DNA from: Bacteroidales bacterium
Lineage (GTDB): Bacteria; Bacteroidota; Bacteroidia; Bacteroidales; UBA932
Assembly: GCA_016290835.1 (NCBI GenBank)
Contig: JAEEVG010000022.1
Location: forward strand, 1-38,260
Direction of reading: 5' to 3'
Length of the DNA: 38,260 nt
This document shows positions 1-38,260 of the stretch, piece by piece. The position numbers and the translations under genes are program-made. The stretch's first letter is position 1, and each line of letters begins with the position of its first letter. The notes under the pieces were generated by a model, which saw only the letters and a program-made list of their open reading frames with translations, made no database searches and was not told the origin of the DNA.

Positions 1-112
1 GCCCGCCCTGGAAACGCGCGATTACTTTATAATTGGGAGTCAGGACATCAACGACCTTGCCTTTGCCTTCGTCACCCCACTGGAGTCCGAGCACGACATC
101 GATTTTCTTCAT
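1..112 (-). CDS. purA: Adenylosuccinate synthetase, N-terminal part (runs off the window start)
   Basis: The reverse strand from the ATG at 112-110 reads [19 protein letters not shown] followed by VVDVL, the N-terminal GTP-binding (P-loop-like) signature of adenylosuccinate synthetase. The enzyme joins IMP and aspartate using GTP in AMP synthesis, in the cytoplasm. Only 37 codons are present; the rest lies beyond position 1. The catalytic Asp and the glycine-rich GDEGKGK are intact. It is divergent from the GH2 gene at 195. A possible -7 box for it (TACCTTTA on the minus strand) lies at 149-142. Confidence 0.93.
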
Positions 113-141
113 TTCAACAATTATTAATACAAAACAACTTT

Positions 142-149
142 TAAAGGTA
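142..149 (-). promoter_or_regulatory. Possible -7 box of purA
   Basis: Minus strand TACCTTTA, one mismatch to TAnnTTTG, ends 29 nt before the purA ATG. No convincing -33 TTTG at the usual spacing was seen, so this is only a candidate. Confidence 0.3.
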
Positions 150-181
150 GCAAAATACTTCGAGATGCCCAATAAAATGTG

Positions 182-189
182 TAATTTTG
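182..189 (+). promoter_or_regulatory. -7 promoter box of the GH2 gene, almost touching the start codon
   Basis: TAATTTTG is an exact TAnnTTTG match and ends only 5 nt before the ATG at 195. Transcription would begin at or next to the start codon, so the mRNA may be leaderless. It also argues against in-frame ATGs further upstream (165, 177), which would lie before the transcript start. Confidence 0.55.
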
Positions 190-194
190 TGCAT

Positions 195-2567
195 ATGCGA
201 TTGACCCGATTTTTCACCACCTGCCTGGCTCTCAGCCTGAGCCTGACCCTGCTGGGCGCGGAGCGCCTGCACCAGAATTTCGATTTTGACTGGAAGTTCA
301 GCCTGTCCGCCCCCGCCGGGGCGGAGGCCCCGGGCTTCAACGATGCCCGCTGGGCGGCTGTCCAGCTGCCTCACGACTGGAGCATGGAACTTCCGTACCT
401 GTCCCCGCAGGAGGGCGGCAAACCCTCGATGGGATTCATGCAGGGCGGCGTGGGCTGGTATCGCAAGACCTTCGCCGTCCCGGCCGCTTGGAAGGGCCGC
501 CGCGTGAGCCTCGAATTCGACGGTGTGTACCATCGCGCCACCGTGTACGTAAACGGCCGCGAGGCGGGCTTCCATCCTTATGGCTATACCGCATTTGCTT
601 TTGATATAACGGATTATCTTATCCCGGGGGCTCAGAACGTGGTGGCTGTCAAAGTGGACCACAGCGACTGTCCGACCTCCCGCTGGTACTCCGGCAGCGG
701 CATCTATCGCCACGTCTGGCTCAATGTCACGGATCCCGTGCACGTAGCCCTGTGGGGGACTGCGGTGACCACGCCTTCCGTCAGTGCGGGGCAGGCTGTC
801 GTACGGGTGGCGACCACCCTGCAGAACGATGGCGCAAAGGCCACTACGGTATCCCTGCTCAGCGAGTTGCGCAATCCGTCCGGGCGCACGGTCGCCAGGG
901 CAGTGGCGCAGGCCGACCTGCCTGCCGATGCCCCGAGGACACTGGAACAGTCTTTCGTGCTGGACGCCCCCGTCCTATGGGACCTCGACACGCCGAATCT
1001 CTATACCCTGGTCACCACGGTCCTCAGGGGCCCCCTGGCCGTGGACCGCTATGAGACGCCTTTCGGAATCCGGGATGTCCGTTTCGATCCCGACAAGGGC
1101 TTTTTCCTGAACGGACGCAGCGTCAAGATGAAGGGCGGGGACATCCACCAGGATGCCGGTTCGCTGGGCGCCGCGATGCCCGACCGCGTCCACGAGCGGC
1201 GCATCGCTTTGATGAAGGAGACGGGTTTCAATGCCATCCGCTGCAGCCACAACCCGCCTGCGCGGGAATTCCTGGATGCCTGCGACCGGCTCGGGATGCT
1301 GGTGATCGACGAGGCGTTCGACAAATGGAAGAGCGGCTATTACCGGCAGTGGTTCGACGACTGGTGGGAAGCGGATCTCGCCGCGATGGTGCGGCGCGAC
1401 CGCAACCACCCCTCGGTGGTGCTCTGGAGCGTGGGCAACGAGACCTCCGAGCAGGGCGACCTGTCGGGGGAGGGGACGAAACGCCTGCAGGCCCTGCGGG
1501 CGGAATGCGAACGCCTGGACCCGAGCCGCAAGGTGGCCGTGACCACGATGCCGGACTACGACCGCAAATTCGACAAGAACGGCTTCAATTCAGCCGTGGA
1601 GGTGGTGGGCTACAACTACCAGGAACCCTTCTACGACAGTGACCACGCACAGTATCCCGGCCGCATCATCTACGGGTCCGAGGTGTTCCCGTATTATTCC
1701 GCGGGGCGGGAGCGGATGCGCGAATATATCGAGCGCAACCCCTGGTACGACTATGCCGAGCGGGATTTCATCTTCGGCTATTTCATGTGGGCGGCGGTCG
1801 ACTACTGGGGCGAGTCGTCAGGCTGGCCCAGCAAGGGCTGGCCGACGGGCATCTATGACGTCTGCATGCACGAGAAACCGCAGGCTGCCTTCTTCCGGGC
1901 GGTTTGGAAAGACGATCCCATCGTGAAGATCGCGGTGGAGGATCCGGGTTTGCCGTTGGACCGCGGCAAGGATATGTGGACCTGGCCGCTGCTCGCCTCG
2001 CACTGGAATTTCCCCCGCTACGACAATACCCAGATGGTCCAGGTGGACGTGTTCACCAACTGCGAGCGGGTGGAACTCTTCGTCAACGATGTCTCGATGG
2101 GGACCCGCCGCCTGGCCGATTTCCCGAACAATACCCTCAAGTGGCGTATTCCCTACAGCCCGGGGCGCATCACGGCCCGGGGCTATAACGGTGCGGACGA
2201 GGCCGCCTCGGATGAACTGCGTACCGCGGGCGAACCGGTGGGCCTGCGCCTGCGCGCCGACCGGACGGATCTCGCCGCGAACGGACAGGATCTGTCTTAT
2301 CTGGAGATTGAACTGGTGGATGCGCAGGGGGTCGTGGTCCCGGATGCCGACCGGCCGGTGCACATCCGGGTGGGGGGCGCCGGCCGCTTCCTGTGCATGG
2401 ACAACGGCGACACCGCGGACGGCGGATCGCAGTTGCGTGCGGACAAGCCGACCCTGATGGGCCGCGCCCAGGTCGTCGTACAAGCCGCCCGCAGCGGCGG
2501 AACCCTGCGGGTCATCGCCTCGGCGGACGGCCTGCCTGACGCGGAAATACTGTTGATTGTCCGCTAG
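195..2567 (+). CDS. Secreted glycoside hydrolase family 2 (beta-galactosidase type)
   Basis: The 790-residue protein begins with a signal peptide ([20 protein letters not shown]). It has the GH2 order: sugar-binding jelly roll (about 20-180), Ig-like domain (about 185-290), TIM barrel (about 300-560) and C-terminal Ig-like/Big-type domains (about 610-790). The barrel shows IRCSHNPP and LWSVGNE, whose Glu416 is the expected acid/base. Glu496 in IIYGSEVF is the expected nucleophile. Family members of this layout are usually exo-beta-galactosidases, which would fit galactan side chains of pectin, but beta-glucuronidase or other GH2 activities cannot be excluded. The reading frame stays open upstream to 33, over the antisense start of purA. 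I chose 195 because it gives a clean signal peptide and sits just after the -7 box. Its stop interlocks with that of the convergent ACP gene. Confidence 0.9.
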
Positions 2568-2800
2568 ACGGTCTTCTCGATATACTCGACCACCTCGCGG
2601 ACGGTCTTGAACGGCTCCTGAGTCTGGAACTGGAAGCCGAATTCGTGCTCGATGGCCAGCGACAGGAGCAGCATCGACAGGGAGTCGATGCCCAGGTCGG
2701 TGGTCAGGGATGCGTCCATCGAGATCCGGGCGGGATCCATCTTGGGTTTGACGGTCTTCAGGATTTCCTCCAATTTTTCGTAAATGGCTTCAGAGGTCAT
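2564..2800 (-). CDS. Acyl carrier protein
   Basis: A 78-residue acidic protein of acyl carrier protein size. Ser40 in the motif LGIDSLSM is the expected site for the 4'-phosphopantetheine arm. It would carry an acyl chain as a thioester in the cytoplasm. It is directly downstream of the acyl-activating ligase on the same strand. A TTG codon at 2809 overlaps the ligase stop (2808-2806), but the ATG at 2800 is the more usual start and gives the normal ACP length. This is unlikely to be the main fatty-acid-synthesis AcpP, because it sits with a ligase and not with fab genes. More likely it is a dedicated carrier for the neighbouring enzymes. Confidence 0.88.
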   Translation of the reverse strand: MTSEAIYEKLEEILKTVKPKMDPARISMDASLTTDLGIDSLSMLLLSLAIEHEFGFQFQTQEPFKTVREVVEYIEKTV

Positions 2801-2805
2801 AGCTG

Positions 2806-4299
2806 TCAATTCTGGTTGCGTGAGACTTTCAGGGAACCGGTGCGCTTGAAGTCCTCCTTGCGGATGCTGAACTTGGCGACGCGGTGCGTGGAAGGGAGGG
2901 TGGCGTTGACTTCTTCAACCACCTGCTTGAAATAGGCCTCCACCTCTTCGGGCGTCTTGCCGTCGACGGCCTCGGGGCGGGGGAGAATCTCGATGGCCAG
3001 CACGCCCTGTCCGCCGGAGACGTCCTCCTTGACGAGGCAGTCCCGCACGGCGGGGTATTGATAGAATGGCTCTTCGATGCTCTCCGGCGAGATGTTCTCG
3101 CCGCTGGGCAGGACGATGATGTTCTTGATGCGGCCCACGATGTAGAGGAAGCCGTCCTCGTCGAAGCGGCCCAGGTCGCCGGTCTTGAGCCAGCCGTCCT
3201 CCGTCAGGGTGGCGGCCGTCTGCTCCGGATCGCCATAATAGCCGAGGAAGACATTGTCGCCACGGAACCAGATCTCGCCGTCCACGAGCTTGACTTCCTG
3301 CTCGGGATAGATTTTGCCGACGGAAGTCGGGCGGGTATCGGTGTCGGCGTTGCCGGAAGTGAGGTTGGCCCCTTCGGTCATACCATAGCCGGCCAGCACC
3401 GAGATATTGAACTGTTTGAACTCCTCCATCAGTTTCGGCGGGACGTTGGCGGCTCCGGAGATGATGGTCTTGAGCCGGCCGCCGAGGAATTGCGGACCGT
3501 ACATCTTGGTCAGGCCCACCAGGACTTCGACGAGTCCCGGCACCAGCACCAGCACGGTGGGGCGGATGACGGGCAGTTTGCCGATGGTGGCCTTCATGTC
3601 TTCTGCGGAATACCAGAGCGCCCCGACCATCAGTTTGCCGAGCGTGCCGGCGATGAGGCCGAAGACATGGGTGAGCGGCAGGAAGCCAATGGTCACGTGG
3701 CCGAAGAGCTGGCTTCCGGGTGCAAAGCAGCCGTTGAAGGCACCCCGCATCAGGGCCCGGTGGGGCAGGACCGCGCCTTTGGGAGCGCCGGTGGTGCCAC
3801 CGGTGAAGAAGATGGCGGCGGGCTCCTCCTTGTCCACCACGGCGGCGGGAGTGGGGGTCTGGGCCAGTTCGGATGCGGAAATCAGCGGGCAGGGAGCACC
3901 CTGGACGGCCTGCTTGAATTCGTCGCGGACCACGAGGGCCTTCGCACGGAATTTCGCGCAGCAGCCGATGACGGCGGGTGCGGGCAGTTGCGCGGGCAGC
4001 ATGACGGCCACCATCCCGGCCGAAGTGACGGCGAGGAAGGACTCGACGGCATCGACGGAATTCTTGTCGAAAATAGCCACGTGGTCACCTTTCTGCAGCC
4101 CCAGGTCCTGCAATAGGGTGCGCCTGCAGGCGATGCGCTCGCTCATCTGGGCATAACTGTAGGTGTTGACGGTGTCGGAGAGGGCCGGGCGTTCTGCCCA
4201 TTGGGTCGTGATCCAGTCCAGAAATGCGGGAACGGTCGGAATATAGTGCAGTTGCGCCATCTCTGCGGCCGGGATCATGTCATAAAAATAATTCGACAT
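2806..4299 (-). CDS. AMP-dependent acyl-CoA/acyl-ACP ligase (ANL superfamily)
   Basis: A 497-residue adenylate-forming enzyme that activates a carboxylic acid, probably a fatty acid, as acyl-AMP and passes it to a thiol. Visible core motifs are the phosphate-binding loop FFTGGTTGAPKGA (about residue 164), YGMTEG (A5), WFRGDNVFLGYY (A6), TGDLG (A7), GRIKNIIVLPSGENISPE (A8) and the C-terminal catalytic lysine in RTGSLKVSR (A10). All are intact. The gene precedes the ACP gene with only a few bases between its stop and the ACP ATG, so the natural acceptor is probably that ACP rather than free CoA. It is divergent from a GNAT-type acyltransferase with a shared 78-bp promoter region. The exact acid substrate cannot be read from the sequence. 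Confidence 0.88.
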   Translation of the reverse strand: MSNYFYDMIPAAEMAQLHYIPTVPAFLDWITTQWAERPALSDTVNTYSYAQMSERIACRRTLLQDLGLQKGDHVAIFDKNSVDAVESFLAVTSAGMVAVMLPAQLPAPAVIGCCAKFRAKALVVRDEFKQAVQGAPCPLISASELAQTPTPAAVVDKEEPAAIFFTGGTTGAPKGAVLPHRALMRGAFNGCFAPGSQLFGHVTIGFLPLTHVFGLIAGTLGKLMVGALWYSAEDMKATIGKLPVIRPTVLVLVPGLVEVLVGLTKMYGPQFLGGRLKTIISGAANVPPKLMEEFKQFNISVLAGYGMTEGANLTSGNADTDTRPTSVGKIYPEQEVKLVDGEIWFRGDNVFLGYYGDPEQTAATLTEDGWLKTGDLGRFDEDGFLYIVGRIKNIIVLPSGENISPESIEEPFYQYPAVRDCLVKEDVSGGQGVLAIEILPRPEAVDGKTPEEVEAYFKQVVEEVNATLPSTHRVAKFSIRKEDFKRTGSLKVSRNQN

Positions 4300-4326
4300 A
4301 GGGTTTAGGGTTTAGTAATTCGAGGC

Positions 4327-4334
4327 CAAATTTA
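4327..4334 (-). promoter_or_regulatory. -7 promoter box of the ligase-ACP operon
   Basis: Minus strand TAAATTTG is an exact TAnnTTTG match, 27 nt before the ligase ATG at 4299. It lies 10 bp from the opposite-facing box of the acyltransferase gene, so the two promoters share upstream DNA. Confidence 0.6.
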
Positions 4335-4344
4335 AGAATTTTAT

Positions 4345-4352
4345 TATATTTG
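4345..4352 (+). promoter_or_regulatory. -7 promoter box of the GNAT-fold acyltransferase gene
   Basis: TATATTTG is an exact TAnnTTTG match, 25 nt before the ATG at 4378. It is back to back with the ligase promoter at 4327-4334. Confidence 0.6.
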
Positions 4353-4377
4353 TAAGGTACTAAAAGCCATTTTTCTC

Positions 4378-5499
4378 ATGTCCGTTGTTATTCAACTTGT
4401 GCAGAACCGGCGGCAACTGAAGCAGTTCGTCGACTTTCCCGAAAAGCTCTACCACGACTGTCCCAACTGGGTTCCCGCCCTCCGCGGAGACGAATTCGAT
4501 ACCTTCAATCCGAAGAAGAACGGAGCTTACGACTACTGTGAGTCAGCGTGTTACCTGGCCTTCAAAAACGGCCGGGCAGCCGGCCGGGTGGCCGCCATCA
4601 TCAACCACAACGCCAACCGGGACTGGAAGGAGGAGATCGTCCGTTTCGGCTGGCTGGACTTTATCGAGGACAAAGAGGTGCTCGCCGCCCTGATGGATGC
4701 CGTCATTAGCTGGGGCCGCGCACGCGGCTGCGTCAAGATCAAAGGCCCCTGGGGTTTCACCGATATGGACAAGGAGGGCTTGCTGGTGGAGGGCTTCGAG
4801 CATCTCAGCCCCTTCACCTGCCTGTACAATTACCCATATTATGATACCCTCCTGCAGGAACTGGGTTTCACCAAGGATGTGGACTGGACCCAGAAAGTCG
4901 CCCTGGTCACTGACCAGCTGCCACCGATGTTCCAGTTTGCGGAGATGATCGAGAAGCGTTTCGGCCTGCATATCTACCAGGCGTCCAGCACCCGTGAACT
5001 GGCCGACAAGTACGGGCTCTCCCTTTTCCATATGTACAACGAGACCTTCGCCCCGCTTTTCCAGTTTACCCCCCTCAACGACCGGCAGATCGAGAGCTAC
5101 CTCAAGACCTATGTGCCCATCCTGCGCCCCGAATTCGTGGCCATCTGCCTGGATGCACAGGACCGTCCCGTGGGCTTCACCTTCTGCGTGCCCTCGCTCT
5201 CCAAGGCGGTCAAGAAGGCACGGGGACGTCTCTTCCCGCTGGGTTTTTTGCACATCCTGCGCGCCTTGAAGCACAACGATACCCTGGAAGCCTTGATGAT
5301 CGGGGTTTTCCCGGAATATCAGGGCAAGGGGGCCAATGTGTTGATGTTCAAGTATATCCACGAGAATGCCCTGAGATTCGGCATCCGCCGTATGATTCTC
5401 AATCCCCAGTTGGAGGACAATTTCAAGGTCCAGTCGCTCTTCGAGCAGTACGAGACCGAACCGTTCATGCGCAGACGCGCTTATAGCAAGACCATTTAA
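4378..5499 (+). CDS. GNAT-fold N-acyltransferase-like protein
   Basis: A 373-residue soluble protein without signal peptide or membrane segments. The C-terminal third contains a GNAT-like acyl-donor region (EALMIGVFPEYQGKGANVLM, around 306-325), where the Q-G-K-G-A turn resembles the pyrophosphate-binding loop of acetyl-CoA-type transferases. The N-terminal half has a conserved-looking KIKGPWGFTDMDKEG segment. This two-part layout is known in uncharacterised YghO-like proteins and, as I recall, in bacterial ceramide synthase-type acyltransferases. Its neighbours (ACP, acyl ligase, divergent promoter) suggest it moves an acyl chain from the ACP to an amine. The substrate is inference. The small lipoprotein gene follows after 12 nt. 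Confidence 0.7.
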   Translation: MSVVIQLVQNRRQLKQFVDFPEKLYHDCPNWVPALRGDEFDTFNPKKNGAYDYCESACYLAFKNGRAAGRVAAIINHNANRDWKEEIVRFGWLDFIEDKEVLAALMDAVISWGRARGCVKIKGPWGFTDMDKEGLLVEGFEHLSPFTCLYNYPYYDTLLQELGFTKDVDWTQKVALVTDQLPPMFQFAEMIEKRFGLHIYQASSTRELADKYGLSLFHMYNETFAPLFQFTPLNDRQIESYLKTYVPILRPEFVAICLDAQDRPVGFTFCVPSLSKAVKKARGRLFPLGFLHILRALKHNDTLEALMIGVFPEYQGKGANVLMFKYIHENALRFGIRRMILNPQLEDNFKVQSLFEQYETEPFMRRRAYSKTI

Positions 5500-5511
5500 C
5501 AACTACAGAAT

Positions 5512-6078
5512 ATGAAGAAAGTCATTGCCGTTCTGGCTGCCCTGGCAGCCCTGTGGCTCCTGGCGGGCTGCCGCCGTCAGGCCGCTCCCTCCGTGGAGGG
5601 CCGGGTCGTGGATGCCACGATTTATTCCGTGACCCTGGAGACGGGCGAAGGCGAGTCCTTCACTTTCAGCACCCGCGGCACCGATCCGATGCTCGTGCCG
5701 GGTGTGCTGCCCGGGGACGAGGTCCGCATCGTATATCAGCTGCTGCCTGATAATCAGACACTTCAGGCCCTGCAGCTGGACATCGTGGAGCCTTCCGCCT
5801 ACCGGCTGATTCCCGGTATCTGGCGCGACTGCACCGGGGCTTCGGAGGTCGGACTCGTCCTGGCCGAGGACGGTTCCGCCCGGGCCGTCGGGATGGGGGA
5901 GACCACCCTGCAGGATTGGTCGCTGGACGGCGACCAGCTGGTGCTCACCGTGGTCACGCAGGAGAATCCGAAGCAGACCGAGACCCGCATCTTCGAGATC
6001 GAGCAGCTCAGCGCCGATTCGCTGGTGGTCCGCTTGCAGGATGCCGATCTCCGGTTGGTGATGTCCCGTTCGGAATAA
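5512..6078 (+). CDS. Small lipoprotein with lipocalin-like domain
   Basis: A 188-residue protein with a lipoprotein signal peptide ending in LLAGC, where Cys20 would be lipidated. After the signal come two beta-rich parts. The first (about 25-85) holds short strands. The second begins with GIWRDC and continues with alternating strands of the type GLVLAEDGSARAVG and WSLDGDQLVLTV, a pattern seen in Bacteroidetes lipocalin-like lipoproteins. No enzymatic motif was found. It starts 12 nt after the acyltransferase stop, so it is probably co-transcribed. A role in carrying or sensing a lipid would fit but is only a guess. Confidence 0.7.
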   Translation: MKKVIAVLAALAALWLLAGCRRQAAPSVEGRVVDATIYSVTLETGEGESFTFSTRGTDPMLVPGVLPGDEVRIVYQLLPDNQTLQALQLDIVEPSAYRLIPGIWRDCTGASEVGLVLAEDGSARAVGMGETTLQDWSLDGDQLVLTVVTQENPKQTETRIFEIEQLSADSLVVRLQDADLRLVMSRSE

Positions 6079-6090
6079 CGGGAAAATGCT

Positions 6091-6098
6091 TATCTTTG
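6091..6098 (+). promoter_or_regulatory. -7 promoter box of the MATE gene
   Basis: TATCTTTG is an exact TAnnTTTG match, 10 nt before the ATG at 6109. The resulting leader would be very short. Confidence 0.5.
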
Positions 6099-6108
6099 CG
6101 CCCGTCTT

Positions 6109-7560
6109 ATGGCCGGCCGCAAAGATCAATTGCTCGGCAAACTCCGGAGCGGAGCGCCGATGAGCGGGGGTGAGCAGTTTACGCTCACCCTCCTGCTTGC
6201 ATTGCCCGCCATTCTCGCCCAGTTGTCGATGTTCCTGATGAGCTACATCGATGCGGCGATGGTGGGCCGTCTCGGATCCGGGCAGGCCGCCTCCATCGGG
6301 CTCGTCAGTACGTCCACCTGGATATTCGGTTCTTTCTGTTATGCCAACAGTTCCGGTTTCAGCGTGCAGATCGCCCACCGTTGCGGTGCCAAGGACTTCG
6401 CCGGGGCGCGGCGCATCTTCCGCCAGGGCCTCTACAGCACCCTGGCCGTGAGCCTGGCCCTCGCGCTGATCGCCGTTTCGATCCACGGTCCGCTCCCGCA
6501 TTGGCTTGGCGGCGGCCCCGAGATCCTGGCCGACGCGTCCGCCTATTTCCTGATCTATGCCCTCTTCCTGCCCCTGATGCAGGTAGCCATCTTCTGCGAG
6601 GCTTCCCTGATCGCCAGCGGCAATATGAAGGTACCGAGCATCACGAGCCTGGCGATGTGCGTGCTGGACGTCGTGTTCAACTACCTGTTCATCTTCGTCT
6701 GCGGCCTGGGCGTGCGGGGCGCCGCCCTCGGCACGGGACTCGCCACGGCCTGCGCCGGACTCTTCCTGCTGGTCTATACCAGCCGGCACAGCCGCGAACT
6801 GCGGCAGCAGGCAAGCTGGCTGCTGCCTGCCCGCCGGCTCTGGGGCAGCCTCAGGGCCCCGCGCACCGAGCAGCGCCTCTCCGAATTCTTCAGTCGCGCG
6901 CAGAAGGACACCTTCCGCCAGGCACTGGGCATCTGCTGGCCGCTGTGGATCCAGAATCTGGTCTCGCGCGGTGCCTACATCGCCGCCACCGTGCTCGTGG
7001 CGCCGCTGGGCACTATCGCCATCGCGGCCAATTCCTTTGCCATCATCGCCGAGGGCTTCTGCTATCTGCCCGGCTACGGGATGCAGGACGCCGCCACCAC
7101 CCTGGTCGGCCAGAGCCTGGGCGCGCGCCGGCCCGACACCGCCCGCCGCTTTGCCTGGATGACCATCGGCACGGGCGCCACGATGATGACCCTGCTCGCC
7201 GTGCTGATGTGGGTCTTCGCCCCGCAGGTTATGGGCCTGCTGAGCCACGATCCGGAGGTGATCTCGCTGGGCGCCAAGTGCCTGCGGATCGAAGCCTGGG
7301 CCGAACTCTTCTATGCGATCAGCATCGTGGGATACGGTTGCTGCGTGGGAGCCGGCGACACCCTCGTCCCGTCGGCGATCAACCTGCTGAGCATGTGGGT
7401 CATCCGCCTCGGCCTCGCCCTCTTCCTCATCCCGCGTTACGGTCTGGAAGGCTACTGGGTCGCGATGGCCGTGGAGCTGAGCGTCAAGGGCGTCATCTTC
7501 GCGGTGCGCATCATCCGCGGACGCTGGATGAAGACCCGGCTGACCGCCGGGACCGCTTGA
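6109..7560 (+). CDS. MATE-family multidrug/metabolite exporter
   Basis: A 483-residue inner-membrane protein with about twelve hydrophobic segments in two halves. Each half opens with the MATE-type motif: first LPAILAQLSMFLMSYIDAAM (about 33-52), later RQALGICWPLWIQNLVSRGA. The segment ASLIASGNMKVP and the later YGMQDAATTLVGQSLGA are typical MATE loop sequences. Members use Na+ or H+ gradients to export cationic drugs or metabolites. The substrate is unknown. The gene has its own promoter and a terminator at 7591-7624, so it is a single-gene unit between the lipid module and the fucose genes. Confidence 0.9.
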   Translation: MAGRKDQLLGKLRSGAPMSGGEQFTLTLLLALPAILAQLSMFLMSYIDAAMVGRLGSGQAASIGLVSTSTWIFGSFCYANSSGFSVQIAHRCGAKDFAGARRIFRQGLYSTLAVSLALALIAVSIHGPLPHWLGGGPEILADASAYFLIYALFLPLMQVAIFCEASLIASGNMKVPSITSLAMCVLDVVFNYLFIFVCGLGVRGAALGTGLATACAGLFLLVYTSRHSRELRQQASWLLPARRLWGSLRAPRTEQRLSEFFSRAQKDTFRQALGICWPLWIQNLVSRGAYIAATVLVAPLGTIAIAANSFAIIAEGFCYLPGYGMQDAATTLVGQSLGARRPDTARRFAWMTIGTGATMMTLLAVLMWVFAPQVMGLLSHDPEVISLGAKCLRIEAWAELFYAISIVGYGCCVGAGDTLVPSAINLLSMWVIRLGLALFLIPRYGLEGYWVAMAVELSVKGVIFAVRIIRGRWMKTRLTAGTA

Positions 7561-7590
7561 GAAGTAATGGCTCCGACACCCGATAATCTT

Positions 7591-7624
7591 CCTGGTTTTT
7601 CTTTGTAAAGAACCAGGATTTTTT
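7591..7624 (+). terminator. Intrinsic terminator after the MATE gene
   Basis: CCTGGTT (7591-7597) pairs with AACCAGG (7611-7617), with an inner CTTT/AAAG helix, followed by ATTTTTT. The hairpin begins 30 nt after the MATE stop. It overlaps the probable -33 element of the fucI promoter. Confidence 0.7.
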
Positions 7625-7633
7625 GTAATTTTA
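7602..7633 (+). promoter_or_regulatory. Promoter of fucI-fucP (-33 TTTG and -7 TAATTTTA)
   Basis: TTTG at 7602-7605 lies 20 nt before TAATTTTA at 7626-7633, the normal Bacteroidetes spacing. The -7 box has one mismatch in the last base. The fucI ATG follows 22 nt later. The -33 element sits in the loop region of the preceding terminator. Confidence 0.5.
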
Positions 7634-7655
7634 TAGGCACTAATAACCCATTCCG

Positions 7656-9473
7656 ATGAAATATCCCAAAATTGGTATCAGACCTACCATCGACGGACGC
7701 CAGGGCGGTGTCCGCGAAAGCCTCGAGGAAAAGACGATGGCGCTCGCCCGTGCGGTCGCCGATTTGATCAGCAGCAACTTGCGCAACGGAGACGGCTCCC
7801 CGGTGGAGTGCGTCATCGCCGACGGCACCATCGGCCGCGTGGCCGAGTCCGCTGCCTGCGCCGAAAAGTTCGAACGCGAAGGCGTCGGCAGCACCATCAC
7901 GGTCACCTCCTGCTGGTGCTACGGCTCCGAGACAATGGACATGAATCCGCACTGGCCCAAGGCCGTGTGGGGTTTCAACGGCACGGAGCGGCCCGGCGCC
8001 GTGTATCTGGCCGCCGTGCTGGCCGCCCACGCCCAGAAGGGCCTGCCCGCTTTCGGCATCTACGGCAAGGATGTCCAGGACCTCGGAGACAACAGCATCC
8101 CCGCCGACGTGGCGGGCAAGATCCTGCGTTTCGCCCGGGCGGCGCAGGCCGTCGCCACGATGCGCGGCCGCAGCTATCTGTCGATGGGCGGCACCTGCAT
8201 GGGTATCGCCGGCTCCATCGTCAACGCCGATTTCCTGCAGCATTATCTGGGGATGCGCACCGAGTACGTCTCGCTGGTGGAGATCCTCCGCCGCGTGGAT
8301 TTCGGCATCTACGATCCCGAGGAATTCGAGCGGGCCATGGCCTGGGTGGACAAATACTGCAAACCGCAGGAGGGCCATGATTATAACGAGGACCGTCCGC
8401 TTTTCCCCGGCACCCCGATGACCTCTTTCAACGGCAAGGGGAAGGGCAAGACCCGCGCGGAGAAGGATGCCGACTGGGAATTCACGGTCAAGAATATGAT
8501 GATCATCCGCGACTTGATGTGCGGCAATCCCCGGCTCCTGGAGATGGGCTACAAGGAAGAAGCCCTGGGACACAACGCCATCGCCGGCGGCGTGCAGGGC
8601 CAGCGCCAGTGGACGGACTACAAACCCAACTTCGATTTCCCCGAGTCCCTGATGTGCTCCTCCTTTGACTGGAACGGCATCCGCGAACCCTACATCCTCG
8701 CCACGGAAAATGACGCCCTCAACGGCCTGGCGATGCTATTCGGGCATCTGCTGACCGGACGCGGGGTGATGTTCAGCGACGTGCGCACCTACTGGAGTCC
8801 CGAAGCGGTGCGGCGGGTCACTGGTGAAGCGCCGCAAGGCCTGGCGGCCGGTGGTTTCATCCACCTGATCAATTCCGGCGCCACCACCCTCGATGCCACG
8901 GGCGCGATGTCCGACTCCGAGGGCAATCCGACCATCAAGGAGCCTTGGGAGATGAGCGACCAGGATGCGGAGGCCTGCCTCGCGGCCACCAGCTGGATGC
9001 CGGCCGACCGCGACTATTTCCGCGGCGGCGGCTATTCCGCTCACTTCGTGACCCGCGGCGGCATGCCGATGACGATGCTGCGCCTGAATATCGTCAGCGG
9101 CCTGGGCCCGGTGCTGCAGATCGCGGAGGGCTGGACGGCCTCCCTTCCGGAGCGGATGCACGACATCCTGGACAAACGCACCGATCCGACCTGGCCTACG
9201 ACCTGGTTCGTGCCGCGCCTGGATCCGGCCAAGGACTGCTTCAAGGATGTATACAGCGTGATGAACAACTGGGGCGCCAACCACGGCGCCATCGCCTATG
9301 GCCATGTCGGGGCCGACCTGATCACCCTCGCCTCCATTCTCCGCATTCCGGTGTGCATGCACAATGTCGCGGATGCGGACATCTTCCGTCCCGCGGCATG
9401 GAACGCTTTCGGGATGGACAAGGAAGGATCCGACTACCGTGCCTGCGCCAACTTCGGTCCTCTCTATAAATAA
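7656..9473 (+). CDS. fucI: L-fucose isomerase
   Basis: A 605-residue cytoplasmic enzyme that converts L-fucose to L-fuculose (also D-arabinose to D-ribulose) with Mn2+. It is close to the 591 residues of the E. coli enzyme. The N-terminus shows [19 protein letters not shown] and the middle [13 protein letters not shown] and [19 protein letters not shown]. The metal-binding region reads [15 protein letters not shown], then [13 protein letters not shown] and ATENDALNG, which carry the expected Glu and Asp ligands. It is followed by fucP after 3 nt, forming a two-gene unit for uptake and isomerisation. No fuculokinase or fuculose-phosphate aldolase lies in the window. Confidence 0.96.
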
Positions 9474-9476
9474 GTA

Positions 9477-10799
9477 ATGGAAAAGACTTCGAAATTGGTC
9501 GGGCGGCAGTACCTCAAGCCGTTCGTCCTCATTACGACACTCTTTGCCCTCTGGGGCTTCGCCAACGATATCACCAACCCGATGGTGGCGGGCTTCCAGA
9601 CAATCATGGAACTGTCCGCCGCCAAGGCTTCCCTGATCCAGTTTGCTTTCTACGGCGGCTATGCCACGATGGCGATCCCCGCGGCGCTCTTCATCCGGCG
9701 TTTCAGCTACAAGAGCGGCATCCTGCTGGGCCTGGCGCTGTATGCGCTCGGTGCATTCCTCTTCATCCCGGCCGCCGCCCGGCAGAGTTTCCTCTTCTTC
9801 TGCCTGTCGCTGTACATCCTGACCTTCGGCCTGGCCTTCCTGGAGACCACCGCCAACCCCTTCATCCTGTCGCTCGGATCCAAGGAGAACTCCACCCGCC
9901 GGCTCAATCTCTCGCAGTCCTTCAACCCCATGGGGTCGCTGACCGGCATGGCCGTGGCCTCCTGGGTGGTGCTGCCCAACCTCTTGAGCGACCATTGCCG
10001 CGATGCGTCCGGCAAGTTGATCTTCGACACCCTGCCCGAGGCGGACAAGGCCGCGATGCGGGTGCACGACCTGGCGGTCATCCGGGATGCCTACGTGGCG
10101 CTCGGCGTGGTGGTCCTGGTGGTCTTGCTGATCATTGCGCTGACGCGCATGCCGAAGACCGCCGGTTCCGGAGAACACACCAAGGGCACGCTGGGCCGTC
10201 TGTGGCGCAATGTCTCCTACCGCGAAGGCGTGCTGGCGCAGGTCTTCTATGTCGGAGCGCAGATCATGGTCTGGACCTTCATCATCCAATATGCGGACAA
10301 CCTGGGCATCGACAAGGCCACGGCGCAGAAATACAACATCATCGCGATGGCGATGTTCCTGTGCTTCCGCTTCATCGCGACCTTCCTGATGCGCTATGTC
10401 AACTCGCGGAAGCTGCTGGCGATCTTCGGGGCGCTGGCGGCCGTCTGTACGCTCGGCGCCATCGTCTTCGTGGGGCCGCTGGGCCTGGGCTGCCTGGTGG
10501 CGATCAGCGCATTCATGAGCCTGATGTTCCCGACGATCTACGGTATCGCGCTGGAGGACGTGGCTCCCCAAGACAGCCATCTGGGTGCCGCCTTCCTGGT
10601 CATGGCCATCGTGGGCGGGTCGATTCTTCCGCCCCTCCAGGGCTCGATCATCGACCTCGGAACCGTGGCCGGACACCCGGCGGTCAATGTCAGTTTCTGC
10701 CTTCCGCTGATCTGTTTCATCGCCGTGATGACCTTCGGCTGGCGATGCTTCCGGCGCGGCCGGCGCGTTGTTAATAACTCTGTGGATAAAATCAGCTGA
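9477..10799 (+). CDS. fucP: L-fucose:H+ symporter (major facilitator superfamily)
   Basis: A 440-residue inner-membrane protein with twelve predicted helices, the same size as E. coli FucP (438). Asp31 in LWGFANDITNPM and Glu123 in LAFLETTANPF match the two acidic residues used for proton coupling and fucose binding in FucP. It imports L-fucose with a proton. The start lies 3 nt after the fucI stop, so the two are translated from one mRNA. Related FucP-like carriers import other sugars, but the partnership with fucI supports fucose. Confidence 0.93.
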   Translation: MEKTSKLVGRQYLKPFVLITTLFALWGFANDITNPMVAGFQTIMELSAAKASLIQFAFYGGYATMAIPAALFIRRFSYKSGILLGLALYALGAFLFIPAAARQSFLFFCLSLYILTFGLAFLETTANPFILSLGSKENSTRRLNLSQSFNPMGSLTGMAVASWVVLPNLLSDHCRDASGKLIFDTLPEADKAAMRVHDLAVIRDAYVALGVVVLVVLLIIALTRMPKTAGSGEHTKGTLGRLWRNVSYREGVLAQVFYVGAQIMVWTFIIQYADNLGIDKATAQKYNIIAMAMFLCFRFIATFLMRYVNSRKLLAIFGALAAVCTLGAIVFVGPLGLGCLVAISAFMSLMFPTIYGIALEDVAPQDSHLGAAFLVMAIVGGSILPPLQGSIIDLGTVAGHPAVNVSFCLPLICFIAVMTFGWRCFRRGRRVVNNSVDKIS

Positions 10800-10828
10800 C
10801 GGTCCCCATTTTTGCCGGGGATAAGGGC

Positions 10829-10836
10829 TAAATTTG
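10829..10836 (+). promoter_or_regulatory. -7 promoter box of nrdD-nrdG
   Basis: TAAATTTG, exact TAnnTTTG, 61 nt before the nrdD ATG. A short GC hairpin (CCCC 10804-10807 / GGGG 10817-10820) just upstream has no T-tract and is only a weak terminator candidate for fucP. No NrdR-box pair was seen. Confidence 0.5.
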
Positions 10837-10897
10837 TCCTCCGGACTGTCGCCTGGCGGCAGCCTTTCCAACCACGGAATTTCATACAACAGCATAT

Positions 10898-13090
10898 ATG
10901 GACGTACGTAAAACCAACGGCTCTTTTGAAGAGTTCGACAAGGCCAAACTGGCCCGTGGCATACACGAGGCCTACAAGACAGCGGGAGAGTACTGCGAGG
11001 ACGCCATCGTCGTTTCGATTATCAATAACCTTTATGTTTATGAAGGGATAACCAGCGCCGAGATCCGCCGCCAGGTGGAAGAGTCGCTGATGAGCGTCAA
11101 CAAGCGCGTCGCCCTCGCTTATATCGAGAAGTTCGACGCCGACCTGGACTTGCGCAAGAAGAGGGACTTCATCAAAGATTACATCAAAGCTTCGAATGCG
11201 GCGACCGGATCCAAGTTCGACGCCAACGCCAACGTGACCCGCAAGAACATCGTCACGCTCGGCAATGAGCTCTACAAGGAGAACAACATCAAGCAGAACC
11301 GCTACATCATGCAGGACAAGATCAAGGCCCTGTATGGTCGTGCCCTTGCGGACCAATACATCAAGGACCTGAACTCGCACGTCCTTTACAAGCACGATGA
11401 GAGCGGCACCCCGGGCTTCCCGTACTGCGTCGCCATCACGATGTATCCCTTCCTGGTGAGCGGCCTGCGCGAGCTGGGCGGCGTGTCCATCGCCCCGACC
11501 GACCTCAAGTCCTTCTGCGGAGAGTTCATCAACCTCGTCTATTCCGTGTCCTCCCAGTTCATGGGCGCCGTGGCCACTCCGGAGTTCCTGATGTACCTGG
11601 ACTACTTCATCCGCAAGGACTATGGCGACGACTACCTCGAGCACCTCAACGACGTAGTGGAGATCAATGTCAAGCGCCGCACCCTGGTCAAGGTCATCGA
11701 CAACTACTTCCAGCAGGTGGTCCACTCGATGAATATGCCCGCCGGCAACCGCGGCTACCAGACCGTGTTCTGGAACATCGGCTATTTCGACAAGCCCTAC
11801 TTCGAGGGCGTGTTCGGCGACTTCCGCTTCCCGGACGGCAGCGCGCCGAAATGGGAGACCCTCAACTGGCTCCAGAAGCATTTCATGAACTGGTTCAACG
11901 AGGAGCGCAACCACTACATCCTGACCTTCCCGGTCGAGACCATGGCGCTGCTTACCGACGGCGGGGACGACTTCATGGACAAGGAGTACGCCGACTTCAC
12001 CGCCGAGATGTGGGCCAAGGGACACAGTTTCTTCTGCTACATATCCAACAGCCCCGACTCCCTGTCGAGCTGCTGCCGCCTGCGCAACAGCCTCACCGAC
12101 CTGGACGACGGCCACAACCACACCACCCACCAGTACTCGATGGGTACGGCCTCCGTGGCCACAGGTTCCAAGTCCGTGATGACCATCAACCTCAACCGCC
12201 TGATCCAGGATGCGGTGCGCCGCTACTTCCTGGAGCGCCGCGGCGTCAACCTCGAGGCGGGCAAGCCGCTCAACCCGGTGGCCCACTTCTATGACAAGGA
12301 GGACCTCTACAACAACTACATCGACAAGGACATCCGCGAGATGACCGAGCGCGTCCACAAGTACCAGATCGCCTTCAACGAGATCATCAAGGACTTCCTC
12401 AAGGCGGATATGCTGGACGTCTACAAGGCGGGCTTCATCGATATGCGGAAGCAGTACCTGACCGTGGGCGTGAACGGTCTGACCGAGGCTGCGGAGTTCC
12501 TCGGGCTCAAGGTTTCCCCGAACCCCGAGTACGGCGAGTTCGTCAACACCATCCTTGAGACCATCAACATCGCCAACCGCAAGGACCGCACGAAAGACGC
12601 GATGTTCAACACCGAGTTCGTCCCGGCCGAAAACCTGGCCGCCAAGAACTACAAGTGGGACAAGAAGGACGGTTACTTCGTCTCCGACAAGCACAACCTC
12701 TACAGCTCCTACTTCTACAATCCCGAGGATGTGGAAGTGTCGATGATCGACAAGTTCAAACTCCACGGCGAGGACTTCGTCAAGTACCTTGACGGCGGCT
12801 CCGCCCTCCACATGAACATCGCCGAGCACCTCTCCAAGGAGCAGTACCGGCGCCTGCTCAACACGGCGGCGCACTACGGCACCAACTACTTCACCTTCAA
12901 CTGCCGCAACACCGTCTGCAACGACTGTGGCTACATCAGCAAGGACACCCTCACCAAGTGCCCGAAGTGCGGCAGCACCAACCTCGACTATCTTACGCGC
13001 GTGATCGGCTACCTCAAGCGGGTGTCCTCCTTCGCGGAGCCGCGCCAGATCGAGGCGGAGAAGCGGTTCTACGCTCCGAAGAATGATTAA
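10898..13090 (+). CDS. nrdD: Anaerobic (class III) ribonucleoside-triphosphate reductase
   Basis: A 730-residue glycyl-radical enzyme that reduces NTPs to dNTPs without oxygen. Residues 1 to about 90 form an ATP-cone (VRKTNGSFEEFDKAKLARGI), the allosteric nucleotide site. The barrel follows. The C-terminus has a four-cysteine zinc site (CRNTVCNDCGY, then CPKCGS) and the radical loop TRVIGYL with Gly704, 27 residues from the end. NrdG (next gene) would place the radical on this glycine. It overlaps nrdG by 8 nt (13083-13090). Its presence points to anaerobic growth. Confidence 0.96.
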   Translation: MDVRKTNGSFEEFDKAKLARGIHEAYKTAGEYCEDAIVVSIINNLYVYEGITSAEIRRQVEESLMSVNKRVALAYIEKFDADLDLRKKRDFIKDYIKASNAATGSKFDANANVTRKNIVTLGNELYKENNIKQNRYIMQDKIKALYGRALADQYIKDLNSHVLYKHDESGTPGFPYCVAITMYPFLVSGLRELGGVSIAPTDLKSFCGEFINLVYSVSSQFMGAVATPEFLMYLDYFIRKDYGDDYLEHLNDVVEINVKRRTLVKVIDNYFQQVVHSMNMPAGNRGYQTVFWNIGYFDKPYFEGVFGDFRFPDGSAPKWETLNWLQKHFMNWFNEERNHYILTFPVETMALLTDGGDDFMDKEYADFTAEMWAKGHSFFCYISNSPDSLSSCCRLRNSLTDLDDGHNHTTHQYSMGTASVATGSKSVMTINLNRLIQDAVRRYFLERRGVNLEAGKPLNPVAHFYDKEDLYNNYIDKDIREMTERVHKYQIAFNEIIKDFLKADMLDVYKAGFIDMRKQYLTVGVNGLTEAAEFLGLKVSPNPEYGEFVNTILETINIANRKDRTKDAMFNTEFVPAENLAAKNYKWDKKDGYFVSDKHNLYSSYFYNPEDVEVSMIDKFKLHGEDFVKYLDGGSALHMNIAEHLSKEQYRRLLNTAAHYGTNYFTFNCRNTVCNDCGYISKDTLTKCPKCGSTNLDYLTRVIGYLKRVSSFAEPRQIEAEKRFYAPKND

Positions 13091-13553
13091 GTACGTCCCG
13101 GATCTCACGGATATCGTCCTTGAGGAGATTCCGGGCAGAGTAACCCTGGCAGTTGAAATTTCCAACTGCCGGGGTTCGTGTATCGGGTGCCACTCTCCCT
13201 TCCTGAAGAAGGACATCGGGGAGGAGTTGACCCCGAAAGTCATCGACAAGCTGATCGGGGACAATTTCGGCGTCAACTGCTTCCTGCTCCTGGGCGAGGG
13301 GCAGGACCTGGAGGCCCTGCTGCGCATCGCAGCCCACCTGCGCGAGCAGCATCCCGGCATCGAGCGGGCCGTCTATTCGGGCCGCAGCGAGGTGGAGCCG
13401 GCGATCTATGAAGCTTTCGACTACGTCAAGGTGGGCCCCTACATAGCCGAATGCGGCCCGCTCAACGAGCCGACCACCAACCAGCGTCTCTATTACCACG
13501 GCGAGGACATCACCTTCCGTTTCTGGCACAAAGGCCTGGACCCCAATCGTTAA
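13083..13553 (+). CDS. nrdG: Anaerobic ribonucleotide reductase activating protein (radical SAM)
   Basis: A 156-residue radical-SAM enzyme. The cluster motif CRGSCIGC (CX3CX2C) binds the 4Fe-4S cluster that cleaves S-adenosylmethionine to make the glycyl radical on NrdD. Size matches E. coli NrdG (154). The ATG at 13083 lies inside the last codons of nrdD (ATGATTAA), a sign of translational coupling. C-terminal KVGPYIAECG and NQRLYY segments are typical of the family. Confidence 0.94.
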   Translation: MIKYVPDLTDIVLEEIPGRVTLAVEISNCRGSCIGCHSPFLKKDIGEELTPKVIDKLIGDNFGVNCFLLLGEGQDLEALLRIAAHLREQHPGIERAVYSGRSEVEPAIYEAFDYVKVGPYIAECGPLNEPTTNQRLYYHGEDITFRFWHKGLDPNR

Positions 13554-13567
13554 TCAACCATCACCAT

Positions 13568-15649
13568 ATGAAACGCATCATCCTCTTCCTGTCGATTCTC
13601 GCGTTGCTCTGCTCCTGCAACGGCAAAATCGACCGCGCCGCCCTCGTGGCCCGCAACAACCCCCACGTGACGGCCCTGGACCCGCTCGCCTCCCTGTCGG
13701 TCGGCAACGGCCGCTTCGCTTTCACGGCCGACGTGACCGGCCTGCAGACCTTCCCGGAGCGCTACAGTGCGGGCGTGCCCCTCGGCACCCAGTCGCAGTG
13801 GGGCTGGCATTCCTTCGCCAATCCGGATGAACTGAAGTTCGAAGAGACCCTGCTGCCCTACGACTTCGGCCGCGGCCACGAGGAGCTTTACGCCTGCCAG
13901 ATCCGCTTCGGGCGCGGGCAGGATGCTTCCAACTGGTACCGCATCAACCCGCACCGCCTGCACCTCGGCGTGATCGGTTTCGCCGGCATCGAGGAGGCCT
14001 CGTTGAGCGGGATCGACCAGACCCTGGATATGTGGAACGGGGTGCTCCGCTCCTCCTTCCTCGCCGCGGACAAGCGCTATGAGGTGCAGACCTCCTGCGA
14101 TCCCGACCGGGACCTGGTGGCCGTGTCGGTGAAGGCCGAGGTGCCGGTGGGCATCCGTTTCCGCCTGCCGTATCCGACCGGCGGCCATTCCGACGATGCC
14201 TGCGACTGGACCAAGGACGAGTTGCACAGCACCGAGATCGTCGCGCAGGGGGAGGGGGTTTCCATCATGCGGCATACCCTCGATGCGACCGTCTATTATA
14301 TCAAGGTCTCCTACGACAACGGCCGTTTGGAGATGGTCGGGCCCAATGAGGCCCGGCTGAGCGCCGAGGGCGGGGATCTGAGCTTCTCGGCCCTGTTCTG
14401 CGAGCAGCAGCCGGAGCTCACGGCCGAGGACTTGGCGGCTTCCCGCGCCGCTTCCGCCGCCTACTGGCAGAAGTTCTGGCAGGAGGGGGGTGCGGTGGAT
14501 TTCAGCCGCTGCACCGATTCGCGGGCCGCGGAGCTGGAGCGCCGCGTGGTGCTGAGCCAGTACCTGCTGGCCGTCAACTGCGCGAGCGACACGCCGCCCC
14601 AGGAAACGGGTCTGACCTACAACTCCTGGTACGGCAAGTTCCACATGGAGATGATCTGGTGGCACCAATCCCATTTCCCGCTCTGGGGCCACGAGGATCT
14701 GCTCGCCCGCAGCCTGGCCTGGTATGGCAAGGTCGAACCCGTGGCGCGTGCGATCGCCGAGCGCCAGGGCTTCAAGGGTGTGCGTTGGATGAAGATGACG
14801 GATCCTTCCGGACTGGAGGCTCCCTCCAACACGGGTTCCTTCCTAATCTGGCAGCAGCCGCACCTGATCTACCTCGCCGAGCTGTTATACCGCGCGAACC
14901 CTTCCCAGGAGATCCTCGATCAGTATTTCGACCTCATCCAGGAGACGGCCGAGTTCATGGCGGACTTCGTGACCTACGATGCGGAGAACGACCGTTATCT
15001 GCTCAAGGGCTGCATCGCCGCCCAGGAGACGCTCAAGGCGAACAAGACGGTCAATCCGCCCTTCGAGTTGTCCTACTGGCATTTCGGCCTGAGCACCGCG
15101 CAGCTCTGGCGTGAGCGCAAGGGGCTCGCGCGTGAGCCCAAGTGGGACGAGATCGTCGCCAAGCTCTCGCACCTCGCTTCCAAGGACGGACTCTACCTGG
15201 CCGCCGAGAGCGAGCCGGATACCTACGAGGATATCCGGATGTATTCCGACCATATGGCCGTGCTGGCTGCGCTGGGCGTGCTTCCGCAGACCCCGCAGAT
15301 GGAGCCGGAGTTGATGAAGAATACCTTCGACTGGGTCTATGACAATTGGAACTGGGACGAGACCTGGGGCTGGGATTTCCCGACCACCTGTATGAATGCC
15401 GTGCGCGTGGGCGAGCCCGAGAAGGCGCTCAACGCCCTGCTGATGGATCAGCGCACCAATATCTATCTGCCCAATGGCCACAACTACCAGGATGGCCGCC
15501 TGCGGGTCTATCTCCCGGGCAATGGCGGTCTGCTGACGGCCGTGGCGCTGATGTGCGCCGGCTGGGACGGCTGCACCGTCAAGAATCCGGGTTTCCCAAA
15601 AGATGGCACTTGGAATGTAAAGTGGGAAGGTATTAAACCGCTCCCTTAG
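13568..15649 (+). CDS. Six-hairpin glycosidase-like lipoprotein (GH65-like)
   Basis: A 693-residue lipoprotein. The signal peptide ends in ALLCSC with Cys17 as the lipid site. An N-terminal beta-sandwich (about 30-270) begins LDPLASLSVGNGRFAFTADV. It is followed by an (alpha/alpha)6 barrel with WYGKFHMEMIWWHQSHFPLW and DETWGWDFPTTCMNA. This arrangement resembles GH65 and related clan enzymes, but I cannot assign a numbered family or substrate. Candidate catalytic acids are the Glu in KFHMEM and Asp/Glu near DETWGWD. The start at 13568 was chosen over an upstream in-frame ATG (13451) lying within nrdG. It is 14 nt downstream of nrdG yet unrelated in function. Its stop interlocks with that of the PL1 gene. 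Confidence 0.75.
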   Translation: MKRIILFLSILALLCSCNGKIDRAALVARNNPHVTALDPLASLSVGNGRFAFTADVTGLQTFPERYSAGVPLGTQSQWGWHSFANPDELKFEETLLPYDFGRGHEELYACQIRFGRGQDASNWYRINPHRLHLGVIGFAGIEEASLSGIDQTLDMWNGVLRSSFLAADKRYEVQTSCDPDRDLVAVSVKAEVPVGIRFRLPYPTGGHSDDACDWTKDELHSTEIVAQGEGVSIMRHTLDATVYYIKVSYDNGRLEMVGPNEARLSAEGGDLSFSALFCEQQPELTAEDLAASRAASAAYWQKFWQEGGAVDFSRCTDSRAAELERRVVLSQYLLAVNCASDTPPQETGLTYNSWYGKFHMEMIWWHQSHFPLWGHEDLLARSLAWYGKVEPVARAIAERQGFKGVRWMKMTDPSGLEAPSNTGSFLIWQQPHLIYLAELLYRANPSQEILDQYFDLIQETAEFMADFVTYDAENDRYLLKGCIAAQETLKANKTVNPPFELSYWHFGLSTAQLWRERKGLAREPKWDEIVAKLSHLASKDGLYLAAESEPDTYEDIRMYSDHMAVLAALGVLPQTPQMEPELMKNTFDWVYDNWNWDETWGWDFPTTCMNAVRVGEPEKALNALLMDQRTNIYLPNGHNYQDGRLRVYLPGNGGLLTAVALMCAGWDGCTVKNPGFPKDGTWNVKWEGIKPLP

Positions 15650-16893
15650 CGGACGAGGGAGTTGAGGTAGGCTTCGATGTCGGGGTATTTGTGCTCCAGG
15701 GCATCGGGGATGCCGTTGCGGTTGAGGTCCGGGGCGGGTTCTTTGTGCGCGAGGACCGGGTAGCCGCCGCAATCGTCGGGCGTGTTGACGAAACCGCGGT
15801 CGCCCCAGGGGGCCGTGCCCGTGCGCACCTGCTCGACGACCTGGGCGTCGAAGGAGTCCCTGTGCAGGCTGCAGCCCACGTCTTTCAGAACGGCCTTGAG
15901 CAGGTCCGCGGGGCGCTTCTCCAGCGGGAAATCCATCCGCGGGAATTCCGTGTCCACGACCGCCTCTTCGGGATTCTTCCCTTTGACCGCGATGCGGTTG
16001 TCCGCCGTGGCGGCCGGCTCGCCCTCGATGAAGTTACCTTCGACGAAATAGCGGCTGGTGCCGTCGTCGGAGACGTTTAGGATGTGGGCGGGGTTGTCCG
16101 TGCCGGGCCCTGCCTTGTAGTAGTTATAGCAGAAGTTGATCTTGCCGCCTCGGCCGCCGCCGTAGGCCGGCATGAAACCCCAGTTATAGACGACGTTGCC
16201 GCGGTAGTCCACGTTCTCCGTACCCTCGACGGAGGAGAAGCGGGGGTTGCGGCTGGAATGGTGGGCGAGCAGGTTGTGGTGGAAAGTGGCGTTGAGCCCG
16301 CCCCAGATGCCGCCGAAGCCGTGCTGGCCCTTGGTGTGCTTGGACTGCCGCAGGCTGCAGGCGATCAGGCACCACTGGACCGTGAGGTTCTCGGTCTTGT
16401 AGATCGACAAGCATTCGTCGATGGACCAGGAGGCGCTGATGTGGTCGAGGATGACGTTCTTCTGGCCGTACTGCCCGCCGCCCACGGCATCGGAGTCGCG
16501 GGCGACCTTGTCGCCGAGACGGCAGCGGATGTAGCGCACGATGACATTGGAGGCATCGACGGTGAACTGGCAGTCGCAGAGGCAGATGCCGTCGCCGGGC
16601 GCACTCTGGCCGGCGATGGTGATGTCGTCGTTCTGGATGCGCAGGGGTGTCTCGAGGTGGATGTCGCCGTCTACTTCGAACACGACGATCCGCGGCCCGC
16701 TCGCCTCCACGGCCTCGCGCAGGCTCCCGGGCCCGTGGTCATTGAGGTTGGTGACGATCATCACACGGCCGCCGCGGCCGCCGGTGGTGTATTTCCCGAA
16801 GCCTTCGGCTCCGGGGAAGGCAAGGGGTTCGGTGGGGGCGGAAGTGCATCCGCAGGCCAGGATGGCCGCAAGGAGGTAGAGGAATCGTCTCAT
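15646..16893 (-). CDS. Pectate lyase family 1 lipoprotein
   Basis: A 415-residue right-handed beta-helix protein with a lipoprotein signal (ILACGC; Cys14 or Cys16). FPGAEGFGKYTTGGRGG and VTNLNDHGPGSLREAV are typical of Bacteroidetes PL1 enzymes. The helix contains IAGQSAPGDGICL, DHISASWSIDE and the segment HHSSRNPRFSS, whose Arg is the expected catalytic base. It would cut homogalacturonan by beta-elimination, using Ca2+, outside the cytoplasmic membrane. It has its own promoter (16918-16925) and is convergent with the six-hairpin gene. The C-terminus PDLNRNGIPDALE looks like a Ca2+-binding dockerin-type turn, common in this group. Whether it prefers pectate or rhamnogalacturonan regions is unknown. 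Confidence 0.88.
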   Translation of the reverse strand: MRRFLYLLAAILACGCTSAPTEPLAFPGAEGFGKYTTGGRGGRVMIVTNLNDHGPGSLREAVEASGPRIVVFEVDGDIHLETPLRIQNDDITIAGQSAPGDGICLCDCQFTVDASNVIVRYIRCRLGDKVARDSDAVGGGQYGQKNVILDHISASWSIDECLSIYKTENLTVQWCLIACSLRQSKHTKGQHGFGGIWGGLNATFHHNLLAHHSSRNPRFSSVEGTENVDYRGNVVYNWGFMPAYGGGRGGKINFCYNYYKAGPGTDNPAHILNVSDDGTSRYFVEGNFIEGEPAATADNRIAVKGKNPEEAVVDTEFPRMDFPLEKRPADLLKAVLKDVGCSLHRDSFDAQVVEQVRTGTAPWGDRGFVNTPDDCGGYPVLAHKEPAPDLNRNGIPDALEHKYPDIEAYLNSLVR

Positions 16894-16917
16894 CGGGGAT
16901 GGTTTCTAACGGTTTCC

Positions 16918-16925
16918 CAAATGTA
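16918..16925 (-). promoter_or_regulatory. -7 promoter box of the PL1 gene
   Basis: Minus strand TACATTTG, exact TAnnTTTG, 24 nt before the ATG at 16893. It lies just beyond the rhaT terminator hairpin. Confidence 0.6.
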
Positions 16926-16943
16926 AGCATTTTTATTGACAAA

Positions 16944-16972
16944 TTGCGGCGGCCCGGGTGGGGCCGCCGCAA
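16944..16972 (-). terminator. Terminator hairpin of the rhaBAT operon
   Basis: A perfect 12-bp stem (TTGCGGCGGCCC at 16944-16955 with its complement at 16961-16972) and a 5-nt loop, about 25 nt after the rhaT stop. On the minus strand it is followed by TTTGTC, so the T-tract is short. Confidence 0.65.
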
Positions 16973-16996
16973 AAGTGTGAGGTCGCAGGGTATGCG

Positions 16997-18025
16997 CTAG
17001 CCGATGAGCTGCGGGAGGAAGATGCTGAAGATGAGCACCGCCAGGCCGCAGAGCAGCACGGTGATGGTCTTCTTCGAGCAGCCCTTCCATTCCTTGAGGA
17101 TGATGCCCCAGACGTTGGAGAAGATGACGTTGAGCGACATCAGGATGCACCAGCTGAAGGTCAGCAGGACCGGGAAGTTCGTCAGGAAGCCCTTGCCGAG
17201 GCTCAGGCCGAAGAACTGGCTGTACCACAGCAAGCCCGCCAGGCAGCAGAAGATGAGGTTGTTGCCCCAGAGGGAGCCCTTGGCGTAGTCGCCGAAGGTC
17301 TTGTTCTTGCTGTTCTGGAAGAGGCAGTAGGCCGCATTGGTCAGGAACCCGCCGAAGGTCACGAGCATCGTGGCCGGAAGGGTCTCGAAGATGGGCTTAG
17401 TGCCCGGCAGGTGCAGCCCGGCGCCGAAGTTGAGGCCGATGTTGAAGCAGGCGCTCATCAGACCGCACAGCACGGCGATGACGATGCCCTTGCCGAAGTT
17501 GAAGTCCTTGACGGCTTTTTTCTTCTCCTCATCCGGCAGGGCGGCAGCCTTCATCGCACCGGCGATGCCGATGATGGCGATGCCGATGATGGTGACGACT
17601 ACGCCGATCCAGATGGCGGCGGTAAGAGTGTGGGCCTGTCCGGTGAGGACGGGACCGAGGATGGCGCCGAGACCGGAGCAGAGCCCGAGGGCGATGCTCT
17701 GGCCGAGGGCCACGCCGAGGTAGCGCATCGACAGGCCGAAGGTCAGGCCGCCGACACCCCACAGGGCACCGAAGAGGATGGTAAGCCAGGTGGCCTTCGG
17801 GTCGGCGTTCATCAGGCCGAGCAGGTCACCGAAGCTGCCGCCCGTCCCGGAAAGGGACAGGAGGGCGCCCAGGAACGGGAAGATCAGCCAGGCGAACACG
17901 CCCTGGACGAGCCAGTAGCTCTCCCAGCTCCACTGCTTGATCTTGTTGATCGGGACGTAGCAGCTCGACTGGCAGAACGACCCGATCGCAATGATCAGCA
18001 GACCTAAGAAAATAGAGGATCCCAT
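16997..18025 (-). CDS. rhaT: L-rhamnose:H+ symporter
   Basis: A 342-residue inner-membrane protein with ten hydrophobic segments, matching E. coli RhaT (344). Family-typical stretches are GSFCQSSCYVPINKIKQWSW near the N-terminus, WGVGGLTFGLSMRYLGVALG in the third helix region and GLMSACFNIGL in the middle. It imports L-rhamnose with a proton for RhaA. It starts 9 nt after the rhaA stop and is the last gene of rhaB-rhaA-rhaT, with a strong hairpin after it. Confidence 0.95.
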   Translation of the reverse strand: MGSSIFLGLLIIAIGSFCQSSCYVPINKIKQWSWESYWLVQGVFAWLIFPFLGALLSLSGTGGSFGDLLGLMNADPKATWLTILFGALWGVGGLTFGLSMRYLGVALGQSIALGLCSGLGAILGPVLTGQAHTLTAAIWIGVVVTIIGIAIIGIAGAMKAAALPDEEKKKAVKDFNFGKGIVIAVLCGLMSACFNIGLNFGAGLHLPGTKPIFETLPATMLVTFGGFLTNAAYCLFQNSKNKTFGDYAKGSLWGNNLIFCCLAGLLWYSQFFGLSLGKGFLTNFPVLLTFSWCILMSLNVIFSNVWGIILKEWKGCSKKTITVLLCGLAVLIFSIFLPQLIG

Positions 18026-18034
18026 AATCTCGGA

Positions 18035-19288
18035 TTAGCAGCGCTTGGAGGTGACGTCCTTCTCGTACTGCTCGATGCAACCGATGAACTCCTCGCCCAC
18101 GGGAACGCCGTTCTTGTAGTTGAAATAATCGAACACGGCGCCGAACGGCAGGGTCTTGGCCTCCTCGAGGAGGGCGAGACGCTGGAAGCCCTTTCCGGCA
18201 TCCTCGTACTCACGTAGTTTGGCGAGCGGCTCGAGCAGGGCGCTCAGCACGCACTTCTGCGTGGCGCGGGTACCGATCACATAGGCACCGATGCGGTTGA
18301 TGGCGGCGTCGAAGTAGTCCAGGCCGATGTGGCTGCGGTCGAGGGCGTCGGCACGCACGATCTCCTTGAAGAGGTCGAGGGTCTGGTCGTTCATGATGGT
18401 CACGTGGTCGGAGTCCCAGCGGATCGGGCGGGAGACGTGGAGCATCAGCTCAGGCACGAACAGGAGCAGGGAAGCGACCATGTCGGACACGTTCTCGGTC
18501 ATCTCATAGTGGCCGGTGTCGAGGGTGTACATCAGCTTGCGGGTGGCGCAGTAGCCGGCCACGAAATCGTGGCTGCCCACGGTGTAGCTCTCCAGGCCGA
18601 TGCCGAACAGCTTGGCCTCGAGGCAGGTCTTCATGCCCGGGAGTTCCTCGGCGAGGATCTCATCGAGGGCGGCGGCGAAGATTTCGCGATAGCGTTTGCG
18701 CTCCACGGTCTGGTCCTTGGAACCGTCGTGGACCCAGATGTTCATGATACAGGGATCGCCCTGCGCCTTGCCCATCGCGTCGGCGATGCGGCGGCAGCGC
18801 TTGGTGTGCTCGATCCAGAAGTCGCGGATGCCCTTGTCCGGGTTGGCCAGGGACAGGTCGCCGCTCTTCGGGTGGCCGAAGGAAGTGGAGTTGAAGTCGA
18901 GCTTCATGTTGTTCTCCTTGGCCCACTGAATCCAGCTCTCGAAGTGCTTGACTTCCACTTGGTCGCGATCGACGTACTTGCCGCCGAAGTCGCCGTAGAT
19001 CTCGTGGAGGTTGAGGCGGTGGTTGCCGGCGAGGAGGCTCTTGGCGAAGAGCACGTCGCCGCGGACCTCATCGATGTTGCGGGCGCGGCCCGGGTAGTTG
19101 CCGGTGGTCTGGATACCGCCGGACAAGCCGGCTGCGCTCTCGAAACCGATCACGTCGTCGGTCTGCCAGCAGTGCAGGGAGATGGGGGTCTTCTCGAGGG
19201 TGGCGACAGCCTTGTCGGTGTCGACGCCGATGGCTGCATAGCGCTCTTTGGCGATCTCGTACGCCTGGAGGATTTTGTTCTCTTTCAT
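18035..19288 (-). CDS. rhaA: L-rhamnose isomerase
   Basis: A 417-residue cytoplasmic TIM-barrel enzyme, near the 419 residues of E. coli RhaA, that converts L-rhamnose to L-rhamnulose. Metal- and substrate-site segments are visible: LDFNSTSFGHPKSGDLSLA, MNIWVHDGSKD, EAKLFGIGLESYTVGSHDF and LDTGHYEMTENVSDM. It lies 20 nt downstream of rhaB. No missing residue or truncation was noticed. Confidence 0.96.
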   Translation of the reverse strand: MKENKILQAYEIAKERYAAIGVDTDKAVATLEKTPISLHCWQTDDVIGFESAAGLSGGIQTTGNYPGRARNIDEVRGDVLFAKSLLAGNHRLNLHEIYGDFGGKYVDRDQVEVKHFESWIQWAKENNMKLDFNSTSFGHPKSGDLSLANPDKGIRDFWIEHTKRCRRIADAMGKAQGDPCIMNIWVHDGSKDQTVERKRYREIFAAALDEILAEELPGMKTCLEAKLFGIGLESYTVGSHDFVAGYCATRKLMYTLDTGHYEMTENVSDMVASLLLFVPELMLHVSRPIRWDSDHVTIMNDQTLDLFKEIVRADALDRSHIGLDYFDAAINRIGAYVIGTRATQKCVLSALLEPLAKLREYEDAGKGFQRLALLEEAKTLPFGAVFDYFNYKNGVPVGEEFIGCIEQYEKDVTSKRC

Positions 19289-19308
19289 TTTGTGTGAAAT
19301 TGGTTTTG

Positions 19309-20727
19309 TTATTTAGTAGGATTATAGACTTTGAGTTCCACGGAGTTGGCCACGATCTCGCGCATCTTGGGCAGGGAGTCCACGAGTCCCTCGGACTTAA
19401 TCTGGAGCAGGACGTTGCCGAGGGCGGTGCCTTCGGTCGGACCGCAGATGACGGGCATCTGGAGTTCGTCGGCGGTCATCTGCATGAGGTACTTGTTGAG
19501 CGATCCGCCGCCGATCACGTGCAGGCACTTGATCGGGTTGGGGGACATGCTCTGCAGGATGCTGATGATGGCGGTGTAGCGGTGCGCCAGGGATTTGTAG
19601 ATGCAGCGGATGTACTCGGCCGGAGTGCGCGGGGCGATCTGGCCGGTGCGCTCGCAGTATTCGTCGATGGCCTTGCACATCGAGGCGGGGTGGGCGAAGG
19701 AAGGATCGTCCGGGTTGATGATGGAGCCGAAACGGGTTGTCTCGCAGAGGGCGGTCAGCGGGCCGATTTCCTTCGGGACGTCCTTGAACTCGGGACGACA
19801 CTGCTCGAAGAGCCAGAGACCGCAGATGTTCTTCAGGAAACGGGTCGTGCCGTCGATGCCGCCTTCGTTGGTGAAATTCTGCTTGAAGCTCTCGTCGGTG
19901 ATGATCGGGGTGGGGGACTCGATGCCCATCAGGGACCAGGTGCCGCAGCTGAGGTAGGCGTACTCGGGATTCTTGGCGGGCACGGCGGCCACGGCGGAGG
20001 CGGTGTCGTGGGCGGCGATCGCCACTACCTTGACATCTTCACCGATACCGGTGGCTTCTTGCACCTGCTTGGTCAGCGGGCCGACCACGGTGCCGGGCTG
20101 GGTCATCGGGCCGAACTGCTCGCGCTTCAGGCCGATGCTCATCAGCAGATCCTTGTCCAGGTCCCCGGTGACGGGGTTGAGCAACTGGGAGGTGGATGCG
20201 ACGGTATATTCGCAGATCGCCTGGCCGGTGAGCATGTAGATGAGGGCGTCGGGGATGAAGAGGATCTTGTCGGCGTTCTCCAGGGCGGTGCAGCCGTTGT
20301 GGCGAAGGGTATCCAGCTGGAAGATGGAGTTGAACTCCATGAACTGGATGCCGGTCTTGTCATAGACCTCGCGCTTGTCGTGCATCTTCATATACCGGTC
20401 GATGGCCCCGTCGGTGTGGGCGTCGCGATAGCAATACGGCAGGCTCAGCAGCTGGCCGTCCTTGCCGAAGAAGGCGAAGTCACAGCCCCAGGTATCGATG
20501 CCCACGGACTCGATCTTGATGCCCTCTTCAACGGTCTTGCGAAGGGCGATCAGGATTTCGTTGTAGAGGTGGGGAAGGTCCCAGAAAAGATGGCCGCCGA
20601 GCGGAATCTGCGGGTTCTTGAATCGGGTGAGTTCTTGCATTTCGACTTTGTGCCCGTCGTAGGTCGCGATGATGGTGCGGCCGCTGGTGGCGCCGAGGTC
20701 GACTGCTAGGTAATTCTTGGTAGGCAT
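19309..20727 (-). CDS. rhaB: Rhamnulokinase
   Basis: A 472-residue kinase of the FGGY family that phosphorylates L-rhamnulose at O1. YLAVDLGATSGRTI is the N-terminal ATP-phosphate loop, IDTWGCDFAFF and AAHDTASAVAAVPA carry the sugar-binding and catalytic Asp, and LHVIGGGSLNKYLMQMTAD is the second ATP loop. The frame is open to 20757, but that codon falls in the -7 box. ATGs at 20736 and 20727 both fit; 20727 gives the usual family N-terminus. It is first in rhaB-rhaA-rhaT. The aldolase (rhaD) that would follow is absent. FGGY kinases of this type could also act on fuculose, which matters because fucK is missing too. Confidence 0.94.
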   Translation of the reverse strand: MPTKNYLAVDLGATSGRTIIATYDGHKVEMQELTRFKNPQIPLGGHLFWDLPHLYNEILIALRKTVEEGIKIESVGIDTWGCDFAFFGKDGQLLSLPYCYRDAHTDGAIDRYMKMHDKREVYDKTGIQFMEFNSIFQLDTLRHNGCTALENADKILFIPDALIYMLTGQAICEYTVASTSQLLNPVTGDLDKDLLMSIGLKREQFGPMTQPGTVVGPLTKQVQEATGIGEDVKVVAIAAHDTASAVAAVPAKNPEYAYLSCGTWSLMGIESPTPIITDESFKQNFTNEGGIDGTTRFLKNICGLWLFEQCRPEFKDVPKEIGPLTALCETTRFGSIINPDDPSFAHPASMCKAIDEYCERTGQIAPRTPAEYIRCIYKSLAHRYTAIISILQSMSPNPIKCLHVIGGGSLNKYLMQMTADELQMPVICGPTEGTALGNVLLQIKSEGLVDSLPKMREIVANSVELKVYNPTK

Positions 20728-20754
20728 ATTGGTCATAATTAAAAGTGCTATCCA

Positions 20755-20762
20755 CAAATATA
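20755..20762 (-). promoter_or_regulatory. -7 promoter box of rhaBAT
   Basis: Minus strand TATATTTG, exact TAnnTTTG, 27 nt before the chosen rhaB start. It forms half of a 9-bp inverted repeat (CAAATATAA 20755-20763 / TTATATTTG 20774-20782) with the facing box of the DUF4861 gene. Confidence 0.6.
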
Positions 20763-20774
20763 ATCAAAATTCCT

Positions 20775-20782
20775 TATATTTG
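20775..20782 (+). promoter_or_regulatory. -7 promoter box of the DUF4861 gene, touching the start codon
   Basis: TATATTTG, exact TAnnTTTG, ends 4 nt before the ATG at 20787, so the transcript is probably leaderless. It faces the rhaB box 12 bp away. Confidence 0.55.
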
Positions 20783-20786
20783 CCTT

Positions 20787-21653
20787 ATGAAACTAAAAAT
20801 CTACCTCGCAGCCTTTGCTGCCCTTCCGCTTTTATTCTCCTGCGCACAAGGCGGAGCGCAGACCGCGACCAGCCTTTTCTGGCGCGCTGACAGCCTGCAG
20901 ATCAAGGAGATCGTCTCCGAGCGGGCGGTGCAATATAATTTTGTCGGCCACCATGGTCCGGCGGTCGAGAACTCCCGGTGCGCCCTGCGCATCTATTTCA
21001 ACGACAGCGGCGCTATCGACGTCTATTCCAAGAGCGGCGCGCAGATGGAGCTTGCGAAGTATCACTGGTATCCCACTGAGCAGCAGATGGCCGAGGAAGG
21101 CGCCGGCTGTGACGAGTATCTCGTCGGGCAGACGGTAGGCCTGGGCGGCATCGCCCTCTGGGACGGGGAGAAGGAAGTCAAGCTCGTGGCCACGAAGGGC
21201 CGTACGGCCCGCGTGGGCGAGATCCGCGGAGGCTCCTTCGCCGAGATCATCGCCTACGGGGTGATGTACAAGGGTGAACCGGTGGACGTGTCCATCCGCG
21301 TGGAGATGTCGGACCGCAGCCGCGTCGCGAAGGTGATCGCCACCGAGCTCGGTGGCCGCAAGGTCCAGTTCCTCACGGGCGTCAATTTCCACCCGGGCGA
21401 GACGGTGGAGTTCGGCAAGAATTACATCGCGGTCTGGGGCATCCATCCGGCCGACGTGAGCCAGAATCCCTGCGAACTCGGCGGCGGTATGTGGTTCAAA
21501 CCCAATAAGTTCTCTGCTCCTGAGAAGACCAAGGACATGGTCCGCATCATCTCCAAGCCGGCTTCCAAGATCGAGACGCAGGTAGTGGCGGCTTCCGTCA
21601 AGGAATCCGAACTGAATACGGCGGAGAAGTTTGTCGCCTATATGAAGAAATAG
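20787..21653 (+). CDS. DUF4861-family lipoprotein linked to rhamnose use
   Basis: A 288-residue protein with a lipoprotein-like signal (LLFSC, Cys19). The N-terminal motif NFVGHHGPAVENSRCALRIY, followed by DVYSKSGAQMELAKYHWYPT and VGQTVGLGGIALWDG, fits the DUF4861 family, which occurs in Bacteroidetes near uronyl hydrolases and pectin enzymes. No biochemical role is established to my knowledge; a beta-sandwich sugar-handling or lyase/hydrolase role is possible. An in-frame start at 20745 lies before the promoter box and was rejected. The promoter is shared back to back with rhaBAT, suggesting co-regulation with rhamnose catabolism. Its terminator lies inside the end of GH97. Confidence 0.78.
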   Translation: MKLKIYLAAFAALPLLFSCAQGGAQTATSLFWRADSLQIKEIVSERAVQYNFVGHHGPAVENSRCALRIYFNDSGAIDVYSKSGAQMELAKYHWYPTEQQMAEEGAGCDEYLVGQTVGLGGIALWDGEKEVKLVATKGRTARVGEIRGGSFAEIIAYGVMYKGEPVDVSIRVEMSDRSRVAKVIATELGGRKVQFLTGVNFHPGETVEFGKNYIAVWGIHPADVSQNPCELGGGMWFKPNKFSAPEKTKDMVRIISKPASKIETQVVAASVKESELNTAEKFVAYMKK

Positions 21654-21662
21654 ACGGTCCCG

Positions 21663-23582
21663 CTACCGGATAATGAGCACCGCTCCGTCGTCCTTCGGGA
21701 GACTGAGCGGTTTTTTTGCGGCCGTTCCGCTCTGCAGGCCCTCCTTGCCGGTGGAAAGCACGCGGGCCGTCCCGCCGAAGCGCGCCTCGAGTGCGCGGAC
21801 ATCCAGGCTAACGGGCTGCTCGCCGGCGTTGATGGCCGCGACGTACCAGGCCGTACCGGCGCGCCGCGCGAGGATGATGTAGCGGCCCGGATAGCCGTCC
21901 ACCAGCCGGGTCTCGTCCCAGGTGGTGGGCACTTCACGCAGGAAATCGATGGCCTCCGCCGGGGCATCGGTCAGGTTGTTGGGGGTGATGGCGAAGTTCT
22001 GGATGGGGTTCTGGTATAGCACGGCGATGGCGAGCTCGGCGGCATCCGTGGTGCGACGGATCGTGCCGCTGATGCGGCCGCCGCGGCCGGGCTCTCCGTT
22101 GCGGCGGTCCAGCCGCTTGTTGAGGAAGACTCCGCCGAATTCCATGCTGCCCACGCTGTTGCGCAGGAAGGGGTGCAGGGCGGCATTCTGCGACTCGAGG
22201 TCGCAGTGGACCTGGCCGAAGACCAGGTTCTCGGAGGCCAGCACGGCCTCGCTGCCCACGTAATTGGGATACATCCGCTCCCAGCCGCGGGGCAGGGTGG
22301 CGCCGTGGAAGATGCACATCAGGCCGTGGTCGTCGGCGTCGCTGAGGATATGCTCGTAGAGGCGGATCGTCTCCTGCTTGTCCCCGCCGAAGAAGTCCAC
22401 CTTGATACCCTTGATCCCGATGCTCTCCATCCAGCGCATCTCGGCTTTGCGCGCGATCGGGTCGCACATGATGTCGGTGGGACTCTGGACGATATCATTC
22501 CACCAGCCGCTGGAGGAGTACCACAGGAACACGTCCACGCCCTTGGCGCGGGCGTAGCGGACGAGTTCTTCCATCCCGGCGTGGCCGAACTCCTGGTCCC
22601 AGCCGGCGTCGATGAGGATGTAGGGCCAGTCCATCGCGGCGGACAGGTCGATGAAGGCGATCTGGTCCTCCCGGTTCATGCTGGCGTCCTGCCAGACGAT
22701 CCAGCTCCAGCTACTCTTGCCGTAGCGGTAGCCGCGGGTGGTGGTGTAGCGCGGCTCCACCACGTCGAAGGGAATGGTCGTCTCGACGATGGGAGCGAGG
22801 TCCGTGCCGACCGTGAGGGTGCGCCAGGGCGTGCGGCCCGGCAGGGCGAAAGCCGGTTCGACGGTGCCGTTGCCATTGTTCTCCTCGGGCATCGGGAAGG
22901 CGACGGTGTAGCCCTCGCGGGGGTCATAGTCGGACAGGTGCGAGGCGCAGTAGCGGCTATCCACCCCCGTCTCGCTGACGAGCACCCAGCCTTCCTCACC
23001 CACCCGGAACAGGCAGGGGAAGGTGAAACCGTGGCCGTATTGGGAGCGCTCCCCGAGGGGGACGTCCAGTTTGTAGAACTCCTCGTAACTGGGTTTGCTG
23101 CGCTTCCAGCCGATCATCGCATCGCTCTGCGGGGTCAGGAAGCCGCTCGTCCCCTCCGGGAAACGGAAAGCGCTCAGCTCCCGCAGGACGCGCACGCTGC
23201 CCGTCTCGGTGTCTTTGGGAATGCAGTAGCGGAAGGCGGCGTCGTGGCCGGTCAGGTGCCATTCGATATCCAGCGGCCGCCCCTGCGGATTCTGGCAGTG
23301 CAAGACGGCGCGCACGGCCTCGTGGTCGATGCGGAAGACCTTGGTGCGGTTCAGGGTGTAGGTATCGCGCAGGGTCTCCGAATCGGAGGAGACCACCGTC
23401 AGGGCGCTATAGTCGACTTCGTTGGTCTGCAGGCCGAGCAGGGAGGGCTCGACGAGGGTCCGGCCGTCATAGACGACACTGTAGCGGAGGGCGCCGCCGT
23501 CTTCGGTGAAACGGACTTGCAGCCGTGCGTCCGGTCCGTTCAGTACGGGCAGCAGCGCGAGCAGGAGCGTGAGGAGATTCAT
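21663..23582 (-). CDS. GH97 glycoside hydrolase, retaining type (probable alpha-galactosidase)
   Basis: A 639-residue secreted enzyme with a short signal peptide (MNLLTLLLALLPVLNG). It has the GH97 layout: N-terminal beta-sandwich (about 20-270), TIM barrel (about 275-540, starting TTTRGYRYGKSSWSWIVWQD) and C-terminal beta domain. The family splits into inverting SusB-like alpha-glucosidases and retaining enzymes with an Asp nucleophile. Here GIKVDFFGG places Asp396 at the nucleophile position and GSEAV places Glu445 as the likely acid/base, so the retaining alpha-galactosidase-like group is expected. The substrate is inferred, not proven. The 3' end contains a terminator for the convergent DUF4861 gene, so its last codons are constrained by two functions. 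Confidence 0.88.
   Translation of the reverse strand: MNLLTLLLALLPVLNGPDARLQVRFTEDGGALRYSVVYDGRTLVEPSLLGLQTNEVDYSALTVVSSDSETLRDTYTLNRTKVFRIDHEAVRAVLHCQNPQGRPLDIEWHLTGHDAAFRYCIPKDTETGSVRVLRELSAFRFPEGTSGFLTPQSDAMIGWKRSKPSYEEFYKLDVPLGERSQYGHGFTFPCLFRVGEEGWVLVSETGVDSRYCASHLSDYDPREGYTVAFPMPEENNGNGTVEPAFALPGRTPWRTLTVGTDLAPIVETTIPFDVVEPRYTTTRGYRYGKSSWSWIVWQDASMNREDQIAFIDLSAAMDWPYILIDAGWDQEFGHAGMEELVRYARAKGVDVFLWYSSSGWWNDIVQSPTDIMCDPIARKAEMRWMESIGIKGIKVDFFGGDKQETIRLYEHILSDADDHGLMCIFHGATLPRGWERMYPNYVGSEAVLASENLVFGQVHCDLESQNAALHPFLRNSVGSMEFGGVFLNKRLDRRNGEPGRGGRISGTIRRTTDAAELAIAVLYQNPIQNFAITPNNLTDAPAEAIDFLREVPTTWDETRLVDGYPGRYIILARRAGTAWYVAAINAGEQPVSLDVRALEARFGGTARVLSTGKEGLQSGTAAKKPLSLPKDDGAVLIIR
21679..21717 (+). 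terminator. Intrinsic terminator of the DUF4861 gene, inside the GH97 coding end
   Basis: ACCGCTC (21679-21685) pairs with GAGCGGT (21705-21711). The inner stem is closed by a C(TTCG)G tetraloop and the hairpin is followed by TTTTTTT. It starts 25 nt after the DUF4861 stop. On the other strand the same bases encode the Lys-Lys-Pro-Leu-Ser stretch near the GH97 C-terminus. Confidence 0.75.
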
Positions 23583-23605
23583 GGCGGGGATGTTTATTAT
23601 TCAAG

Positions 23606-23613
23606 CGAATTTA
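23606..23613 (-). promoter_or_regulatory. Possible -7 box of GH97
   Basis: Minus strand TAAATTCG, one mismatch to TAnnTTTG, 23 nt before the ATG at 23582. It lies only 2 bp from the facing box of the MscS gene, so simultaneous use is unlikely. Confidence 0.35.
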
Positions 23614-23615
23614 CT

Positions 23616-23623
23616 TAAATTTG
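23616..23623 (+). promoter_or_regulatory. -7 promoter box of the MscS-type gene
   Basis: TAAATTTG, exact TAnnTTTG, 42 nt before the ATG at 23666. It probably drives the run of four genes to 28875. Confidence 0.55.
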
Positions 23624-23665
23624 CTGATTGTTGAAAGGAAATACGGATTCATACACACAAAAAGG

Positions 23666-26278
23666 ATGAAAAAGAAAAGGATCATGGCCCTGGCGGCCGC
23701 CTTCTTGCTGACCCTGCCGCTCGCGGCGGTGCTGGGCGAACGCAACCTGGCGTCGACCCTGCACGCGCTCCGGAACGAACTGGAGACGGACTATGACAAG
23801 ATCTTCACCTCCCAGGCGCGGCTGGCCGAACAGCACAGCTTGCAACATGAGCGGATGATCTCCATCATGAAGAAGTGCAACGAGCTGGCGCTCATGCTCT
23901 ATTCGCAGAAGCAGGAGTACACCTTCGACCTGACCTATGCCCTGGAATCCGTGACCAAGGAATACGAGGATTTCAATGCCAATCGCCTGCCTTACGACCA
24001 GATCACCGGCCAGCTGGACATCGAGATCGAGCGCTATTCCCGCCTGATCGAGTCCCTGCGCCGCCTGCCACCCCAGCTGCAGGATATCGCCGACCTGCCG
24101 GACAGCCTGCGCTATCGCAACGACAGCATCAAGGTGGACATCCTGGAGATCGAGCGGGAGCTCGGACTGGTTTCCGAGGAAGTCGAGGCGGATGAAGATA
24201 CGTTCGTGCTGGACGAAGCGGGGCAGCTGGAGCGGGATACCTGTATTTTCTACGCGACGACCCTCTTGAAGATGTACGACGCCAACAAGAGTTACATCGT
24301 GGACGACAGCACCCACTATGTGAACGTCTACCTGCGTCTCAAGGAGTCTTATGATTATGCGCAGAAGCGCTACAAGATCCTCCAGAACCGTATCTTCGTG
24401 GAGGGCCAGACGGCTTATCCGACCATTCTGAGGGATTTTAAGCGCTATTGGCAGCAGGCCGTCGCAGGGATGCACGATCGCTATATTGTCACCAGCCACG
24501 TCCACGCCGAGGACTCCGACCACGTGGAGGAGAGCCAGTGGGGCGGTAAGGTGTTCACGGGGTTCATCATCGTTTTCATGGGCATGTTGTTGATCAGCCT
24601 GGCCCTTTCGGCGCTTGTGATTTATCTGCTTCCGAAGTTCTTCAAGAAGCTGCGCAAGCCCGGATACCTCCAGCGGCGCTTCACCCTGACCTTGCTCTTC
24701 GGATTCCTGGCGTTCGCCCTCTTGATGATCAATCCCAGCGGCGGCAGCTATGTAGCCGTGGCGTCCACCTCGCTGGTGCTGACCTATTCCTGGCTGGTGG
24801 TGGCGATCCTCCTGTCGCTGCTGCTCCGGCTGGAGCCCGTGCAGCTCGGCCGTGGTTTGCGGGGCTATCTGCCGATGGTCGTGATGGCGCTGCTGGTATT
24901 CGGATTCCGTCTGGTCTTCATGCCCAACGCGATGATGAACATCACCTTCCCGCCGATGTTGCTGATCTTCGTTATCTGGCAGTTTGTCGTCTGCCTGCGG
25001 GTCATCCCCAAGTTGCAGACCAGCGACCGGATCATCGGCTGGGTGTCCCTGGGTGTCATCATCATCTCCCTTGTGCTGGCGCTGATGGGTTATATCTTCC
25101 TGGCTTTGCTGGTGCTGCTGTGGTGGTTCTTCCAGCTCGCCTGCATCGAAAGCCTTGTGGCCATCCACTCCCAGCTGGCCCATTACCGGGATAACCGGAT
25201 GAAGAAACGGGTGGAGGAGTACCGCAAGACGGTGAACTACGTGACCGGCCCCGAACGGGACAAACTGTTGCTGCCCGCCACCTGGTTCCACGATCTGGTC
25301 CGGATGATGCTGATTCCGGTCCTGACCTTGATGTCGATCCCGTTCTGCCTGCGCATGGCGCTCAACATCTTCGATTTCTCGGATCTGTTCGAGAACATGT
25401 TCCGGACCTCGTTCGTGAATCTGACCAACTCCGACGGCGGCGAGATCCTCAATATTTCCTTCTACCGCATCGTGGTGGTGCTGGGACTCTTCTTCGTGTT
25501 CCGCTACCTCAATTATGTCGCCCGCGGACTTTATTTGATCCTGAGTTACAAGGCGTTCCTGAGCAAGACCGGCCGCCGGGTGGTCCGCAGCAACGAGATC
25601 AACCTCTCGCTGGGCAACAGCTTGGTCAGCGTGCTGGTCTGGTTCATCTATATCGTGATCGTGGTGGTGATGCTCCGGATTCCGACCGGTTCGCTTTCGC
25701 TGGTCGCCGGCGGTCTGTCTGCCGGTGTCGGTCTCGCCATGAAAGACGTGCTGAACAACTTCATCTACGGTATCCAGCTGATGTCCGGCCGCCTGCGCGT
25801 CGGCGACTGGATCGAGTGCGACGGGGTGCGCGGACGGGTCTCCTCGATCAATTACCAGAGTACGCAGATCGAGACCATCGACGGCACCACGATGTCCTTC
25901 CTAAACTCCTCGCTCTTCGCCAAGAATTTCACCAACCTGACCAAGAGCAACTCCTACGAGTTCCTCAAGATCATCGTGGGCGTGGCGTACGGGACGGATG
26001 TCCAGCGGGTCCGCGAGATCCTCGAGGAGGCGATGCAGGTCCTGCGGACCAAGGATGCCTACGGCCGCGAGATCGTGGAGCCGCGCAAGGGCATCTACGT
26101 GGTCTTCGGCAATTTCGGCGACAGCGCCGTGGAGATCGCCGTGAAGCAGTTCGTGCTCGTCCCCGAGCGCATCGCCTATATCGACCGCGCCAAGGAAGTG
26201 ATTTACAACGCCCTCAACGAGAACGGTATCCAGATTCCGTTCCCGCAGCGGGATATCCACGTCGTGTCCGGGGATTAG
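23666..26278 (+). CDS. Large MscS-family mechanosensitive channel with periplasmic coiled-coil domain
   Basis: An 870-residue membrane protein, much longer than minimal MscS (about 286). A signal peptide (KKKRIMALAAAFLLTLPLAA) leads into a charged, mostly helical periplasmic region (about 25-290) with coiled-coil character. Several membrane helices follow (about 295-690). The MscS core begins with the pore helix GGLSAGVGLAMKDVLNNFIYG and the beta domain GDWIECDGVRGRVSSINYQS, with NSSLFAKNFTNLTKS. Members open under membrane tension to release solutes on osmotic downshock. ATG 23666, preceded by AAAGG, was chosen over an in-frame start at 23621, which lies in the -7 box. It starts a co-directional block with the chimera, SGNH and GH28. 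Confidence 0.9.
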   Translation: MKKKRIMALAAAFLLTLPLAAVLGERNLASTLHALRNELETDYDKIFTSQARLAEQHSLQHERMISIMKKCNELALMLYSQKQEYTFDLTYALESVTKEYEDFNANRLPYDQITGQLDIEIERYSRLIESLRRLPPQLQDIADLPDSLRYRNDSIKVDILEIERELGLVSEEVEADEDTFVLDEAGQLERDTCIFYATTLLKMYDANKSYIVDDSTHYVNVYLRLKESYDYAQKRYKILQNRIFVEGQTAYPTILRDFKRYWQQAVAGMHDRYIVTSHVHAEDSDHVEESQWGGKVFTGFIIVFMGMLLISLALSALVIYLLPKFFKKLRKPGYLQRRFTLTLLFGFLAFALLMINPSGGSYVAVASTSLVLTYSWLVVAILLSLLLRLEPVQLGRGLRGYLPMVVMALLVFGFRLVFMPNAMMNITFPPMLLIFVIWQFVVCLRVIPKLQTSDRIIGWVSLGVIIISLVLALMGYIFLALLVLLWWFFQLACIESLVAIHSQLAHYRDNRMKKRVEEYRKTVNYVTGPERDKLLLPATWFHDLVRMMLIPVLTLMSIPFCLRMALNIFDFSDLFENMFRTSFVNLTNSDGGEILNISFYRIVVVLGLFFVFRYLNYVARGLYLILSYKAFLSKTGRRVVRSNEINLSLGNSLVSVLVWFIYIVIVVVMLRIPTGSLSLVAGGLSAGVGLAMKDVLNNFIYGIQLMSGRLRVGDWIECDGVRGRVSSINYQSTQIETIDGTTMSFLNSSLFAKNFTNLTKSNSYEFLKIIVGVAYGTDVQRVREILEEAMQVLRTKDAYGREIVEPRKGIYVVFGNFGDSAVEIAVKQFVLVPERIAYIDRAKEVIYNALNENGIQIPFPQRDIHVVSGD

Positions 26279-26279
26279 G

Positions 26280-26609
26280 ATGGCGGAGAAGAGCAGGCAG
26301 CGCATCCTGTCGGTGGATGTGCTTCGCGGCCTGACGGTCGCCTTGATGATCCTGGTCAACAACGGGTACGGGGAGTCTTTCGTGCAGCTGGGCCATTCGT
26401 CCTGGAACGGCCTGTTACGCGACTTCTACCTTCTCCGTTGGCAGGCTTTCTTTGACGCCGAGGACCGTGCGCCCGGCTCTGGCACCGCCATCGATTGGTA
26501 CGCCCTCGAGGCGCCCTGGGGCCTGCAGACGCAGACCTATCCCGCGGAAGCCATCGGAGACCCGGTCGAGGTGGCCGGCGAGGTATTTCAATCGCTTTTC
26601 AATGAATAA
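26280..26609 (+). CDS. Chimeric gene remnant: NagX-like N-terminus fused in frame to GH89 C-terminus
   Basis: A 109-residue open frame that matches no single family. Residues 5-45 (RILSVDVLRGLTVALMILVN, then HSSWNGL) are the start of a NagX/HGSNAT-like heparan-glucosaminide N-acetyltransferase, including its first membrane helix. The rest (LLRDFYLLRWQAFFDAED, TYPAEAIGDPVEVAGEVFQS) resembles the C-terminal end of GH89 alpha-N-acetylglucosaminidases. The join falls at W42-N-G-L45, a tetrapeptide pattern both families share (WNGL and WSGL). A deletion between two neighbouring genes is the simplest explanation. About 600 residues of GH89 and over 300 of NagX would be gone, so enzymatic function is very unlikely. 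It starts 1 nt after the MscS stop. The family assignments are from memory of motifs. Confidence 0.68.
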   Translation: MAEKSRQRILSVDVLRGLTVALMILVNNGYGESFVQLGHSSWNGLLRDFYLLRWQAFFDAEDRAPGSGTAIDWYALEAPWGLQTQTYPAEAIGDPVEVAGEVFQSLFNE

Positions 26610-26621
26610 ACATAGTATGTT

Positions 26622-27440
26622 ATGAAACGTTTCTTCTTACTTTTGGCTCTCGTGCTGCTTTCCGCAGCCGCGCTGGCGCAGCCGAAGCTGCGCAGCCAGT
26701 GGGAGGGCGCCCGCGTGGCGTTTCTGGGCGACTCGATCACCGACGCCCGCCAGATCGGCACCACCAACGATGTGTATTGGCATATGCTGGAGGACATCCT
26801 GGGCATCAAACCTTATGTGTACGGCATCAGCGGCCACCGTATGAACCAGATCATCGGCCAGGGCGAACGGCTGGAGCGCGAGCACGGACAGGACGTGGAC
26901 GCCATCATCGTGTTCATCGGCACGAATGACTTCAACGGGAGCGTCCCGATCGGGGAGTGGTACAATGTTTCCTACGGGAAAACCATCGCGGCGAACAGCC
27001 GCCAGCCCCGCGCGGAGGTCGTCCGCAAGCAGCGCGAACTGGTATTCGACGATGAGACGTTCAAGGGTCGGACCAATACCACCCTGCGCTGGCTCAAGTC
27101 GCACTATCCCGACAAGCAGATCATCTTCCTGACCCCGATTCACCGGGGCTATGCGACCTTCGGCGAGAGCAATATCCAGCCGCCGGAGAACTACGCCAAT
27201 GCCTGCGGGTATTTCATCGATGATTATATCCAGGCGATCCGGGAGATCGCGACCGTCTGGGCCGTCCCGGTGATCGACCTGGCCAGCATCAGCGGCCTGT
27301 ATCCGCTGGAAGACGCCCAGGCGCACTATTTCCGCAACCCGGAGACGGACCGGCTCCACCCGAATACGGAAGGCCACGTCCGGATGGCCTGGGCCATGGC
27401 CTACCAGCTGCTGGGCTACCCGGCTTCTTTCCCGAAATAA
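26622..27440 (+). CDS. Secreted SGNH/GDSL hydrolase (probable carbohydrate esterase)
   Basis: A 272-residue protein with a cleavable signal peptide (MKRFFLLLALVLLSAAALAQ). SGNH blocks are present: block I FLGDSITD with nucleophile Ser38, block III FIGTNDF, and block V TDRLHPN with the Asp and His of the triad. Such enzymes remove acetyl or other acyl groups. Beside GH28 and other pectin genes, deacetylation of pectin or rhamnogalacturonan is plausible. It starts 12 nt after the chimera and ends 10 nt before GH28, so it is co-transcribed. Confidence 0.87.
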   Translation: MKRFFLLLALVLLSAAALAQPKLRSQWEGARVAFLGDSITDARQIGTTNDVYWHMLEDILGIKPYVYGISGHRMNQIIGQGERLEREHGQDVDAIIVFIGTNDFNGSVPIGEWYNVSYGKTIAANSRQPRAEVVRKQRELVFDDETFKGRTNTTLRWLKSHYPDKQIIFLTPIHRGYATFGESNIQPPENYANACGYFIDDYIQAIREIATVWAVPVIDLASISGLYPLEDAQAHYFRNPETDRLHPNTEGHVRMAWAMAYQLLGYPASFPK

Positions 27441-27450
27441 CAACCAAATT

Positions 27451-28875
27451 ATGACAGATATGAAACGATTTTTAATGATGATGCTGCTGGGCGTGGGCTG
27501 TCTTGGCTTGCAGGCCAAGGTGTACAACGTTCGCGATTTCGGCGCCGCCGGTGATGGTGTCAAGATTGATTCTCCCGCCATCAACGCCGCCATCGAGGCG
27601 GCTTCCGCCCACGGCGGCGGGGTTATTTATTTCCCCGCAGGTACCTACAGTTCCTATTCCATCCGGCTCAAGGACAATATCACCCTGCGCCTGGATGCGG
27701 GTGCCGTGATCAAGGCTGCCAAACCCACTGCCGCCCAGGGCTATGACGTGGCGGAACCCAATGCCTGGGATATGTACCAGGACTTCGGCCACAGCCATTG
27801 GCAGAATTCCCTGATCTGGGGCATCGGCCTGAAGAATCTCAAGTTCGAGGGGGCCGGCCTGATCGACGGCACGGAAGGCCTCAACCGCGGCCTGGGCCGC
27901 CAGGGCCCCATCCCCGAGGGCAACAAGGCCATTGCCCTCAAGGAGTGCAAGAACGTGACCATCAAGGGGATCAGCCTGCTGAATTGCGGACATTTCGCCC
28001 TGCTGCTCACGGGCGTGGACAATCTCGTGATCGACCACGTGCTGTGCGACACCAACCGCGATGCCTTCGACATTGACTGCTGCTCCAATGTCAAGATCAC
28101 CAACTGCACGGTCAACTCGCTCAATGACGACGGCATCGTCCTCAAGTGTTCTTACGGCCTGGGCCGGGCCAAGGCCACGGAGAACGTCCTGATCAAGGAC
28201 TGCACCGTCTCCGGCTATGATCCGGGCACCGTGTATGCCGGCACCTACGGCACCACCATCACGGCCGCACCCGACCGGGACGGCCCTACCGGGCGCGTCA
28301 AATTCGGTACCGAGAGCAATGGCGGTTTCCGCAACATCCGCATCGAGAACATCACCTTCAAGCGCTGCCGCGGCCTGGCGCTCGAGACCGTGGACGGAGC
28401 GCTGATCGAGAATATCAAGGTCCGCCACCTGCGGATGGATGACATCTGGAACTCCCCGATCTACATCCGGATCGGCGACAGGATGCGGGGGCCCGAGGAC
28501 CTGCCCGCCTCCGCGGCGCGCAACATCGAGATCTCCGATGTCGTCGTGACCAACTGTGACACCCGTTACGCCCTGCTGATCGTGGGTCTTCCGGGCAATC
28601 CGGTGGAGAATGTCACCCTGAAGGACGTCCACATCCAGTACAAGGGCGGCCTCACCAAGGAGGACGTCCGCCTGCAGCGGGGTGCCAACTCTTTCTTCTT
28701 CGGCCGCAACAGCGGTTATCCCGAGCCTTCCGCCCACGGCATCCAGCCCGTCTGGGGCCTCTCGATGCAGCACGCCCGCAACATCAAGTTCAAGAATGTG
28801 ACGATGGAACTGATGCAGCCGGACGAGCGCGAGAAGATCTTCCTCGACGACGTCGAGGGATTCACCTGGGAGTAG
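27451..28875 (+). CDS. GH28 polygalacturonase/rhamnogalacturonase-type beta-helix enzyme
   Basis: A 474-residue secreted right-handed beta-helix protein. VYNVRDFGAAGDGVKIDSPA is the usual GH28 N-terminus. Catalytic-type Asp residues appear in DTNRDAFDIDCCSN (family form NTDGxD or NRDGxD) and LNDDGIVLKC. The Ala in RDAFDID replaces the usual Gly. GH28 enzymes hydrolyse alpha-1,4 galacturonic or galacturonic-rhamnose linkages. The Bacteroides-like NRDxxDIDCC form is common in rhamnogalacturonan-active members. The start could also be the ATG at 27460, giving a tighter signal peptide (MKRFLMMMLLGVGCLGLQA). It is convergent with the HTCS gene with only 15 nt between, and no terminator was seen there. 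Confidence 0.88.
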   Translation: MTDMKRFLMMMLLGVGCLGLQAKVYNVRDFGAAGDGVKIDSPAINAAIEAASAHGGGVIYFPAGTYSSYSIRLKDNITLRLDAGAVIKAAKPTAAQGYDVAEPNAWDMYQDFGHSHWQNSLIWGIGLKNLKFEGAGLIDGTEGLNRGLGRQGPIPEGNKAIALKECKNVTIKGISLLNCGHFALLLTGVDNLVIDHVLCDTNRDAFDIDCCSNVKITNCTVNSLNDDGIVLKCSYGLGRAKATENVLIKDCTVSGYDPGTVYAGTYGTTITAAPDRDGPTGRVKFGTESNGGFRNIRIENITFKRCRGLALETVDGALIENIKVRHLRMDDIWNSPIYIRIGDRMRGPEDLPASAARNIEISDVVVTNCDTRYALLIVGLPGNPVENVTLKDVHIQYKGGLTKEDVRLQRGANSFFFGRNSGYPEPSAHGIQPVWGLSMQHARNIKFKNVTMELMQPDEREKIFLDDVEGFTWE

Positions 28876-28890
28876 AGGGGCCTGCCGCCC

Positions 28891-31800
28891 TCAGTCCTTC
28901 AGATTCTTGACGAAGGCCGAGGGCGAGATGTTGAACTGCTTCTGGAAACTCGTCGCGAAATAAGAAGGGGAGGAGAAGCCCACCATATAGGCCACCTCGT
29001 TGATCCTGTATTTCTGCGAAGACAGCATCTCTGCCGCCTGCTTGAGGCGGCAGAGCCGTATATACTCGTTGATGTTGAGGCCGGTGTTGGCCTTGACCTT
29101 GCGGTAGAGCGTGGATTTGCTGGTCCCGATCAGGCCGGTCAGGGTCTCGATGCTGAGATCCTGTTCGGCCATGTGCTTCATCACGATGCCGTGGAGCTTC
29201 TCCATGAACTCTTCATCTATCTTGCTGGCATTCACGCTGTTGAAATGCGTGAGCGGAGAGTTGGTGAACTGCTTGTAGGAGATTTCCCGGTTCTTGAAGA
29301 GGTTGGCGATGTTGGCCCGGAGCAGTTCGATCGGGAAGGGCTTCTCGATATAGCCGTCCGCACCCACCTCGAGGGTCTGCAGGCGCGTCTCCATCCCGAC
29401 GGCCGCCGTGAGCAGCAGGACCGGCAGGTGGCTGAACTCCATGTTGGTCTTGATGGCGTTGCAGAGCTGGCAGCCGTCCATCACGGGCATCATTACGTCG
29501 CTGACCACCAGGTCGACACGCTCCTGGCGCACTTTCTCCATCGCATCCTGGCCGTTGACGGCGGTCACGATGTTGTAGTCATCGGAGAGCTCGCGGGCCA
29601 GGTAGGAACGCATTTCCGCGGAATCTTCGACGATCAGCAGCGTATGGCGGCTGCTGTCGTAGTCCGCGGAACTGTCCGCCTGCCCGCTGACCGCCTTCCG
29701 TTCCTCCATCACGATGGTGGGTGTCTGCTGGCGTATCGGCAGTTCGAGCACGAAGGAATTGCAGTCGCGCCGGTTCGTGTCGAGGAAGAGCTGGCCGCCG
29801 TGCAGTTCGGCGAGCGAGCGGGCGAAAGGCAGGCCCAGACCGGTGCCCTTTCCCTTATCGGCGTCGCCGACCTGGTAGAAGACCTCGAAAATCTTTTCGG
29901 CCTCGCGGAGGGGGATCACCGAGCCGTTGCTGTCGACGCGAAGCACAGCCATCGTACCGTCGCCGGACGGCCGCAGGGAGACGTCGATGCGGTCTTTGGT
30001 GTATTTCACGCCGTTGGAGAGCAGGTTCCCGAGGATCTTCTCCACGGAGTCCCGCACGCACATTACCTCGAACGGACCGTCCGGGAGGTCGACCGCAAGG
30101 GTGATGTTCTGCTCGGCGGCCATCTGCTCGAAGTGGGCGCAGGACTTGCGTACGAGCCCCGTGAGGTCTTCTTTGAGGAAGACGGGCCGGATCTCGTTTT
30201 TCTCCATCTTGCGCAGGTCGAGCAGCTGGTTGGTCAGGTTCAGCAGGCGGTCGGTGTTGGCTTGGATGGTCAGCATGTCCTTCTCCGCCTTCGGGGTATA
30301 TTGCTTTTCGGCGATCAGCTTGTCCAGCGGCATCTTGATGAGGGTCAGCGGGGTGCGGATCTCGTGGGTGATGTTGGTGAAGAAGTTGATCTTGGCTTCG
30401 TAGATTTCCTTCTGTTTCTGGTTTTCGACCTTGGTGAGGTGGCGGGCCCGGTCGCGCCGGCGTTTCATATTCAGTTCGCGTAGGAAGACGGCGAGCAGGG
30501 CCAGCAAGGCCAGGGCATAGATGATCTTGGCGGTCGTGGACCACAGGGGCGGGGCGAGGATGTCGAAACGCAGGCTCTTCCGGGAAATGGGCGTATCCGA
30601 TCCGACGATGCCCACTTCCAGGAGGTAGCGTCCGGGCGGGAGCCCGGAGAAGTTGACCTCATTGTCGGTCAGGGTGGCGGCGAGCGTCTCGTGTCCGTTG
30701 TGCATCAGCCGGTAGGAGTAGACCACTTGCTGCAGAATGGAAAAATCCGGAGCGGCGAAACTGATTTCCAGCAGGGAGGCGTCCCTGGATTTGATCCGGA
30801 GGTGTTCGGTCGTGAGGGCGCTCCGGCCCGGCTCGTGCAGGATTTGGATTCCGTCGGCGTTGCGCGCTTCGATGTGGGTGATGTAGAGCGGATAGTCACG
30901 CACGGCCTTTTTCATCTTGGCGGGGGAGAAAGCGATCAAGCCGTTGGTGTTGCCCATATAGATCATCCCCCCTCGGGTGGTCAGTACGGCACCGTAGGAG
31001 AACTGGCTGCCGATGACCTGCTGGCGTTCGAAGAGCAGGTCCTCGATCTGGCCGGTTTCGGCATTGATGCGCGTGATGCCGCGGGTGGAGGAGACCCACA
31101 GGATGCCCTCTTCGTCCTCGGCCACGGCACAGGTCACGTTGGACAGCAGGCCGTTCCGGCGGGTCAGGGACTGCAGTTTGGGATCAGCCGGGGCGGGGTA
31201 GGGGCCGGTATAGCAGATCCCGCCGCCTTCGGTGGTGATCCAGATGCGGTGGCGGCTGTCTTCGAAGAAGGAGGTGATGCGGTCCGCGGTCAGGCCCCCT
31301 TCCGTATCGGTTCTGAAGTGCGGGGTGTATGCGCCCTGGGCATCGCGGACATAATAGCCGTTGCCGTAGGTGCCGATCCAGAGGTTGTCCCGGCTGTCTT
31401 CGTACAGGGAGTGGATGAAGTCCCGTCCGGCCGCCTCCTCGAATTCGAAGGTGTCCAGTTCCCGGCGGTAGCGGAACAGGCCGTTCTGGGTCCCCGCCAG
31501 GATGCTGCCGTCGTCGGTGCGGATACCGCAGCCGCTGCCGGGTACGGCCAGGGGATAGAACTGCTTGATACGCTTGGCGTTGCGGTCGAAGCGGTAGACG
31601 CCGTCCCCGAAGGTGAAGATCCAGAGGTCATCCCCGTCGATGGCGAGGCCCTGCATATTCAGGTTCGGCTTGATGACGAAGTTCTCGCTCCGGGTCGGGT
31701 CGGTGGGGTTGAGGCGGTTCAGTCCGCCGTCCTCCGTGCAGAACCAGACGCTGCCATCCGGATCTGCGATGATCGAACGGACGACCGAGCCCAGCATCGA

Positions 31801-32787
31801 ACTTCCCGAGGGGTTCGGATAGTAGATGGAGAAGGCGCCTTGCTTGTCCTGCCAGACATTCAGGCCGGCGTAATAGGTGCCGACCCAGACATTGCCGGAC
31901 TTGTCCTTGTCCAGACTGGTGATGAAACTGGCCGAGAGGGAGTTCGGATCCTGTTCGTGGTGGTAGACTTCCGCCAGTTCGCCGGTATCCGTCTGTTTCA
32001 CGAACAGGCCGTCGTTGGTGCCGACCCAATACTCGCCCGGACGCCGCTCGAGGATGTGGCGGATCTCGCGGCCCTCGATCCGGAGAATGGTCTCGGTGTT
32101 GAGGGTGACGGTGTCCAGGAGGAGGATCTCGCCGTCCGTCGCTGCGGCAAGCAGTTTGCCGTTGTCGGCCGGCCGGATGATGGAGAGACGCCGGGGGAAC
32201 GCGACCATGTTGAAGCGGTCGCGGCGTTTGTCGTAATTGAACAGGCTGCCGTCGGTCAGGACGACCCAGACGGCGTCATAGGAATCGATCGCGATATAGG
32301 CCGGGGAACCCTCCTGGAACGCATAGTCGTGGAAGGCTCCTTCTTTCTTGTCATAGCGGAACAGACGGTTGCCGGCAAACCAGACATTGCCCTTGAGGTC
32401 CGGGACGAGGTGGAAGCAGAGCGTCTCGCCCAGCTGGCCGAAGGAGGTCGTCTCGCCCGAAGCGGGGTCGTAGCAGGAGATGCCCGCCGAGTTGGAGAAC
32501 CAGAGCAGGCCGTCCTCATCCTCGCCGAGATCCATGCTGGCCAGATTCGAGGTCCGGGCGGAGCCGTCCTCTCCGAGCTCGCGGAAATCATAGCCGTCGA
32601 AGCGGCACAGGCCGTCGCGGGTGCCGATCCAGACGAAGCCATAACGGTCCTGATAGGTGCAATGGATGGTATTGGAGGGAAGTCCCTCGTAGGTGGTATA
32701 ATGCTCGAAATAGTAATAAGGCGCAGCCGTCAGGGCGCCGGAAAAGAGCGTCGACAGAAACAGGATAGCGCTAAATAATTGTTTCAT
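28891..32787 (-). CDS. Hybrid two-component system regulator (HTCS): sensor kinase, receiver and AraC DNA-binding domain in one protein
   Basis: A 1,298-residue inner-membrane regulator. After a signal peptide (MKQLFSAILFLSTLFSGALTA) come about fourteen propeller-type repeats (for example DRYGFVWIGTRDGLCRFDGY), a Y_Y_Y domain, and a membrane helix (about 745-765). Then come HisKA with His808 in FFTNITHEIRTPLTL, an ATPase with GKGTGLGLPFARS, a receiver with Asp1097 in VVSDVMMPVMDG, and a C-terminal AraC helix-turn-helix ending INEVAYMVGFSSPSYFATSF. Such proteins bind an oligosaccharide in the periplasm and switch on polysaccharide genes. The likely targets are the divergent GH54 run and perhaps the other pectin genes; the ligand is unknown. 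ATG 32787 was preferred over the TTG at 32820. Confidence 0.95.
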   Translation of the reverse strand: MKQLFSAILFLSTLFSGALTAAPYYYFEHYTTYEGLPSNTIHCTYQDRYGFVWIGTRDGLCRFDGYDFRELGEDGSARTSNLASMDLGEDEDGLLWFSNSAGISCYDPASGETTSFGQLGETLCFHLVPDLKGNVWFAGNRLFRYDKKEGAFHDYAFQEGSPAYIAIDSYDAVWVVLTDGSLFNYDKRRDRFNMVAFPRRLSIIRPADNGKLLAAATDGEILLLDTVTLNTETILRIEGREIRHILERRPGEYWVGTNDGLFVKQTDTGELAEVYHHEQDPNSLSASFITSLDKDKSGNVWVGTYYAGLNVWQDKQGAFSIYYPNPSGSSMLGSVVRSIIADPDGSVWFCTEDGGLNRLNPTDPTRSENFVIKPNLNMQGLAIDGDDLWIFTFGDGVYRFDRNAKRIKQFYPLAVPGSGCGIRTDDGSILAGTQNGLFRYRRELDTFEFEEAAGRDFIHSLYEDSRDNLWIGTYGNGYYVRDAQGAYTPHFRTDTEGGLTADRITSFFEDSRHRIWITTEGGGICYTGPYPAPADPKLQSLTRRNGLLSNVTCAVAEDEEGILWVSSTRGITRINAETGQIEDLLFERQQVIGSQFSYGAVLTTRGGMIYMGNTNGLIAFSPAKMKKAVRDYPLYITHIEARNADGIQILHEPGRSALTTEHLRIKSRDASLLEISFAAPDFSILQQVVYSYRLMHNGHETLAATLTDNEVNFSGLPPGRYLLEVGIVGSDTPISRKSLRFDILAPPLWSTTAKIIYALALLALLAVFLRELNMKRRRDRARHLTKVENQKQKEIYEAKINFFTNITHEIRTPLTLIKMPLDKLIAEKQYTPKAEKDMLTIQANTDRLLNLTNQLLDLRKMEKNEIRPVFLKEDLTGLVRKSCAHFEQMAAEQNITLAVDLPDGPFEVMCVRDSVEKILGNLLSNGVKYTKDRIDVSLRPSGDGTMAVLRVDSNGSVIPLREAEKIFEVFYQVGDADKGKGTGLGLPFARSLAELHGGQLFLDTNRRDCNSFVLELPIRQQTPTIVMEERKAVSGQADSSADYDSSRHTLLIVEDSAEMRSYLARELSDDYNIVTAVNGQDAMEKVRQERVDLVVSDVMMPVMDGCQLCNAIKTNMEFSHLPVLLLTAAVGMETRLQTLEVGADGYIEKPFPIELLRANIANLFKNREISYKQFTNSPLTHFNSVNASKIDEEFMEKLHGIVMKHMAEQDLSIETLTGLIGTSKSTLYRKVKANTGLNINEYIRLCRLKQAAEMLSSQKYRINEVAYMVGFSSPSYFATSFQKQFNISPSAFVKNLKD

Positions 32788-32803
32788 CAAGACATTGTTT
32801 TTC

Positions 32804-32881
32804 GACTCGCAAGATAGCAAATAGTTCTTTAACTATTGATTCAATCGTTTTTGTTTTTTTTTCAATGCGGGGACTCGCAAG
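32804..32881. repeat. Direct repeat GACTCGCAAG upstream of the HTCS gene
   Basis: GACTCGCAAG occurs at 32804-32813 and again at 32872-32881, 68 nt apart start to start. Both are in the HTCS leader/promoter region. AraC-type domains often bind direct repeats, so these are candidate regulator sites, possibly for autoregulation. Ten bases is short, and chance is possible. Confidence 0.4.
32820..32845. repeat. Two overlapping inverted repeats upstream of the HTCS gene
   Basis: AATAGTT-CTTT-AACTATT (32820-32837) is a perfect 7-bp inverted repeat. ATTGA-T-TCAAT (32835-32845) is a second palindrome that shares its edge. They lie between the direct repeats at 32804 and 32872, in an AT-rich patch. 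They could be operators or an RNA hairpin in the HTCS leader. Confidence 0.4.
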
Positions 32882-32966
32882 GGGATTTGGCAAACACACG
32901 CGCATAAATGGTCGAAGAATGATGGAGAATGGTCTGCTTTTGATATTTTGTTCAATATATCCGTTT

Positions 32967-32974
32967 TAATTTTG
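32967..32974 (+). promoter_or_regulatory. -7 box for a candidate small RNA or GH54 leader
   Basis: TAATTTTG, exact TAnnTTTG. A TTTG at 32947-32950 lies 16 nt upstream, somewhat shorter than the usual 19-21. No start codon of a gene follows within 200 nt, unlike the other boxes here. Confidence 0.45.
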
Positions 32975-32979
32975 TAATG

Positions 32980-33098
32980 CAGAAAAATACTGCAGCAGCC
33001 GGAATTCACCTGTCCGGTCTGCTTCTTACAACCGGGTGGTAGATTTTGGTTAATTGTATTGTGGGAAAACGGGGTCCGCGGGAGCGCACCCCGTTTTT
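32980..33098 (+). ncRNA. Candidate small RNA (about 120 nt)
   Basis: The segment runs from just after the box at 32967-32974 to the T-tract at 33098. It contains a 5-bp hairpin CCGGA...TCCGG (about 32999-33017) and the strong terminator. No open frame of note is visible. I recognise no known RNA family. It could be a trans-acting sRNA of the kind that represses polysaccharide genes in Bacteroides, or an attenuated leader of the GH54 operon. The exact ends are inferred. Confidence 0.35.
33066..33098 (+). terminator. Strong intrinsic terminator in the HTCS/GH54 intergenic region
   Basis: AAAACGGGGT (33066-33075) pairs with ACCCCGTTTT (33088-33097), with a 12-nt GC-rich loop and a T-tract to 33098. 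No protein gene ends upstream on this strand. It may also work on the minus strand because of the flanking A-tract. Confidence 0.65.
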
Positions 33099-33154
33099 AT
33101 TGTGCCGATGCGTTCTTTTCCGGCTCAGGCGGATGGGAATCGGTGGAAATTTTT

Positions 33155-33162
33155 TATATTTG
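33155..33162 (+). promoter_or_regulatory. -7 promoter box of the GH54 gene
   Basis: TATATTTG, exact TAnnTTTG, 26 nt before the ATG at 33189 and downstream of the terminator at 33066-33098. Confidence 0.6.
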
Positions 33163-33188
33163 GGCAAATAACCAATTATCCTGCATCA

Positions 33189-36100
33189 ATGAAAAAAATC
33201 TTGTTCGGAATCAGCGTCGGCCTGGTACTTCTGGCCGCCGTGATTGCTTGTAATCGTATGGCCGGGTCCCAGGCGCTTGCCCGCCCCGAGGGCCCTTGTG
33301 ATGTGTATGCCCGGGGCGGCACCCCCTGCGTGGCTGCGCACAGTACGACCCGTGCCTTGTATGCCGCCTATGACGGCCCTCTGTATCAGGTGATGCGCCA
33401 GTCGGACGGCAAGACCCTGGATATCGGCGTGGTGAAAGCCTCCGCCGGCGACCCGGGCGGCTATGCCGACGCTGCGGCTCAGGATGCCTTCTGCCAGGAT
33501 ACCTACTGCTGGATCACGGTCCTGTATGACCAGTCCGGCAAAGGCAACCACCTCTACCAGGCTCCGCGGGGCGGTTTCAGCGGCCCGGCGATGGGCGGCT
33601 ACAACAATGTCCCCGTTTCCGACTGGGCTCCCGTGTCCGTGATGGGCCACAAAGTCTATGGTATTTTCATCGCTCCGGGCATGGGCTTGCGTCTGAATGA
33701 TCCGGTCGGCACCGCGGTCGACGACCAGGCCGAGGGTCAGTACTGGGTCATCAGCGGCCAGCACTACAACTCCGGCTGCTGCTTCGACTACGGCAACGCC
33801 GAAACCGACAGCCGCGACGACGGCGACGGCACGATGGAGACCACCTACTTCGGCAACTCCCGGGGCTGGTACTATGGCGAAGGAGATGGCCCGTGGCTGA
33901 TGACCGACCAGGAGAACAACCTGGTGGGCTGCGTCAACCCGGATCCGAACGACAAATACTGCCGCGGCCTGAATACCGTGTCCTGGCGTTTCGTCACCGC
34001 GACCGCCGACGGCGAGCCGCATCACTGGCGCTCCATGGGCGGCAATGCCCAGGAGGGAGAACTGAAAGTTTACTATGACGGCGGCCGCATCCAGAATCCG
34101 CGCAGCAGCTACGACCCCATGCGCAAGCAGGGCGCCATCCTGTTGGGCAACGGCGGCGACAACAGCAACGGCTCCGCCGGTACGTTCTATGAGGGCGCGA
34201 TGACTGCCGCCGGCACCTTCCCGACCCAGGAACTCAACCAGCAGATCCAGGCGAATGTCGTGGCCGCCTGCTATCGCGTGGCGAGCGTCGAGGTGTTCCC
34301 CGCGCTCCAGGACGCCCGTCCGTCCAACGTACAGAGCTTCGAGCCCGGGCAGACCCTACGCACCGCGGTTCGCTTTGTCAACAATACCGGAGCGCCCATC
34401 GAGGGGCTCTCGATCGCACTCAAGACCCCGCGCGGCTGGAAAGCTTCCGCGAACGGCGAGCCCGTGATGAAGGTCCCTTACACTGTCGCCCCGGACCAGA
34501 TGGTGGTGGCGGAGTTCGACGTGACCGCCGGTTCTTCCCCGTTTGCGGGAGACCTGGTGGCCATGGCGGCCTGGAAGGGTGAGGGCGTCTCCTTCAGTGA
34601 AACGGGCCGGCTCAAGGTGCACAGCACCCCCGCCGTCAAGATCAACGAGTTCAGCATTTCCGACGGCTTCATCGAACTCTACAATGCTTCCGAGAGCAGT
34701 GTAGACATCTCCGGATGGACGGTCCGCCAGCACGCGACGCACATTCCCGCTTTCTCGGATATCCGCATTCCGTCCGGCACCCGGATCGCCCCGAAGGGCT
34801 TCTATCTGCTCGGGATGGCGAATTCCGGCCTCGCCGTGAATGCCGCCAAGGGTGACAAGACGATCTACCTCCGCAGCGTGGAAGGTTTCCGCGAGGGAGA
34901 CGAGATCCGGATCGGCGGCGAAACGCGCACGGTCAAGTCCGTCAGCGCCCCGCAGCCCACTCCGGTGGATCCCGCCGCGATGATGCGCCGTCCGGCCGCT
35001 GCGCCGGGTGTGCCCACGACGGTGTGGCAGCCCCTGCCGGGCGGCCACGGCATCGAGTTCCCCGCCGGTGTGACCAACATCCCGGTCACCTCTACCTTCG
35101 GATTCGAGGTGGGGCAGAAGATGGCCCTCGGCTATGGCGCCGAGCGTCCTGCCGTTTCCAATAATTTGGAGAAATATGAAGTCGTGACGGTGACCGCGGT
35201 CGGCAAACCGGGCACGCAGGGCTACCTGTCGATGGATGCCAAGCCGGGCGACACCAATATCAAGGTCTCTTCCACGGCGAACATCTCCGTGGGTGACAAG
35301 ATCCGCCTCGACATCGCGAGCGAAGGCCACGGCATCGAGACCGTAACCGTGACCAAGGTCGGCACGCCTTCGGCGCGCAACACCCTGGGCGGCCCCCTGC
35401 GTCCGGATGAGGACGCGGGCACCGGCCTGGACATCGCCGAACCGCTGAAGTTCTTCCATTCCTCCAATATGCCGTACAGCGTGAACGGTACGGGTATCAG
35501 TTTCGAGCCGGCCACCAAGTATCCGCACTACAGCAACGAGCCCGTGCTCGCCCTCTGCTATGCCATCGAACTGGACAAGGCGCTCTCTTCCGCCCATCCG
35601 ATCGATGAGGCGGTGACCGGCGGAAGCGCTGTCGCCGCCGGCGCCTATGCGGGCGCCGTCCCGGCCGACCTGCTCTTCGGCGGCCCGGCCCTCTCCGATA
35701 CGGGCGGCAGCATCCTGCTCCGCGATGCCCGCGGCCACGTGGCCGACGCCCTGAACTTCGGTCTGCTCGTGGATCCCTGGCTCTCCGAGGGTTATCAGGC
35801 GGATTCCGGTGCCAACGCACCGGGCAACTTCGTGCCCACGCCTTCTGCTTCCCGCCGCTTCGGCGCCCTCCCGGGTGCGACGGCCTCCGTCAGTGCCGGC
35901 CGCTATCCCGACGGAGCCGACCTGGATGACAACAAGAATGACTTCCGCGTCCAGCAGACCTTCGGCCTGGCCGCTGCCGCTGAGGCCGGCGCGGACAATA
36001 TCAAGCTCCTCTCGGTGCAGGGCATCACGCCCGGTTCGTCCCTCGTCTTCGGACGCGGGGCGGATGCCGCGGTGGTCGAGGTTGCTGAAGTCGGTTCTCC

Positions 36101-36431
36101 CGGCGCGACCGTCCTCTCGGCTCCCGCCGGTCCCGGCGCCCGGAGCCTGACCGTCCTCTCCGCCCAGGGCTTCGTGCCCGGCCAGGTCGTCCTCGTCGGT
36201 GCCGAGAAGGCCGAGGTCGCGGAGGTGATCATCCCGCGCGGCCGGCGTCTGCCGCCCGCCGAGATGCTCCAGAAACTGGTGCTCAAGACGCCGCTCCGCC
36301 AGTCCCACAAGGCCTCTGATCCGGTCTGTGGCACGGGTGTGACCCTGAAAGCGCCCCTGAAGGCGGCTGCGGCGCCCGGTGCACCGGTCACTTCTGCACA
36401 GCCTACCCCCGGCGCGCCCAACCGGTATTAG
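33189..36431 (+). CDS. Multidomain GH54 alpha-L-arabinofuranosidase lipoprotein with NEW3 and lamin-tail domains
   Basis: A 1,080-residue lipoprotein (AAVIAC, Cys21). Residues 35-355 are strikingly like the catalytic domain of fungal AbfB: GPCDVYARGGTPCVAAHSTT, YDQSGKGNHLYQAP, CCFDYGNAET and GGDNSNGSAGTFYEG. Glu205 (nucleophile) and Asp324 (acid/base) are in place. So are the three disulfide pairs of AbfB: Cys37-Cys47, Cys102-Cys107 and the vicinal Cys197-Cys198. Cys248/Cys258 is a possible extra pair. It would release arabinose from arabinan or arabinoxylan. A NEW3-like domain (about 365-480) follows, then a lamin-tail domain (from about 481) interrupted by repeat modules and ending PTPGAPNRY. 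Fungal enzymes carry CBM42 instead. In-frame starts from 33054 were rejected because they precede the promoter. Confidence 0.9.
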   Translation: MKKILFGISVGLVLLAAVIACNRMAGSQALARPEGPCDVYARGGTPCVAAHSTTRALYAAYDGPLYQVMRQSDGKTLDIGVVKASAGDPGGYADAAAQDAFCQDTYCWITVLYDQSGKGNHLYQAPRGGFSGPAMGGYNNVPVSDWAPVSVMGHKVYGIFIAPGMGLRLNDPVGTAVDDQAEGQYWVISGQHYNSGCCFDYGNAETDSRDDGDGTMETTYFGNSRGWYYGEGDGPWLMTDQENNLVGCVNPDPNDKYCRGLNTVSWRFVTATADGEPHHWRSMGGNAQEGELKVYYDGGRIQNPRSSYDPMRKQGAILLGNGGDNSNGSAGTFYEGAMTAAGTFPTQELNQQIQANVVAACYRVASVEVFPALQDARPSNVQSFEPGQTLRTAVRFVNNTGAPIEGLSIALKTPRGWKASANGEPVMKVPYTVAPDQMVVAEFDVTAGSSPFAGDLVAMAAWKGEGVSFSETGRLKVHSTPAVKINEFSISDGFIELYNASESSVDISGWTVRQHATHIPAFSDIRIPSGTRIAPKGFYLLGMANSGLAVNAAKGDKTIYLRSVEGFREGDEIRIGGETRTVKSVSAPQPTPVDPAAMMRRPAAAPGVPTTVWQPLPGGHGIEFPAGVTNIPVTSTFGFEVGQKMALGYGAERPAVSNNLEKYEVVTVTAVGKPGTQGYLSMDAKPGDTNIKVSSTANISVGDKIRLDIASEGHGIETVTVTKVGTPSARNTLGGPLRPDEDAGTGLDIAEPLKFFHSSNMPYSVNGTGISFEPATKYPHYSNEPVLALCYAIELDKALSSAHPIDEAVTGGSAVAAGAYAGAVPADLLFGGPALSDTGGSILLRDARGHVADALNFGLLVDPWLSEGYQADSGANAPGNFVPTPSASRRFGALPGATASVSAGRYPDGADLDDNKNDFRVQQTFGLAAAAEAGADNIKLLSVQGITPGSSLVFGRGADAAVVEVAEVGSPGATVLSAPAGPGARSLTVLSAQGFVPGQVVLVGAEKAEVAEVIIPRGRRLPPAEMLQKLVLKTPLRQSHKASDPVCGTGVTLKAPLKAAAAPGAPVTSAQPTPGAPNRY
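34839..36240 (+). repeat. Five degenerate repeat modules in the GH54 protein C-terminal half
   Basis: Modules share a pattern like A-x-x-G-D-x-x-I-x-(V/L)-x-S-x-x-G-(F/I)-x-x-G-(D/Q)-x-(I/V)-x-(I/L), followed by a V-x-x-V strand. Approximate copies: 34839-34950, 35050-35215, 35216-35390, 35960-36120 and 36121-36240. The first three lie inside the lamin-tail domain and the last two near its C-terminal end (35680-35950 holds the rest of that domain). The function is unknown; they may be spacers or ligand-binding strands. Confidence 0.55.
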
Positions 36432-36435
36432 TCGC

Positions 36436-37554
36436 GTGGAGGACCTGCATCGTTTCAAGGTCCTGCTGCTGCCGCTTTGTGCAGCCTGCCTGGCGCTCTC
36501 GCTCTGGATGCTCCTGCATTCCTGGGCGGGGGCGCCGATGGCGGGTTGCGGGGCCCTCAGTGCCTGCGACAGCGTCATGAACAGCCCCTGGGCCTATGTG
36601 CTGGGGGGCGTGCCGGTAAGCCTGCCTGCCGCCTCCCTCTATGTCCTGCTGTTGATCTGTCTGCTCTTCCTGGGCTCGGATACCTCGCTGGACCGTATGC
36701 TTTGGGGCGTGGCCTTGCCGCTGCTTTCCGGCTGCATCGTGGGAGCCGCCCTGTGGTTCTGCTGGCTGCAAATCGGCGTGTTGCACCGCTTCTGCCCATA
36801 TTGTACGGTCCTGCACTTGCTGGGCTGCGTTGCTGCGGTGCTGATCCTGCGACGTTCTTTCCGCGCCGGCCGGCACGCCGTACCCGTCTTTGTCGCCGGC
36901 CTTTTCGCCGCCGCGGTTTTCGCCTTCGTGCAAGCGCGGACGGTACCTGAAACAATCTATGACAGCGGCAGCACGGGGGAGGCTTTGCCCGTTTTTACCG
37001 ATGCGGAAGTGCCCGCCCTGGGTGCGGAAGACGCTCCGGTGGAAATCACCCTGCTGTTCGATTTCCAGTGCGTCCATTGCCGCAGGCTCCACCGCCTCCT
37101 GCCCGAGCTGCTGGACAAGACCGGCGGGCGGCTGCGCATCCGGCTCTGCCCGGTCCCGCTCAGCAGCGCCTGCAACCCGTACATCCCGGCTTCCGGGACC
37201 GACCGTTTCGCCGGCTCGTGTGCCCTCACGCGGCTTGCGCTCGCCATCTGGTATGCTGCTCCGCAGGCCGCACCGGCCTATTGGGATGCCCTGCTGGACG
37301 AGAATGCTCCGGATCCGGAGCAGGCGGAAGCGCAGGCGCGCGCCCTGCTCGGCGAGGCCTTTGAAAGCGCCCTCTCCGATGCGCGCATCGATGCCTACCT
37401 GAAGCGGGTTTACGAATTGTTCGGACGGACCTCCACCTTGGATAAGAGCGGGGTGCCGCGCCTGATCTTCGGCGGACGCTGGCTCGTGCCCGAGGTGGAC
37501 GAGACGGAACCGCTCCTTTCCCTCATCCGCTCGGAATTGGGCGCGGAATTGTGA
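36436..37554 (+). CDS. VKOR-DsbA fusion, disulfide-forming enzyme
   Basis: A 372-residue membrane protein. Residues 8-160 form a vitamin K epoxide reductase-like four- to five-helix domain with loop cysteines Cys38 and Cys44 (GCGALSACDSV) and the active CPYC (Cys120, Cys123). Residues about 190-372 form a periplasmic thioredoxin/DsbA-like domain with CVHC (Cys212, Cys215) after a cis-Pro-type SGVPRLIFGG segment. Such fusions oxidise cysteines in exported proteins and pass electrons to quinone. The GTG start at 36436 lies 4 nt after the GH54 stop. An ATG at 36379 would overlap GH54 by 53 nt and lacks support. Co-transcription suggests GH54, with its three predicted disulfides, is a main client. 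Confidence 0.85.
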   Translation: MEDLHRFKVLLLPLCAACLALSLWMLLHSWAGAPMAGCGALSACDSVMNSPWAYVLGGVPVSLPAASLYVLLLICLLFLGSDTSLDRMLWGVALPLLSGCIVGAALWFCWLQIGVLHRFCPYCTVLHLLGCVAAVLILRRSFRAGRHAVPVFVAGLFAAAVFAFVQARTVPETIYDSGSTGEALPVFTDAEVPALGAEDAPVEITLLFDFQCVHCRRLHRLLPELLDKTGGRLRIRLCPVPLSSACNPYIPASGTDRFAGSCALTRLALAIWYAAPQAAPAYWDALLDENAPDPEQAEAQARALLGEAFESALSDARIDAYLKRVYELFGRTSTLDKSGVPRLIFGGRWLVPEVDETEPLLSLIRSELGAEL

Positions 37555-37593
37555 ATTTGACTTTTTTTGCACTTACCATATTTATCAACCGTT

Positions 37594-38260
37594 ATGTATA
37601 AGCATCTTTTACCCTGCCTGGCCGCCCTGATCCTGGGGCAGGCTTTTCTCCCCGCACAGGAGAAGTACGAAATCAACGGCATCGACATGACGCGGGTTGA
37701 ATATGAGCATTTCAAGAATCCCGACCGGGAATTCCGGGGTGTGCGCTTCATCAGCCTGAACCTCGACCGCTCCACGGAGCAGTCCATGCGGGATGCCGTC
37801 GAACGCGATTTCAAGACCGACAAATGGGGGTCCTTCGTGCTGATTGCCGGCGGTGGCAGTACGGCCGGCCTGTCCGACGAATACCTCGCCGGTTCCGGCC
37901 GGCAGCGGAAGGAGACCGGCATCGCCTACCTCAGCGAGGAATATTTCAAACTCTACCGGGCCGCCATCGAGAAGGGCCTGGAACTGGGCTTCAAGTGCAC
38001 CACGCTTTATGATGAGTGGGAGTATCCGAGCGGTATGGTGGAAGGCCTGTTCTACAGCCGCTACCCGCAGGACTGCGCCAAGAGCCTGGAGATGGAGGAA
38101 AAGGATGTGTCGGGCCGTGCCCAGACCGTGACCCTCACCATGCCCGAAAGCGGGATCTATATGGGGTCCGTGCTGATGAACCTCGACACCTACGAAAGGC
38201 GGGATGTCAGCAGCTCCTTCCGCGACGGGACCCTGCGCTGCAATGTCCCCGCGGGCAACT
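37594..38260 (+). CDS. GH106-like alpha-L-rhamnosidase, N-terminal part (runs off the window end)
   Basis: An open frame from the ATG at 37594 to the window edge, 222 codons. A signal peptide (MYKHLLPCLAALILGQAFLP, cleavage near Ala21) is followed by FKNPDREFRGVRFISLNLDR, AYLSEEYFKLYRAAIEKGLE and TTLYDEWEYPSGMVEGLFYS, matching the first barrel segment of GH106 enzymes (family form YDE..(W/Y)PSG). The catalytic residues lie beyond the edge. GH106 removes terminal alpha-L-rhamnose, which would feed RhaT/RhaA/RhaB. It follows VKOR-DsbA after 39 nt. A related uncharacterised family with the same N-terminal fold is possible. Confidence 0.72.
   Translation, partial: MYKHLLPCLAALILGQAFLPAQEKYEINGIDMTRVEYEHFKNPDREFRGVRFISLNLDRSTEQSMRDAVERDFKTDKWGSFVLIAGGGSTAGLSDEYLAGSGRQRKETGIAYLSEEYFKLYRAAIEKGLELGFKCTTLYDEWEYPSGMVEGLFYSRYPQDCAKSLEMEEKDVSGRAQTVTLTMPESGIYMGSVLMNLDTYERRDVSSSFRDGTLRCNVPAGN

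Follow-up and report, generated by a model that had tools for sequence, protein, structure and literature searches.

Gene content of the locus

We analyzed the full 38,260-nt stretch of contig JAEEVG010000022.1 from a Bacteroidales bacterium, subsequently called the window, with coordinates counted from its first letter (Table 1). The host is described as a gut bacterium. The window carries a gene for a predicted GH54 alpha-L-arabinofuranosidase, directly followed by the gene for a fusion of a VKOR and a DsbA-like domain. As the first-pass annotation of this DNA had noted, the fusion gene starts 4 nt past the GH54 stop codon, and profiles matched both of its domains. A gap of this size leaves no space for a terminator, and the two genes are presumably co-transcribed. 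We infer that the hybrid two-component regulator encoded upstream regulates this locus. The gene fragment at the contig end gave no match in a Pfam search; a near-identical copy of this gene on contig C40 matches GH106 (PF17132).

Table 1. Positions of the genes, domains and cysteine sites in the window
Feature	Position	Strand	Remarks
Hybrid two-component regulator	28891–32820	-	upstream of GH54; profile match
GH54 alpha-L-arabinofuranosidase gene (predicted)	33189–36431	+	ATG start, 1080 aa
GH54 catalytic domain, PF09206	33294–34274	+	residues 36–362; profile match
GH54 cysteine pair 1, C37/C47	33297–33329	+	position agrees with fungal AbfB alignment
GH54 cysteine pair 2, C102/C107	33492–33509	+	aligned to fungal AbfB; row alignment
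GH54 vicinal cysteines C197-C198	33777–33782	+	Cys in 112/112 aligned rows
GH54 cysteine pair 4, C248/C258	33930–33962	+	stretch particular to the window's GH54 class
Intergenic gap GH54/VKOR-DsbA, 4 nt	36432–36435	+	from reading-frame coordinates
VKOR-DsbA fusion gene	36436–37554	+	GTG start, 372 aa
VKOR domain	36463–36843	+	loop cysteines C38/C44; active-site C120-P-Y-C123
DsbA-like domain	37012–37479	+	active-site C212-V-H-C215; extra invariant C246/C262; P341 at cis-Pro position
GH106 alpha-L-rhamnosidase gene start	37567–38260	+	truncated by contig end; neighbour outside the conserved pair

Cysteines of the GH54 protein

The GH54 protein contains a full-length catalytic domain (PF09206, 394.5 bits against a cut-off of 25, E 4e-118, profile positions 1–314 of 315) that aligns with the fungal AbfB structures 6sxt, 1wd3, 6sxr and 2d43 (E 7e-109 to 6e-108); the protein is a predicted arabinofuranosidase. 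Further domains found by Pfam profile search are NEW3 and LTD, followed by a long C-terminal region, and the N-terminus, judged by eye, carries a lipoprotein-like signal sequence with Cys21. The three disulfide positions of AbfB, the vicinal one included, had been reported to be occupied by cysteines in the first pass, and the alignments with the fungal AbfB structures and among the GH54 rows bear this out (C37/C47, C102/C107 and C197-C198). The catalytic domain and these three positions are thus common to the window's GH54 and fungal AbfB (1wd3/1wd4), and the vicinal bond is seen in 1wd4. The other two disulfides are also formed in the fungal enzyme, which relies on its disulfides and is folded in the ER by host machinery.

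In contrast to fungal AbfB, the window's GH54 adds a fourth cysteine pair as well as NEW3, LTD and the C-terminal region. This pair, C248/C258, previously listed as possible, occurs in 90/90 rows of the class to which the window's GH54 belongs and in 0/22 rows of the other class (duplicates counted), and is therefore not a chance occurrence; in fungal AbfB this region lacks four residues and contains no cysteine. As the predicted structure of GH54 (pLDDT 34.3) is too poor for a C248–C258 distance, the fourth disulfide is a candidate bond proposed from the sequence.

The VKOR-DsbA fusion

The VKOR domain was identified by PF07884 (52.3 bits against a cut-off of 27.5) and the DsbA part by Thioredoxin_4 (PF13462, 34.5 bits against 23.2); the cut-off of the DSBA family PF01323 was not reached by the latter (20.5 bits against 25.6). 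An AlphaFold model of the fusion (mean pLDDT 92.1) resembles the DsbA-like structures ScsC, DsbA and BdbD (E 3e-7 and weaker) and also, over a longer stretch, Synechococcus VKOR (E 3.5e-5). A thioredoxin-like fold in the model, a CxxC motif and the cis-Pro position are all present, as in DsbA-like proteins. We take C38/C44 to be the VKOR loop pair, C120/C123 the VKOR active site, C212/C215 the DsbA active site and P341 the cis-Pro. The VKOR fold, the VKOR cysteines and the presence of a fused redox domain are common to the Synechococcus enzyme (3kp9, 4nv2, 4nv5, 4nv6), whose VKOR part matches by sequence only at E 1e-4 to 2e-3; however, the domain fused here is DsbA-like with inserted helices and not a plain thioredoxin.

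Occurrence of the pair

We compiled 87 distinct GH54s of the four-pair class from the best 80 of 252 loci, the window's own genome and the genomes of its family, after de-duplication. The 80 named loci are those most query-like among the 252 and were collected via GH54; L073, L074 and L132 duplicate G193, G134 and G144, and were kept in the 80-locus count and the cysteine-row alignment and left out of distinct counts and trees. The partial GH54 of L046 was left out of the GH54 tree and the neighbourhood family count. The oxidase gene lies directly downstream of 61 of the 87 GH54s, 15 have no oxidase there and a contig end truncates the remaining 11: it adjoins 61/76 distinct class members with downstream room, in four phyla (Bacteroidota, Planctomycetota, Lentisphaerota and Verrucomicrobiota). 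Among the 80 named loci (best of 252), 56 have an adjoining oxidase and 10 others are cut by a contig end. The gap, measured from the last sense codon in the longest reading frames and with overlaps counted, is at most 30 nt in 49/61 pairs.

Within the window's family GH54 was found in 9/199 genomes and VKOR in 18/199 (17 above cut-off), and the pair stands side by side in 9/9 GH54-bearing genomes, including G161, where the contig is split and which we counted as adjacent on the basis of a GH54 tail right before the oxidase. At genus level the test of this association gave only p = 0.09. Conservation beside one client, as expected of a client-dedicated oxidase, is thus seen both among the distinct GH54s and in the family genomes. 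A search starting from the oxidase yielded the same subfamily in 3/393 genomes of the order, with GH54 adjacent in 3/3; one is the window's own genome, one (G691) is possibly the same as L124 and one is clearly new. In the Bacteroidota survey 6/395 genomes had a GH54 match, of which only the window genome's is full-length (the other five are partial, 28.7–38.7 bits), and in the Planctomycetota survey 1/159 genomes had GH54, namely the genome used as centre; these are too few for an unbiased cross-phylum count.

Within up to 8 kb around 60 paired loci no third family reached a count above 13 loci when frames antisense to GH54 were disregarded. GH106, which the first pass had suggested including in a search for neighbours of VKOR-DsbA, directly follows the oxidase in only 2/61 paired rows (the window and L060) and was rejected as a partner.

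In a tree of 108 GH54 rows, the lineages that branch off first within the class (Planctomycetota, Lentisphaerota, Verrucomicrobiota) are mostly paired; the pairing state changes eight times, and the biggest loss is one 8-row clade. For co-divergence we used 58 pairs, without duplicates and only with oxidases longer than 330 aa. Median identity was 82% for GH54 and 37% for VKOR-DsbA, and the Mantel r of 0.78 was reached in 0/2000 permutations; co-divergence would arise in any two genes that are inherited together. The identity of VKOR-DsbA falls as low as 29% with catalytic residues and position kept: C120, C123, C212, C215, C246 and C262 are present in 58/58 oxidases, C38/C44 in 57/58 and P341 at the cis-Pro position in 58/58 pairs. 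The family counts, the adjacency in several phyla, the search from the oxidase and the tree led us to reject a chance neighbourhood and support that the coupling is not a local accident.

Other disulfide machinery and unpaired members

DsbB was found above cut-off in none of the 35 genomes searched (0/24 and 0/11), with one sub-threshold DsbB-like match in G014 (20.3 bits against 22.1). The searches of the window genome found no second enzyme of the VKOR-DsbA kind; the one for other DsbA-like proteins is insensitive, as it overlooked the fusion's own domain in G134, G161 and G193, which have it. Cysteine number was rejected as a mark of clients, since GH54 (1.03% cysteine) is no richer than the other exported proteins in the loci (1.12%). 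The cysteine number of the latter is even in 112 and odd in 145, without an even bias, in a set that comes from a home-made signal-peptide filter and gene picking and is noisy.

The window genome contains a second four-pair GH54 on contig C48, with no oxidase on C48. Neither VKOR nor DsbB was found in L120, L134 and L135, which have an uncut four-pair GH54. Six of nine searched genomes with a contig-end-cut GH54 (L058, L063, L101, L103, L107 and L130) had no VKOR anywhere, which could be explained by a lost contig. In four genomes an oxidase of the same subfamily sits among carboxylesterases with shared cysteines. The unpaired GH54s and these relatives argue against strict exclusivity of the oxidase.

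The idea that pairing tracks the three fungal cysteine pairs was rejected, since unpaired GH54s retain all three; the paired class is distinguished by the fourth pair alone, and C248/C258 also occurs in those of its members that are unpaired. Three-pair GH54s have most cysteines in common with the four-pair class and the oxidase directly downstream in 0/21.

Interpretation and alternatives

We consider it likely that GH54 and VKOR-DsbA form a functional unit of an exported client and its own disulfide oxidase, with the latter probably acting as a folding helper of GH54. Adjacency by itself is no proof of a redox relation between the two. The dedication of the oxidase to GH54 proposed in the first pass stands as far as coupling is concerned, with the adjacency in four phyla and all nine family genomes and no DsbB above cut-off, but not as exclusivity, given the GH54 on C48, the three-pair GH54s, the three genomes without VKOR and the carboxylesterase-linked oxidases.

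VKOR-DsbA might instead be the cell's general oxidase for all exported proteins and sit in the locus by accident, which we regard as unlikely. In favour of this, the searches of the window genome turned up no other enzyme of this type, cysteines occur in other exported proteins too, and one GH54 of this genome is unpaired. However, at E 0.001 a search for VKOR gave no match in 181/199 family genomes, and VKOR and GH54 are both absent from 18 listed genomes of the genus to which the window belongs; the enzyme is therefore not housekeeping there. It also stays beside GH54 in several phyla though other surroundings vary, and an even-cysteine bias is absent in the other exported proteins.

That the two genes were transferred between bacteria as a block, with an adjacency that is inherited and functionally meaningless, seems quite improbable to us. 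Horizontal transfer as such is indicated by the patchy distribution of full-length GH54 (9/199 genomes of the family, 1/395 of Bacteroidota, 1/159 of Planctomycetota), close relatives do not provide independent cases of adjacency, and joint inheritance would also fit the co-divergence; against a meaningless block speak the varying flanking genes and the catalytic residues and position kept by a strongly diverged VKOR-DsbA. It is most improbable that the oxidase serves another locus member, GH106 or other pectin enzymes, and not GH54: GH106 lies directly downstream in the window and carboxylesterases surround the oxidase in four genomes, but GH106 rarely takes this place elsewhere, and GH54 is the single constant partner, in loci that were collected by GH54.

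For the unit of client and oxidase we propose the following mechanism. The signal sequence would export GH54, and its disulfides, including the vicinal one, would have to form outside the cytoplasm. In the fungal enzyme this bond lies against the substrate sugar: according to PMC12102755, the disulfide between the two vicinal cysteines in 1wd4 touches bound arabinofuranose. While GH54 folds, it would receive a disulfide from the CxHC site in the DsbA domain of the membrane-bound fusion, and it may need this oxidase. The fused VKOR domain would then re-oxidise the DsbA domain and pass electrons to quinone; according to the abstract of PMC11208910, DsbA is regenerated by VKOR enzymes, which reduce quinone. 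As the searches of the window genome found no other enzyme of this kind, the oxidase seems to be an accessory gene that moves together with its client and not general housekeeping. It may also serve the second GH54 of the same cell and, in relatives, carboxylesterases.

Client-linked disulfide helpers in one operon are also known from MauD/MauE of methylamine dehydrogenase, whose families and client differ from GH54/VKOR-DsbA. DsbI is an oxidase of the DsbB type. The best reading of our data is a portable, client-coupled disulfide oxidase, a form of the DsbL/DsbI-AssT kind. DsbL/DsbI of E. coli and Salmonella is, like the system here, a DsbA-type/membrane-oxidase pair bound to one exported enzyme, arylsulfate sulfotransferase AssT; it is a separate accessory pair beside general DsbA/DsbB, whereas in our case VKOR and DsbA form a single fused protein and no DsbB was found above cut-off. 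This system was reportedly described by Grimshaw in 2008.

We give about an even chance to a wider picture: in some Bacteroidota, and a few bacteria from other phyla, in which no general disulfide pathway can be recognised, disulfide formation would be a portable accessory, gained and lost along with certain extracellular enzymes. In several phyla the four-pair GH54s and their fused oxidase would have stayed together as a module of two genes; in one lineage, oxidases of the same subfamily would instead have come to lie among carboxylesterases. If this is true, the client-oxidase pair is open to direct test and provides a rule for finding more, and such GH54s should in practice be co-expressed with the oxidase or produced in an oxidising host. 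Polysaccharide-degrading loci may then supply one of their own enzymes with a folding catalyst, which would explain fungal-type glycosidases with an active-site disulfide in bacteria without a detected Dsb system.

The GH54 gene and the adjoining oxidase gene

The window encodes a GH54 protein and, close behind it, a VKOR-DsbA fusion, referred to here as the oxidase. The GH54 aligns with fungal AbfB over the catalytic domain and has cysteine at all three AbfB pair positions (C37/C47, C102/C107 and the vicinal C197-C198); alignment and coordinates thus bear out what the first-pass annotation had described. The possible fourth pair it mentioned is C248/C258, located at a point where AbfB is shorter and lacks cysteines. 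The oxidase was modelled with high confidence (pLDDT 92.1); structure comparison brought up DsbA-like structures and, as a longer match, Synechococcus VKOR. The gene content (GH28, GDSL esterase, rhamnose isomerase, RhaT, a hybrid two-component regulator and a downstream GH106 assigned from the near-identical contig C40) fits a putative rhamnogalacturonan locus. The column of the lipoprotein-like Cys21 holds cysteine in 22 of 64 adjacent rows; as it is not conserved in the class, GH54 anchoring seems to differ among relatives.

Features of the window and of two further contigs (C40, C48) of its genome
Feature	Position	Strand	Length	Remarks
GH54 gene	33189-36431	+	1080 aa	PF09206, 394.5 bits
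VKOR-DsbA fusion gene	36436-37554	+	372 aa	GTG start, 4 nt past GH54 stop
Cys21 of GH54	33249-33251			lipoprotein-like
Sugar genes	15646-19288 and 7656-10799			rhamnose isomerase, rhamnose transporter, fucose isomerase, MFS transporter, near pectin genes
Copy of the pair's 3′ half	C40:1-3531			contig start; 91.7% identical to window 34726-38260
Second GH54 (L005)	C48:5677-8790		1037 aa	same eight catalytic-domain cysteines

In the fungal structure 1wd4, the vicinal disulfide packs against the bound arabinofuranose (PMC12102755), so that by analogy its formation should matter for catalysis. In the simplest chain GH54 would be exported, the DsbA domain would then oxidise it, and the VKOR domain would re-oxidise the DsbA domain and reduce quinone, as stated for VKOR enzymes (PMC11208910). 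The parts and their association are observed, and from these we infer the chain.

Distribution of the pair

When one genome per species was scanned, 252 places proved to encode a GH54 relative. In the best 80 of these 252, a set biased toward sequences near the query, the oxidase lies directly downstream of the primary GH54 on the same strand in 56 loci, a contig end falls within 600 nt in 10, and it is not there in 14. Among these 14, an oxidase lies ∼550 nt past a frame that ends early in L080, 3.1 kb further along in L128, and 6.4 kb away on the opposite strand in L104 and L108. Whole-genome searches of 27 genomes found VKOR in 18: in 6/6 paired genomes, in 9 of 12 with a non-adjacent GH54 and in three of nine with a cut GH54 (L071, L078, L091), there at a contig start; in L078 the bases ahead of the oxidase encode a GH54 tail. 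The six cut-GH54 genomes in which the search found no VKOR (L058, L063, L101, L103, L107, L130) may be incomplete bins. Adjacency, which the first-pass annotation proposed to look for elsewhere, recurs. The genomes of L120, L134 and L135 yielded neither VKOR nor DsbB, so that either their bins are incomplete or another oxidant is at work. The GH54 of these three loci is uncut and of the four-pair class.

Within the family UBA932, GH54 was found in 9 and VKOR in 18 (17 over cut-off) of 199 genomes, the latter including all nine with GH54. Eight of these nine carry a four-pair GH54 and, immediately after it on one contig, the oxidase; in the seven other than the window genome the spacing is 7–11 nt, measured from the last sense codon. 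The remaining genome, G161, has the end of a GH54 at the start of its oxidase contig; this tail shares 88% identity with its G014 counterpart and stops right ahead of the oxidase. The association gives a Fisher p of 4e-11 by genome, the genomes being related to one another, but only 0.09 by genus. Nine more family genomes carry VKOR without GH54; against the subfamily profile seven of them (G059 and G092 left out) scored 34 bits or nothing vs ∼430–550 bits for full-length paired oxidases, which indicates VKORs of another kind. An oxidase-first search found the subfamily in 3 of 393 genomes of the order, with GH54 adjoining in 3/3; one is the window's own and another, G691, is possibly the same as L124.

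Because both genes are missing from 18 listed genomes of the genus to which the window belongs, the window genome either gained the locus by transfer or has foreign contigs in its bin (3% contamination). In genus g15 of the same family both genes occur. In the window genome GH54 occurs on the window contig and C48, and VKOR on the window contig and C40; the C40 copy stems either from a second strain present in the bin or from a duplication. No oxidase lies on the 11.4-kb C48, where the GH54 neighbours resemble, by eye, GH43, GH2, an esterase and an arabinogalactanase.

Two GH54 classes and the history of pairing

In a quick tree of 108 GH54 rows (319 columns without the fourth-pair stretch; SH-aLRT the sole support measure), a split with support 100 separates a four-pair class (86 rows) from a three-pair class (22 rows). 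C248/C258 is present in 90/90 four-pair rows, duplicates included, vs 0/22 three-pair rows. Once duplicates are removed, 61 four-pair members are adjacent, 15 non-adjacent and 11 cut; for the three-pair class the counts are 0, 21 and 1. Both classes keep the three fungal pairs almost universally, C102/C107 being partly lost in the three-pair class, so these sequences indicate that pairing does not simply follow GH54 cysteines; the correlation with conserved cysteines that the first-pass annotation had proposed to check finds no simple match, as unpaired three-pair GH54s mostly keep all three pairs.

Rooted at the split between the classes, the tree requires 8 changes of adjacency, and early four-pair branches (Planctomycetota, Lentisphaerota, Verrucomicrobiota) show it. 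The most extensive single loss covers a clade of 8 rows, the C48 gene among them; a VKOR-DsbA of the same subfamily persists in all six genomes of this clade, and two of these have it 6.4 kb from one GH54. Six loci have the order four-pair GH54, oxidase, three-pair GH54, the last directly behind the oxidase on the same strand (L070, L093, L112, L117, L127) or the opposite one (L067).

Across 58 pairs, identity has a median of 82% (minimum 73%) for GH54 and 37% (minimum 29%) for the oxidase. Identity matrices of the two proteins are correlated (Mantel r 0.78; 0/2000 permutations as high), which joint inheritance would also produce. The oxidase keeps its active-site cysteines and P341 in 58/58 and C38/C44 in 57/58. 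C246 and C262 of the DsbA domain are likewise invariant (58/58), perhaps as a structural or relay disulfide.

Proposed dedication and possible other clients

The oxidase had been proposed to be dedicated to folding the adjoining GH54. The conserved adjacency in the four-pair class speaks for this, but strict exclusivity is not supported, given the unpaired C48 GH54, oxidases among carboxylesterases in four genomes, and other exported proteins that are as cysteine-rich. In these loci 265 other exported proteins, picked by a simple filter, contain 1.12% cysteine and 73 GH54s 1.03%; the former lack an even-cysteine bias (an even number in 112, an odd one in 145, none in 8). DsbB was over cut-off in 0/24 and 0/11 genomes searched, with 6/14 control genomes positive; G014 has a partial match below threshold (20.3 vs 22.1 bits). 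Thioredoxin_4 matched in 5/11 genomes, each time at the fusion itself, and in 0/3 own-genus genomes. In G134, G161 and G193 even the fusion escaped this search, so further divergent DsbA-like proteins may exist in the searched genomes.

In the open-licence literature searched we found no report of GH54 with VKOR, and nothing on VKOR or DsbA disulfide formation in polysaccharide utilization loci, on VKOR-DsbA in Bacteroidetes or vitamin K epoxide reductase in Bacteroides disulfide formation, or on GH54 arabinofuranosidase, Bacteroidetes and disulfides; in the part covered for VKOR and DsbA in bacteria, no title names a glycosidase. A term search of the VKOR phylogeny PMC4555120 gave no mention of Bacteroid- or Planctomyc-. 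GH54 in rumen metagenomes is already known as such. The nearest known idea is DsbL/DsbI with AssT (PMC6067686).

In the surroundings of 60 paired loci (up to 8 kb away; some cut by contig ends), simple BLAST grouping gave no third family that reached more than 13 loci when frames antisense to GH54 were disregarded. The gene after the oxidase varies (GH106 in 2/61 rows). In four genomes with an unpaired GH54 (L198, L199, L202, L203) the oxidase adjoins carboxylesterases; PF00135 matched the neighbours in L198, L199 and, on both sides, L202, and L203 was assigned by alignment to these. The carboxylesterases have cysteines in common and the four oxidases form one clade; in L197 and L201 the oxidase has other surroundings. 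PF00135 carboxylesterases are thus a possible second client type of the subfamily. Four genomes are few, and they suggest a wider rule by which disulfide-bearing hydrolases bring their own oxidase along.
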